Origin: Sulfurospirillum sp.
GTDB taxonomy: Bacteria; Campylobacterota; Campylobacteria; Campylobacterales; Sulfurospirillaceae
DNA length: 44,234 nucleotides
Reading direction: 5' to 3'
Assembly (NCBI GenBank): GCA_026988125.1
Contig: JALSLU010000120.1
Location: 1 to 44,234, forward strand
Shown piece by piece: positions 1 through 44,234 of the stretch (position 1 is the first letter of the stretch; each line of letters begins with the position of its first letter). Both the position numbers and the translations under genes were made by a program. Under the pieces are notes generated by a model, which worked only from the letters and a program-made list of their open reading frames with translations, searched no databases and was not told the DNA's origin.

Positions 1-912
1 AATATGGGTGAAATTACAGAAGAAGAAGCTAAAGAGATGGGATGCAAACTGATAGTTGCAGACTTTGGTGCAGAGAGTTGTGGTGATGCTGTAAGGCTTT
101 ACTGGGCAGTTGATCCTAAAACTGATGTCATAAAAGAGGCCAAATTTAAAAGTTTTGGCTGTGGAACTGCGATTGCAAGTAGTGATACTATGGCTGAGCT
201 TTGTAAAGGCAAAACAGTCGATGAAGCTGTAAAGATAACAAATATAGATGTTGAAAAGGCGATGAGAGATGATCCGGATACTCCAGCTGTTCCACCTCAA
301 AAGATGCACTGCTCTGTTATGGCATATGATGTTATAAAAGCTGCTGCTGCTAGCTACAAAGGAGTTGATCCTGAGAGCTTTGAAGATGAAATCATAGTGT
401 GTGAGTGTGCAAGAGTAAGCCTTGGCACTATCAAGGAGGTTATAAAGCTAAATGATTTAAAGAGTGTTGAAGATATAACAAACTATACAAAAGCTGGAGC
501 ATTTTGTAAGTCATGCATAAAACCTGGTGGACATGAAGAAAAAGAGTACTATCTTGTAGATATATTAAAAGAGACAAGAGCTGAAATGGAAGCAGAAAAA
601 CTTGGAGCTTTGGCTGATGCAAAGATAAATGGTAGCGAGAGTGATATACCATTTGATGAGTTAACAGTTGTACAAAAATTAAAACAAGTTGAAGCCGTGA
701 TTGATGAAAACATTAGGCCAATGCTTATCATGGATGGTGGAAACTTAGAAATCGTAGACATAAGAGATACCCAAGAGGGCAATACTGACATCTACATAAG
801 ATATCTTGGTGCTTGTAGTGGTTGTGCTAGTAGCTCAACTGGTACTCTTTTTGCCATAGAATCAATGCTTCAAGAAAAACTTTCAAAAAAAATTAGAGTT
901 CTACCTATATAA
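1..912 (+). CDS. nifU: Fe-S cluster scaffold NifU, 5'-truncated by the window
   Basis: Scaffold that assembles Fe-S clusters and hands them to apoproteins in the cytoplasm, normally paired with the cysteine desulfurase NifS. 303 residues are visible and reading is open to base 1. The ATG at position 4 (MGEITEEEAK) is internal by comparison with the Helicobacter/Campylobacter NifU family, which has about 30 more N-terminal residues, so the true start lies upstream. Visible parts in order: IscU-like domain with FGCGTAIASSD and the KMHCSVMA cysteine, a BFD-like [2Fe-2S] segment (VCECARVS and FCKSCIKPGG), and a C-terminal NifU domain with CSGC near the end. It closes with a hairpin terminator five bases after the stop. 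Identification is strong. Confidence 0.95.
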   Translation, partial: NMGEITEEEAKEMGCKLIVADFGAESCGDAVRLYWAVDPKTDVIKEAKFKSFGCGTAIASSDTMAELCKGKTVDEAVKITNIDVEKAMRDDPDTPAVPPQKMHCSVMAYDVIKAAAASYKGVDPESFEDEIIVCECARVSLGTIKEVIKLNDLKSVEDITNYTKAGAFCKSCIKPGGHEEKEYYLVDILKETRAEMEAEKLGALADAKINGSESDIPFDELTVVQKLKQVEAVIDENIRPMLIMDGGNLEIVDIRDTQEGNTDIYIRYLGACSGCASSSTGTLFAIESMLQEKLSKKIRVLPI

Positions 913-916
913 CTAA

Positions 917-940
917 CAAGGAGAGAAAAATCTCTCCTTG
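917..940 (+). terminator. Hairpin terminator after nifU
   Basis: A perfect 10-bp stem (CAAGGAGAGA / TCTCTCCTTG) with an AAAA loop starts five bases after the nifU stop. The following T-tract is poor (TATGATTT), so termination efficiency is uncertain. Confidence 0.7.
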
Positions 941-1051
941 TATGATTTAAAATATACATAGAGAACCATCTTCAGTTTTTTAAAATCCAATCTACTATAA
1001 ATCGCTTTTTTAGCTTTTTTTTGATACTATGAAAAGAAAAAAGGCTAGGTA

Positions 1052-2314
1052 ATGACTCAGACAATAACGGAGAAGATTTTTAGCTCTCATGTTGGTAGAG
1101 ACGTATATGCAGGAGAGATAATAGAGTGCAATATAGATATGGTTATAGGAAATGACATAACAACACCTATAAGCATAAAAGCTTTTGAAGAGAGCGGCGC
1201 AAAAGAGTTGGCAAATCCCGATGGATTTTCCATAGTTATGGATCACTTCATACCAGCAAAAGATATAGCTTCAGCTAATCAAGCAAAAATTAGTAGAGAC
1301 TTTGCTTATAAACACAACCTAAAGCACTTTTTTGATGAAAAAGATATGGGTATTGAGCATGCTCTTTTGCCTGAGAAGGGCTTGGTTGTTCCAGGAGATG
1401 TCATAATTGGTGCTGACTCTCACACATGTACCCACGGAGCGCTAGGAGCATTTGCAACTGGTATGGGAAGTACAGATTTATCATATGCTATGATAACTGG
1501 CAGAAATTGGTTTAAAGTACCTGAAGCTATAAAAGTGATTTTTAGCGGGAAGCCTGGCAAACACCTTTATGGTAAAGACTTGATTCTAGAGGTCATAAGA
1601 CAAATTGGAGTCGATGGGGCACTATATAAAACTTTAGAATTTACAGGAAGTGCTATAGCACATCTAAGCATGGATGATAGATTTAGCCTATGCAATATGG
1701 CGATAGAAGCTGGAGCAAAAAATGGCATAATCGCTGTAGACGACACAACAAGAGAATTTTTAAAAGATAAAAATTTAGCAAGAGAGCCAAAACTATTTTA
1801 TAGTGATGAAGATGCAAACTATGTTAGAACTATAGAGATTGATGTGGAGAAACTTGAGCCAATTATAGCCTATCCTCATCTCCCTTCAAATGGAAAACCA
1901 ATAAGCAAAGCTGTAAATGACAATATAGAGATAGACCAAGTCTTTATAGGAAGTTGTACTAATGGAAGATTGGAAGATTTAAGAATAGCCGCAAAGATTT
2001 TAAAAGGCAAAAAAGTTGCTAAAAAAACAAGACTCATTATAACCCCTGCCACTCAAAAGATTGCACTTCAAGCTTCAAAAGAGGGATTAGTAGATATATT
2101 TGTAGAGGCTGGTGCAGTATTTTCAAACCCAACTTGTGGGGCATGTCTAGGGGGCTATATGGGAATTTTAGGAGAGGGTGAAAAGTGCGTTGCCACTACA
2201 AATAGAAATTTTGTTGGTAGAATGGGCGATAGAAGTAGCGAGATTTACCTAGCAAACTCTGCAGTTGCAGCAGCAAGTGCAGTTGCTGGAAAGATAGTAG
2301 ATCCAAGAGAATGA
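1052..2314 (+). CDS. leuC: 3-isopropylmalate dehydratase large subunit
   Basis: Large subunit of the leucine-pathway isomerase that converts 2-isopropylmalate to 3-isopropylmalate with a [4Fe-4S] cluster. The 420 residues match the short LeuC/homoaconitase-type family. Cluster cysteines are seen at C302 (GSCTNGR), C362 and C365 (CGACLGG), and the aconitase signature GADSHTCTHGALGAFATGMG lies at about 120-139. The partner small subunit LeuD is not beside it and must be encoded elsewhere if this is LeuC rather than a related hydro-lyase. The stop overlaps the mobA start (ATGA), so the two genes are probably translated together. The 139-base gap before it holds the nifU terminator and no clear operator. 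Confidence 0.9.
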   Translation: MTQTITEKIFSSHVGRDVYAGEIIECNIDMVIGNDITTPISIKAFEESGAKELANPDGFSIVMDHFIPAKDIASANQAKISRDFAYKHNLKHFFDEKDMGIEHALLPEKGLVVPGDVIIGADSHTCTHGALGAFATGMGSTDLSYAMITGRNWFKVPEAIKVIFSGKPGKHLYGKDLILEVIRQIGVDGALYKTLEFTGSAIAHLSMDDRFSLCNMAIEAGAKNGIIAVDDTTREFLKDKNLAREPKLFYSDEDANYVRTIEIDVEKLEPIIAYPHLPSNGKPISKAVNDNIEIDQVFIGSCTNGRLEDLRIAAKILKGKKVAKKTRLIITPATQKIALQASKEGLVDIFVEAGAVFSNPTCGACLGGYMGILGEGEKCVATTNRNFVGRMGDRSSEIYLANSAVAAASAVAGKIVDPRE

Positions 2315-2880
2315 TCAATTATCCCATAGTCATACTTGCCGGTGGTAAAAGTAGCCGAATGGGAAGAGATAAAGCACTTCTTCCTTTTGGTAACTACTCC
2401 TCTCTTGCTGAGTACCAGCTAAATAGATTTAAAAACTCATTTGAATCGCTATATATAAGTACAAAATCTAAAAAAAAATTTGATTTTTTAAAAAATGTAA
2501 ATTTTATTGAGGATTCAAATGAGTTCAATGAATTTTCACCTCTAGTAGCTCTGTATAGTATCCTTAAAAATTTTAAAAAAGATGTCTGCATATTAAGTGT
2601 AGATACTCCTTTTGTAACTATTAAAACTTATGAAAAACTTTTAGAGAGTAAAGGTAGGCATGATGTTGCGATTGCAAAAAGCTCAAGTGGTTCTCATCAG
2701 CTCTGTGCAATCTACTCTCCAAAAATTTTACCTGCTATTCAAGCACAGCTAAAGAGAAATGAACACAGAATCAAAGAAACACTAAATAAAATCAAATGTA
2801 CCTATGTAGAGTTTGAAGATGATAGAGAGTTTATAAATTTAAACTACTTTGATGATTATAAAAAGGCACTAAAATGGTAA
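2311..2880 (+). CDS. mobA: Molybdenum cofactor guanylyltransferase
   Basis: Transfers GMP from GTP to molybdopterin, giving the guanine dinucleotide form of the molybdenum cofactor used by DMSO-reductase-family enzymes. The 189 residues begin with the nucleotide-binding signature VILAGGKSSRMGRDKALLPF (about 7-26), typical of MobA. A further SVDTPFV segment (about 97-103) fits the metal-binding Asp of the family. The start overlaps leuC by four bases and the end overlaps the Dabb gene by seven, so all three are one transcription unit. The link to leucine biosynthesis is positional only. Another cofactor gene, moaC, lies at 24269 rather than here. Confidence 0.93.
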   Translation: MINYPIVILAGGKSSRMGRDKALLPFGNYSSLAEYQLNRFKNSFESLYISTKSKKKFDFLKNVNFIEDSNEFNEFSPLVALYSILKNFKKDVCILSVDTPFVTIKTYEKLLESKGRHDVAIAKSSSGSHQLCAIYSPKILPAIQAQLKRNEHRIKETLNKIKCTYVEFEDDREFINLNYFDDYKKALKW

Positions 2881-3161
2881 AACATATAGTATTATTTAAA
2901 TTAAAGAATAACTCAAAAGAGCATTGTGAGTTTGTTAGAGATATGATTCTCTCTTTAAAAGAGAAGATTGAAGAGATAAAAGAGTATGAGGTTGGCATTA
3001 ACTTTTCTAAAGAACAAAGGGCTTATGATTTAGCTTTGATTAGCAGTTTTGAAGATGAAGAGGCTTTAAAAAGGTATGCTAAACACCCTTTACATCTTAG
3101 AGTTGTGGAGTATTTGAAATCTAAAGAGAGTTTGACAAAAGTCGTGGATTATTTTGTCTAA
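2874..3161 (+). CDS. Dabb-family (stress-responsive alpha/beta barrel) protein
   Basis: Small cytoplasmic protein of 95 residues matching the Dabb ferredoxin-like barrel family: an N-terminal MVKHIVLFKLK strand, a middle EVGINFS strand, and the YAKHPLHLRVVEY helix with the usual His-Pro-x-His motif. Family members are dimeric and mostly uncharacterised, and no specific reaction can be assigned. The start overlaps the end of mobA by seven bases, so it is the third gene of the leuC-mobA unit. The next gene has its own -10 box downstream of this stop. Confidence 0.85.
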   Translation: MVKHIVLFKLKNNSKEHCEFVRDMILSLKEKIEEIKEYEVGINFSKEQRAYDLALISSFEDEEALKRYAKHPLHLRVVEYLKSKESLTKVVDYFV

Positions 3162-3167
3162 AAGCGC

Positions 3168-3173
3168 TATAAT
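3168..3173 (+). promoter_or_regulatory. -10 box (TATAAT) for the chemoreceptor
   Basis: A consensus TATAAT, seven bases after the Dabb stop and about 28 bases before the chemoreceptor ATG. No -35 at normal spacing is obvious, which is usual for Campylobacterota sigma-70 promoters. The RBS GGGAGG follows at about 3189-3194. Confidence 0.55.
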
Positions 3174-3201
3174 GTCTAAAACTAAATTGGGAGGTTAAGT
3201 T

Positions 3202-4983
3202 ATGAATCAAAAGGCGGCTATTCCTATTAGGAAATTAGTTATATTTGTTATAGTTGGAGCGATTGCTCTTTTTTCACTCATAGGTTTTTTAACAACTACT
3301 AAAACATTTAAGGTTGAAAAAGAGTGGGACTACTATACAAAACATGTTAATGAGAGACTACTATACATTTCTAAAATAAAAGATCATTTTGGCTATGGTG
3401 GAGGAATTCATCTCTTTAAAAACTATGTTTTAAGAGGCAAAGAAAACTATATAACTAAATTTGAAAAGAAGTATGCTGAGTTAAAAAAGACTATAGAAGC
3501 ATATAAAAAACTTCATGGTGTTACAAAGGATGAAATTGAGGAACTAAATAGCATAGAGAAAGTTTTTTCACTATATGCCAAAAATATATACTTAGCAAAA
3601 AAGCTTAAATCTGAGGGAAAAAGTATTGAGCAGATAGACAAAACTATAAAGATCAGTGATAAACCTGCCATAGAGGCACTCAAAAACTTAACTAACAGAT
3701 ACAACCAACTAGAAAAAATTGCAACTGCTGAGTTTAAAGAATCTTTAGTTAAGATAGAGACCTATACCATAAGCTTTGTGCTTTTAACAGTTTTTGTTCT
3801 TATTTTTATCTACTTTTTTATAGATAAAATGATGCTCTCTAGGATTATAAAACTTAGTAAAAGAGCTAGAGAGATTGTAGAGTCCAAGGATTTTTCAATG
3901 AGAACTGTGCTTTTAAGAAAAGATGAGATGGGTGAAGTTATAATTACTATAAACTTTCTACTTGATACTATAGAAAAAGCCCTTGAAGAGAGTAGACAAA
4001 AAGTTGAAATTGCCAATACTCAAGCAAAAGAGATTGAAAAGAGCAAGAAAAAAGATGAGTTTATAAATCAAGTTTCGGAACTGTTTTTAAAATCTGAAGA
4101 ATCAAATATAAAGCACATAAGTCACAATATGGAAAAAATTACAATAGATTTAGAAAATCTAAACTCACTAACAAACAAATCTGCTAAAATTGCAAACAAA
4201 GTTAATTCGGACATAAATACCATAAGCACCTCTATGGATAATGTTGCTCAGATGATAGTCGAAACAAAAGATGACACAGAGAGACTTCACCAAAGTATTG
4301 AGGATATAAACAATGTTATAACACTAATAAAAGATATCTCCGATCAAACAAACCTCCTTGCGCTTAACGCAGCAATTGAAGCTGCCCGGGCAGGAGAGCA
4401 TGGAAGAGGATTTGCAGTTGTTGCTGATGAGGTTAGAACCTTGGCTGAAAGAACTCAAAAGGCAACACTAGAGGTAGAGTCTAGCATAGCAATTCTAAGA
4501 CAAAACTCATCAAATATAATTGAAAGAACCAACTTAACTCAAGAGAGCGCCATTGATTCAAAAGAAAAAGTTGACAACTTCAAAAGTGAATTAACCAACC
4601 TTACTAAAAACTCTCTAGAAGTCGGTGAAAAAAATAATCTTCTGTACAAAAAAGTATATATAAACAAAGTCAAGCTCGATCATGTCTCATTTAAATCAAA
4701 AGGGTATAAAGCCATATTGACAAATGAGATAGAAACAGATTTGCCAGATGAAAATAGTTGCGATTTTGGACAATTTTTAAAAAGTGACAAAAAAGATTTT
4801 CTCTCATCAAACCTAAGAAACTCCATTTTATCTCCTCACAAAGAGATTCACTCTGACATATTAAATGTTATAGAACTGGCCAAAAAAGGTGAGTTTTTAA
4901 AAGATATGGTAGAATTATTAGAAAATCTGAAAAAAGCTGAAAATGCTTCGAGCAGGTTGTTTGAGATACTTAGTAAAGATTAA
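3202..4983 (+). CDS. Methyl-accepting chemotaxis protein with C-terminal CZB zinc domain
   Basis: Membrane chemoreceptor of 593 residues that should signal to CheA/CheW. In order: transmembrane helix about 12-30, a mostly helical periplasmic sensor domain with no recognised ligand motif, second transmembrane helix about 188-208, HAMP linker about 210-262, cytoplasmic signalling hairpin with the highly conserved tip [20 protein letters not shown], then a CZB chemoreceptor zinc-binding domain. The predicted zinc ligands are visible: H494 (LDH), C520 (CDFGQF), H546 and H550 (PHKEIH). CZB domains of this phylum (for example H. pylori TlpD) are linked to hypochlorous acid or redox sensing, but here the domain sits on a transmembrane receptor that also has a periplasmic domain. 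pldA follows 20 bases later. Confidence 0.93.
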
Positions 4984-5003
4984 ACAGCAAAACAAGGGTA
5001 CAA

Positions 5004-5942
5004 ATGATAGAACAATATCCAACAAACTTTCTTCTAACATTTGTACTTTTATTCTCTTCTTTGAGTGCAAGCGAGTCTCAAAAAGCTTTTAACAAAGCAA
5101 GCTACTTTGAGCAAATAGGCAATACTAAAAATGCGATGCTTTGGTACAAAAAGGCTGCTCTGCTCTCAAATGATTTAAAAAACAAAGAACCAACCCAAAC
5201 CAGATCAAAACAAATAACACAACAGAAAAAAAATACAATATTTTCAGACTATGAAATCAAATCTTATCGCTCCAACTATCTTTTACCTTCTACCTATGAT
5301 TTTACAACTCATACCGACAGAAAAAAAACTGAAACAAAATTTCAAATTAGCTTTAAAAAAGCACTGAGCAAAAACCTTTTTGGACTCCAAGATAAAGTCT
5401 ATTTAGCATATACTCAAACATCTTGGTGGCAAACCTCATCTGCGTCATCTCCTTTTAGAGAGACCAACTATGAACCAGAAATATTTGTTCAAATTCCATA
5501 TAAAGCTGGAGAATCTATACTCAAGTTTTATAAACTTGGTTTAATACACCAGTCAAATGGGAGACTATTTGGTTCTAGATCTTGGAATAGGGCATATGTT
5601 AGTGGTTTTTTCAAAGCAAATGGGCTTATAATTGAACCTAGAGTATGGTATAGATTTAAAGAGAGAAGAAAGATAGATGAAAATGATTTTGAAGGCGATG
5701 ATAATCCAGATATTCTTAACTACTTGGGATATGGAGATGTGAAAATTTCATACCTTTATAAAAATCATCTATTTGCATCCCTCTTAAGAAAAAAAGCGTT
5801 TGAAATTAGCTGGTCATTTCCTATAAAAGAGTTTAAAAATATTTTTGTGTATTTACAGTTTTTTAATGGTTATGGTGAAAGCTTGATAGATTACAACAAG
5901 AGGGTCGAAAAAATTGGTATAGGTTTTGCTATAACTAGATAA
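5004..5942 (+). CDS. pldA: Outer-membrane phospholipase A (OMPLA)
   Basis: Outer-membrane beta-barrel enzyme that hydrolyses acyl chains of phospholipids. The 312 residues begin with a signal-like hydrophobic stretch (FLLTFVLLFSSLSAS). The OMPLA active site is clear: H182 and S184 in GLIHQSNGR, and N195 in SRSWNR, matching the His-Ser-Asn triad of the family. The barrel strands before and after end in a C-terminal IGFAITR. Compared with E. coli PldA there is an extra polar stretch at about 25-80, the first part of which resembles a short helical (TPR-like) repeat. It lies 20 bases after the chemoreceptor and is probably co-transcribed. Identification is strong. Confidence 0.93.
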   Translation: MIEQYPTNFLLTFVLLFSSLSASESQKAFNKASYFEQIGNTKNAMLWYKKAALLSNDLKNKEPTQTRSKQITQQKKNTIFSDYEIKSYRSNYLLPSTYDFTTHTDRKKTETKFQISFKKALSKNLFGLQDKVYLAYTQTSWWQTSSASSPFRETNYEPEIFVQIPYKAGESILKFYKLGLIHQSNGRLFGSRSWNRAYVSGFFKANGLIIEPRVWYRFKERRKIDENDFEGDDNPDILNYLGYGDVKISYLYKNHLFASLLRKKAFEISWSFPIKEFKNIFVYLQFFNGYGESLIDYNKRVEKIGIGFAITR

Positions 5943-5950
5943 TTTTGACA

Positions 5951-5988
5951 TAAAAAAAGGGGAGTATGAAGTTACCTTCACACCCCCC
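5951..5988 (-). terminator. Intrinsic terminator of the RRM gene
   Basis: Read on the minus strand, a 13-bp stem (5988-5976 with 5971-5959) with a four-base loop and two G-U pairs is followed by seven T residues. On the plus strand those two pairs become mismatches, so the structure is built for the minus-strand RRM transcript. Confidence 0.85.
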
Positions 5989-6011
5989 CTAAACTTTTAA
6001 CATCTAGAAAT

Positions 6012-6281
6012 CTAGTATCTTGGTCCTCTTGGACGCTCTTCTCTAGGTCTAGCCTCATTTACTCTGATAGTTCTTCCATCAACCTCTTTTTCATTGAGAG
6101 CTTCAATAGCAGCATTTGCCTCACTATCATTTTCCATCTCTACAAATCCAAAACCTTTAGATCTTCCTGTATCTCTATCGTTTATAACTCTTGCACTTGT
6201 AACTGCACCAAACTCTGAAAATAGCTCTACTAGTCTATTGTCATCCGTACTGTAAGAAACATTACCTACGTAAATATTCAT
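6012..6281 (-). CDS. Single-RRM RNA-binding protein
   Basis: An 89-residue protein that is essentially one RNA-recognition motif. RNP-2 is NIYVGNVSY (2-10) and RNP-1 is KGFGFVEM (about 41-48). A short Arg/Pro-rich tail (EARPREERPRGPRY) follows. This is the bacterial Rbp-type small RRM family, often cold- or stress-induced, and its RNA targets are unknown. The RBS GGAG sits about 5 bases before the ATG. A likely minus-strand -10 (TACAAT, complement of 6366-6371) gives a 5' leader of about 80 bases, and its own intrinsic terminator follows, so it looks monocistronic. Confidence 0.9.
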   Translation of the reverse strand: MNIYVGNVSYSTDDNRLVELFSEFGAVTSARVINDRDTGRSKGFGFVEMENDSEANAAIEALNEKEVDGRTIRVNEARPREERPRGPRY

Positions 6282-6423
6282 ACTTATCTCCTTAAATTTT
6301 CAAAACCCAAACTACACTTACAAGACACAAAATTCTCTAAAGGCATTAAAGGCGTTTTCAAGATACATTGTATCATAAAAAAACCATTTTGCAACCTTTT
6401 TTTGAAGAAATTTCAAAATTTGT

Positions 6424-7527
6424 CTATTTTAAATAGTTTTTTAATCTTTCTATACCTATTTTCATATGGTCTATATCTCTCGTAAATGCAAATCTTATAT
6501 ATTTATGAGTTTCATTTTTTCCAAAGTCTACCCCAGGTGTTGAAGCTATGTGGATATTTTGCAAAAGCTCTTTGGCAAATAAAAAACTATCGCTACAAAA
6601 ATCTGAAACATTAACCCATAGATAAAATGCTCCTTCACTTTTTGCATCCACTTTAAAAATTTTACTCAATTCATAAAAAAGATAATCTCTTCTTCTCTTA
6701 AACTCTTCTTTAACACCTTTTAAAAACTCTTCATCAAAAGCTTCCAATGCTCCATACTGAGAAATTGTTGGTGCTGATATAAAAAGATTTTGAGCTATTT
6801 TTTCTGCTTCAGGTATAAACTTTTTAGGAACAATAATCCATCCTAATCTATTACCTGGCATACAGTAAAATTTTGAAAAACCATTTATAACAAAAGCTTC
6901 ATCATCAAATTCCAACGCACTATGTGCAAATTTTTCAAAGTCTAAACCGTGATATAGCTCATCTGATATAAAAACAATTCCCTTTTTTGAACAATACTCA
7001 ATAATCTCTTGAAAATTTTTTTTTGAGTAGATGTTTCCTATAGGATTTGATGGGGAACTAATTTGTAGTGCATCAAAGCTATACTGCTTAATCCTCTCTA
7101 CTTGCAATTCAAAACTATCCTCTCTTGAAATTGGCATAAAAACTGGTTCAATCTGTAAAAAGTGTGCAAAGTTTTTGTAGCAAGGATAGCAAGGATCACT
7201 AAGCCCCAATCTTTTAACACCACTAAGCCCATATGCAACCAAAAACGCTCCACTAGTTCCTGGCGTTAAAACAACTCTTGAAGGATCAATCACAATACCA
7301 TATCTTCTTGAGTAGTGTCCTGCAATCTTCTCTCTTAGGCTAAAAAGACCAAATGATTCTGTATAGGAAAATCTATCTTCTTCTATTGCTTTTTTAAGTG
7401 CATCCTTTACTCTTTTAGATGGGGGTATATCTGGTTGACCTATCTCAAAATGAATACAATCATCAAACTTTTTTGCCTCTCTTACTATATCCATAACAAT
7501 AAAAGAGCTCATATTTTTACTACGCAT
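6424..7527 (-). CDS. Class I/II PLP-dependent aminotransferase
   Basis: Fold-type I aminotransferase of 367 residues, close to the AspC/ArgD-unrelated class I/II group. Visible PLP-site residues: N161 (SSPSNPIG), D189 with Y192 (SDELYHG), K219 for the Schiff base (NGFSKFYCMPGNRLGW) and R227. A substrate-carboxylate Arg is likely in YIRFAF near the C-terminus. The amino-acid substrate cannot be told from sequence. The start at 7527 has only a weak AGGG upstream; the next Met (residue 6) is a possible alternative. It is transcribed away from the histidine kinase at 7596, and the 68-base divergent gap holds a TATAAT for the kinase. Confidence 0.88.
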   Translation of the reverse strand: MRSKNMSSFIVMDIVREAKKFDDCIHFEIGQPDIPPSKRVKDALKKAIEEDRFSYTESFGLFSLREKIAGHYSRRYGIVIDPSRVVLTPGTSGAFLVAYGLSGVKRLGLSDPCYPCYKNFAHFLQIEPVFMPISREDSFELQVERIKQYSFDALQISSPSNPIGNIYSKKNFQEIIEYCSKKGIVFISDELYHGLDFEKFAHSALEFDDEAFVINGFSKFYCMPGNRLGWIIVPKKFIPEAEKIAQNLFISAPTISQYGALEAFDEEFLKGVKEEFKRRRDYLFYELSKIFKVDAKSEGAFYLWVNVSDFCSDSFLFAKELLQNIHIASTPGVDFGKNETHKYIRFAFTRDIDHMKIGIERLKNYLK

Positions 7528-7560
7528 TACATTTTACCCTAAAATTTTGTAAAATTTTAC

Positions 7561-7566
7561 TATAAT
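7561..7566 (+). promoter_or_regulatory. -10 box for the Cache/PAS histidine kinase
   Basis: Consensus TATAAT preceded by an AT-rich stretch containing GTAAAATTTTAC (7549-7560), itself a short palindrome. It is about 30 bases before the TTG start of the kinase, in the gap between divergent genes. Confidence 0.55.
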
Positions 7567-7595
7567 GAGTATTAGTTTTTACTTGGAGTAGTAGC

Positions 7596-9719
7596 TTGAA
7601 AAAAATAGAATATAACCTAAATGATATAGGGAAACTTCTCACCTATGTTCCTCAAATTTTTCTCATTCTTTTAATTATCCTCCTAATAACAATCTCTTAC
7701 TTTATTTCAGAATATAGAAAAAATAGTGAAATCCACATGATAAAGGAGCAACAAAGATTTAAAAGTGAAAAAATTTTAAATGAGTATATAACAACTATCA
7801 ACAAGAAGATAGAAAAACAGTTAAAAGAGACTGAAGATGAGCTAAAAAGAAATGTACACCTTTTAAAAGGCATCCAAACTGGAACTATGAATATAGATGA
7901 ACTAATAAACACTTATATAAAAGATATAGAATCAAAAAAAGATGTAAAATTTGTTATATTTGATACAAATTTAAACATTATATATGGGAGAAATATTATA
8001 AGAGGTATTGAAAAGCTAATTTTTAATCAAGACAACGAAACTTATCTTGGGTTAACTCTTCTTTATCTATCCTCTCAAGGAGAGAGTACATCTTTTGAAT
8101 GGAGAGATGACATAAAGCAGACAATACAACTAAGTTACTTTGAAAAAAGTTTTGATAGACTCTTTTTTATAGGGGCATTCTCCTATGTAGATTATCAAGA
8201 GAGACTGATTTTAAGAGCATTTTTAAATAGTATAAGAGGTGAAGACACCTTAAAAAATAGTTATTTTTTTTGGATTTATGATAAATCCAAAAAGAGTGTT
8301 TACAACCTCAACAATAAAAAAAAGTGGCAAATAGCTACTAACATATATAACTCTAAGAGGGTATTTTATAGTTTTAAAAAGTACAACATATACATTGGAA
8401 TTACAACAAAACCTGAATTTTTGAAAAAAAAGATAGAAGCTATAAGTAAAAAATATGAGAATCAATTTTTATTTAATGTACTGCTTATCTTGATTATTGG
8501 TATAGTTCTTATCTCTTTTGCTGCTATTTTTTCATCTTATATAAAAGATATTTTTGCTTCATACAATAGTAACTATGAGAAAAAAAATAGACAACTACAA
8601 AGACTTAAGCACAGATATGAGTTAGCCATAATCGCTTCTAATGATGGATTATGGGATAGAAACTTAACAAATGATGAAATCTTTTTTTCAAAAAAATGGT
8701 TAGAAATGTTAGGATATAAAAATGGTGAAATAAGATCCTATAATGACTGGCTTAATTTACTACATCCTAAAGATAGAAAAAAGATAGAAAAAATTATAAA
8801 AGAGTACATAGACTCAAAAGAACAAAAACATCTTATCTGCGAATATCGACTTAAGATGAAAAATGGCAAATACAAGTGGATTCTTGCAAGAGGAAAGGTT
8901 TTTGATGATAAAAATACAAGAAGATTACTTATGATGACAATGGATATAGATGATAAAAAAGAGACTACAAAATACTTAAAAGAGTTAGTAGAAAAAGAGG
9001 TAGCTAAAAACGAAGAGAAACAAAAACTTCTGATTCAGCAAAACAAATTAGCTGCTATGGGAGAGATGATAGGAGCAATTGCACATCAATGGAGACAACC
9101 TCTAAACAATATCTCACTTATCATTCACTTCATAAGAGATAATCTTAAAAATAGTGCCCTCTCAAAAGAGCAATTAAGTAGTTTTGTAAAAGAAGCAAAT
9201 GAGCAGATAATCTATATGAGTCAAACCATAGATGATTTCAGAAACTTTTACAAACCATCGAAAGAAAAACACCTTTTTAGCATAAATAGAGCCATATACT
9301 CTACCATAGATATAATGCAAACTCAAATTAAAGCTGATCACATAAGAGTACAAATCCAAGGAAATGAAGTTTTTATAGAGGGCTATGAAAATGAGTTTAA
9401 GCAAGCCATATTAAACATACTCTCAAATGCTAGAGATGCTATTGTCTCAAATAGTGCTAATACAGAGGGAAAAATTAAAATCAAAATTTTCAAAAAAAAT
9501 AGAGAAATAATTATAACAATTTTTAACAATGGCGGCAATATTCAGTCAAATATAATCGATAGAATTTTTGAACCCTACTTCACAACAAAATTTGAAACAA
9601 AAGGAACGGGGATTGGTCTATATATGACAAAAACTATCATAGAGACTAGCATGAAAGGGGAAGTATTTGCCAAAAATGAAGAAGATGGTGTTTTATTTAC
9701 CATCAAGCTTCACTCATGA
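7596..9719 (+). CDS. Sensor histidine kinase with periplasmic and PAS sensor domains
   Basis: Inner-membrane kinase of 707 residues. In order: transmembrane helix about 18-38, a large extracytoplasmic domain about 40-288 (Cache-like by size and position, not proven), transmembrane helix about 290-315, a PAS_3-type domain about 340-455 (NDGLWDRNLTNDEIFFSKKW, then YKWILARGKVF), a short coiled coil, HisKA with H497 in IAHQWRQPL, and HATPase with N-box NILSNARDAI and GTGIGLYMTK. The start is TTG with GGAG eight bases upstream; no in-frame ATG is near. Its likely partner is the response regulator at 12211, with the HDOD and CheX-like genes between them. The ligand is unknown; the downstream TAXI transporter suggests a small organic acid (inference). 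Confidence 0.9.
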   Translation: MKKIEYNLNDIGKLLTYVPQIFLILLIILLITISYFISEYRKNSEIHMIKEQQRFKSEKILNEYITTINKKIEKQLKETEDELKRNVHLLKGIQTGTMNIDELINTYIKDIESKKDVKFVIFDTNLNIIYGRNIIRGIEKLIFNQDNETYLGLTLLYLSSQGESTSFEWRDDIKQTIQLSYFEKSFDRLFFIGAFSYVDYQERLILRAFLNSIRGEDTLKNSYFFWIYDKSKKSVYNLNNKKKWQIATNIYNSKRVFYSFKKYNIYIGITTKPEFLKKKIEAISKKYENQFLFNVLLILIIGIVLISFAAIFSSYIKDIFASYNSNYEKKNRQLQRLKHRYELAIIASNDGLWDRNLTNDEIFFSKKWLEMLGYKNGEIRSYNDWLNLLHPKDRKKIEKIIKEYIDSKEQKHLICEYRLKMKNGKYKWILARGKVFDDKNTRRLLMMTMDIDDKKETTKYLKELVEKEVAKNEEKQKLLIQQNKLAAMGEMIGAIAHQWRQPLNNISLIIHFIRDNLKNSALSKEQLSSFVKEANEQIIYMSQTIDDFRNFYKPSKEKHLFSINRAIYSTIDIMQTQIKADHIRVQIQGNEVFIEGYENEFKQAILNILSNARDAIVSNSANTEGKIKIKIFKKNREIIITIFNNGGNIQSNIIDRIFEPYFTTKFETKGTGIGLYMTKTIIETSMKGEVFAKNEEDGVLFTIKLHS

Positions 9720-9941
9720 TCACTTTATAATGCCCCCTAAAATCTAAGACAACAATTCAAGAAGATTTATTTTTAAAGTTTTACACCAATTTACCTTAAA
9801 ATAGGTAAAAAATTAATTTTTTTAATTTTTTTTGGATAGTTTTTAGAGGTGTCCTTATATTAAACAGAAAAATTATGAAATATTTTTCTTTTTTCTACAA
9901 AAAAGATATAATAGCTAACGAAACATTATTGAGGGTAAAAT
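9720..9941 (+). other. Intergenic region with element-end remnant and HDOD promoter
   Basis: This 222-base gap holds no gene. At 9839-9857 lies GTTTTTAGAGGTGTCCTTA, one base different from the right end of the inverted-repeat element found in full at 18351. A poorer possible partner (GCCCCCTAAAATC) lies near 9734, so it may be a decayed copy of about 120 bp. A TATAAT at 9907-9912 is the likely -10 for the HDOD operon. Confidence 0.5.
9907..9912 (+). promoter_or_regulatory. -10 box for the HDOD/CheX-like operon
   Basis: Consensus TATAAT about 30 bases before the ATG at 9942, followed by the RBS GAGGG. It suggests the HDOD-CheX pair can be transcribed separately from the kinase upstream. Confidence 0.5.
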
Positions 9942-10745
9942 ATGATAACTCAAAAAGATATACAAAAATATATCTCTAAAATCCCACCAACACCTAAGAT
10001 TGTGAAAAAAACTTTAGACTATCTCAGTGATGGTGAACTTACTAAAGCAGCAAATTGTGCAAAAGAGGATAGAGCGCTTTGTATATACCTTATAAATCTT
10101 GTAAATAAGCCAATCTATGGTTTTAGTAATGAAGTGAAAGACATTGTTCAAATTTTTTCTATTTTGGGTATAAATGAAAGTATGCAAGTTATTTATAACT
10201 ATATGTTAAATATATTATCACCAAAAAAATGGGAATTTTTTAATCTAAATGAAAACTTATTTCATAATCTTCAAAGTGAACTCTCTTTATCTTGGACTAA
10301 TATTTTAGAACACTTACAAATTGATGATAGGGAGATTCAAACAAGTATCACACTACTTCCTGCAAGCGTAATAGTTAGTGAAGCTCTATTTGCTTCACAC
10401 AAAGAAGATGTTGAACTCATAAGAAGTACGAAAAATATAGACTTAAACAAAATTTTAAAAAGTTTAAGTGGCTATAGCCTGTTTGAGATTTGCCTACTAA
10501 TATCTAAAAAATGGGAGATGCCTGCTAGTGTAGGCAAAATTGTACTGCTATCTTCAGGTGAAAAAATAACAGAAGATGATACAAAATCTCTAATGTTAGG
10601 AAAATGGATGCATCTACTACTATTTTTCACGCTCTCTAAACCAGCTTATATTGAAGCTAATCTGAATGATTTTTTAGAGTTTAATATAGAGTTTGTAGAA
10701 GATGTATATGAAGAATTTTTACAAGTTATGGAAATAGAATCATGA
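9942..10745 (+). CDS. HDOD-domain protein
   Basis: Cytoplasmic protein of 267 residues with an HDOD domain over about 10-200. The opening IPPTPKIVKKTLDYLSDGE and the following LINLVNKPIYGFSNEVKDIV fit the family's helical start. The catalytic His/Asp pairs of true HD phosphohydrolases are not seen, as expected for HDOD, so a regulatory, protein-binding role is likely. The stop overlaps the next ATG by four bases (ATGA), which couples it to the CheX-like protein. The pair sits between a histidine kinase and a response regulator, so a role in that signalling path is likely but not shown by sequence. Confidence 0.85.
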   Translation: MITQKDIQKYISKIPPTPKIVKKTLDYLSDGELTKAANCAKEDRALCIYLINLVNKPIYGFSNEVKDIVQIFSILGINESMQVIYNYMLNILSPKKWEFFNLNENLFHNLQSELSLSWTNILEHLQIDDREIQTSITLLPASVIVSEALFASHKEDVELIRSTKNIDLNKILKSLSGYSLFEICLLISKKWEMPASVGKIVLLSSGEKITEDDTKSLMLGKWMHLLLFFTLSKPAYIEANLNDFLEFNIEFVEDVYEEFLQVMEIES

Positions 10746-12136
10746 GAGCCTCAATAAAAGATTCAATTGCATTATTTAACCCACAAGGTTTTTTAGATGG
10801 AAACAATGCCTCGTCTTTACTAAGTGTAAGTGATATGGAAGCCACATTGCGTCTTAAGGTAGATATGGTTTTAGTTTCTCTTAAAAAAGTTATATTTTTC
10901 AATAAAAATGGCTTGGAGATGTTTATACGACTCTTTGAAAAGGTTAGAAAAGAGCATCGAATAATGGTTGGCTTTTGTGATTATGATGATAAAAAATTCA
11001 ATGCTATAAAAAGATTTTTCGAAAAAGAGATGAACTTCTTTCTTTTCGATACCTATGAAGTTGCAAAACTTTTTACAAATGGCTTTAATGAAAAAGAGAA
11101 AACCATACTTCTATATAGTCAAGATAAATCTCAAAGAGCCGCTATAGCTATAGAGCTACATAACAGAGGACATAATCCCATAATCGCTCAAACAAAAGCG
11201 GATTTTGAGAAAAAAAAAGAGAGTAAGGACTCTTTTGATATTATCATAGAAAAGACTTACCTTGGAGACATGGGAGAACAAGTTGCCGCAAGAGTAACTG
11301 CAAATGCAGTAATATATACACTAAGTGGTTTTTTAGACAATGAAATAACAAGCAAGTTTAACATAACTTACCATAACAACTCACTAAATATTGGCTTTCG
11401 TCTATTTATTTTTGATGCTTTTAAAGTCTCTAGTATGAATATACATGGATTAAACTTTTTTGCTAAATTAGCCTCATCCTCGGCTGAGTACAATGCAACA
11501 CTCTGCTTTGTAGGTTTTGATTTTAGCAATACACCAAGTACATTCAAAGATGACTTAGAAGATGCCGGGATTTTATTTTATGATAAAATAGAAGAGATAT
11601 TAGGAGATAAAGAGCTCTTAGCAGAGCTTGGTGGTAGCAGTGCCGCTGCAATACAGCAAAAGAAAGCCATAACAAAACAGATAGTATCCCAACTTCCAAC
11701 ATTTGTAAATGCAATTGTGGAAACTTTGGAGATGATGACAAATGCAGAAGCAGTAAAAGAAGAGGTAAAAATTAAAGAGTTAACCCTTATGGGGCAAAAA
11801 AATCTTTTGGCTAGCTCCATAGGATTTTATGGTGATATGGACGGAATGATTGTACTTATTTTTCCCAAAAACATTGCTCAAGAATCTTGCTCGTTACTTA
11901 TTGGTGAAAAGACTGACGACTTGGAGCTTATTTTAGACTCTCTTGGCGAATTAGTAAACATTGTTGGAGGAAAACTAAAAACACTTTTAAGCGATGCTAA
12001 AATCTACATACAAATTACGCTTCCAAGAACATATGACAAAATCGAAGACCTCTTAGAGGTAATAGGACAAAGAAAGGGTGTTCAAGTTGATTTAAAATTT
12101 GGTAGTGAGCACTTTACATTTTTCTTAACTAGATAG
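10742..12136 (+). CDS. STAS/receiver-like/CheX-like multidomain protein
   Basis: Unusual 464-residue cytoplasmic protein. From the sequence: an N-terminal STAS-like region about 5-105, a receiver-like fold about 115-170 (KTILLYSQDKSQRAAIAIEL, then FDIIIEKTYL) without a clear phosphoacceptor Asp, a second STAS-like region about 180-290, and a C-terminal CheX-like domain about 305-464. The CheX phosphatase signature E-x-x-N is visible as E403 and N406 in GELVNIVGG. CheX and its relatives dephosphorylate CheY-type receivers, so it may act on the regulator at 12211 or on CheY. It is coupled to HDOD by a 4-base overlap. The domain calls in the first 300 residues are fold-level guesses; the CheX part is firmer. 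Confidence 0.72.
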   Translation: MRASIKDSIALFNPQGFLDGNNASSLLSVSDMEATLRLKVDMVLVSLKKVIFFNKNGLEMFIRLFEKVRKEHRIMVGFCDYDDKKFNAIKRFFEKEMNFFLFDTYEVAKLFTNGFNEKEKTILLYSQDKSQRAAIAIELHNRGHNPIIAQTKADFEKKKESKDSFDIIIEKTYLGDMGEQVAARVTANAVIYTLSGFLDNEITSKFNITYHNNSLNIGFRLFIFDAFKVSSMNIHGLNFFAKLASSSAEYNATLCFVGFDFSNTPSTFKDDLEDAGILFYDKIEEILGDKELLAELGGSSAAAIQQKKAITKQIVSQLPTFVNAIVETLEMMTNAEAVKEEVKIKELTLMGQKNLLASSIGFYGDMDGMIVLIFPKNIAQESCSLLIGEKTDDLELILDSLGELVNIVGGKLKTLLSDAKIYIQITLPRTYDKIEDLLEVIGQRKGVQVDLKFGSEHFTFFLTR

Positions 12137-12161
12137 GCACTAGATAAATTTGTGCTTAATT

Positions 12162-12180
12162 TGAAACTTTTAGATATAAT
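12162..12180 (+). promoter_or_regulatory. Regulator promoter: TGAAACT box plus -10
   Basis: TGAAACT at 12162-12168 starts 13 bases before a TATAAT at 12175-12180. The same heptamer, with the same 13-base offset, precedes the TAXI receptor -10 further down. Eleven bases upstream only a degenerate copy (TGTGCTT) is present, consistent with weaker autoregulation. Confidence 0.6.
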
Positions 12181-12210
12181 AGCAAAAATAAAATTCTAAA
12201 GTTGGAAATA

Positions 12211-12906
12211 ATGTCGCAATTTTTTACAAGAGTACTTTTAGTAGAAGATGAAAAAGTAGCAAGAGAGATACTTGAGTTTTACCTAAATACTATATTTGAT
12301 GAAGTAACAGTTGCATCTGATGGCAAAGATGGTTTAGAGCTATATAGTAACTTTACAAAAAGAGGTAAAGAGTTTGATCTTGTTTTAACAGATATTAAAA
12401 TGCCAAATATGGATGGGATAGAGATGCTAGAACATATACATAAGCTAAACTCTAGTCAAAAATTTATAATTGTCTCCGCTTACAAAGATGAGGAAAAGCT
12501 TTTAAAATCAATAGAATTAAGAGTACTAGGCTACTTTGTTAAGCCTCTAAATGTTGACAATGTCATGAAACTTTTAACAAAAGCTAAAGAGGAAGTTCTT
12601 AGAGAAAAAAGAGAGAAATCCAACATCATAAAAATTAATCACATCTACTCATACAATTTAAACTCTAATCTTCTTTATGAAAATGGATCTTTAGTAAAGC
12701 TATCAAAAAAAGAGTCCTTAGCCTTAAGTCTTTTGATGGAACATAAAGGAGAAATAGTAAGCATAGATAGTTTTAAACTAAAACTATGGCAAAATAGCTC
12801 TACTTTAGATACTACCTTTAGGACGGTTATGAAAAGACTTAAAGATAAAATTAAAAAAGCAGATTTTATAATTTCTAGAAAGGGGCAAGGCTACATAATC
12901 GAGTAA
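12211..12906 (+). CDS. Response regulator, receiver plus winged-helix output
   Basis: Cytoplasmic transcription regulator of 231 residues. The receiver domain covers about 7-125 with acidic pocket E12-D13, phosphoacceptor D61 (TDIKMPNMDG), a Ser near SAYKDE and the Lys of FVKPLN. The C-terminal OmpR/PhoB-like winged helix covers about 145-231 (LSKKESLALSLLMEHKGEIV, ending RKGQGYIIE). I chose the ATG at 12211 over the in-frame TTG at 12202, which would itself serve as the TTGGA before it. It follows the CheX-like gene, has its own -10 at 12175 and precedes the TAXI receptor. Repeated TGAAACT boxes in both promoters are its likely binding sites. Confidence 0.9.
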   Translation: MSQFFTRVLLVEDEKVAREILEFYLNTIFDEVTVASDGKDGLELYSNFTKRGKEFDLVLTDIKMPNMDGIEMLEHIHKLNSSQKFIIVSAYKDEEKLLKSIELRVLGYFVKPLNVDNVMKLLTKAKEEVLREKREKSNIIKINHIYSYNLNSNLLYENGSLVKLSKKESLALSLLMEHKGEIVSIDSFKLKLWQNSSTLDTTFRTVMKRLKDKIKKADFIISRKGQGYIIE

Positions 12907-12951
12907 AAAAGTTACATTAAATTCAAAAAAAGTTACAACTTCAAGCCAATA

Positions 12952-12981
12952 TGAAACTTTTTTGAAACTATAGTGTATAAT
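12952..12981 (+). promoter_or_regulatory. TAXI receptor promoter with two TGAAACT direct repeats
   Basis: TGAAACT occurs at 12952-12958 and 12963-12969, exactly 11 bp apart. The second copy starts 13 bases before the TATAAT at 12976-12981. This is the usual layout of an OmpR/PhoB-family activator site that replaces the -35. Two AAAGTTACA copies 21 bp apart (GTTACA at 12911 and 12932) lie further upstream and may be additional sites. Confidence 0.68.
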
Positions 12982-13006
12982 GGACTCAAATCTTAAAGGA
13001 GTCTGT

Positions 13007-14023
13007 ATGAAAAAGTTTAGTTTACTTAAAAAAGTGCTTGCAACAACGGCACTTTCTATGGCATTGATTAGCAGTGCAAATGCTGCTAAGGAAAAAAAAT
13101 ATATAATAGCAACTGCTAGCACTGGCGGTACTTACTACCCTGTAGGTGTTGGAATAGCAACTATTGCTAGTCTAAAGCTTGCTAAAAAATATAAAATGAC
13201 CTTTTCTGCAATAACAAGCGCTGGAAGTGGTGAAAATGTTGATATGATTGACAAAGGTGAGGTCGATTTTGCAATTTTACAAGGTCTTTTTGGTTCAATG
13301 GCTTGGCAAGGTGTTGGAAAATATGAAGGCAAGCCTAGAAAAAATCTTCGCTCTGTAAGTATGCTATGGCAAAATGTTGAGCAGTTTGTTGTCTATAAAA
13401 AATATGCCCCAACGAATAACATAATGGATATGAAAAACCTATATGGTAAAAAGTTCTCAATTGGTAAAAGAAACTCAGGTACAAGAGTCTCAGGGCAGAC
13501 TATCTTAAGTGCTTTAGGGATCGATTATAACAAAATGGATCTTCAATTTTTAGGATATGGTCCTAGCTCAACGGCACTTCAAGATGGAAAAATCGATGGT
13601 ATGAACATACCTGCAGGTCCTCCAACAAGTGCTGTTGTTAACGCTTATGCTACAATTGGGGCAGATAAAATTACGCACCTAGAGTTTAGCGATGAAAACT
13701 TAAAAACAATTCAAGCAAAGTTTCCAGTTTGGACAAGATATATAATCAAAAAAGATACCTACCCAGGACAGAAAAAAGATATAAAAACTATAGCTCAACC
13801 AAACTTGTTAGTTGTAACAAAAGATACCCCAGAAGAGACGGTTTATCTTTTAACAAAAACTATGTATGAAAACTTGGCATTTTTAAACACTGTTCATAAG
13901 GCAACAAAAGCGATGAGCCTACAAAAAGCAATTGATGGTCTTCCTATGCCTCTTCATCCTGGTGCTGCAAAGTACTACAAAGAACAAGGCATAAAAATCC
14001 CAGATAGATTAATAGCTAAGTAA
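13007..14023 (+). CDS. TRAP transporter solute receptor, TAXI family
   Basis: Periplasmic binding protein of 338 residues that captures a substrate for the fused TRAP permease encoded next. A signal peptide is clear (MKKFSLLKKVLATTALSMAL, cleavage after SANA). TAXI-family features follow: IATASTGGTYYPVG near the mature start, SAGSGENVDMI, DFAILQG, and GKRNSGTRVSGQTIL in the middle. I chose ATG 13007 with AAAGGA six bases upstream over the in-frame ATG at 12980, which overlaps the -10 box. Characterised TAXI receptors often bind glutamate, glutamine or 2-oxoglutarate; the enzymes downstream point to a C5 2-hydroxy acid. It is five bases from the permease gene. Confidence 0.92.
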   Translation: MKKFSLLKKVLATTALSMALISSANAAKEKKYIIATASTGGTYYPVGVGIATIASLKLAKKYKMTFSAITSAGSGENVDMIDKGEVDFAILQGLFGSMAWQGVGKYEGKPRKNLRSVSMLWQNVEQFVVYKKYAPTNNIMDMKNLYGKKFSIGKRNSGTRVSGQTILSALGIDYNKMDLQFLGYGPSSTALQDGKIDGMNIPAGPPTSAVVNAYATIGADKITHLEFSDENLKTIQAKFPVWTRYIIKKDTYPGQKKDIKTIAQPNLLVVTKDTPEETVYLLTKTMYENLAFLNTVHKATKAMSLQKAIDGLPMPLHPGAAKYYKEQGIKIPDRLIAK

Positions 14024-14028
14024 AAATT

Positions 14029-15981
14029 ATGCTTGGCATTAAAAAAAGTAGCGTAAAGAAATTCACATTTCTTTACGCCATATTTATCTCAGTTTTTCAT
14101 TTTTATATAAATTTAAAAGGTGGGCTAAGCGATTTATGGTTCAATGCTGCACACTTTTCTTTTTTGGCAAGTTTAGGATTTTTAACTTATAGCGCTACAA
14201 AAAAAGAGTCGGAATTTGTATCAATAATAGATATTTTGTTATCTATATTGGTGCTAGTTCCCTTCTTTTATCTTGTTGGTTTTGAAGAGTCTTTGTATCA
14301 AGAAGCAAATGGCAATATGAGATTTTGGGATCTTAATGTTGCAGTAATGTCTGTAGTTTTAGCAATAGAAATTACAAGAAGAACAACAGGTGTAATAATT
14401 CCTACAATTATGCTTATATCTATGGGTTATATCCTCTACTTTGGAAAACTATTAAGCGGTGTTTTTGCATTTGGTGGGATGACTTTTGAGAGATTTTTTT
14501 ACAGAATGTACTTCACAAGTGAAGGGCTCTTTGGCTCCATTGCTACAATCTCATCTACCTATGTATTTATGTTTATACTCTTTGCTGCTTTTTTACTAAA
14601 GAGTGGTGCGGGAGACTTTATAGTAGATTTAAGCTCTGCCATCACTTCAAGATTTAAGGGTGGTGCTGGGCATGTCGCAGTATTTAGTTCCGCTCTTATG
14701 GGGACAATTTCAGGCAGTGCCGTAGCAAATACTGTCTCAACTGGATCAATAACAATTCCAATGATGAAAAAAAATGGTTTTAAACCCATATTTGCTGCTG
14801 GAGTGGAAACTGCTGCTTCAACAGGTGGACAAATCATGCCTCCAATAATGGGAGCTGGAGCTTTTATAATGGCTCAAATGACTCATATTCCATTTGTAAC
14901 TATTATACTTGTTTCAATACTTCCAGCCATACTCTATTTTTCCTCTATAGCCTTTTACATACACATACACGCAAAAAAATACAACATAGATGCACAAAAA
15001 GATATAGATGTAAAAATTTTACCAATCCTAAGAGAGGGTTTTCACTTTATAATTCCTCTCTCAACTCTTATAGGTCTGCTTATTTATGGATTTACCCCTA
15101 CTTATGCTGCTGGAATCTCTATAGTTGCAATTATTTTATCTTCATACCTTACGAAAACCAAAAGAATGGGATTCAAAGAGATTTTAGAAGCATTAGCCCT
15201 TGGTAGTCAAAACATGGTTGTTACTGGGGTTTTACTTGTAAGTGTAGGTATAATCGTGGGTGCTATTAATATATCTGGAATCGGCATAACATTTTCTCAA
15301 CTTATAATGGAGTGGTCTGGAGGACAGTTGATAATTGCATTTATACTCGTAGCAATAGCATCTTTAATTTTAGGTATGGGACTTCCCGTAACTGCCTCCT
15401 ATGTAGTTTTAGCAGTATTGAGTGCTCCTGCTCTAGTTGGACTTATGCTCAGCCCAGAGATGGCAGCATTAGCAAGTGCAGGTGTAGAAATTCCAGAAAT
15501 CACTATGAGTCTTCTAGCAGCTCATTTGATCATATTTTGGCTCTCTCAAGACTCAAATCTAACTCCCCCAGTTTGCTTGGCAGCTTTTGCTGCTGCTGCA
15601 ATTGCAAAAACTCATCCAATGAAAACAGGTGTTCAATCTTGGATATTAGGAAAGGGTCTATATATTGTTCCATTGCTATTTGCATTTTCTCCTATTATAA
15701 CAGGAACTTGGATAGAGAGATTTGAAGTTTTTGGTTTTGCTATGGTTGGAATTTTAGCTTTTTCAATTTTTATCGAAGGCTTTTGGGATAGAAAGTTATC
15801 AATTTTAGAGAGAGTTTTGTTTGGCATAAGCTCACTTTTGATGCTATCTCAAGATAGTATGCTAGGTTGGGAGAGCTACTTTGAGTTAATACCAGATACT
15901 CATTTAGTAGGTTTGATTCTTTTTTGTTGTATAATGGCATATCATAAAACAATTGGAGCCAAATATGCAACAACTAATTGA
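14029..15981 (+). CDS. TRAP transporter permease, fused small and large subunits (TAXI type)
   Basis: Inner-membrane sodium-driven permease of 650 residues combining the DctQ-like (about 1-130) and DctM-like (about 130-570) parts in one chain, the normal form for TAXI systems. Many hydrophobic helices are visible. DctM motifs include GSAVANTVSTGSITIPMMKK and SAPALVG. A Gly-rich GGQIMPPIMGAGAFIMA segment also matches the large-subunit core. About 80 further hydrophobic residues end the protein. It lies five bases after the receptor gene and overlaps the LUD gene by 17 bases, so receptor, permease, LUD protein and oxidase form one operon. Confidence 0.92.
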   Translation: MLGIKKSSVKKFTFLYAIFISVFHFYINLKGGLSDLWFNAAHFSFLASLGFLTYSATKKESEFVSIIDILLSILVLVPFFYLVGFEESLYQEANGNMRFWDLNVAVMSVVLAIEITRRTTGVIIPTIMLISMGYILYFGKLLSGVFAFGGMTFERFFYRMYFTSEGLFGSIATISSTYVFMFILFAAFLLKSGAGDFIVDLSSAITSRFKGGAGHVAVFSSALMGTISGSAVANTVSTGSITIPMMKKNGFKPIFAAGVETAASTGGQIMPPIMGAGAFIMAQMTHIPFVTIILVSILPAILYFSSIAFYIHIHAKKYNIDAQKDIDVKILPILREGFHFIIPLSTLIGLLIYGFTPTYAAGISIVAIILSSYLTKTKRMGFKEILEALALGSQNMVVTGVLLVSVGIIVGAINISGIGITFSQLIMEWSGGQLIIAFILVAIASLILGMGLPVTASYVVLAVLSAPALVGLMLSPEMAALASAGVEIPEITMSLLAAHLIIFWLSQDSNLTPPVCLAAFAAAAIAKTHPMKTGVQSWILGKGLYIVPLLFAFSPIITGTWIERFEVFGFAMVGILAFSIFIEGFWDRKLSILERVLFGISSLLMLSQDSMLGWESYFELIPDTHLVGLILFCCIMAYHKTIGAKYATTN

Positions 15982-16561
15982 AAATTTAGAAGAGAATGGA
16001 TTTGAGGTAGTACTTGTAAAAGATGCAGAGACTGCACTAGAGATTGGCAAGAGCTATATAAAAGATGGTCAGAGTGTGGGACTTGGTGGCTCAGTCACGG
16101 TAACCCAAATTGGAATGCTAGATTATTTGATAAACCATCCCAATATAAAGCTTTATAATCAGTATGAAGATGGCATCAGTATGGAGGAAAATTTAAAAAG
16201 AAGAAGAGAGGGGCTTTTAAGCGATATCTATATTACTAGTTGCAATGCAATTACTAAAAATGGTGAACTAGTAAATGCTGATGGCAGTGGGAATAGAGTT
16301 GCTGCACAAATCTTTGGTCCTAAAAAGGTTTTACTGTTTGTTAGCACTAAGAAGATAGTAGAAACCCTAGAGGATGGTTTTAAAAGAATTATGGAGCATG
16401 TAGCACCAAAAAATGTTGAAAGAATGAATAAAAAACTATTACAGATGGGGAAAAATCCTCATTATACACTTGATAATATTGCAAACAAATTTGCATATAT
16501 AAATGGTGATGAAAGAGGAAGAACCACTATAATACTTATTGAAGAGGAGCTTGGTTACTAA
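15965..16561 (+). CDS. LUD-domain (LutC/DUF162-type) protein
   Basis: Cytoplasmic protein of 198 residues formed by one LUD domain: VGLGGSVTVTQIGM about 38-51, a central LLSDIYITSCNAITKNGELVN and the RVAAQIFGPKKVLLFV strand. LUD proteins are best known from the LutABC L-lactate oxidation complex; single-domain forms have no proven reaction. I chose ATG 15965 with GGAG six bases upstream. The in-frame TTG at 15953 would place the RBS inside the gene. It overlaps the TRAP permease by 17 bases and touches the oxidase gene (TAATG), so it probably supports oxidation of the imported 2-hydroxy acid (inference). Confidence 0.85.
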   Translation: MQQLIENLEENGFEVVLVKDAETALEIGKSYIKDGQSVGLGGSVTVTQIGMLDYLINHPNIKLYNQYEDGISMEENLKRRREGLLSDIYITSCNAITKNGELVNADGSGNRVAAQIFGPKKVLLFVSTKKIVETLEDGFKRIMEHVAPKNVERMNKKLLQMGKNPHYTLDNIANKFAYINGDERGRTTIILIEEELGY

Positions 16562-17760
16562 TGTATGATTATCTAATAATTGGGGGAGGAATTATTGGAT
16601 TAAATATAGCTAAAGCTATAAAAGAGAGAGAGGTTGATGCAAAGATTGTTTTAATTGATAAGGAGTCAAAATTGGCTCTACATAGTAGTGGAAGAAATTC
16701 CGGAGTTTTACATGCTGGATTTTACTATAGTGCAGAGTCACTAAAAGCAAAATTTACAAGAGATGGAAACATAGCTTTAAAAAAGTTCTGCAAAGAGAGA
16801 AATCTAAAGATAAATGAGTGCGCAAAGGTGGTTGTTGCAACCAACAAGGAGGAGTTAGCTGGTTTAGAAGAACTAAAGAGAAGAGGTGATGCTAACGGAG
16901 TAGAGCTAATTTGGATGAGCGAGGATGAACTTGCTCAAAAATATCCCAATATAAAAACCTACAAAAAAGCACTATTTTCACCAAATACTGCTACAGTTGA
17001 TCCTAAAGAGGTTACATTAGAGTTTGCAAAAGCTGTTGAAGAGATGGGAGTTACTATACTAACAAACTGTACCTACAAAGCAAAAATATCTTATAATGAG
17101 GTATTAACCAATAATGGTTCTATTAAATTTAAAAAACTTATAAACTGCGCTGGACTCTATGCAGATAAAATTGCAAAAGATTTTAATTTTGCAAAAGAGT
17201 ATGTCATAATCCCTTTTAAGGGTATATACTTAAAAGACAAGAAAAACTTTGCCAATCTAAAAACCAATATCTACCCTGTACCAAATTTAGCAAATCCATT
17301 TTTGGGAGTTCACTACACACTAACTGTGAATAATGAAGCAAAAATTGGACCTACTGCAATCCCTGCATTTTGGAGAGAAAACTACAGTGGATTTGAAAAC
17401 TTCAGATCAGATGAACTCTTTCAAATACTCTACTATGAAGCAAAACTTTTTTTAACGGATGCATTTGGATTTAGAAAATTGGCATTTGATGAAGTAAAAA
17501 AGTACTGCAAATCATATCTCTTAAAATTAGCTAAGCAATTAACCCATCAAATGCCTCATAATGGATTTAGTGAGTGGAGTACTCCTGGCATAAGAGCACA
17601 ACTTCTAAATACAAAAACTTTGGAGTTGGTTCAAGACTTTGTTGTAGAAGCAGATGAAACCTCCATACATGTACTCAATGCTGTTAGTCCCGCATTTACA
17701 TCATCTATACCATTTGCAAATTGGGTAGTGGAAAACTATGTTCTTACCTCTAAAAAATAA
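16561..17760 (+). CDS. lhgO: L-2-hydroxyglutarate oxidase-type FAD dehydrogenase
   Basis: FAD-dependent oxidoreductase of the LhgO/L-2-hydroxyglutarate dehydrogenase family, 399 residues. It has the Rossmann dinucleotide motif YLIIGGGIIGLNIAKAI at the N-terminus, the family's HSSGRNSGVLHAGFYYSAES block (about 41-60), a second FAD contact LINCAGLYADKIA and a GPTAIPAF segment. The family oxidises L-2-hydroxyglutarate to 2-oxoglutarate and passes electrons to quinone. The gene's ATG overlaps the stop of the LUD gene. With the TAXI-TRAP system it suggests uptake and oxidation of a C5 2-hydroxy acid; the exact substrate is inferred, not shown. Confidence 0.85.
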   Translation: MYDYLIIGGGIIGLNIAKAIKEREVDAKIVLIDKESKLALHSSGRNSGVLHAGFYYSAESLKAKFTRDGNIALKKFCKERNLKINECAKVVVATNKEELAGLEELKRRGDANGVELIWMSEDELAQKYPNIKTYKKALFSPNTATVDPKEVTLEFAKAVEEMGVTILTNCTYKAKISYNEVLTNNGSIKFKKLINCAGLYADKIAKDFNFAKEYVIIPFKGIYLKDKKNFANLKTNIYPVPNLANPFLGVHYTLTVNNEAKIGPTAIPAFWRENYSGFENFRSDELFQILYYEAKLFLTDAFGFRKLAFDEVKKYCKSYLLKLAKQLTHQMPHNGFSEWSTPGIRAQLLNTKTLELVQDFVVEADETSIHVLNAVSPAFTSSIPFANWVVENYVLTSKK

Positions 17761-17837
17761 AGGGTTCCTATGAACAGTAAGCAAATACAACAGCTTTAAT
17801 TGGTACACAAAAACAACAACTTTAAGCCTTATTATGT

Positions 17838-17843
17838 TATAAT
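17838..17843 (+). promoter_or_regulatory. -10 box for the lipoprotein gene
   Basis: TATAAT about 28 bases before the ATG at 17871, with AAGGAAG as RBS. The gap from 17761 holds nothing else recognisable. Confidence 0.5.
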
Positions 17844-17870
17844 TTTGTTACTTTAATAGAAGGAAGAAAG

Positions 17871-18392
17871 ATGAAAACGAAAACTGTTGTGCTAAGTAGT
17901 TTAGTGGTTAGTCTGTTTATGAGTGGCTGTATATCAAGCTATGGCATAAAACCAATTTACGATGAACAAAAAAAAGTTGTTAACATTGTAGATTACCCAA
18001 TAAACAATGTAGTTGATTTTCAATCAGAAAAAATACCTAACAACGAAGATCCAAAAAAGTTAACAACAATTGTTAAAATAAAAACAACTAACAATTCATG
18101 TGATTATATTTTCTACAAGCAAAAAAGTTCCAACTCTGAATCTGCTGCCCACCTATATAAAACATCTTTTAAAGATGACATACTAGATGCTTTTAATGGT
18201 CAATGCAAAGTAGAAAACATTTCTGATGTATATTTTCTGGAATGTAGCATGGATAAAGCAAGAAAATCTGCTCAAGAGTTTATCTATAAAGATAAAAATT
18301 TTGCTCATCTAATTACTACTTCTGTATGGTGTACTGGAAAAGGATATTTAAGGGCACCTCTAAAAACCCTAGTATACCTCAGCACTACATAG
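17871..18392 (+). CDS. Hypothetical lipoprotein with element-encoded C-terminus
   Basis: A 173-residue protein I do not recognise. The N-terminus is a lipoprotein signal ending FMSGC, so Cys-20 is probably lipidated and the protein anchored in a membrane facing the periplasm. The rest is polar, with four further cysteines that could pair as disulfides. Its last 13 residues (from Arg-161) and the stop codon are read from inverted-repeat element A, which starts at 18351. The original C-terminus has therefore been replaced and the native length is unknown. It may still be functional, because the visible body before the junction is intact. Confidence 0.7.
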   Translation: MKTKTVVLSSLVVSLFMSGCISSYGIKPIYDEQKKVVNIVDYPINNVVDFQSEKIPNNEDPKKLTTIVKIKTTNNSCDYIFYKQKSSNSESAAHLYKTSFKDDILDAFNGQCKVENISDVYFLECSMDKARKSAQEFIYKDKNFAHLITTSVWCTGKGYLRAPLKTLVYLSTT

Positions 18393-18617
18393 GAGTTTAC
18401 AATCAAGGCACTCTTTTGAAGCCCTAGCCAAAGCTAAGGCGAAAAAGAGTAACGAAGAGTGTAAGCTCCTATGTAGTGCCCAAAGGGAGGAATAAAAAAA
18501 GCGATATTGCAAAAAACTTTTTATCACCGTAGCTTCAGCTACGCTTCAAAAAAGATTTTTCACAATCTCATCTTTTTTTATCCCTCTGAGATATGCTAGG
18601 GTTTTTAGAGGTGCCCT
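18351..18617 (+). mobile_element. Inverted-repeat element, copy A (complete)
   Basis: A 267-bp element with no transposase. The left end reads AGGGCACCTCTAAAAACCCT and the right end is its reverse complement (AGGGTTTTTAGAGGTGCCCT). It is flanked by TA (18349-18350 and 18618-18619), which can also be read as a TTAA 4-bp repeat. Inside are a long hairpin with perfect 14-bp outer arms (18382-18395 and 18466-18479) and a terminator-like stem AAAAAAGAT / ATCTTTTTT (18548-18578). Its orientation is opposite to copies B and C. It is MITE-like. Confidence 0.85.
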
Positions 18618-18694
18618 TAAATAAATCCTATATAAAAGTTGATAAAAATTGTTTCGAAAGCATAAAGAAAAGTTTTAAAAATAGATAGCACTTA

Positions 18695-18724
18695 TCTGAC
18701 CTTTTTCTTAAAAGGTCAGATTTT
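18695..18724. terminator. Hairpin between element A and hcp
   Basis: A perfect 11-bp stem (TCTGACCTTTT / AAAAGGTCAGA) with a four-base loop, then TTTT on the plus strand. It lies just past the hcp stop on the minus strand and after the lipoprotein gene on the plus strand, so it may serve both. The T-tract is short either way. Confidence 0.6.
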
Positions 18725-18730
18725 AAATCT

Positions 18731-20059
18731 CTATTTAATTAAAAGAGTATCTAGGTCCTGTTTATAGTCCTTTACATTTGCTAGGTGAAGATTAAAATTA
18801 TCTTGTAAAAACTTAAAAATATTATCATTCACGAACTCAGGTGGCTTTGGACCAAGATAGATATCTTTTATACCTAAGCTAAATAGTGCTAAAAGTATAA
18901 TCACTGCCTTTTGCTCCATCCAAGATAATACTATTGCGATTGGAAGATCATTTACTGGAGTATTTAGAGCTTCGCTTATTGCTAAGGCTATGTGAACTGC
19001 GCCGTTACTATCATTGCATTGTCCTAAATCTAGGTATCTTGGAATCCCAGTTCCCTCTATCTCTCCAAAATCTATATCATTAAATCTAAACTTTCCACAA
19101 CTTGAAGTTACTATCACACAATCTTTTGGAAGACCCTTGGCCATTTGTCTGTAGTACTCCCCATTTTTCCCTGGAGCATCACAACCCGCAATTACAAAGA
19201 ATTGCTTTATTTTTCCAGCTTTTATAGCATCTAAGATTTGTGGAGCCAAAGATAAGATAGTCTTATAGTGGTGTCCTGTTTTTAAAGTCTCATCACTGTT
19301 GAAGTTTGTAACTTCTGGTAGCTCTAGAGTTTGAGCTATAATTTCATCGAAGTTATCATCAACTATCTTTTTGCAATTTTCAACACCGACTATATCGTAA
19401 GCATAGAGTCTATCTATGTACGGTGCGTCATTTTTTGGCGGAACTATACAGTTCGTATTTACTATGATAGTTCCTGGCCATTTAGCAAAAAGCTCCTCTT
19501 GGTCAAACCAAGCTTTGCCTATATTTCCTTTGAGGTGTTTAAACTTTCTTAACTCAGGATATCCATGAGCTGGAAGCATCTCTGAGTGAGTATAGACATT
19601 TATGCCCTTTCCTTCAGTGGCTTGTAGTAATTTCAAAAACATATCTAAATTGTGTCCACTAACCAAGATAGCTTTCCCTTCAGCCTTGTTTTGACTCACT
19701 TCAACTGGAGTTGGAATTCCCAAGTGTGAAGTGTGCCCCTCACTCAATATATCCATAACTTTAACACCAGCTTGACCTATCTTCATAAGTTGCTTGATGT
19801 GGTCATCAAAGTTGAAGTTTACATTTGTAAGTGTAAAGTAAAGAGACTCAGCCATTACATCATCCACCTCTTTAGTATCCATACCAAACTCATTTGCATG
19901 AACTCTATAGGCGCTTAAACCCTTTAGACCATAAACCATCATATCTTGAAGTAGTGAAAGGTTTGAATCCTTACCACAAGTTCCAACCTCTTGACCTTTA
20001 AATCCACACCCTTGTGGCATACTCATTGAGCATTGATTACAAAACATAGTAAAAGACAT
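18731..20059 (-). CDS. hcp: Hybrid cluster protein / hydroxylamine reductase, short form
   Basis: Cytoplasmic redox enzyme with a [4Fe-4S] and a hybrid Fe-S-O cluster; the family reduces hydroxylamine in vitro and acts on nitric oxide in vivo. The 442 residues are much shorter than the approximately 550 of E. coli Hcp and fit the shorter class lacking part of the helical region. N-terminal cluster cysteines are C7, C10, C18 and C28 (CNQCSMSMPQGC, then TCGK). Hybrid-cluster regions include GHNLDMF, NTNCIVPP, AGCDAPGKN, SSCGKFRF and DLGQCNDS. The RBS AGGAG precedes the ATG. It diverges from arsR, and a perfect FNR-type box lies about 55 bases upstream of its start. Confidence 0.94.
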   Translation of the reverse strand: MSFTMFCNQCSMSMPQGCGFKGQEVGTCGKDSNLSLLQDMMVYGLKGLSAYRVHANEFGMDTKEVDDVMAESLYFTLTNVNFNFDDHIKQLMKIGQAGVKVMDILSEGHTSHLGIPTPVEVSQNKAEGKAILVSGHNLDMFLKLLQATEGKGINVYTHSEMLPAHGYPELRKFKHLKGNIGKAWFDQEELFAKWPGTIIVNTNCIVPPKNDAPYIDRLYAYDIVGVENCKKIVDDNFDEIIAQTLELPEVTNFNSDETLKTGHHYKTILSLAPQILDAIKAGKIKQFFVIAGCDAPGKNGEYYRQMAKGLPKDCVIVTSSCGKFRFNDIDFGEIEGTGIPRYLDLGQCNDSNGAVHIALAISEALNTPVNDLPIAIVLSWMEQKAVIILLALFSLGIKDIYLGPKPPEFVNDNIFKFLQDNFNLHLANVKDYKQDLDTLLIK

Positions 20060-20113
20060 TTTTTCTCCTAATTAAATTTTAGCGAAGTTTACAAGAAGAC
20101 AAAAAAAATTACA

Positions 20114-20127
20114 TTGATTCTTATCAA
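20114..20127 (-). promoter_or_regulatory. FNR/CRP-family box upstream of hcp
   Basis: TTGAT-TCTT-ATCAA is a perfect match to the FNR-type palindrome TTGAT-N4-ATCAA. Its centre is near -41 relative to a start predicted from a TGTAAACT -10 on the minus strand (about 20094-20087), the usual class II activation distance. The regulator could be an FNR, HcpR or NssR-like protein. Confidence 0.68.
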
Positions 20128-20161
20128 TAGATAAAAAATATAATTTAGTTTATTGTTTTAT

Positions 20162-20185
20162 ATCAATATATCTTGATATATTGAT
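20162..20185 (+). promoter_or_regulatory. ArsR operator palindrome
   Basis: A perfect 24-bp palindrome (ATCAATATATC-TT-GATATATTGAT) ends ten bases before the arsR -10 TATAAT at 20196-20201. Its position over the -35 region fits repression by the ArsR encoded immediately downstream. Confidence 0.78.
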
Positions 20186-20195
20186 TTTATTTAGA

Positions 20196-20201
20196 TATAA
20201 T
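20196..20201 (+). promoter_or_regulatory. -10 box of the ars operon
   Basis: Consensus TATAAT 18 bases before the arsR ATG and ten bases after the operator palindrome. Confidence 0.6.
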
Positions 20202-20218
20202 CTGGCAAAGGATTTAAG

Positions 20219-20494
20219 ATGGAGACATTTTTAAAAACTATTAGCTCAGTAAATGATGAAACTAGAGTAAAGATTTTAAACTACATAAATAAAAGAGACG
20301 AGGTTTGCGTTTGTGAACTTGAAGAGGCATTTGGCATGATTCAATCTCGCATCTCTAGGCATCTAAAAATCCTAAAAGAGGGTGGTTTTTTGAAAGTTAG
20401 AAGAGATGGCAGGTGGGCTTATTATAGTATCAGGAAGCCTTTAGATCAATTTAGAATGGCACTCTTAAAGGAGGTAAGCTACATTGAAAAATAA
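20219..20494 (+). CDS. arsR: ArsR-family metalloid-responsive repressor
   Basis: Small winged-helix repressor of 91 residues. The As(III)-sensing motif of classical ArsR is seen as VCVCELEEAF (about 29-38), followed by the recognition helix IQSRISRHLKILKEGGFLKV and wing RRDGRWAYYSI. Binding of arsenite or antimonite to the cysteines should release the operator palindrome at 20162. The ATG has AAAGGA upstream. The aquaporin start lies inside its last codons. Both neighbours and motif support arsenic rather than another metal. Confidence 0.93.
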   Translation: METFLKTISSVNDETRVKILNYINKRDEVCVCELEEAFGMIQSRISRHLKILKEGGFLKVRRDGRWAYYSIRKPLDQFRMALLKEVSYIEK

Positions 20495-21164
20495 TGACTT
20501 AGTTGGAGAGTTTTTAGGCACCTACATACTTGTTTTTGCAGGTTGCTTGGCAGTTGTTGTAGATACTATGCACTCAAATTTAGGAAGTGTTGGTATCTCT
20601 TTGGTATTTGGGTTTGTAATAGTGGCTTTGATTTATGCATTTGGGCATATAAGTGGAGCTCATTTTAATCCTGCGGTTACTATCTCCTTTGCTCTTATGG
20701 GTGAATTTGATAAAAAAAAGGTTCTTCTTTATGTGGCATCACAAGTAGCAGGAGCAATTTTGGCTAGTTTAACCATATGGCTTTTGGTAGTTGAGAGCAA
20801 CAAAGAGATGAGAGAGCTTTCATACCTAGGAGCAACACTTCCTAGCGGCTCAGTTATACAGTCTTTTGTTTTGGAATTTATTTTAACTTTTATACTGATG
20901 TTGGTAATCTATACCAGTGCAGTTCACGGAAGAGCCATAAAGAGCTTTGCCGGACTTGCTATAGGTTTTACTGTGGGGCTTGAGGCTATGATTGGAGGGG
21001 CTATTAGTGGGGCTAGTATGAATCCCGCTAGAAGCATAGGTCCGGCTATTGTCTCTTTAAATTTGGAGCATTTATGGATATACATTGTAGCTCCAATTTT
21101 TGGAGCACTCTTTGCTGGAGTTATTTTTGTTAAATTTATGAAATGTAAGGATGGAAGATGTTAA
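20484..21164 (+). CDS. Aquaporin/aquaglyceroporin of an ars operon (AqpS-like)
   Basis: Six-helix MIP channel of 226 residues with both pore signatures: HFNPAVT (first NPA) and SMNPARS (second NPA). The start is TTG at 20484 with the strong RBS AAAGGAGG nine bases upstream, overlapping the end of arsR; no in-frame ATG is near. Channels of this family inside ars operons (for example AqpS of Sinorhizobium) let arsenite made by ArsC leave the cell down its gradient. No ArsB or Acr3 pump is seen in this operon, which makes that role attractive here. Confidence 0.9.
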   Translation: MKNNDLVGEFLGTYILVFAGCLAVVVDTMHSNLGSVGISLVFGFVIVALIYAFGHISGAHFNPAVTISFALMGEFDKKKVLLYVASQVAGAILASLTIWLLVVESNKEMRELSYLGATLPSGSVIQSFVLEFILTFILMLVIYTSAVHGRAIKSFAGLAIGFTVGLEAMIGGAISGASMNPARSIGPAIVSLNLEHLWIYIVAPIFGALFAGVIFVKFMKCKDGRC

Positions 21165-21556
21165 AAAAAGTACTAGTTATGTGTACGGGAAATAGTTGTA
21201 GAAGCATCATAGCTGAAGCTCTTATAAATAGTTATCTTGATGGGGTTGAGGCTAAGAGTTGCGGTAGCAATCCAAGCGGTAGAGTTCATCCAAATGCAAA
21301 AAAAGTGTTAGAGATGAATGGAATATGGAGAGATGATTACTTCTCAAAAAGTTTAGATACTATTTTAGATGAGGAGTTTGATTTGGTTGTTACAGTTTGT
21401 GATAATGCAAAAGAGAGATGTCCTTTGTTTCCCAAAAAAACCAAAGTTATACATGTAGGCTTTAGTGACCCTGATGGAAAAGATTTTAGTGAGTTTGAAA
21501 AAACTTATGAAGAGATTAAAACTACTCTTCTTCCAAAGATAAAAGAGTCTTTGTAA
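21158..21556 (+). CDS. arsC: Arsenate reductase, thioredoxin-coupled LMW-phosphatase type
   Basis: Reduces arsenate to arsenite using a cysteine relay recharged by thioredoxin. The 132 residues begin with the phosphatase-like loop CTGNSCRS (C9 to C14) and carry the relay cysteines in VTVCDNAKERCP near 80-90. A DPDGKDFSEFE segment supplies the general-acid Asp region. The ATG overlaps the aquaporin end by seven bases and its stop overlaps the ATG of the permease by one base. A small CxxC thioredoxin-like protein encoded two genes later may be its electron donor (inference). Confidence 0.92.
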   Translation: MLKKVLVMCTGNSCRSIIAEALINSYLDGVEAKSCGSNPSGRVHPNAKKVLEMNGIWRDDYFSKSLDTILDEEFDLVVTVCDNAKERCPLFPKKTKVIHVGFSDPDGKDFSEFEKTYEEIKTTLLPKIKESL

Positions 21557-22500
21557 TGTGGAAAGAGTTTGTTGATTATCTAACTGTTGAATTGCTTGGC
21601 TTAAGCGGAAGACTAAATGATGCAATTAACTTTTTTATATACGATGTAATCAAAATCTGGTTTTTGCTTCTTAGTATAGTTTTTGTTGTTTCCTATCTTA
21701 GAACGCATTTTAACACCGAGTATGTCAGGGCTTATTTGCAAGGAAAATCAGAGTTTGCAGGTAATGTTTTAGCAGCTCTTTTTGGTATAATCACCCCTTT
21801 TTGTAGTTGTAGTGCCATACCTCTGTTTTTAGGTTTTATTCAGGCTAGAATCCCTCTTGGAGTAACCTTTTCATTTTTAATTAGCGCACCACTAAATAAT
21901 GAGATAGCAATAGCAATGCTTTTTGGAATATTTGGCTGGAAGATAACTGCAATCTATATTGGTTTTGGTCTGTTGGTGGCTATTTTTGGAGGTTACTTTA
22001 TAGGTAGAATGAAGCTAGAGAAGTATATACTGCTTGATGTAAAGCCTATGGAAGGCGAGCTTGATGAGGTTAAGATAAAGCTGAGTTTCAAAGAAAGAGT
22101 CAAAGAGGCTAAAGAGTACACACTTGATATTTTTAGAAAAATTTATCTCTATGTTATGATAGGAGTTGGAGTTGGAGCTTTTATCCACGGCTATATACCG
22201 GCTGATTTTATAGCCAAGTATGCTGGGGGAGATAATCCATTTGCAGTAATTATAGCAGTTTTGATGGGGATTCCGATGTACTCAAATGCTGCTGGGGTTA
22301 TGCCTTTGGTAGAGGTTTTAACAAGTAAAGGTATGCTTTTGGGAACCGCTCTTAGTTTTATGATGGCTGTTACTGCTCTTAGTCTGCCTGAAGCTATGAT
22401 TTTGAAAAAGATTCTACACATCAGGCTTATTGGGCTGTTTTTTGGTATAGTGGGGCTTGGGATTATCGGGGTTGGTTATCTGTTTAATGCTATTTTGTAA
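21556..22500 (+). CDS. ArsP/DUF318-type permease
   Basis: Integral membrane permease of 314 residues of the PF03773 (ArsP/DUF318) family, with about eight hydrophobic helices. The signature PFCSCSAIPLFLGF lies near residue 76-89 and a second half repeat GIPMYSNAAGVMPLVEVL follows, as in ArsP. C. jejuni ArsP exports trivalent organoarsenicals; whether this protein moves arsenite, organoarsenicals or something else is open. The two cysteines in PFCSC are the family's likely metalloid-binding residues. It overlaps arsC by one base and precedes the small thioredoxin. Confidence 0.83.
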   Translation: MWKEFVDYLTVELLGLSGRLNDAINFFIYDVIKIWFLLLSIVFVVSYLRTHFNTEYVRAYLQGKSEFAGNVLAALFGIITPFCSCSAIPLFLGFIQARIPLGVTFSFLISAPLNNEIAIAMLFGIFGWKITAIYIGFGLLVAIFGGYFIGRMKLEKYILLDVKPMEGELDEVKIKLSFKERVKEAKEYTLDIFRKIYLYVMIGVGVGAFIHGYIPADFIAKYAGGDNPFAVIIAVLMGIPMYSNAAGVMPLVEVLTSKGMLLGTALSFMMAVTALSLPEAMILKKILHIRLIGLFFGIVGLGIIGVGYLFNAIL

Positions 22501-22511
22501 GGAGTTGAAGT

Positions 22512-22745
22512 ATGAAGATTGAAGTTTTAGGAACAGGTTGTGCAAAGTGTAAAGCACTAGAGGAAGTAGCAAAAGAGGCTATCTCTAAGCTCGAGGGATT
22601 TCATAGTGTAGAAAAAGTTGAAGATATAATGAAAATTATGGAGTATGGAGTAGTAAGCACACCTGCTTTGGTGGTTGATGGTGAAGTAAAAAGCACAGGG
22701 AAACTTTTAAATGTTGATGAGGTGTTGAAAATTTTAAAAAATTAG
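22512..22745 (+). CDS. Small thioredoxin-like (redox-active disulfide) protein
   Basis: A 77-residue glutaredoxin/thioredoxin-fold protein of the TM0996/MTH895 family. The active site is C-A-K-C (GTGCAKCKALEE, about 8-19) and the cis-Pro is in VVSTPALVVDGE. It lies 11 bases after the permease gene with GGAG upstream. Such proteins often sit beside PF03773 permeases. Here it could recycle ArsC or hold a metalloid for the permease; the sequence does not tell which. The last codons overlap the convergent DUF4870-like gene. Confidence 0.87.
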   Translation: MKIEVLGTGCAKCKALEEVAKEAISKLEGFHSVEKVEDIMKIMEYGVVSTPALVVDGEVKSTGKLLNVDEVLKILKN

Positions 22746-22761
22746 CCCTCATAAGGGCTAA
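22736..22761 (-). terminator. Terminator overlapping two convergent gene ends
   Basis: On the minus strand an 8-bp stem (TTAGCCCT / AGGGCTAA, four-base loop) is followed by six T residues. The stop codons of both the thioredoxin and the DUF4870-like gene lie inside or beside the stem. Confidence 0.75.
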
Positions 22762-23089
22762 CCTCATCATTTAATTTTAACCAGCCTTTTACTATTCTAT
22801 AAATATTCCATATATTAGCTCCCAATATAAGAACCCATCCAATGCCTATGAAGATTGTCAGTGCTCCCAAAAAATTTAGCACTAATGTAATCCAAAAGGT
22901 GTTGATTTGCCACCTATAATGATCCCTTATCCATTCTATTTTGGCATCATCTCTTTTTATGTATGCTATAATTACACCTACAATGTAAGTTATCCCCACA
23001 AGATAGGATAGCCCATATAGGATATAAACCGCAAGAATGACTTTGGTATTCGCTTTCTCGTCTTTTTCTTTATATTCCGAGTAGTGCAA
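22742..23089 (-). CDS. DUF4870-like small membrane protein
   Basis: A 115-residue membrane protein with three hydrophobic segments (about 17-43, 63-80 and 82-100) and a conserved-looking polar loop IRDHYRWQINTFW between the first two. This layout and the HYRWQINTFW motif match DUF4870/YidG-like proteins of unknown function. The start is TTG at 23089 with AAGGA about seven bases upstream; the first ATG in frame is far inside. It diverges from the EamA transporter, and a minus-strand TTATAAT (complement of 23120-23126) is its probable -10. Confidence 0.75.
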   Translation of the reverse strand: MHYSEYKEKDEKANTKVILAVYILYGLSYLVGITYIVGVIIAYIKRDDAKIEWIRDHYRWQINTFWITLVLNFLGALTIFIGIGWVLILGANIWNIYRIVKGWLKLNDEVSPYEG

Positions 23090-23143
23090 AATTTATCCTT
23101 GTTCTGATTTTGTATGTATATTATAACATTTTGGAGGTAGTTG

Positions 23144-24049
23144 GTGTCAAAAAATATTTTTTATTTACTTTTGAGCTTTGCTATGCTTGGGTGGGGAGCC
23201 TCATGGGTAAATGTAAAGTTCATTAGTTCATATATTGATGAGTATGAAATGATCTTCTTGAGATTTGGTTTAGCATCTATAAGTTTTATACCCATACTAA
23301 TTTTTCTTAAAAAAAGTTTCAAGATAGATAAAAAATCACTCTTTTTGGCTTTTTTAGCAGCTATTGTCAATGTAGCATATATGAAATTTTTCTTTTTGGG
23401 TGCAAAGTTAGGAAGTGCTGGCTTGGGTGGTGCTTTTGTGACAACCTTGGTCCCAATAATAACCTTTTTAATGATGGCACTTTTTTTTGGAAAAAAAATC
23501 GAAAAAAAAGATATATTAGCACTATTCTTAGGTGCATTTGGTGTTTTAACCATTCTAGGAGTATGGAATTTAGATAGCGAGCATATATTTACAAAATATA
23601 ATCTCTACTTTGTTTTGGCATCATTTATGTGGCCAATTTTAAGCATTATAAGCTCTAAAGCTACAAAGATAGCCCCATTGGTCTTTATTTTTTACATGTA
23701 TAGCATAACAACTCTTTTAGTTGGAATATTTTTTATAGACTTTAGCTTTCTATCCAATCTAAGTGGAGATTTTAATTTTATCTTTAACCTAGTGTGTATA
23801 GCATTTATTGGCACAACTTTTGCTACTACGGTTTACTTTGTTGGTATAGAAAAACTTGGAACTAATGAAGTTAGCTCCTTTATCTTCTTAGTTCCTTTTT
23901 TTGCAATTGGTCTGAGCAGTTTTTTTCTAAAAGAAAAAATAGGAATATATGTTATAATTGGAACCATATTGACTATCATTGCTGTATCTATGTTAAATAT
24001 GGGCACCTCTAAAAACCCTAGCATATCTCAGAGGGATAAAAAAAAATGA
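23144..24049 (+). CDS. EamA/DMT-family transporter with element-encoded tail
   Basis: Inner-membrane drug/metabolite transporter of 301 residues with about ten hydrophobic helices in two EamA repeats (GWGASWVNVKF near the start, second repeat from about 150). The substrate cannot be told. I chose GTG 23144 because GGAGGT lies six bases upstream; the TTG at 23141 is too close. The last 15 residues (GTSKNPSISQRDKKK) and the stop are read from inverted-repeat element B, so the native C-terminus has been replaced. The membrane core looks complete, so it may still work. Confidence 0.88.
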   Translation: MSKNIFYLLLSFAMLGWGASWVNVKFISSYIDEYEMIFLRFGLASISFIPILIFLKKSFKIDKKSLFLAFLAAIVNVAYMKFFFLGAKLGSAGLGGAFVTTLVPIITFLMMALFFGKKIEKKDILALFLGAFGVLTILGVWNLDSEHIFTKYNLYFVLASFMWPILSIISSKATKIAPLVFIFYMYSITTLLVGIFFIDFSFLSNLSGDFNFIFNLVCIAFIGTTFATTVYFVGIEKLGTNEVSSFIFLVPFFAIGLSSFFLKEKIGIYVIIGTILTIIAVSMLNMGTSKNPSISQRDKKK

Positions 24050-24227
24050 GATTGTGAAAAATCTTTTTTGAAATATCGCTTTTTTTATCCCTCCCTTTGG
24101 GCACTGCATAGGAGCTTACACTCTTTGTTACTCTTTTTTGCCTTAGCTTTGGCTAGGGCTTCAAAAGAGTGCCTTGATTGTAAACTCCTAGTAGAGCTGA
24201 GATATACTAGGTTTTTAGAGGTGCACA
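24000..24227 (-). mobile_element. Inverted-repeat element, copy B
   Basis: A 228-bp copy in opposite orientation to A, flanked by TA on both sides (23998-23999 and 24228-24229). The ends are TGGGCACCTCT and AGAGGTGCACA, with the inner parts shared with A and C. Relative to A and C it lacks about 45 bp around the GAAATATCGC junction, and one arm of its long hairpin has decayed (CCTAGTAGAGC). No 4-bp direct repeat fits, which favours a TA target duplication for the family. Confidence 0.82.
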
Positions 24228-24242
24228 TAATGTAAAATTGGG

Positions 24243-24248
24243 TATAAT
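24243..24248 (+). promoter_or_regulatory. -10 box for moaC
   Basis: TATAAT 16 bases after the right end of element B and 20 bases before the moaC ATG. The sequence upstream of the -10 is therefore element DNA, so element B may have changed moaC expression. Confidence 0.55.
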
Positions 24249-24268
24249 AACAAAAAACAGGAACAAAA

Positions 24269-24745
24269 ATGAATCTAACACATTTAGATGAAAAAGATAG
24301 ACCGAAGATGGTTGATGTATCAAACAAGGATGAGACTTTTAGAGTAGCAATTGCGAGCGGAATCATAAAGATGAGCAGTGAGGCCTTTTTAATGATTGTC
24401 AATCAAAAAACAAAAAAAGGTCCTGTCCTTCAAACTGCAGTAATTGCTGCCATAATGGGCGCAAAAAAGACTAGTGATTTAATTCCAATGTGTCATCCAC
24501 TTATGCTAACAAGTCTTAATGTCGATATAGAGGAGTTAAGCGAACTACCAGGATTTAAACTAGAAGTGAAAGCTAAGCTTAAAGGACAAACTGGAGTTGA
24601 AATGGAGGCATTAACTGGTGTTAGCATAGGTTTACTTACAATTTACGATATGGCAAAAGCAATAGATAAATCAATGGTCATATCAAACATTCAACTAGAA
24701 TCCAAAAGTGGAGGCAAAAGTGGAGAATTCAAAAGAAAAGCTTAA
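24269..24745 (+). CDS. moaC: Cyclic pyranopterin monophosphate synthase
   Basis: Second enzyme of molybdenum cofactor synthesis; with MoaA it makes cyclic pyranopterin monophosphate. The 158 residues are the usual length. Family landmarks seen: [10 protein letters not shown] near the N-terminus, the catalytic-region [12 protein letters not shown] (about 71-82), [21 protein letters not shown] and KSGGKSG near the end. The ATG has AGGA upstream. It overlaps the DUF493 gene and starts a run of genes to 27975 with little or no spacing. mobA of the same pathway is separate at 2311. Confidence 0.95.
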
Positions 24746-24980
24746 GCTTGATTATCCATGCAATTGGCAGTATAAGGCTATTTGCGAATCTCGTCACAAC
24801 ATAGACGAAATTGCTAAAGATGTTTTAGACAAAAGAGAGCACACTATAAAGGAATCAAACAATTCAAAAGGTGGCAAATACAAAAGCCATACAATTACAA
24901 CTCTTGTTCATAGTGATGATGATAGAAAAACACTATATGAAGAGTTCAAAAGGCACAAATCTATAAAATTTGTACTATAA
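24720..24980 (+). CDS. DUF493 (YbeD-like) protein
   Basis: Small cytoplasmic protein of 86 residues matching DUF493: [12 protein letters not shown], a middle helix with [17 protein letters not shown], and a final HKSIKFVL strand. The fold resembles the regulatory ACT-like domain; the function is unknown. I chose GTG 24720 because TGGAGG lies six bases before it; an in-frame GTG at 24708 has no RBS. It overlaps moaC by 26 bases and stops 10 bases before the coiled-coil gene. Confidence 0.78.
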
Positions 24981-24990
24981 AGGAAAAAAT

Positions 24991-26187
24991 ATGGAATCAC
25001 TACAAAACATTTTCATTGCAACCATAACACAGAGTAAAGATAAAGAGAATCTTCAAGCTATTATTTGTGAAGTAACTTATGAGCTATCTAAAAAAAAGAT
25101 TAAAAGACTAAGAGATAAATCGAGAATTCAAGCAAGACTCAATGAAATTTTTGAGCTATTTATTCACCTATTGAAGAATGAGGATTTGGCTACTAAGGAG
25201 AACATTGAGTCAGTCATACTAGGACTTATAAAATCTGCAAATAGTGAAAAAGAAGAGCTTTTATATAATACTATTTATGAAAAAGAGGAGCTTGAAAAAA
25301 AGATTGAGAAGCAAAAGCAAGATATAAGAGAATCAATTTTAGAGAGTTTTGATAACTTTGAGAGGAGTATAGAAAAGCTTGAAGGGGAGACAAAGGAGGA
25401 ATTCCAAAAAGCATTAGGTGATGCTAAGCTTAAAGGTATAGAGATGTTAGGAATCTTAAAAGAGACAGTAAGCGAAGCTCTTATTACGACTCTTGAAAAG
25501 GCTAAAGAGATAGAAGATACTTCCTATGAGATTACTAAAAATATAACTTATCAAGCAATCAATGAAGGAAAGTTTTTAAAAAAGAGATTTATTGATATCT
25601 CTCAAAATATAATTGAAGTTGCCATTGATATAGCTGATAGTGATCAAGCAAATGCCAAAGAGCTTTTGAGTGGAGTTATCCTTGGAACAAAAGAGGGAAT
25701 GGCAAAAGCTATAGATAAATTTAAAAATGATTTAAAATTTGCACCTGAAGATTTTGAAGATGAGTTGCTAAATATAAAAAAAGAGCTCATAAACATTGAA
25801 GAAGACTTTATAGAGATGCTAGAAAAAACAAAAGATAAAAGTTCTGGAGTTTCAAAAGAGATTATTGCTAAAATTATAGATGAAGAGCTAAATAGTGCAT
25901 TGGCAAAAGTAAGAAGAGTAACAAATGAAGCCGTAGAAACTGTTACACAAAAAATTGAAGAGCTAAAACTAAACTCATCCTATTTAGACAGTGAATTTGT
26001 TAAAAAGGCTGAAAAAAAGATTGAAGAGTTTGAAAAAATTGCCGAAGAAAAAGTTGAGAAAATTAAAAATAGCGAAACTACAAAAAAGGTTACAACCGAA
26101 GCAAAAAGGATAGGTAACCATGCTTGGAAGTTAGCAAAGGGGGTGGTTGAAGGCGCTATAAAGGGTGCTAAAGATGTAATGAAGTAG
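24991..26187 (+). CDS. Long helical/coiled-coil protein of unknown function
   Basis: I do not recognise this 398-residue protein. It is almost wholly helical, rich in Lys and Glu, without Cys after the first 40 residues, signal peptide or obvious catalytic motif. Repeated heptad-like stretches (KEELEKKIEKQKQDIRE, KKAEKKIEEFEKIAEEKVEK) predict coiled coils, and the C-terminus (about 375-398) is an amphipathic, Gly/Ala-rich helix (HAWKLAKGVVEGAIKGAKD) that could touch a membrane. I chose ATG 24991 with AAAGGA upstream over an in-frame TTG at 24970. It is five bases from the OmpR-type regulator and may belong to its operon. Confidence 0.7.
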   Translation: MESLQNIFIATITQSKDKENLQAIICEVTYELSKKKIKRLRDKSRIQARLNEIFELFIHLLKNEDLATKENIESVILGLIKSANSEKEELLYNTIYEKEELEKKIEKQKQDIRESILESFDNFERSIEKLEGETKEEFQKALGDAKLKGIEMLGILKETVSEALITTLEKAKEIEDTSYEITKNITYQAINEGKFLKKRFIDISQNIIEVAIDIADSDQANAKELLSGVILGTKEGMAKAIDKFKNDLKFAPEDFEDELLNIKKELINIEEDFIEMLEKTKDKSSGVSKEIIAKIIDEELNSALAKVRRVTNEAVETVTQKIEELKLNSSYLDSEFVKKAEKKIEEFEKIAEEKVEKIKNSETTKKVTTEAKRIGNHAWKLAKGVVEGAIKGAKDVMK

Positions 26188-26192
26188 CAAAG

Positions 26193-26852
26193 ATGCAAAA
26201 AAAGATTTTAGTTGTAGAGGATGATAGAGATCTAAATAGTTCAATTTCAAAGTTTTTGAATCTAAAAGGATTTTTTACTGAATCAGCTTTTGATGGAAAT
26301 GAAGCCTTATATAAAGCTTATGAAAAGGAGTTTGATTTAATCCTTTTAGATGTCAAACTGCCCTACAAAAATGGCTTTGAAGTAGCAAAAGAGATTAGAA
26401 GCTACAAAAATACTCCCATAATTTTTTTAACTTCACTTGATAGTCAAAAAGATATTGAAAAAGGTTTTTTGAGTGGAGCTGATGACTACTTAAGCAAACC
26501 ATTCTCTCTAAATGAACTACATTTAAGAATCAATGCCATATCAAGACGAGTATTTAAAAATGAAACTCTTATAAAAATAGATGAAAAAATCTCTTTTGAT
26601 ACTCAAAAATTAATACTTTTAAAAGAGAATAGACCAATCCACCTAACAGCAAAAGAGGTAAAACTAATCTCTTTATTTTTACAAAATCCAAATAAAATTT
26701 TTAGTAGAGATGAGATATTTGAATCTATCTATGAGTATGGAGAAGAGCCAAATGAAGCCTCTTTAAGAGTCTTCATAAATAAACTCAGAAATATTATAGG
26801 AAAACACAAAATTCAGACTGTAAAAAATATAGGTTACAAATATGTTAGCTGA
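26193..26852 (+). CDS. OmpR-family response regulator
   Basis: DNA-binding regulator of 219 residues. Receiver domain about 3-118: acidic pair E9-D10, phosphoacceptor D53 (LLDVKLPYKNG), Thr in FLTS and Lys in LSKPFS. Winged-helix domain about 128-219: HLTAKEVKLISLFLQNPNKIFS, the recognition-helix region SLRVFINKLRNIIG and final wing VKNIGYKYVS. It overlaps the kinase gene by 11 bases, the normal pairing. Its likely target is the direct-repeat site at 27961-27979 before the EF-hand cytochrome operon. Confidence 0.93.
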   Translation: MQKKILVVEDDRDLNSSISKFLNLKGFFTESAFDGNEALYKAYEKEFDLILLDVKLPYKNGFEVAKEIRSYKNTPIIFLTSLDSQKDIEKGFLSGADDYLSKPFSLNELHLRINAISRRVFKNETLIKIDEKISFDTQKLILLKENRPIHLTAKEVKLISLFLQNPNKIFSRDEIFESIYEYGEEPNEASLRVFINKLRNIIGKHKIQTVKNIGYKYVS

Positions 26853-27975
26853 AAAAAAATCTCTTAGAAGATTTTTAGCGATCTATATATCTTCTACTAT
26901 TTTACTACTAGGAAGTGGAATCTACTTTTACTACAAGGTAAGTCTCAATGCTATAGTGGAAAAAAATATTTTGCAAGTCAATAAAAACATAGAGATTTTC
27001 ATTGGCAACAACATTAAAAAAAGAGCATTTAGAACAGGTGTAACTCCTGAATATGGCGATAAACAATTTTCCATTTATAAAGATAGAGATTATTTTAAAG
27101 GAAATTTTTTTATAAAGGATTTAAACTTTGAGTCAGAACACTTCCTAAGAGACGGAAAACTTTATGTTTTAAAAAAAGATAAAAAAAGATGGGGAGAGCT
27201 ATCAGTTTTAAGCTATGTTGATATAAGTAAGCAAATAGAGGAGTTAAAACATAGAATTTTGATCTTTTCATTAGTAGCAATATCTTTTATTATTTTTATC
27301 TCATTTTTGCTTGGGAATCTATTTTTAAAGCCTATGAAGGACACCATAAAATCTTTGGAAAATTTTATTGCAGATGCAACTCACGAGATAAACACCCCAA
27401 TAAGCTCCATAAAGATAAACATTGAACTGTTAAAAGAGCTATATCCTGAATTTAAAAAAATTGAAGAACTTGAAAAAATAGAATCTGCCTCATTTAGAAT
27501 CTCTAAAGTCTTTAGAGATTTAAGCTACTTAAAGCTAAATCACAAACAAAAAAGAGAGCTTGAAAAGATAAATCTAAAGGAGTTCATAGAGAATAGATTG
27601 AGATTTTTTCAAACATTTATAAAAAACAAAAATATCCAAATACAAGGTGAACTACAAAGCGTTACAATCAGGATTGATAGAGAGGATTTAACAAGACTTA
27701 TAGATAATCTTCTCTCAAATGCCATAAAGTTCTCAAAGCCAAATACAAAAATTGAAATAACCCTAAACAAAGAGTATTTTGAGGTCATAAACGACGGGGA
27801 GATAAAAGATACAAGCACTATAGCAGATAAATTCAAAAGAGAAAATTCTGATGAGGGTGGTTTTGGACTAGGGCTCTATATTGTAAAAAAAATATGCTCT
27901 AGCTATGGATTCAAATTAGAAATTGTTTCTAAGAACAAAAAAGTCTATTCTAAAATAAAATTAACATACCATTAA
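26842..27975 (+). CDS. Sensor histidine kinase partner of the OmpR regulator
   Basis: Inner-membrane kinase of 377 residues. Two transmembrane helices (about 12-31 and 139-160) frame a small periplasmic domain of about 105 residues with no recognised ligand motif. HisKA follows with the phosphoacceptor in DATHEINTPIS (about 179-189), then HATPase with N-box DNLLSNAIKFS and GFGLGLYIVKK. There is no HAMP domain of normal length between. The stop lies inside the second TTAACATA repeat, so the regulator site for the next operon overlaps this gene's 3' end. Confidence 0.92.
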   Translation: MLAEKKSLRRFLAIYISSTILLLGSGIYFYYKVSLNAIVEKNILQVNKNIEIFIGNNIKKRAFRTGVTPEYGDKQFSIYKDRDYFKGNFFIKDLNFESEHFLRDGKLYVLKKDKKRWGELSVLSYVDISKQIEELKHRILIFSLVAISFIIFISFLLGNLFLKPMKDTIKSLENFIADATHEINTPISSIKINIELLKELYPEFKKIEELEKIESASFRISKVFRDLSYLKLNHKQKRELEKINLKEFIENRLRFFQTFIKNKNIQIQGELQSVTIRIDREDLTRLIDNLLSNAIKFSKPNTKIEITLNKEYFEVINDGEIKDTSTIADKFKRENSDEGGFGLGLYIVKKICSSYGFKLEIVSKNKKVYSKIKLTYH

Positions 27976-27992
27976 CATAGCTGTGTCATAAT
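27961..27992 (+). promoter_or_regulatory. Promoter with two TTAACATA direct repeats
   Basis: TTAACATA at 27961-27968 and 27972-27979, exactly 11 bp apart, overlap the expected -35 of a promoter with -10 CATAAT at 27987-27992. This is a typical OmpR/PhoB-family activator layout, placed directly between the two-component genes and the EF-hand cytochrome operon. Confidence 0.7.
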
Positions 27993-28020
27993 TTCACCAT
28001 CAAAACAAAAGGAGTTTAAG

Positions 28021-28869
28021 ATGAAGATGAAAAAAATTTTACTATCAGTAGTAGCAACAGCAGGTTTAGTAAGTTCTTTGAGTGCTTCAGATATGGAAGC
28101 TGAGAAGATATTTGATGCAAAATGTGCAATGTGTCACTCTAAAACTATGCCAACAAATATGAACAATATAATTGCACCGGCACTATTTGGTGTTGCAAAG
28201 CATGTTAAGATGGCATACCCAAATAAAGAGGATGCAGTTAGGTTTATAGTTGATTATGTTCAGAACCCTAGCAAAGACAAAGCAATTTGCCAACCAAGCA
28301 AGATTGCAAAGTTCGGATTAATGCCATCTTTAAAAGGTGCTATTAGCGAAGATGAGCTTGAAGAGGTAGCTGAGTGGATATTTGATAACTTTCCGCCAAA
28401 AGGATTTGTTGGAAGAGGTATGCAACAACAAAGAGGTATGCAACAACAAAATGGAGCAACTCAAAGAGGTATGCAAAACAGACCTACTTTTCAAGATTTT
28501 GATCTAAATGGAGATGGCTCAATTAGCCAAGAAGAGTTTAATCAATTCAGAATGCAAAGAATGAAAAGCAGGATGCAAAATAGACCTCAAACCAATATGA
28601 ACAGAGGTATGGGGCAAAGAGGTATGCAAAACAGACCTACATTTGCAATGTTTGACCTAAATGGCGATGGAGTAGTAACAAAAGAGGAGCTCACTAAATT
28701 TAGAGCAGATAGAAGAGCTAAAATGGCAGCTCAAGGAATGCCTATGAGAAATGCTAAAAATGCTCCAGTATTTGAGAGTATGGATTTAAATGGTGATGGT
28801 ATGTTGACTCAAGAAGAGTTCAACCAATATAGATTACAAAGAATGCAAAATAGAATGAATAATAGATAA
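28021..28869 (+). CDS. Cytochrome c fused to three EF-hands
   Basis: Periplasmic protein of 282 residues. A signal peptide ends near SLSAS; a mono-heme cytochrome c domain follows with CAMCH (about 35-39) and a likely axial Met in FGLMPSL. The C-terminal half has three EF-hand loops, DLNGDGSISQEE, DLNGDGVVTKEE and DLNGDGMLTQEE, each with the 12-residue Ca-binding spacing. The links between are rich in Met, Gln and Arg (RGMQQQRGMQQQ). A repeated block (AGAGGTATGCAAAACAGACC at about 28465 and 28618) shows internal duplication. It is probably controlled by the two-component system upstream and co-transcribed with the next two genes. Confidence 0.88.
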   Translation: MKMKKILLSVVATAGLVSSLSASDMEAEKIFDAKCAMCHSKTMPTNMNNIIAPALFGVAKHVKMAYPNKEDAVRFIVDYVQNPSKDKAICQPSKIAKFGLMPSLKGAISEDELEEVAEWIFDNFPPKGFVGRGMQQQRGMQQQNGATQRGMQNRPTFQDFDLNGDGSISQEEFNQFRMQRMKSRMQNRPQTNMNRGMGQRGMQNRPTFAMFDLNGDGVVTKEELTKFRADRRAKMAAQGMPMRNAKNAPVFESMDLNGDGMLTQEEFNQYRLQRMQNRMNNR

Positions 28870-28879
28870 GGAGACAATT

Positions 28880-29185
28880 ATGAAAAAATTAATCACAATA
28901 GCAGCACTAGCTACAGCAATTTGGGCAGCGGACTTCACAGGATATACAACTGAAGAGTTAATAAACATGAGAGGAACAGTTCCTGTTCAAGATAGGGCGG
29001 ACTTTAGAGCAGAGATGCAAAAAAGAATCGCAACTATGACGCCTGAGCAGAGACAACTCTTTATGCAAAGCAAGCAAAGAAGAAGCGGTATGGGTCAGGG
29101 ACAAGGTATGGGCAGAGGTGCTGGAGGCATGGGTCAAGGCAGAGGTATGGGTCAAGGTCGTGGAATGGGAATGTATAGCAACTAA
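28880..29185 (+). CDS. DUF1104-like secreted protein with Gly/Met-rich tail
   Basis: Small exported protein of 101 residues. It has a signal peptide ending IWAAD, a short helical domain (TTEELINMRGTVPVQDRADFR to TPEQRQLFM, about 22-64) resembling DUF1104 of Campylobacterota, and a low-complexity tail of GMGQGRGMG-type repeats with many Met residues. The function is unknown. It follows the EF-hand cytochrome by 10 bases with GGAG upstream. Met-rich tails can bind copper, but no metal is proven here. Confidence 0.75.
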   Translation: MKKLITIAALATAIWAADFTGYTTEELINMRGTVPVQDRADFRAEMQKRIATMTPEQRQLFMQSKQRRSGMGQGQGMGRGAGGMGQGRGMGQGRGMGMYSN

Positions 29186-29193
29186 CCATTAAA

Positions 29194-29214
29194 GGGCAGG
29201 CTTCTAGCTTGCCC
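29194..29214 (+). terminator. Intercistronic hairpin
   Basis: Stem GGGCAGGC / GCTTGCCC (one G-U pair) with loop TTCTA, not followed by T residues. It sits between the DUF1104 and DUF4405 genes and is more likely an attenuator or mRNA processing element than a full terminator. Confidence 0.45.
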
Positions 29215-29239
29215 AAACTAAAAAAGGGGGGGGAAGGCA

Positions 29240-30064
29240 ATGAAAAAAATTACTTCACTTACACTTGGTCTTTCATTTATCACAATGGCATATACTGGGA
29301 TAATGCTATTTTTATGCCCAAAAGGTAAGATTGCTTATTGGAGTGATTGGACTCTGCTTGGACTTAGCAAAGAGCAGTATGGAAACCTTCATATGACCTC
29401 TATGTTTGTTTTTCTATTTTTTGGAATTTTACATATCTACTATAATTGGCACCCGATTGTTAGCTACCTAAAAGATAAAACTCAAAAAATATCATTTACC
29501 AAAAAAGAGTTTCTCATAGCTTTTGGAATAAATGCTTCTTTTATCTTAGGTACACTCTTAGCGATTCCACCTATTCAAACCATAATAGACATCAATAGCA
29601 ACATACAACAGTACTGGGAAGGCAAATACGGCTCTCCACCGTATGGGCATGCAGAAGAGAGCAAGCTCAAAGTTTTTGTTAAAAAAGTAGGCATAGACTT
29701 AGAATCTGCAAAAAAATCCTTGGTTAAAAAAGGCATTGATTTTAATGAAAATGAAACTTTATTGGATATATCAAAAAGAAATGCTATCTCACCAAATGAG
29801 ATATATCAAATTGTTAAGAGCGCTAAACCAACTAAAGCAATAATTTCAAAAAAATATAACAAAAGCTCTCTAAATGTTCCACCAATGCTTGGAAGAAAAA
29901 CACTTGAAGAGCTAAGCAACATGGGTGCAATAAATCTCAAAAGAGCCATATCTATACTAAAGTCTAAAGGCATCGAAAATGTTTCTAAAAAAAGTAGAAT
30001 GAAAAACATTGCCGACGAGTTAGATATGCGACCTATTGAGCTATTTGAGCTAATAACAAAGTAG
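29240..30064 (+). CDS. DUF4405-type membrane protein with C-terminal helical repeats
   Basis: Inner-membrane protein of 274 residues. The N-terminal part (about 1-115) has three or four hydrophobic helices of DUF4405 type with histidines at GNLHMTS, GILHIYYNWHP, a pattern seen in b-heme cytochromes; heme binding is inferred. After PPYGHAEESK a soluble region holds two copies of one helical unit (about 143-192: FVKKVGIDLESA, ISPNEIYQIV; and about 218-273: LSNMGAINLKRA, DMRPIELFELI). The strong purine-rich RBS lies just before the ATG. With the cytochrome and DUF1104 proteins it may form an electron-transfer unit. Confidence 0.78.
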   Translation: MKKITSLTLGLSFITMAYTGIMLFLCPKGKIAYWSDWTLLGLSKEQYGNLHMTSMFVFLFFGILHIYYNWHPIVSYLKDKTQKISFTKKEFLIAFGINASFILGTLLAIPPIQTIIDINSNIQQYWEGKYGSPPYGHAEESKLKVFVKKVGIDLESAKKSLVKKGIDFNENETLLDISKRNAISPNEIYQIVKSAKPTKAIISKKYNKSSLNVPPMLGRKTLEELSNMGAINLKRAISILKSKGIENVSKKSRMKNIADELDMRPIELFELITK

Positions 30065-30084
30065 GAGAAACCTCTCCTACTTTG
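30057..30084. terminator. Bidirectional terminator between DUF4405 gene and usp
   Basis: A perfect 12-bp stem (CAAAGTAGGAGA / TCTCCTACTTTG, loop AACC) holds the stop codon of the DUF4405 gene and abuts the usp stop. The stem itself carries A and T runs at its base, so it can end transcription from both sides. Confidence 0.7.
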
Positions 30085-30936
30085 TTAGTGGGAAACAAAT
30101 GTAGGAATTTTTGTGTGAGTCAAGATATATTTAGAACTTCCTCCCAAAAATCTCTCTCTAATTCCTTTATGACTATAAGCACCTGCAACTATCAAATCAA
30201 ATCCACCATCATTTGCAGCTCTTAAAAGCGCTTCTCCTGGTATAAAAGTGGTTTTTATTATTTCAAATGTTGTTTCAATCTCATGCAGTTTTAAATAATC
30301 TCTTAATTTTCTTATTCTTGAGAGTGTTGGAGTTGTATACTCTTCAGAACTTACAATATGAACTGCACTTGCTCTTTGCATCATAGGTATAGCTTCACTT
30401 ATAGCTCTTGATGCTTCTGGGGAGTTATTCCATCCTATAATAATTCTCTTTGGATTAAAAGACTCTAATTTTCTAGGTATAATTGTTACTGGCTTACCAC
30501 TACAGTTTACTGCTGACTCAAAAGTTGCAGTAGGTTGACCTTTTGGAGGAGCGGCTACAACAACCATATCGCAAAATTTTGATCTCTCTTTGACAAGTTC
30601 GCTTCTGACACCAACTTTTTCTTTAATAGAAACACTACACTCACCCTCAATAGGAACATCACTTATCTTAACTCCTAATTTTTTAGCACACTTTTGAAGT
30701 AGCTGTATATCTTCTTGCTCATCCTCTTCTAAATTTTCCAAATATATTTTTTCGAGTCTTTTTAAAATATCTTCAGAAATTCCAATTCCTTGAGGAATCG
30801 TACTAACAACATTTGGTCTAGAAACTAAAATCTCCAAATGAGTATTGTAGTGCTTTGCTACTAAAAGTGCGCCATAGAGCCTCTCTTCTAGCTCATCTCC
30901 TCCACCAACTGGAAAAAACAGTTTTTTTGGAATCAT
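30085..30936 (-). CDS. Tandem universal stress protein
   Basis: Cytoplasmic protein of 283 residues with two UspA domains. The first is partly degenerate (KKLFFPVGGGDELEERLYGA). The second (about 160-283) starts KRIIIGWNNSPEASRAI and ends with the ATP-binding pattern G-x2-G-x9-G-S as GAYSHKGIRERFLGGSSKYIL, shortened spacing considered, so nucleotide binding is likely in the C-terminal half. The ATG has AAAGGA upstream. It follows pxpC by 23 bases on the same strand and is probably the last gene of the long minus-strand operon. Confidence 0.9.
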   Translation of the reverse strand: MIPKKLFFPVGGGDELEERLYGALLVAKHYNTHLEILVSRPNVVSTIPQGIGISEDILKRLEKIYLENLEEDEQEDIQLLQKCAKKLGVKISDVPIEGECSVSIKEKVGVRSELVKERSKFCDMVVVAAPPKGQPTATFESAVNCSGKPVTIIPRKLESFNPKRIIIGWNNSPEASRAISEAIPMMQRASAVHIVSSEEYTTPTLSRIRKLRDYLKLHEIETTFEIIKTTFIPGEALLRAANDGGFDLIVAGAYSHKGIRERFLGGSSKYILTHTKIPTFVSH

Positions 30937-30959
30937 ACCTCATCCTTTATAAATTTTTA

Positions 30960-31880
30960 CTATCTTATAACTTTTTGACTAAAAAAGTTATTAAACTTTT
31001 TACAACTCTTTTGGGCTTCAGCCAACTCTACAAGTCTAAATTTTACCTTATCTCCTTGTTTTGCCTGAGCAAGCTTAAAGCAATCTACCCTTATGACTGA
31101 ACCAATCTTTGCATAGCCCCCTATGGTTTGTCTCTCTTTTAGAAGTATTATTGGCTCCCCATGTGGTGGGATTTGAATAGCCCCATAAGCTATACCCTCG
31201 CTTATAATGCCACCACTCAAAGGAAAAACCTTCTCCCCTTTTAGTCTGTAACCCATTCTATCATTTTGATTTGTAACTTCATAGGTATTATTGAAAAACT
31301 TCTCTTTTTGAGAATCTTCAAACATATCCCACTGATAGGCTTTTACAACTCTAAGCTCTATTGGTGTTTCAAATTTTGGCTGAAATTCCTTTTTCAGATA
31401 GCAACTATAACTACTTCTTGAGGGCTTAAACTCTAAAAAATCTCCCCTTTTTATAGCCCTGCCACCTATGCCCTCTTTTAAGCTAACTGAGCTACTTCCA
31501 AACTCCTGTTCTACTTCAAATCCGCCCTTAACTCCAAGATAAACTCTAGCCCCACTAGTTACAAAGCCTACTTCTAGGACATCTCCATCTTTTGCATTGT
31601 AGGTTTTGTACATTTTTATTGGTTTGTTATTTAACTTTATCTCAACAGTAGCTCCACTTAAAGCAAAAACAACTTCCCCTTTAACTCTTAGCTTAAGTCC
31701 TCCAAAAGCTATCTCTAAAGCATTTGCACCAAAATCATTTTCCAAAAGCTTACAAAGATAACCATAGGATAGCTCATCCAAAACCCCTGCTTCACTTATG
31801 CCACTGTGAGCAAGCCCTACTCTTCCTAAGTCTTGAATGGTTGATAAAACTCCGCCGTTTAAAACTTCAAACCCACTCAT
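30960..31880 (-). CDS. pxpC: 5-oxoprolinase subunit PxpC
   Basis: Third subunit of the ATP-dependent 5-oxoprolinase PxpABC, which opens 5-oxoproline to glutamate. The 306 residues match the biotin-dependent carboxyltransferase-like/KipA family: VLNGGVLSTIQDLGRVGLAHSG (N-terminus, here split by family convention), MGYRLKG and the SEGIAYGAIQIPPHGEPIIL block near 225-244. The ATG overlaps the pxpB stop (ATGA), so the two subunits are translationally coupled. The usp gene follows. Confidence 0.93.
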   Translation of the reverse strand: MSGFEVLNGGVLSTIQDLGRVGLAHSGISEAGVLDELSYGYLCKLLENDFGANALEIAFGGLKLRVKGEVVFALSGATVEIKLNNKPIKMYKTYNAKDGDVLEVGFVTSGARVYLGVKGGFEVEQEFGSSSVSLKEGIGGRAIKRGDFLEFKPSRSSYSCYLKKEFQPKFETPIELRVVKAYQWDMFEDSQKEKFFNNTYEVTNQNDRMGYRLKGEKVFPLSGGIISEGIAYGAIQIPPHGEPIILLKERQTIGGYAKIGSVIRVDCFKLAQAKQGDKVKFRLVELAEAQKSCKKFNNFFSQKVIR

Positions 31881-32545
31881 ATCTTGCCACCAAGCTCTAT
31901 AAAGCTCTCTTTTGAGATAGGCTCAAACTTTACTCTATCGCCAACTTTGAAGTATGAAAAATCTTCATAATCCTTACTAAACATCTCTATGGGGGTTCTA
32001 CCTATGATGTTCCAACCCCCTGGACTCTCTTTTGGATAGATGGCAGTTTGAGCATCTGCAATCCCAACACTTCCTTTTGGAATCTTCGCCCTAGGATTTG
32101 CAAGCCTTGGTGTTGCAATTTTGCTATCTACCTCCCCCATATAAGCAAACCCGGGAGCAAAACCAATCGCATATACAAAGTACTCTTTTTTTACATGTAA
32201 ACTAACAATCTCCTCTACACTAAGCCCTTTAATTTCAGCCATACTCTTTAAATCAAGCCCAACTTCCAAACCATAATAAACTGGTAATTTAACCTCTCTT
32301 GATTCAATCTCGACTTCATTTACACATTCAAGTTCTTTTTGGATTAACTCTACCATATCATCATAACTATACTTTACAAAATCATACTTAACAAGAAGTG
32401 ATGTATATGATGGAATTAACTCTAAAAAAAAGCTCTTTGCCTTTAATGCAAAAAATGCTCCTCTCACCTCTTTTGCAATATCTTGAGAAATTTTATCACC
32501 AAAGTAAATTATGAGCGAATCAACAGAAGCTACTTCAAACCTCAT
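31877..32545 (-). CDS. pxpB: 5-oxoprolinase subunit PxpB
   Basis: Second subunit of 5-oxoprolinase, KipI family, 222 residues. Family blocks seen: PSYTSLLVKYD near 45-55, the VKLPVYYG strand, GFAPGFAYMGEVD (about 128-140), TPRLANPRAKIPKGSVGIA and ESPGGWNIIGRTP. It overlaps pxpA by 11 bases upstream and pxpC by four bases downstream. PxpB and PxpC form a complex and are thought to act with PxpA to phosphorylate and hydrolyse the lactam. Confidence 0.93.
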   Translation of the reverse strand: MRFEVASVDSLIIYFGDKISQDIAKEVRGAFFALKAKSFFLELIPSYTSLLVKYDFVKYSYDDMVELIQKELECVNEVEIESREVKLPVYYGLEVGLDLKSMAEIKGLSVEEIVSLHVKKEYFVYAIGFAPGFAYMGEVDSKIATPRLANPRAKIPKGSVGIADAQTAIYPKESPGGWNIIGRTPIEMFSKDYEDFSYFKVGDRVKFEPISKESFIELGGKI

Positions 32546-33272
32546 CCAAATAGCTCCTTATTACTCTTACGAACTCAACAGCCTCTTTTGTATCTCCATG
32601 AACGCACAGGCTATCGGCTCTTAAGCTTAACTCTTTTTTATCTATGCTTAAAAGTTTACCCTCTCTTTTTAGCATATCTATCCTCTTTTTAACCTCTTGC
32701 ACACTATGTAAAACCGCCCCTTCTTGAGTTCTTGGTACCAAATAGCCCTCATTTGTATATGCCCTATCTGCAAAAACTTCAAAGATGAGCTTTAAACCAA
32801 ACTCTTTTGCCATCTCTTCATAGTAGCTATTTTTACATGTAGATAAAATCATAAGTTTTAAACTAGAGTCTATCTTGCTTATAGCACTCATTATGGCTCT
32901 TAAAATCTCATCATCTCTCATCATATCGTTATAGAGTGCACCATGAGGTTTTACATACTCTAAGGTAACCCCATTGGCTCTACAAACTCCCCTAAGTGCT
33001 CCTGTTTGGTAGATGCTAAATGCCTCTATCTCATCAAAACTGCACTTTAAGCTTCTTCTTCCAAACCCAACCAAATCAGGATACCCAACATGAGCCCCAA
33101 TTTGAACCCCATGTTTTTTTAGCTCTTTCACACTCTTTTGCATTACCAAAGGATCACCCGCATGAAAGCCGCAAGCCACATTTGCCATATCTATAAGAGG
33201 AATTACAAGCTCATCCTCCCCCATCTTCCAAGAACCAAAACTCTCCCCCAAATCACAATTTAATCTTAACAC
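32535..33272 (-). CDS. pxpA: 5-oxoprolinase subunit PxpA (LamB/YcsF)
   Basis: First subunit of 5-oxoprolinase, 245 residues, LamB/YcsF family. It starts LNCDLGESFGSWKMG and has ANVACGFHAGDP (about 30-41), VQIGAHVGYPDLVGFGRR, YVKPHGALYNDM and the C-terminal SLCVHGDT with the likely metal and substrate residues. The start is GTG at 33272 with GGAGG about ten bases upstream and overlaps the DUF4392 gene by 20 bases. It is one of five enzyme genes in a tight cluster. Confidence 0.94.
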   Translation of the reverse strand: MLRLNCDLGESFGSWKMGEDELVIPLIDMANVACGFHAGDPLVMQKSVKELKKHGVQIGAHVGYPDLVGFGRRSLKCSFDEIEAFSIYQTGALRGVCRANGVTLEYVKPHGALYNDMMRDDEILRAIMSAISKIDSSLKLMILSTCKNSYYEEMAKEFGLKLIFEVFADRAYTNEGYLVPRTQEGAVLHSVQEVKKRIDMLKREGKLLSIDKKELSLRADSLCVHGDTKEAVEFVRVIRSYLDEV

Positions 33273-34092
33273 CTCTTAGCTCCTCCAAAATCTCTCTCTC
33301 AATCTCCCACTCTTTACCATCTACACTCTTTTCGCACCTCTTTGAAATGCCATCGACTACGCCCTTAGAGATCAAAAACTCCAAGTACTCATCAACCTCT
33401 TCAAATGATGGAAGCAGCTTTTTATCTAAGTAGGCTATAAATCCATAAGCTCCCCAATTAGACACACTAGAGAGCATCAAATAATCACACTCTACAATGC
33501 AAGGCTCCAAGCCAAGCTCTCTTTTTATATCCTCTTTGTAATTACCCATACCAATCTCATTGCCACCATCTCCAATAGCAAAACGATTTTCCCCCAAGGA
33601 AAAAAGCTCGTCTAGTGGTGCGGTATATTTTGAGATATCCTCTTTTCTTGAGTTTTCATACCTTCCAAATCTATTTTTACCACATCTCTCTATGCTTATG
33701 TGAGCTACTGGTGCGTGCTCTTTAAGCAGTTTTGTAAAATCTACATTTTTATCAATCGGCACTATAAGAGTTTCAATCTCTTTAAAAAGATTTTCACAAA
33801 ATTTATCTGTTACTATTGCAGGCTCATACCCCAAAGCCTTTAAGGCTCTAGCTAAAAAGTAAGTCCCAATAGGACCATCACTCTCAGGAGCCCCCGCCAC
33901 CCAAAAACCTGTATATAAAAAAACCTTTCCAACTTTTAACTTCCTAAAAGCTTTTATGGCCTCTTTTATATGCTCTTTGGAATGAAGTTTTGCCAAAACA
34001 TCCATGCCTCTTGTAGAGTGTTTTAAAATTATGCTATCAACTGACACACTATTCACTATCTTTATACTCACTATCTTTTTTATCTCCCACAA
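33253..34092 (-). CDS. DUF4392 protein, D-glutamate cyclase C-terminal half
   Basis: Protein of 279 residues matching DUF4392, the C-terminal half of mammalian D-glutamate cyclase (DGLUCY), which turns D-glutamate into 5-oxo-D-proline. Family-like blocks are DSIILKHSTRGMDVLAKL, LYTGFWVAGAPESDGPIGT, HISIERCGKNRFGRYEN and FAIGDGGNEIGMGNYKE. The likely start is TTG at 34092 with AGGA seven bases upstream; GTG codons at 34071, 34056 or 34047 are alternatives. It overlaps the DUF1445 gene by 44 bases and pxpA by 20 bases. The product of this step would be the PxpABC substrate, apart from stereochemistry. Confidence 0.87.
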   Translation of the reverse strand: MWEIKKIVSIKIVNSVSVDSIILKHSTRGMDVLAKLHSKEHIKEAIKAFRKLKVGKVFLYTGFWVAGAPESDGPIGTYFLARALKALGYEPAIVTDKFCENLFKEIETLIVPIDKNVDFTKLLKEHAPVAHISIERCGKNRFGRYENSRKEDISKYTAPLDELFSLGENRFAIGDGGNEIGMGNYKEDIKRELGLEPCIVECDYLMLSSVSNWGAYGFIAYLDKKLLPSFEEVDEYLEFLISKGVVDGISKRCEKSVDGKEWEIEREILEELRGVKIKL

Positions 34093-34822
34093 ACATATGT
34101 CCTGGTTTATGGGTTATGGCAAATGGTATCTTTATGTCTCTTAAGACATTTTGAGGAGTCACGCCGCAGGGCCAAAAGAGTGGTATTTCATCATCTCTTA
34201 TCTCAACACTATCACCATAATCAGGAGAGTTTATATCTTTTATCCCTATCATCTCAGGATAGCCTACATGAATAGGACTGCCATGAGTTTTTGGAAAGCA
34301 AGAAGTCACAACACAAGCAGTTGCTACTAAATCTTTTCTAACAGGTCTCATAGAGACAACCATCTTACCCTTAAATGGACCAAATGGCTCTAAATCTATG
34401 TTTGTATTGTACATGGAAACATTTCTTTTTTGCTCTACATGCCTAAGCCCAATCCCAGCATCAACCAAAGCCTTTTCAAAAGTAAAGCTACACCCTATGA
34501 GAAAAAATACCAAATCCTCACTATAAAACTCCTCAATGCTCTTCACACTCCTAAGTACTTCACCATCTTTGATTACGTTATAAGCCGGAATTTCATTCAA
34601 TAAGTTTGCACCACTTGCTAACTCTTTTGTAATATAACCATCTTTTACAACCTCCAAAACAGGAATAGCCTTAGAGTTTCTCTTTGCAAACTCCTCAAAA
34701 GGCTTAGCATACTCTTTTGGCAAAGCTACCATATTTGCCTGAACAAATCCATCACAATACCCAGCAGTAGGAGCACAAAACTCTCCACTAGCAATCTTTC
34801 TTCTAAGCTCTTTTGGAGTCAT
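34049..34822 (-). CDS. DUF1445 putative hydro-lyase, D-glutamate cyclase N-terminal half
   Basis: Protein of 257 residues of the DUF1445 (D-glutamate cyclase-like) family. Family blocks seen: GYCDGFVQANMVALPKEYA, LIGCSFTFEKALVDAGI, RHVEQKRNVSMYNTNI, MRPVRKDL, SPIHVGYPEMIGI, FWPCGVTPQN and THKPGHMFVGD. In mammalian DGLUCY this domain and DUF4392 are fused; here they are two overlapping genes. The last 14 residues (DKKDSEYKDSE) come from a 15-bp tandem duplication (34049-34078). The ATG has AAGGA upstream and lies 20 bases after dctM. Confidence 0.87.
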   Translation of the reverse strand: MTPKELRRKIASGEFCAPTAGYCDGFVQANMVALPKEYAKPFEEFAKRNSKAIPVLEVVKDGYITKELASGANLLNEIPAYNVIKDGEVLRSVKSIEEFYSEDLVFFLIGCSFTFEKALVDAGIGLRHVEQKRNVSMYNTNIDLEPFGPFKGKMVVSMRPVRKDLVATACVVTSCFPKTHGSPIHVGYPEMIGIKDINSPDYGDSVEIRDDEIPLFWPCGVTPQNVLRDIKIPFAITHKPGHMFVGDKKDSEYKDSE

Positions 34823-34842
34823 AGGGATCCTTTTTTTAGGTG

Positions 34843-36177
34843 TTATTTTACCATTTTTTCAGGCAGATATGTAGCAATCTCAGGAAAAGCTGTTACTACA
34901 ATTACTATCAAAATCATAATTATAAAAAATGGAAAAGTAGCCTTAAGTATATAGCTAATCTTTTCACCCGAAATACTTTGAATTACAAACAAAGAAAACC
35001 CTACAGGAGGAGTTATCTGAGAAAGCTCCACCATAAATACTAAAAATATACCAAACCAAAGTGGATCATACCCTGCCATAGTAACAATTGGAAGAACAAT
35101 TGGAAGAGTCATTACAACTATGGAGATCCCATCTAGTATCATTCCTAAAATCACATACATTATGCCTATGACTAAAATAAGAACATATGGTGATAGTCCT
35201 AACTCTCCTATATACTCGCTAATTGCTCTAGCTATCCCTAAAAAGCCAACAACTTGTGATAAAAACCCAGCTCCAGCAATTATAAAACTAATCATAACAG
35301 TTGTTTTTACCGCATTTAAAAGAGCCTCTTTAAATACTTCGTAAGTAAAACTTTTAAAATAAATTGCTAAAATAACTGCACCTAAAACACCGAGTGCTGC
35401 AGCCTCTGTTGGTGTAGCAAAACCACCATATATACTTCCTAAAACCAAAGCAATAAGTAAAAATATAGGAACCAACTCTTTTATAGAATCTATTTTTTCT
35501 CTAAAAGTAAATCTCTCCCCTTTTGAAGGAACAACACTCTTGTCTAAAGATGCTACTATCATGATATAGAGAGAATAGGAGCTAGCTAGCAAAAGACCAG
35601 GAAAGATTCCAGCAATAAAAAGCTTCCCTATTGAGACATCACTTAAAACTCCGTAAATAATCATAATCAAACTAGGAGGGATTAAAAATCCCAAAGTTCC
35701 ACTTCCAGCAAGACTACCAAGTGCCAATTTTTTACTATAACCTCTCTTTTTTAACTCACCTAATGTTATTTTTCCAACTGTTGCAGTAGTTGCAGCTGAT
35801 GAGCCAGAAACTGCTGCAAATAGTGAACAAGCTGCAACATTTACATGTAAGAGTTTTCCAGGAATACTACCAAGCCACGGCATTAAGCCATTTAATAGTC
35901 TAGTTGAAATAGAGGATCGGTACAAGATTTCTCCCATAAGTATAAACATAGGCAATGCAGCTAAAGACCAAGAGTTCAAAGAGTCGTACAAACTTCCAGC
36001 AAGCAAATCTCCACTCTTTTGTAGTATAGAAATAGCAGGAGGAAGATTGTGCTCATATATAAGCATACCAACGATCCCAGTTAGCATCAACGCTGAGCCT
36101 ATCCAAACTGAACTCAATAAAAAGAAAAACATTATGCCAATCAGTACAACAGATAAAACCAATGGATCAGATATCAT
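34843..36177 (-). CDS. dctM: TRAP transporter large permease DctM
   Basis: Inner-membrane large subunit of a sodium-coupled TRAP transporter, 444 residues, about twelve helices. Family motifs: AALPMFILMGEILYRS near 73-88, CSLFAAVSGSSAATTATVG, GYSKKLALGSLAGSGTLGFL and IPPSLIMIIYG. The ATG overlaps the dctQ stop by 11 bases. With dctQ and dctP it forms a complete DctPQM set. The enzymes directly downstream suggest D-glutamate, 5-oxoproline or a related acid as cargo; the substrate is inferred from context only. Confidence 0.93.
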   Translation of the reverse strand: MISDPLVLSVVLIGIMFFFLLSSVWIGSALMLTGIVGMLIYEHNLPPAISILQKSGDLLAGSLYDSLNSWSLAALPMFILMGEILYRSSISTRLLNGLMPWLGSIPGKLLHVNVAACSLFAAVSGSSAATTATVGKITLGELKKRGYSKKLALGSLAGSGTLGFLIPPSLIMIIYGVLSDVSIGKLFIAGIFPGLLLASSYSLYIMIVASLDKSVVPSKGERFTFREKIDSIKELVPIFLLIALVLGSIYGGFATPTEAAALGVLGAVILAIYFKSFTYEVFKEALLNAVKTTVMISFIIAGAGFLSQVVGFLGIARAISEYIGELGLSPYVLILVIGIMYVILGMILDGISIVVMTLPIVLPIVTMAGYDPLWFGIFLVFMVELSQITPPVGFSLFVIQSISGEKISYILKATFPFFIIMILIVIVVTAFPEIATYLPEKMVK

Positions 36178-36631
36178 TTTTCAGCCTTTTATAAACAAAT
36201 GCAACACAAACCAAGACAAACATAGCCAATCCTATACTCATAGGGATTTGTGTTAACCAAATAGGAGTTTCCGATACTCCTTCACTCACCATCTCCATCT
36301 CTTTTGAGTCTAACATAAACTTATATGAATAAAATAGAGCAAAAATAAGTACCAAAGTATTTAGAACTCCAGCAAAAATATCTACCCACCTTTTTGAGTT
36401 TTCACTAAGTCTTGATGTTATTATGTTTATTCTTATGTGTCCGTTGTCTGCAAAGGTGTAAGCCAGTCCGAAAAAGACCGCACTCAAATAGAAGTATCCG
36501 CTATACTCATCAGCAAGCATCGTAGAGTAATTAAATAAGCCTCTACCAAAAATTTCAACCAAAATAAGAACCACTAAAGCAATTATAAACAAAGAGGAGA
36601 TATAAGCTCCAATTTTTGAAAGTTTAAACAT
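36167..36631 (-). CDS. dctQ: TRAP transporter small permease DctQ
   Basis: Small membrane subunit of 154 residues with four helices. Typical features are the EIFGRGLFNYS motif after helix 1, ADEYSGYFYLSAVFFGLAYTF, and the HIRINIIT motif. It overlaps dctM by 11 bases. A perfect 11-bp hairpin in the 57-base gap after dctP probably raises receptor relative to permease levels by protecting or processing the upstream mRNA. Confidence 0.92.
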   Translation of the reverse strand: MFKLSKIGAYISSLFIIALVVLILVEIFGRGLFNYSTMLADEYSGYFYLSAVFFGLAYTFADNGHIRINIITSRLSENSKRWVDIFAGVLNTLVLIFALFYSYKFMLDSKEMEMVSEGVSETPIWLTQIPMSIGLAMFVLVCVAFVYKRLKNDI

Positions 36632-36649
36632 GTTTTATCTCCCAATTTG

Positions 36650-36677
36650 GGTCTTAGTAGCTATCTCTACTAAGACC
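36650..36677 (-). terminator. Intercistronic hairpin between dctP and dctQ
   Basis: A perfect 11-bp stem (GGTCTTAGTAG / CTACTAAGACC, six-base loop) directly after the dctP stop, without a T-tract. Such hairpins after TRAP or ABC binding-protein genes commonly stabilise the upstream message or partly stop transcription. Confidence 0.65.
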
Positions 36678-36688
36678 AGTTTTGAAAT

Positions 36689-37648
36689 CTATTTAGAGTG
36701 GTACTCTTTAAAAATTTTCTTTATATCACTACTAGCATCCTCAAGATATTTATCTAACATCTTTTTACCAATTTCTTTTAATTCAGCTCTTAATTGAGGA
36801 GTTGGTTCACTTACTTTCATCCCATTGTCGGCTAACATTTTAAGAGCCACTTTATCCTCTTTTTTACTAGCCTCCCACTGCATAGCTTCTATCTCTTTAG
36901 CCGCTTTTAACATAGCATTTTGTTGCTCTTTTGTTAAAGAGTTCCAATAATCAAGATTTATAGTTACAGCTTGAAGAGGGTATGCATATCCTATCTTTGT
37001 AAAGTTGGTTAAAACTTCCCAAAGTTTTCCATCCTTTCCACTAGCACTACTTGTTACAACACCATTTACCAAACCAGTTTGCAAAGCCGAGTAAACTTCC
37101 CCCCAAGGAAGTGCAACAGCATTACCACCAGCCATCTTTATAAAGTTTGCAGAGTTTTTGTCATAAGTTCTAACTTTAACACCCTTTAAATCTGCAATAG
37201 AATTTATAGCTTTTTTAGTATAAATTCCACTTGGTGGCCAACTAACAGCATAAAGCATCTTTTGGTTCCACTTCTTAGCTACTTTATCATAAGCAGGTTT
37301 TGAAATTTTATACAACCTATAAGCATCATCATAGCTTGAAGCTACAAAAGGAAGAGCAGAAATTCCAAATACCTTCCCGCCACCACTTGTAAAAGGTATA
37401 AACATATCTGTCATTGGTGCGACACCATCTTTAACTGCTTTTAGAGGATTTCCTTTTACTAAAGAGCCTCCTGCATGAACAGTTATCTTTACGCTTCCGT
37501 TGGTATATTTTTCAACCAATTTTGCAAATTTTTGAGCACCTATTGTGTGAAAATTATTTGCAGGATACTTAGCATTTAGATCCAATTTTACATTTCCAGC
37601 AACAAGTGCAACTCCAACTCCAGCCAACAAAACTATCTTCTTTAGCAT
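36689..37648 (-). CDS. dctP: TRAP transporter solute-binding protein DctP
   Basis: Periplasmic receptor of 319 residues. A short signal peptide ends near LVAGN. Family features: NFHTIGAQKFAKLVEKYTNG, DMFIPF, and the conserved substrate-carboxylate Arg in LKGVKVRTYDKN (about 150-161), followed by GGNAVALPWGEVYSALQTGLVNG. That Arg implies a carboxylate ligand. The ATG has AAAGGAG upstream. It follows the two-component regulator gene by 63 bases, and the gap holds a promoter with two CCTAC repeats. Confidence 0.93.
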   Translation of the reverse strand: MLKKIVLLAGVGVALVAGNVKLDLNAKYPANNFHTIGAQKFAKLVEKYTNGSVKITVHAGGSLVKGNPLKAVKDGVAPMTDMFIPFTSGGGKVFGISALPFVASSYDDAYRLYKISKPAYDKVAKKWNQKMLYAVSWPPSGIYTKKAINSIADLKGVKVRTYDKNSANFIKMAGGNAVALPWGEVYSALQTGLVNGVVTSSASGKDGKLWEVLTNFTKIGYAYPLQAVTINLDYWNSLTKEQQNAMLKAAKEIEAMQWEASKKEDKVALKMLADNGMKVSEPTPQLRAELKEIGKKMLDKYLEDASSDIKKIFKEYHSK

Positions 37649-37677
37649 AAAAACTCCTTTATTGTGGTTTGCATAAT

Positions 37678-37707
37678 ATTACAATATCAAAGTAGGAAAT
37701 TGGTAGG
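37678..37707 (-). promoter_or_regulatory. dctP promoter with two CCTAC direct repeats
   Basis: On the minus strand CCTAC occurs at 37707-37703 and 37696-37692, exactly 11 bp apart. Thirteen bases after the start of the second copy is a possible -10 TGTAAT (37683-37678). The geometry matches the TGAAACT site of the TAXI system. The likely binder is the response regulator encoded immediately upstream. Confidence 0.58.
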
Positions 37708-37711
37708 GAAT

Positions 37712-38368
37712 CTACGAATCCAACAACTTATAGCCAACTTGAGGGACATTCTCTATTAAATCAAATGGTAATTTTTTTCTTAAATCTCTTATAAAACTTT
37801 TAAGTGCACTCTGGCTCATACTTTTTTGCTCCCACAGCATATCTTCTATAATTGAGTATCTAACTACAGAACCTCTTGCCAAAAGAGTTAAAAACTTTGC
37901 TTCTCTTAAACTCAAAGAGATTTTTTCATAACCCACATTCAACTCCAAATTATCTATATCTAAAAAAACATTTTCTTTTATTTGTATAACTCCACTAAAT
38001 CTCCCTTTTAAAGCGTTTTGAATACCCTCTTCTAAAGCTTTAGTTGAAATTGGTTTTAAAATAAAGTGCTGAATTTTGAGATTTAAGAGCTCCATTAAAT
38101 ATTGCTCTTTATTGTGAGCTGTTAAAAATATAATAGGAGTAAACAGATCATCCTTTCTTATCTCTTTAACCATAGATATACCGTCCATATTTGGCATCTT
38201 AATATCGCAGATTATTAAATTTGGACTTTTTTTATAATAAACTTCCAAACCAATTTCTCCATCTTTGGCCTCATAAACATCCTTAAAATAGTACTTTAGA
38301 GTATTGACAATCCTTTTTCTAACTCCACATTCATCCTCAACACAAAGTACAGTCAAATTTTTATACAA
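37712..38368 (-). CDS. Response regulator with winged-helix output
   Basis: Regulator of 218 residues. Receiver domain about 5-120: acidic pair E11-D12, phosphoacceptor D55 (IICDIKMPNMDG), Thr in FLTAH and Lys in LKPIS. Winged-helix domain about 130-218: LSLREAKFLTLLARG, SALKSFIRDLRKKLP and VPQVGYKLL. It overlaps the kinase gene by 16 bases. It resembles the regulator at 12211 in size and layout; both stand beside TRAP transporters. Its likely target is the dctP promoter, 63 bases from its stop. Confidence 0.92.
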   Translation of the reverse strand: MYKNLTVLCVEDECGVRKRIVNTLKYYFKDVYEAKDGEIGLEVYYKKSPNLIICDIKMPNMDGISMVKEIRKDDLFTPIIFLTAHNKEQYLMELLNLKIQHFILKPISTKALEEGIQNALKGRFSGVIQIKENVFLDIDNLELNVGYEKISLSLREAKFLTLLARGSVVRYSIIEDMLWEQKSMSQSALKSFIRDLRKKLPFDLIENVPQVGYKLLDS

Positions 38369-39942
38369 AATTCCGCTCCATCTTCTGTATTTTTAACACT
38401 AAGTTTTCCTCCCATGTTCTTTTCTACTATCATTTTGGACATATAAAGACCAAGCCCTCCCCCGCTTGAATTTTTTGTACTAAAATATGGCTCAAAAATT
38501 CTTTGCAAAATCTTCCCATCTATACCTTTTGCATTATCACTTACTTTAACTACACCGAGCCCTTCCTCTTTATAAATTTCTATTTTTATGTATGGATTAG
38601 CTACATTGTTTACCAAAAGAGCATCTTTTGCATTTAAAATAAGGTTAAGTACAACATGTGCAAACTCGGCTCTATATCCAAGTATTTGAGAGTCTTCCAA
38701 TATATTTAAAATTAAAGCAATATCTTTAGATTGCAAACTAGCACTTGCTATGATAATTGCCTCTTTGCACGCATCTTTTATTGAAAATTTCTCCTTTTTT
38801 TTAGAAGGTTTAAAAAAATCTCTAAAATCATCTATGGTTTTTGACATATATGATGTTAATCTAAAGCCATCTTGAGAGTTTTTTCTTATGAATTCACTAT
38901 CTGCTTTGTTAAATTTACTAGCAGTTTCCATCTCCATAAAAATTCCCGAAATTTCACAAAGAGGTTGCCTCCACTGGTGAGCAATCATACTAAGCATCTC
39001 TCCCATTTGTGCCAATCTTGACTGATGAAGAAGTGCTCTATCTTTTTGTTTAGCCTCTTCTAATGCAAGTTCAACTTTTTTTTCTAAAGTTTTATTAAAC
39101 TCTTTTAAATCTCGCTCTTTTTTGTAAACTTCCTCTTTATATTTATTAAAAACCTCAACAATTCTTTGAGAAATTAAATAACCCATAAAACCTATTACTA
39201 TCATTAGTCCAAGCGAAACCAAAAGAACTATTTGTGTATACTCTTCTATTTTTTGCTCAAGTAATAACTTTTTTTGCTCTATTGATGATTCAATATCATC
39301 TACATACAAACCCGTTCCTACTACCCAACCCCAAGGTTTATACAGTTTTAAAAAACCAATCTTCTTCCTAGGAGATTCAAACTCTGGCTTTGCCCAATAG
39401 TACTCAACAAAACCTCCACTCTCATTTTCAAGAGCTGTATTTATAAATTTTTGAAAAATTTTTTCTCCTGAAGCATCTGTATTGTCTGTATCATCTCTTC
39501 CTATATCGTAAGGTCTAAAAGGATGTGCCACTAAGTGGTGTGAAGTATCGTGTATCCATACATAGCCATTTTTGCCATACCTAACGCTCTCAACCCAACC
39601 AATAACATCTCTTTTTAATCTTTCATATGACTCTTTTTCATACAACTCTACCTCTTTCTCACTAACTTCTTTACCCTTTTTGATCATATTTCTAAAATAA
39701 TTATGAATTCTCTTTTCTTCTAGCTTTCTGTGGTAATCAATATAATCTAATACTCTTTGATTCTCCTTGATAAGAATTATTTTTTGTTTTTTGAGGTATT
39801 CATCCTCCAATTCTTTGCTCTCTTTTCTAAAATTTGCATACTGAGTATTTGTAATGATATATATAATCAACACAGCAAACAAAGCAATCAAAAGTATAGG
39901 TGTTGCGACAATTAATTTGGGTAAATTTTTTTCCTTAAACAC
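38353..39942 (-). CDS. Cache-domain sensor histidine kinase
   Basis: Inner-membrane kinase of 529 residues. Transmembrane helices at about 10-30 and 240-260 frame a periplasmic sCache_2-type domain (about 40-235) with GKNGYVWIHDTSHHLVAHPF and PWGWVVGTGLYVDDI, as in sensors of small organic acids. A coiled coil follows, then HisKA with H322 in MIAHQWRQPL and HATPase with NLILNAKDAL and GGGLGLYMSK. The HisKA block is close to that of the kinase at 7596, so the two kinases are probably related. The gene is four bases after a cytochrome c gene and overlaps the regulator by 16 bases. Confidence 0.92.
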   Translation of the reverse strand: MFKEKNLPKLIVATPILLIALFAVLIIYIITNTQYANFRKESKELEDEYLKKQKIILIKENQRVLDYIDYHRKLEEKRIHNYFRNMIKKGKEVSEKEVELYEKESYERLKRDVIGWVESVRYGKNGYVWIHDTSHHLVAHPFRPYDIGRDDTDNTDASGEKIFQKFINTALENESGGFVEYYWAKPEFESPRKKIGFLKLYKPWGWVVGTGLYVDDIESSIEQKKLLLEQKIEEYTQIVLLVSLGLMIVIGFMGYLISQRIVEVFNKYKEEVYKKERDLKEFNKTLEKKVELALEEAKQKDRALLHQSRLAQMGEMLSMIAHQWRQPLCEISGIFMEMETASKFNKADSEFIRKNSQDGFRLTSYMSKTIDDFRDFFKPSKKKEKFSIKDACKEAIIIASASLQSKDIALILNILEDSQILGYRAEFAHVVLNLILNAKDALLVNNVANPYIKIEIYKEEGLGVVKVSDNAKGIDGKILQRIFEPYFSTKNSSGGGLGLYMSKMIVEKNMGGKLSVKNTEDGAEFCIKI

Positions 39943-39946
39943 AAAC

Positions 39947-41071
39947 TTATTCTGCCTTAGCCTTCAAACTTTTTAAAAATGCAATTATATCATTTATGCT
40001 TTGTTCATCCATCCAGTCATATGAAGGCATTGTGGAATGCATATTTTCATTTTCATCCTTATTAAACCATGGAAAATCTTTATTTAGTTTAACATCATAG
40101 CTTGGAGTAATGTATGCATCTGGGTTTAAAACTGACTCTTTTAGGTACTCTTTATTGAGATACCCTCCAGCATTTGAAAGATTTGGTGCCATATAACTTG
40201 GTGCAATCTTTACATCTTTGTATCTATGACAAGCTGAGCAATTTTCCTCTACCAATCTCTTACCATTTTGAATGCTCCCTCCATTTTTCTCAAAACTCCC
40301 AATGTTCACATCTTCTAACTCTTGATCTGAAAAAACAAATAAAATCCAAGGAGTAAAAAATTCAAATGCTTCATTCAAACCATAACCACCAAATGTAGAA
40401 AAACTAATAGGGATACTTTTTTGATTTGAAAGTGATGAGATTTTAATTGTTACAAGTCCATACCAATATCCATTTTTATATAACATTTCTATCTTGCTAT
40501 CATTGGGCATATACTCTTTTCTTTGACTAAAAATATACTTCTTTTCAATTTTGTAGTAACCTTTAAATATTTTTTTCCTTTGAAACTCTTTTAAATTATC
40601 CTTAAAAAAAATTGACTTACTTTTATAATCTATATCTCTTTTTGGTTCAAGTTCAAAAATATATCCTACAATTTTTTTATTATATATCAAAATCTTTCTC
40701 TCTTGATTGCCCTCAATAGTTCTAGGAAGATTTTTTAAATTTTGGTAATTTCTTGCAAATCTAACTGAAAATTTATTTATAAATCTATGAGTCTTATTAA
40801 AGTTTTTAAAATCCTCTTCATTGTCTTTCCATTTTAGTAAAATAGATATTTTTTTTCCATCACTAATTGCCTTGATTTTCAATTTTTTCGCATAAAATTC
40901 CTCTTTTGCATTACTAAAATCAAAACTATACATCTCTAAATCACTAAAATTTGAACTAAGCCACGCCTTAGAAGTGATCCCAATATTTGAAATATCCCCT
41001 GGAACCTTCACTATACTTACTCTTGCAAAAACTAAACTTGCCACTATTAATAATAAAACTAATTTTTTCAA
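39947..41071 (-). CDS. Ethylbenzene-dehydrogenase-like/cytochrome c protein
   Basis: Exported protein of 374 residues. A signal peptide ends near LVFARV. The N-terminal part (about 18-265) resembles the ethylbenzene dehydrogenase heme-b/gamma-subunit domain (ISILLKWKDNEED, WYGLVTIKISSL, NEAFEFFTPWILFVFS). The C-terminal part has one c-type heme site, CSACH, and likely axial Met in STMPSYDWM. The start is TTG at 41071 with GAGG five bases upstream; no ATG fits. Its stop is four bases before the kinase start, so it seems to lead the operon; a redox or signalling link to the kinase is possible but unproven. The family call of the N-terminal part is moderate. Confidence 0.75.
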   Translation of the reverse strand: MKKLVLLLIVASLVFARVSIVKVPGDISNIGITSKAWLSSNFSDLEMYSFDFSNAKEEFYAKKLKIKAISDGKKISILLKWKDNEEDFKNFNKTHRFINKFSVRFARNYQNLKNLPRTIEGNQERKILIYNKKIVGYIFELEPKRDIDYKSKSIFFKDNLKEFQRKKIFKGYYKIEKKYIFSQRKEYMPNDSKIEMLYKNGYWYGLVTIKISSLSNQKSIPISFSTFGGYGLNEAFEFFTPWILFVFSDQELEDVNIGSFEKNGGSIQNGKRLVEENCSACHRYKDVKIAPSYMAPNLSNAGGYLNKEYLKESVLNPDAYITPSYDVKLNKDFPWFNKDENENMHSTMPSYDWMDEQSINDIIAFLKSLKAKAE

Positions 41072-41094
41072 AATGCCTCACTTATGATATAATT

Positions 41095-41113
41095 TTAAAG
41101 TGCCTCTAAAAAT
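41095..41113. repeat. Possible single-end remnant of the inverted-repeat element
   Basis: TTAAAGTGCCTCTAAAAA resembles the element end (GCACCTCTAAAAA) with two transitions. It lies in the divergent gap between the cytochrome and the Mrp-like gene. Too short to be certain. Confidence 0.35.
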
Positions 41114-41181
41114 TATTTTACCAACTCTATTTATTGCTTAAGCTTAATGGTACAATAACAGTAAAAATTATGCGAGTAAAA

Positions 41182-42087
41182 ATGTTCAAAGAAGAGATTT
41201 TAAAAAAATTAAGTACAATCTATTATTTAAATACCAAAAAGAGTATTATTGAGTTAAATATTGTAAAAAATATTGAAATTGAAGCCAATTCTATACATAT
41301 TTCACTAGAGGTAAGCAATAATAAAGATTTTATACTGCTTGCCAAAAAGATCCAAAAACTTCTCAAAAATAACTGTTTTAGAGATATAAACATAGAAAAA
41401 AGCACAAATTTTCCACAAGTTTTTCAAAAGAAAAAAATAAACTTTACAAAAAAATCACTCTTAGTTACTGGTACAAAAGGAGGAGTTGGAACAAGCAGTA
41501 TCTCTATTGCGCTAGCAAATTTAATTGCCAAAAAGTATAGTAAAATAGGCTTACTTGAAGTAAGCTCAAATCCCACAATCTTATCCCTCCTAGAAGAAGG
41601 CCTATTCAAGCAAAAACATATACATCAAAATACTTTACAATCTATAAATAAAAATATAGAAATTATAAATATACCTAAATTTCAAAAAAGCTTTATAGAC
41701 AAAGCACTATACAACAAAAAGTTTGATTATCTAATAATTGATCTTAACTCTTCATTGATTCATAGTCAAAAAAATATTGTTAAAGAGTATCAATACAACT
41801 CTACACTACTTATAACAACGCCCCACTCTTCATCTTACAAAAATGTAGAAAAATACAAGCTATATCTTGAAAAAACAACTCAAAGCTTTTTCAGTATAGT
41901 AGAAAATTTTAGTTACTTTATTCCAGAAGGCTCTTTACAAAAATACTACATTTTTAATAATCAAAAAGATGCTAATTGTAACTATAAAGTAACTAAAATA
42001 CCTATAATAACACAAAGCCAAAATACAAATAAAAATTTTTTTCAACAGATAGAAGAAAGCTTAAAACCACTCCTAGAAGAGATCTAA
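41182..42087 (+). CDS. Degenerate Mrp/ApbC-like P-loop ATPase
   Basis: Protein of 301 residues that follows the Mrp (NBP35/ApbC) plan: an N-terminal MIP18/DUF59-like domain (about 1-75) then a MinD/Mrp-type nucleotide-binding domain. The signature Lys is kept (K99 in TGTKGGVGTSS), but the Lys that normally follows the last Gly of the P-loop is Thr-104. The Mrp C-terminal region VENFSYFIPEGS lacks the CxxC that carries the Fe-S cluster. Walker B-like DYLIIDLNSS is present. I chose ATG 41182; upstream in-frame starts at 41170 (ATG) and 41134 (TTG) have no RBS. CpaE-like proteins share the GGVGTS form, so a non-Fe-S scaffold role is possible. Confidence 0.75.
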   Translation: MFKEEILKKLSTIYYLNTKKSIIELNIVKNIEIEANSIHISLEVSNNKDFILLAKKIQKLLKNNCFRDINIEKSTNFPQVFQKKKINFTKKSLLVTGTKGGVGTSSISIALANLIAKKYSKIGLLEVSSNPTILSLLEEGLFKQKHIHQNTLQSINKNIEIINIPKFQKSFIDKALYNKKFDYLIIDLNSSLIHSQKNIVKEYQYNSTLLITTPHSSSYKNVEKYKLYLEKTTQSFFSIVENFSYFIPEGSLQKYYIFNNQKDANCNYKVTKIPIITQSQNTNKNFFQQIEESLKPLLEEI

Positions 42088-42099
42088 AATCTCTTCTAG
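42073..42099. terminator. Hairpin at convergent gene ends
   Basis: A perfect 11-bp stem (CTAGAAGAGAT / ATCTCTTCTAG, loop CTAAA) contains the stop codon of the Mrp-like gene and precedes the porin stop on the other strand. It is likely bidirectional, although T-tracts are short. Confidence 0.6.
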
Positions 42100-42109
42100 A
42101 AAATTTAGA

Positions 42110-43630
42110 TTAATATCTATATCTAAAATAAGCTCTTATGTTAGAAGCAGATTTAACAGCACCAGGAGTTGTATCTACATCCATTGGAGTTCCCGTACTA
42201 CCAAAGAACATATCGCTTCCTGTATAGTCATAATCTATATAAGTATATCTCAATTGTGCAGTTAAATACTTTCCTACTAGTGGAAGATTATAATACGCCT
42301 CATAAGCACTACCTCTAGTTGCCAACTTACTACCTACTAATGTATCTTCTCCATATGTGAAACTTCTCCAGTACTTACTTCCGTGATTGTACTCCAAGCC
42401 CCATCTAGCATCTTCAACCATTACACACGGGAAATTTACTCCTACATAGATTGAATCTCCATACTCTTTATCAGGAGAACCTAACATCTCTGTTGCAGGA
42501 ACTATAAAACCAGTTGCTGGAACACCATACATTGGATTTACAACATTGTGTGTACCTTTAGGATCAGTTTTGCTAAAAGCATAAGATACAAAGAAAATAG
42601 TATCATCTAAAAAGTCACTTATCTCATCGCCAATTCCATTTACTTGTAAAGATATAGCTCCACCTGTCATATCTCCAACATCAGTCATATTTACATAGTA
42701 TGAACCTGTACCATCAAATGCAAAATTAGCTCCCATTACATTCCATGCTTGAAAATAATTCAACATAACCTTATATTGCCCGTCATCATAAGCTTGAACA
42801 ATTAATCCAGCTAAATCCATATTGGCAGAATCCCAATTGCTTTGAACATATGGAGTTTGAGTCATACTAGGTACAACATTTCCCATTACAGGATAGCCGG
42901 TAAATGTTGGGTACTTCGCATCAGCATTAGAATTACCCCTTCCTAAGCATATTTTAAAGTAAAGACCTGAAATGCCAGAGATTTTGTCAAAATCAAATTT
43001 AAAACTTGCACCATCAAATTCCATATTTATATTATGACCAATTGGGCTTGCAGGTTTATCATTATCTTCCCTTAGATTAGTCATAAATCCATCTGTAGAA
43101 GGTCTTCTTCCAAAACTTACCGAATAAGGTACTTCACCCATTTGTCCAAAATACAAAAAGTATGCCTCTCTCAATCTAACATTTGCATCACCACTTGGAG
43201 TCTGAGTAGCATACCAATCCATATTTTGATAACCATTCATAGCAGGTGCGCTATTGCTTCCAAATGCTTTATATACACCTAATGCACCTTTAAAAACCAA
43301 GTTATCTACAGGCTGTGCTGCCATATTTAAGATCAGCTTGTTTGTCCATATTCCATTTGTTTCATCTTTAGCACCATTAATTTTATAGTTCACATAATCA
43401 TATGCAGTTCTAAAATCAACACCCCATTTTATATTATCACCACCAGTTTTTGCCTTCACCTCACTCAACTGAGTTTTTAAAGCCTCAATATTGATCTTGG
43501 ATTGTGCCTCTTTTAATTCTGCCATTTGAGCTTTTAGTGCTTCAATTTCTGCCATTAGTGCATCGTTATTTGCCATAGCAGATGAAGCTAGTGTAGCACC
43601 AACTACCATTGGCGCAATAAATCTTTTCAT
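42110..43630 (-). CDS. DUF3373-family outer-membrane porin
   Basis: Outer-membrane protein of 506 residues typical of Campylobacterota. A signal peptide ends near SSAMAN. A coiled coil (MAEIEALKAQMAELKEAQSK) follows, then DUF3373 landmarks GGDNIKWGVDFRTAYDYVNY, the SFGRRPSTDGFMTNLR block and a beta-rich body ending with aromatic FRYRY, as in barrel proteins. I chose the ATG at 43630, which has GGAGG about seven bases upstream and opens the signal peptide; the longer in-frame start at 43663 would add 11 polar residues. The channel's cargo is unknown. It is transcribed alone. Confidence 0.88.
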   Translation of the reverse strand: MKRFIAPMVVGATLASSAMANNDALMAEIEALKAQMAELKEAQSKINIEALKTQLSEVKAKTGGDNIKWGVDFRTAYDYVNYKINGAKDETNGIWTNKLILNMAAQPVDNLVFKGALGVYKAFGSNSAPAMNGYQNMDWYATQTPSGDANVRLREAYFLYFGQMGEVPYSVSFGRRPSTDGFMTNLREDNDKPASPIGHNINMEFDGASFKFDFDKISGISGLYFKICLGRGNSNADAKYPTFTGYPVMGNVVPSMTQTPYVQSNWDSANMDLAGLIVQAYDDGQYKVMLNYFQAWNVMGANFAFDGTGSYYVNMTDVGDMTGGAISLQVNGIGDEISDFLDDTIFFVSYAFSKTDPKGTHNVVNPMYGVPATGFIVPATEMLGSPDKEYGDSIYVGVNFPCVMVEDARWGLEYNHGSKYWRSFTYGEDTLVGSKLATRGSAYEAYYNLPLVGKYLTAQLRYTYIDYDYTGSDMFFGSTGTPMDVDTTPGAVKSASNIRAYFRYRY

Positions 43631-43877
43631 GTTGTTTCCTCCGTTTTCTGTAACAAGTTTCAAGCCGATTAAATTTTTTAATCAGCACCTCGTGACTTAA
43701 TATAAAAGCTTGTAAAATATTTTTAACTTTTATAAAATATTTTATCTGATTAAATAGTATCAAAATAAATATAAAATATAATTTAAATCTTTAAAAAATG
43801 TTAATTTTTTTTAACCTATAAACTTTATTTATGTTTTGAAGTTAATCTAAATACTGATAAAGTATAAAATTATTTTA
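43631..43877. other. AT-rich upstream region of the porin
   Basis: No gene is seen. The region holds the porin RBS (CCTCC on the plus strand at 43640), a short palindrome GATTAAATTTTTTAATC in the leader (43667-43683), and very AT-rich sequence that probably includes the promoter. It ends at element copy C. Confidence 0.5.
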
Positions 43878-44137
43878 AGGGCACCTCTAAAAACCCTAGA
43901 ATATCTCATAAGGATAAAAAAAGATGAGATTGTGAAAAATCTTTTTTGAAGCATAGCTTGTATCTGAGGTGATAAAATTTTTTGCAATATCGCTTTTTTT
44001 ATCCCTCCCTTTGGGCACTGCATAGGAGCTTACACTCTTTGTTACTCTTTTTTGCCTTAGCTTTAGCTAGGGCTTCAAAAGAGTGCCTTGATTGTAAACT
44101 CCTATGCAGTGCTGAGATATACTAGGGTTTTTGGAGG
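43878..44137 (-). mobile_element. Inverted-repeat element, copy C, right end lost
   Basis: About 260 bp in the same orientation as copy B. The left end AGGGCACCTCTAAAAACCCT follows TA (43876-43877). The inner hairpin and the segment missing from B are kept. The right end matches only to GGTTTTTGGAGG (44137); the last bases of the inverted repeat are missing and the sequence continues as a pheA reading frame. The join has microhomology (GTTTTT-GAGG), suggesting a deletion. Confidence 0.8.
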
Positions 44138-44234
44138 CTTTGCAACAAATGGAGTTAACCTAATCAAGTTAGAAAGCTATACAGCTTATGGATGCAGTTT
44201 AAAGGTTAGTCAATTTCATATAGACATAGATGCA
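44127..44234 (+). pseudogene. pheA: Prephenate dehydratase ACT-domain fragment, fused to element C
   Basis: Reading from 44127, the frame gives VFGGFATNGVNLIKLESY and ends SQFHIDIDA at the window edge. This is the ligand-binding ACT domain of prephenate dehydratase (the GFATNGVN-x3-KLESY core and the following SQF strand), a phenylalanine-pathway enzyme with feedback control. No catalytic domain precedes it; upstream is element C. The gene is therefore cut at its 5' side or at least rearranged, and its 3' end lies outside the window. It is too short for an ordinary gene call. I treat it as a broken gene, but an intact copy could exist elsewhere. Confidence 0.68.

Follow-up and report, generated by a model that had tools for sequence, protein, structure and literature searches.

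A putative 5-oxoproline scavenging operon with a split D-glutamate cyclase homologue in a Sulfurospirillum genome

Gene content and layout of the locus

The window, the whole stretch of DNA that was analysed, is 44,234 nucleotides long and represents one contig (C120) of a 1.87 Mb assembly that is 98.6% complete. Judged by the named relatives of its DUF4392 protein, it belongs to the Campylobacterota, close to Sulfurospirillum. Positions 30085–41071 are occupied by 12 genes, all on the minus strand, and the open reading frame list together with Pfam and, for most genes, NCBIfam confirms the families to which the initial annotation had assigned them. Read along the minus strand, the genes are as follows.

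39947..41071, minus strand: c-type cytochrome with a weak ethylbenzene-dehydrogenase-like haem domain (Pfam Cytochrom_C)
38353..39942, minus strand: sensor histidine kinase with a dCache_2/sCache_2 periplasmic domain and HATPase_c (Pfam)
37712..38368, minus strand: response regulator with receiver and winged-helix output domains (Pfam Response_reg and Trans_reg_C)
36689..37648, minus strand: DctP solute receptor, pyroglutamate-binding subfamily (Pfam, PDB matches, invariant residues)
36167..36631, minus strand: DctQ, small TRAP permease (Pfam)
34843..36177, minus strand: DctM, large TRAP permease (Pfam; TIGR00786 above cut-off)
34049..34822, minus strand: D-glutamate cyclase homologue, one domain (PF07286 D-Glu_cyclase, formerly DUF1445; YcsI/UPF0317) (Pfam, NCBIfam, structures)
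33253..34092, minus strand: D-glutamate cyclase homologue, C-terminal domain (PF14336 GLUCM-like_C, formerly DUF4392) (Pfam, TON_0340 homology)
32535..33272, minus strand: PxpA, 5-oxoprolinase subunit A (Pfam LamB_YcsF; NF003816, 344.5 bits, cut-off 213)
31877..32545, minus strand: PxpB, 5-oxoprolinase subunit B (Pfam CT_C_D; TIGR00370, 180 bits, cut-off 145.6)
30960..31880, minus strand: PxpC, 5-oxoprolinase subunit C (Pfam CT_A_B; TIGR00724 above cut-off)
30085..30936, minus strand: universal stress protein (Usp), at the end of the row (Pfam Usp)

The Pfam matches of the row members lie above their cut-offs, that of the regulator output domain barely so (30.8 versus 26.2 bits). The ethylbenzene-dehydrogenase-like match of the cytochrome falls under its cut-off, and PxpC misses the stricter equivalog model NF045499, with 200 of 500 bits. 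The three adjoining genes of the PxpA, PxpB and PxpC families make up a PxpABC set, and the receptor, small permease and large permease genes together make up a TRAP transporter.

Intergenic spacing within the row runs from −44 to +63 nt, which would be consistent with a single transcript. The overlaps of −44 and −20 may reflect the choice of start codon; the DUF4392 open reading frame, which opens with TTG at 34092, has GTG codons further downstream, at 34071 and at 34056, and translation may begin at one of these instead. A promoter and terminator scan returned no excess of promoter-like or terminator-like sites over shuffled sequence, and the Rfam and tRNA scans gave no matches.

The two halves of a D-glutamate cyclase homologue

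The reading of a split D-glutamate cyclase in the initial annotation is borne out by Pfam to the extent that homologues of both domains, PF07286 and PF14336, are present as two adjacent genes. Almost the entire DUF1445 protein is covered by its matches to structures 3db9 and 2pif. The DUF4392 protein is related to TON_0340, a lone DUF4392 protein reported to be a Mn-dependent phosphatase, whose metal-binding acidic residues are Glu59, Asp61, Glu115, Asp157, Glu161 and Asp246; all six ligands are kept in the alignment, as E70, D72, E135, D175, E179 and D258. Homology and metal site together make it a candidate both for a TON_0340-type Mn-dependent phosphatase and for the metal-site component of a D-glutamate cyclase.

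The mouse protein, in which DUF1445 and DUF4392 are fused, converts D-glutamate to 5-oxo-D-proline and was assayed in the cyclising direction. Within the literature found, cyclase biochemistry is confined to this fused protein; we found no dedicated study of a bacterial D-glutamate cyclase with 5-oxoproline and no tested cyclase function for any bacterial DUF1445 or DUF4392 protein, despite their 5-oxoprolinase neighbourhood in several phyla. Without ATP, the hydrolysis of 5-oxoproline is energetically unfavourable at neutral pH; this speaks against a hydrolase role for the pair unless the product is drawn off.

Conservation of the gene row in relatives

The order kinase–regulator–DctPQM–DUF1445–DUF4392–PxpA is the same in four of five relatives from the window's genus (G091, G232, G301 and G313), and this conservation takes the gene row beyond chance. 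PxpBC–Usp continues after PxpA in the three same-genus relatives whose contig goes on, the contig of G313 ending within PxpA. The row is rearranged in G104 (locus L113): Usp–PxpC–PxpB–DUF4392 is kept, whereas PxpA and DUF1445 are encoded on the other strand, where the contig stops.

Two other genera of the window's family have DctPQM–PxpABC as the unit, preceded by the kinase–regulator pair at L157, L159, L164 and L165; DUF1445 and DUF4392 are located elsewhere in these genera, as a divergent pair. Among the family genera compared, the cyclase pair is thus inside the operon only in the window's genus. Since kinase, regulator, DctPQM and PxpABC occur together without the pair, the core of the system consists in detecting, importing and opening a single substrate, and the cyclase genes are therefore a supplement that the window's genus acquired or retained.

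The response regulator beside the kinase is conserved both in the same-genus loci and in the other genera. The cytochrome, 4 nt from the kinase gene, probably lies outside the pathway and is not a conserved member, since a major-facilitator protein takes its place in G091 and, at L157 in another genus, the gene next to the kinase is a different one and divergent. Usp is present in four same-genus loci, and no match to it was found beside PxpC in the loci of other genera.

Trees of DUF4392, DUF1445 and PxpA each place the Campylobacterota copies in one strongly supported group, apart from the Firmicutes copies. Branching among the genera is weakly resolved, and the window's genus never forms a well-supported clade. 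The cyclase pair has probably been relocated within the family, although the trees do not prove it.

Transporter cargo and the sensor

The best PDB matches of DctP are 2pfz (171 bits), 6wgm (161 bits) and 2pfy (142 bits), followed by 4p47 (101 bits). Pyroglutamate is reported to be bound in two DctP structures from Bordetella pertussis; we take these to be 2pfz and 2pfy, and 6wgm is presumably a pyroglutamate receptor as well. R160, Y162, S200 and G204 are invariant in the three receptors, the window protein and the aligned family orthologues, and 4p47 differs at the positions of Y162, S200 and G204. DctP is nearest to the solved pyroglutamate receptors and possesses the TRAP arginine, which places it in their subfamily; judged by position, Arg160 is this arginine, which binds the carboxylate (PMC4646407). 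The initial annotation had D-glutamate as the imported substrate. That assignment is not upheld, since the nearest solved DctP relatives bind pyroglutamate, and the cargo is likely to be 5-oxoproline rather than D-glutamate.

The Cache part of the kinase is nearest to the chemoreceptor structures 4k08 and 5g4y, which we take to bind small carboxylates. The kinase has the same position in genera whose operon lacks the cyclase pair, and from gene position we infer that its signal may be pyroglutamate or a relative.

In genus g3 (L125:11104-13820 and L003:2634-5351) the cyclase pair, there divergent, has a different TRAP transporter beside it, with a receptor that resembles 4xeq. As a candidate D-glutamate carrier it was set aside as uninformative, its DctP being nearest to 4xeq (278 bits) and not to the pyroglutamate receptors.

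Co-occurrence and the link to D-glutamate

Co-occurrence was examined in 399 genomes of the order. PxpA is present in 90 of these, PF07286 in 47 (46 of which have PxpA) and PF14336 in 41 (40 of which have PF07286), such that the genomes with DUF4392 are nested within those with DUF1445, and these within those with PxpA, with the exception of two fragmented assemblies. Outside the window's family all nine PF07286 genomes have PxpA (hypergeometric p 1.4e-8, uncorrected for kinship), and the two genes lie within about 5 kb of each other in five of the nine. MurI coexists with the cyclase pair in two order genomes outside the family (G071 and G097), and with DUF1445 but no DUF4392 in seven others.

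Gene neighbourhoods were compared for the best 80 DUF4392 matches listed to the window protein, a sample biased towards its kin. DUF1445 is present in 43 of these 80 loci, Pxp genes in 34, and a class IV, D-amino-acid-transaminase-like gene in 28; among the same best 80, the transaminase-like gene accompanies 27 of the 34 loci with DUF4392 and Pxp genes, all of them in other phyla, and six Treponema-type loci add an alanine racemase. For two transaminase-like genes tested from the Firmicutes/Treponema clusters, the best NCBIfam match is D-amino-acid transaminase, under the TIGR01121 cut-off. Similar neighbours are seen in the window's family, where a D-amino-acid transaminase gene is convergent with DUF4392 at a distance of 1 nt in G343, and a transaminase gene is convergent with DUF4392 and overlaps it in G277. 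The transaminase neighbour is new support for the link to D-glutamate.

The window's genome (G000) has no MurI over the cut-off. It encodes one D-amino-acid transaminase that passes the TIGR01121 cut-off, as well as an Asp/Glu racemase resembling YgeA. Leaving aside genera g4 and g5, the family is represented by 40 genomes; none of these has MurI over the cut-off, and most have a D-amino-acid transaminase. MurI occurs in only four genomes of the family (two genera), all without PxpA, DUF1445 and DUF4392, and the cyclase genomes and MurI genomes of the family do not overlap (Fisher p 4e-5, within one clade whose genomes are not independent). Replacement of MurI was rejected as a general rule, as 17 of 30 DUF4392 genomes from other groups have MurI and so do cyclase-bearing genomes elsewhere in the order; absence of MurI alongside the pair is a clue, not a rule.

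Proposed pathway and alternatives

The initial annotation is supported in so far as it described an operon for taking up and using 5-oxoproline that has a transporter and a two-component system of its own. We consider it probable that the row serves to scavenge 5-oxoproline (pyroglutamate), with a side branch that involves D-glutamate. The Cache kinase and its regulator would respond to a small carboxylate and probably switch the operon on; DctP would catch pyroglutamate and DctQM carry it inward, and PxpABC would use ATP to turn 5-oxo-L-proline into L-glutamate. The DUF1445 and DUF4392 proteins together would interconvert 5-oxo-D-proline and D-glutamate, so that 5-oxo-D-proline, or D-glutamate from the cell wall, could join the same pool, and a D-amino-acid transaminase, whose gene lies at another place in the genome, would exchange D-glutamate with 2-oxoglutarate.

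Chirality favours the branched arrangement. PxpABC is known for 5-oxo-L-proline (PMC13274462), and closing and reopening the ring keeps the configuration, so D-glutamate returns as D-glutamate with ATP spent. A linear path from D-glutamate through 5-oxoproline to glutamate, as in the initial annotation, is a futile ATP-burning loop unless an enzyme, for example PxpABC, inverts the centre. A division of labour is better supported, with PxpABC predicted to act on the L form and the pair on the D form, in either direction.

The alternative that survives best, although we think it unlikely, is that the pair cyclises D-glutamate and so serves as an overflow valve: in cells that have no MurI, excess D-glutamate made by transamination would become 5-oxo-D-proline, to be lost or to be opened by a PxpABC of relaxed stereochemistry. 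The direction agrees with that of the mouse fused enzyme, and the 40 MurI-less family genomes, with a D-amino-acid transaminase in most, offer a suitable setting, but a reversible transaminase could drain D-glutamate itself, an importer of 5-oxoproline beside a disposal route makes little sense, and the pair coexists with MurI in G071 and G097. The opposite direction underlies a more specific proposal, which we regard as rather doubtful: in the MurI-less clade of Sulfurospirillum relatives, imported pyroglutamate would feed both glutamate enantiomers, with PxpABC supplying L-glutamate and the pair, as a 5-oxo-D-proline hydrolase, supplying D-glutamate for the cell wall or, with the D-amino-acid transaminase, for catabolism.

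It is improbable that the DUF1445 and DUF4392 proteins are a hydro-lyase and a phosphatase for some other substrate, with PxpABC as a neighbour through shared nitrogen or carbon scavenging. The phosphatase activity of TON_0340, with all six of its metal ligands kept here, and the seven order genomes that have DUF1445 without DUF4392 would fit such an arrangement; the almost complete nesting of the three genome sets (DUF4392 inside DUF1445, DUF1445 inside PxpA), the recurrent transaminase and alanine racemase neighbours and the cyclase activity of the fused mouse protein argue against it. Import of D-glutamate, its cyclisation and ring opening by PxpABC to usable glutamate is the least credible path, for although all the gene families it names are present and adjacent, DctP groups with pyroglutamate receptors, the retained chirality gives D-glutamate back for one ATP, and other genera have the transporter and PxpABC without the pair.

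Comparison with known systems

The scavenging operon with a D-glutamate branch that we favour shares parts with several known systems. Bacillus subtilis joins ycsI (DUF1445) with pxpABC in an operon that also has ycsG and kipR (PMC10448178), and so likewise combines PxpABC 5-oxoprolinase with a DUF1445 protein, YcsI; it differs in that the B. subtilis control genome has no DUF4392, and in having the Mn importer YcsG and KipR where the window has a TRAP transporter and a two-component system. Corynebacterium glutamicum uses pxpTABC to grow on 5-oxo-L-proline as carbon and nitrogen source (PMC13274462), a similar combination of 5-oxo-L-proline import with PxpABC, although the transporter PxpT is of a non-TRAP type and the C. 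glutamicum control genome has no PF07286 or PF14336 match. The Bordetella pyroglutamate TRAP receptors DctP6 and DctP7 (PMC13274462) belong to the same DctP subfamily and have the same proposed cargo, but are encoded near a 5-oxoprolinase of another, eukaryotic type, and utilisation has not been demonstrated in Bordetella.

Split D-glutamate cyclase homologues have been listed for gut bacteria (PMC11580864). Homologues of both domains are shared with the mammalian D-glutamate cyclase, which is one fused mitochondrial protein, whereas here there are two adjacent genes (PMC5339696). The Firmicutes/Treponema clusters also have both cyclase halves with PxpABC; they differ in having Liv-type ABC or AGCS-type transporter genes nearby and no TRAP transporter, and in having the D-amino-acid-transaminase-like gene inside the cluster.

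The initial annotation had called the whole not a known system. This holds for the full set with TRAP transporter and sensor, which among the genomes compared is seen only in the window's genus, and not for partial combinations, which are known already. Neither the full set with TRAP transporter and two-component system nor the recurrent transaminase neighbour was found described in the literature searched; the individual pairings are known or noted before, and the complete assembly and its tie to D-glutamate are little described. With the operon, the transaminase neighbour and the absence of MurI, the chirality and direction of the enzymes become assayable questions, which matter for understanding how D-glutamate is kept in balance for the cell walls of these bacteria.

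Other features of the window

At 12980-17760 the window encodes a TAXI-TRAP receptor and fused permease, followed by a LUD-domain protein and an L-2-hydroxyglutarate oxidase. The best PDB match of the receptor is 9ibp (385 bits), and since a TAXI system of Proteus mirabilis is reported for 2-oxoglutarate and 2-hydroxyglutarate, this transporter may import 2-hydroxyglutarate. Aquaporin-like, ArsC-like and permease genes, recognised by eye, stand in a row at 20484-22500 and are perhaps concerned with arsenic handling. A cytochrome-like protein encoded at 28021-28869 has three EF-hand calcium motifs by Pfam, an unusual combination.
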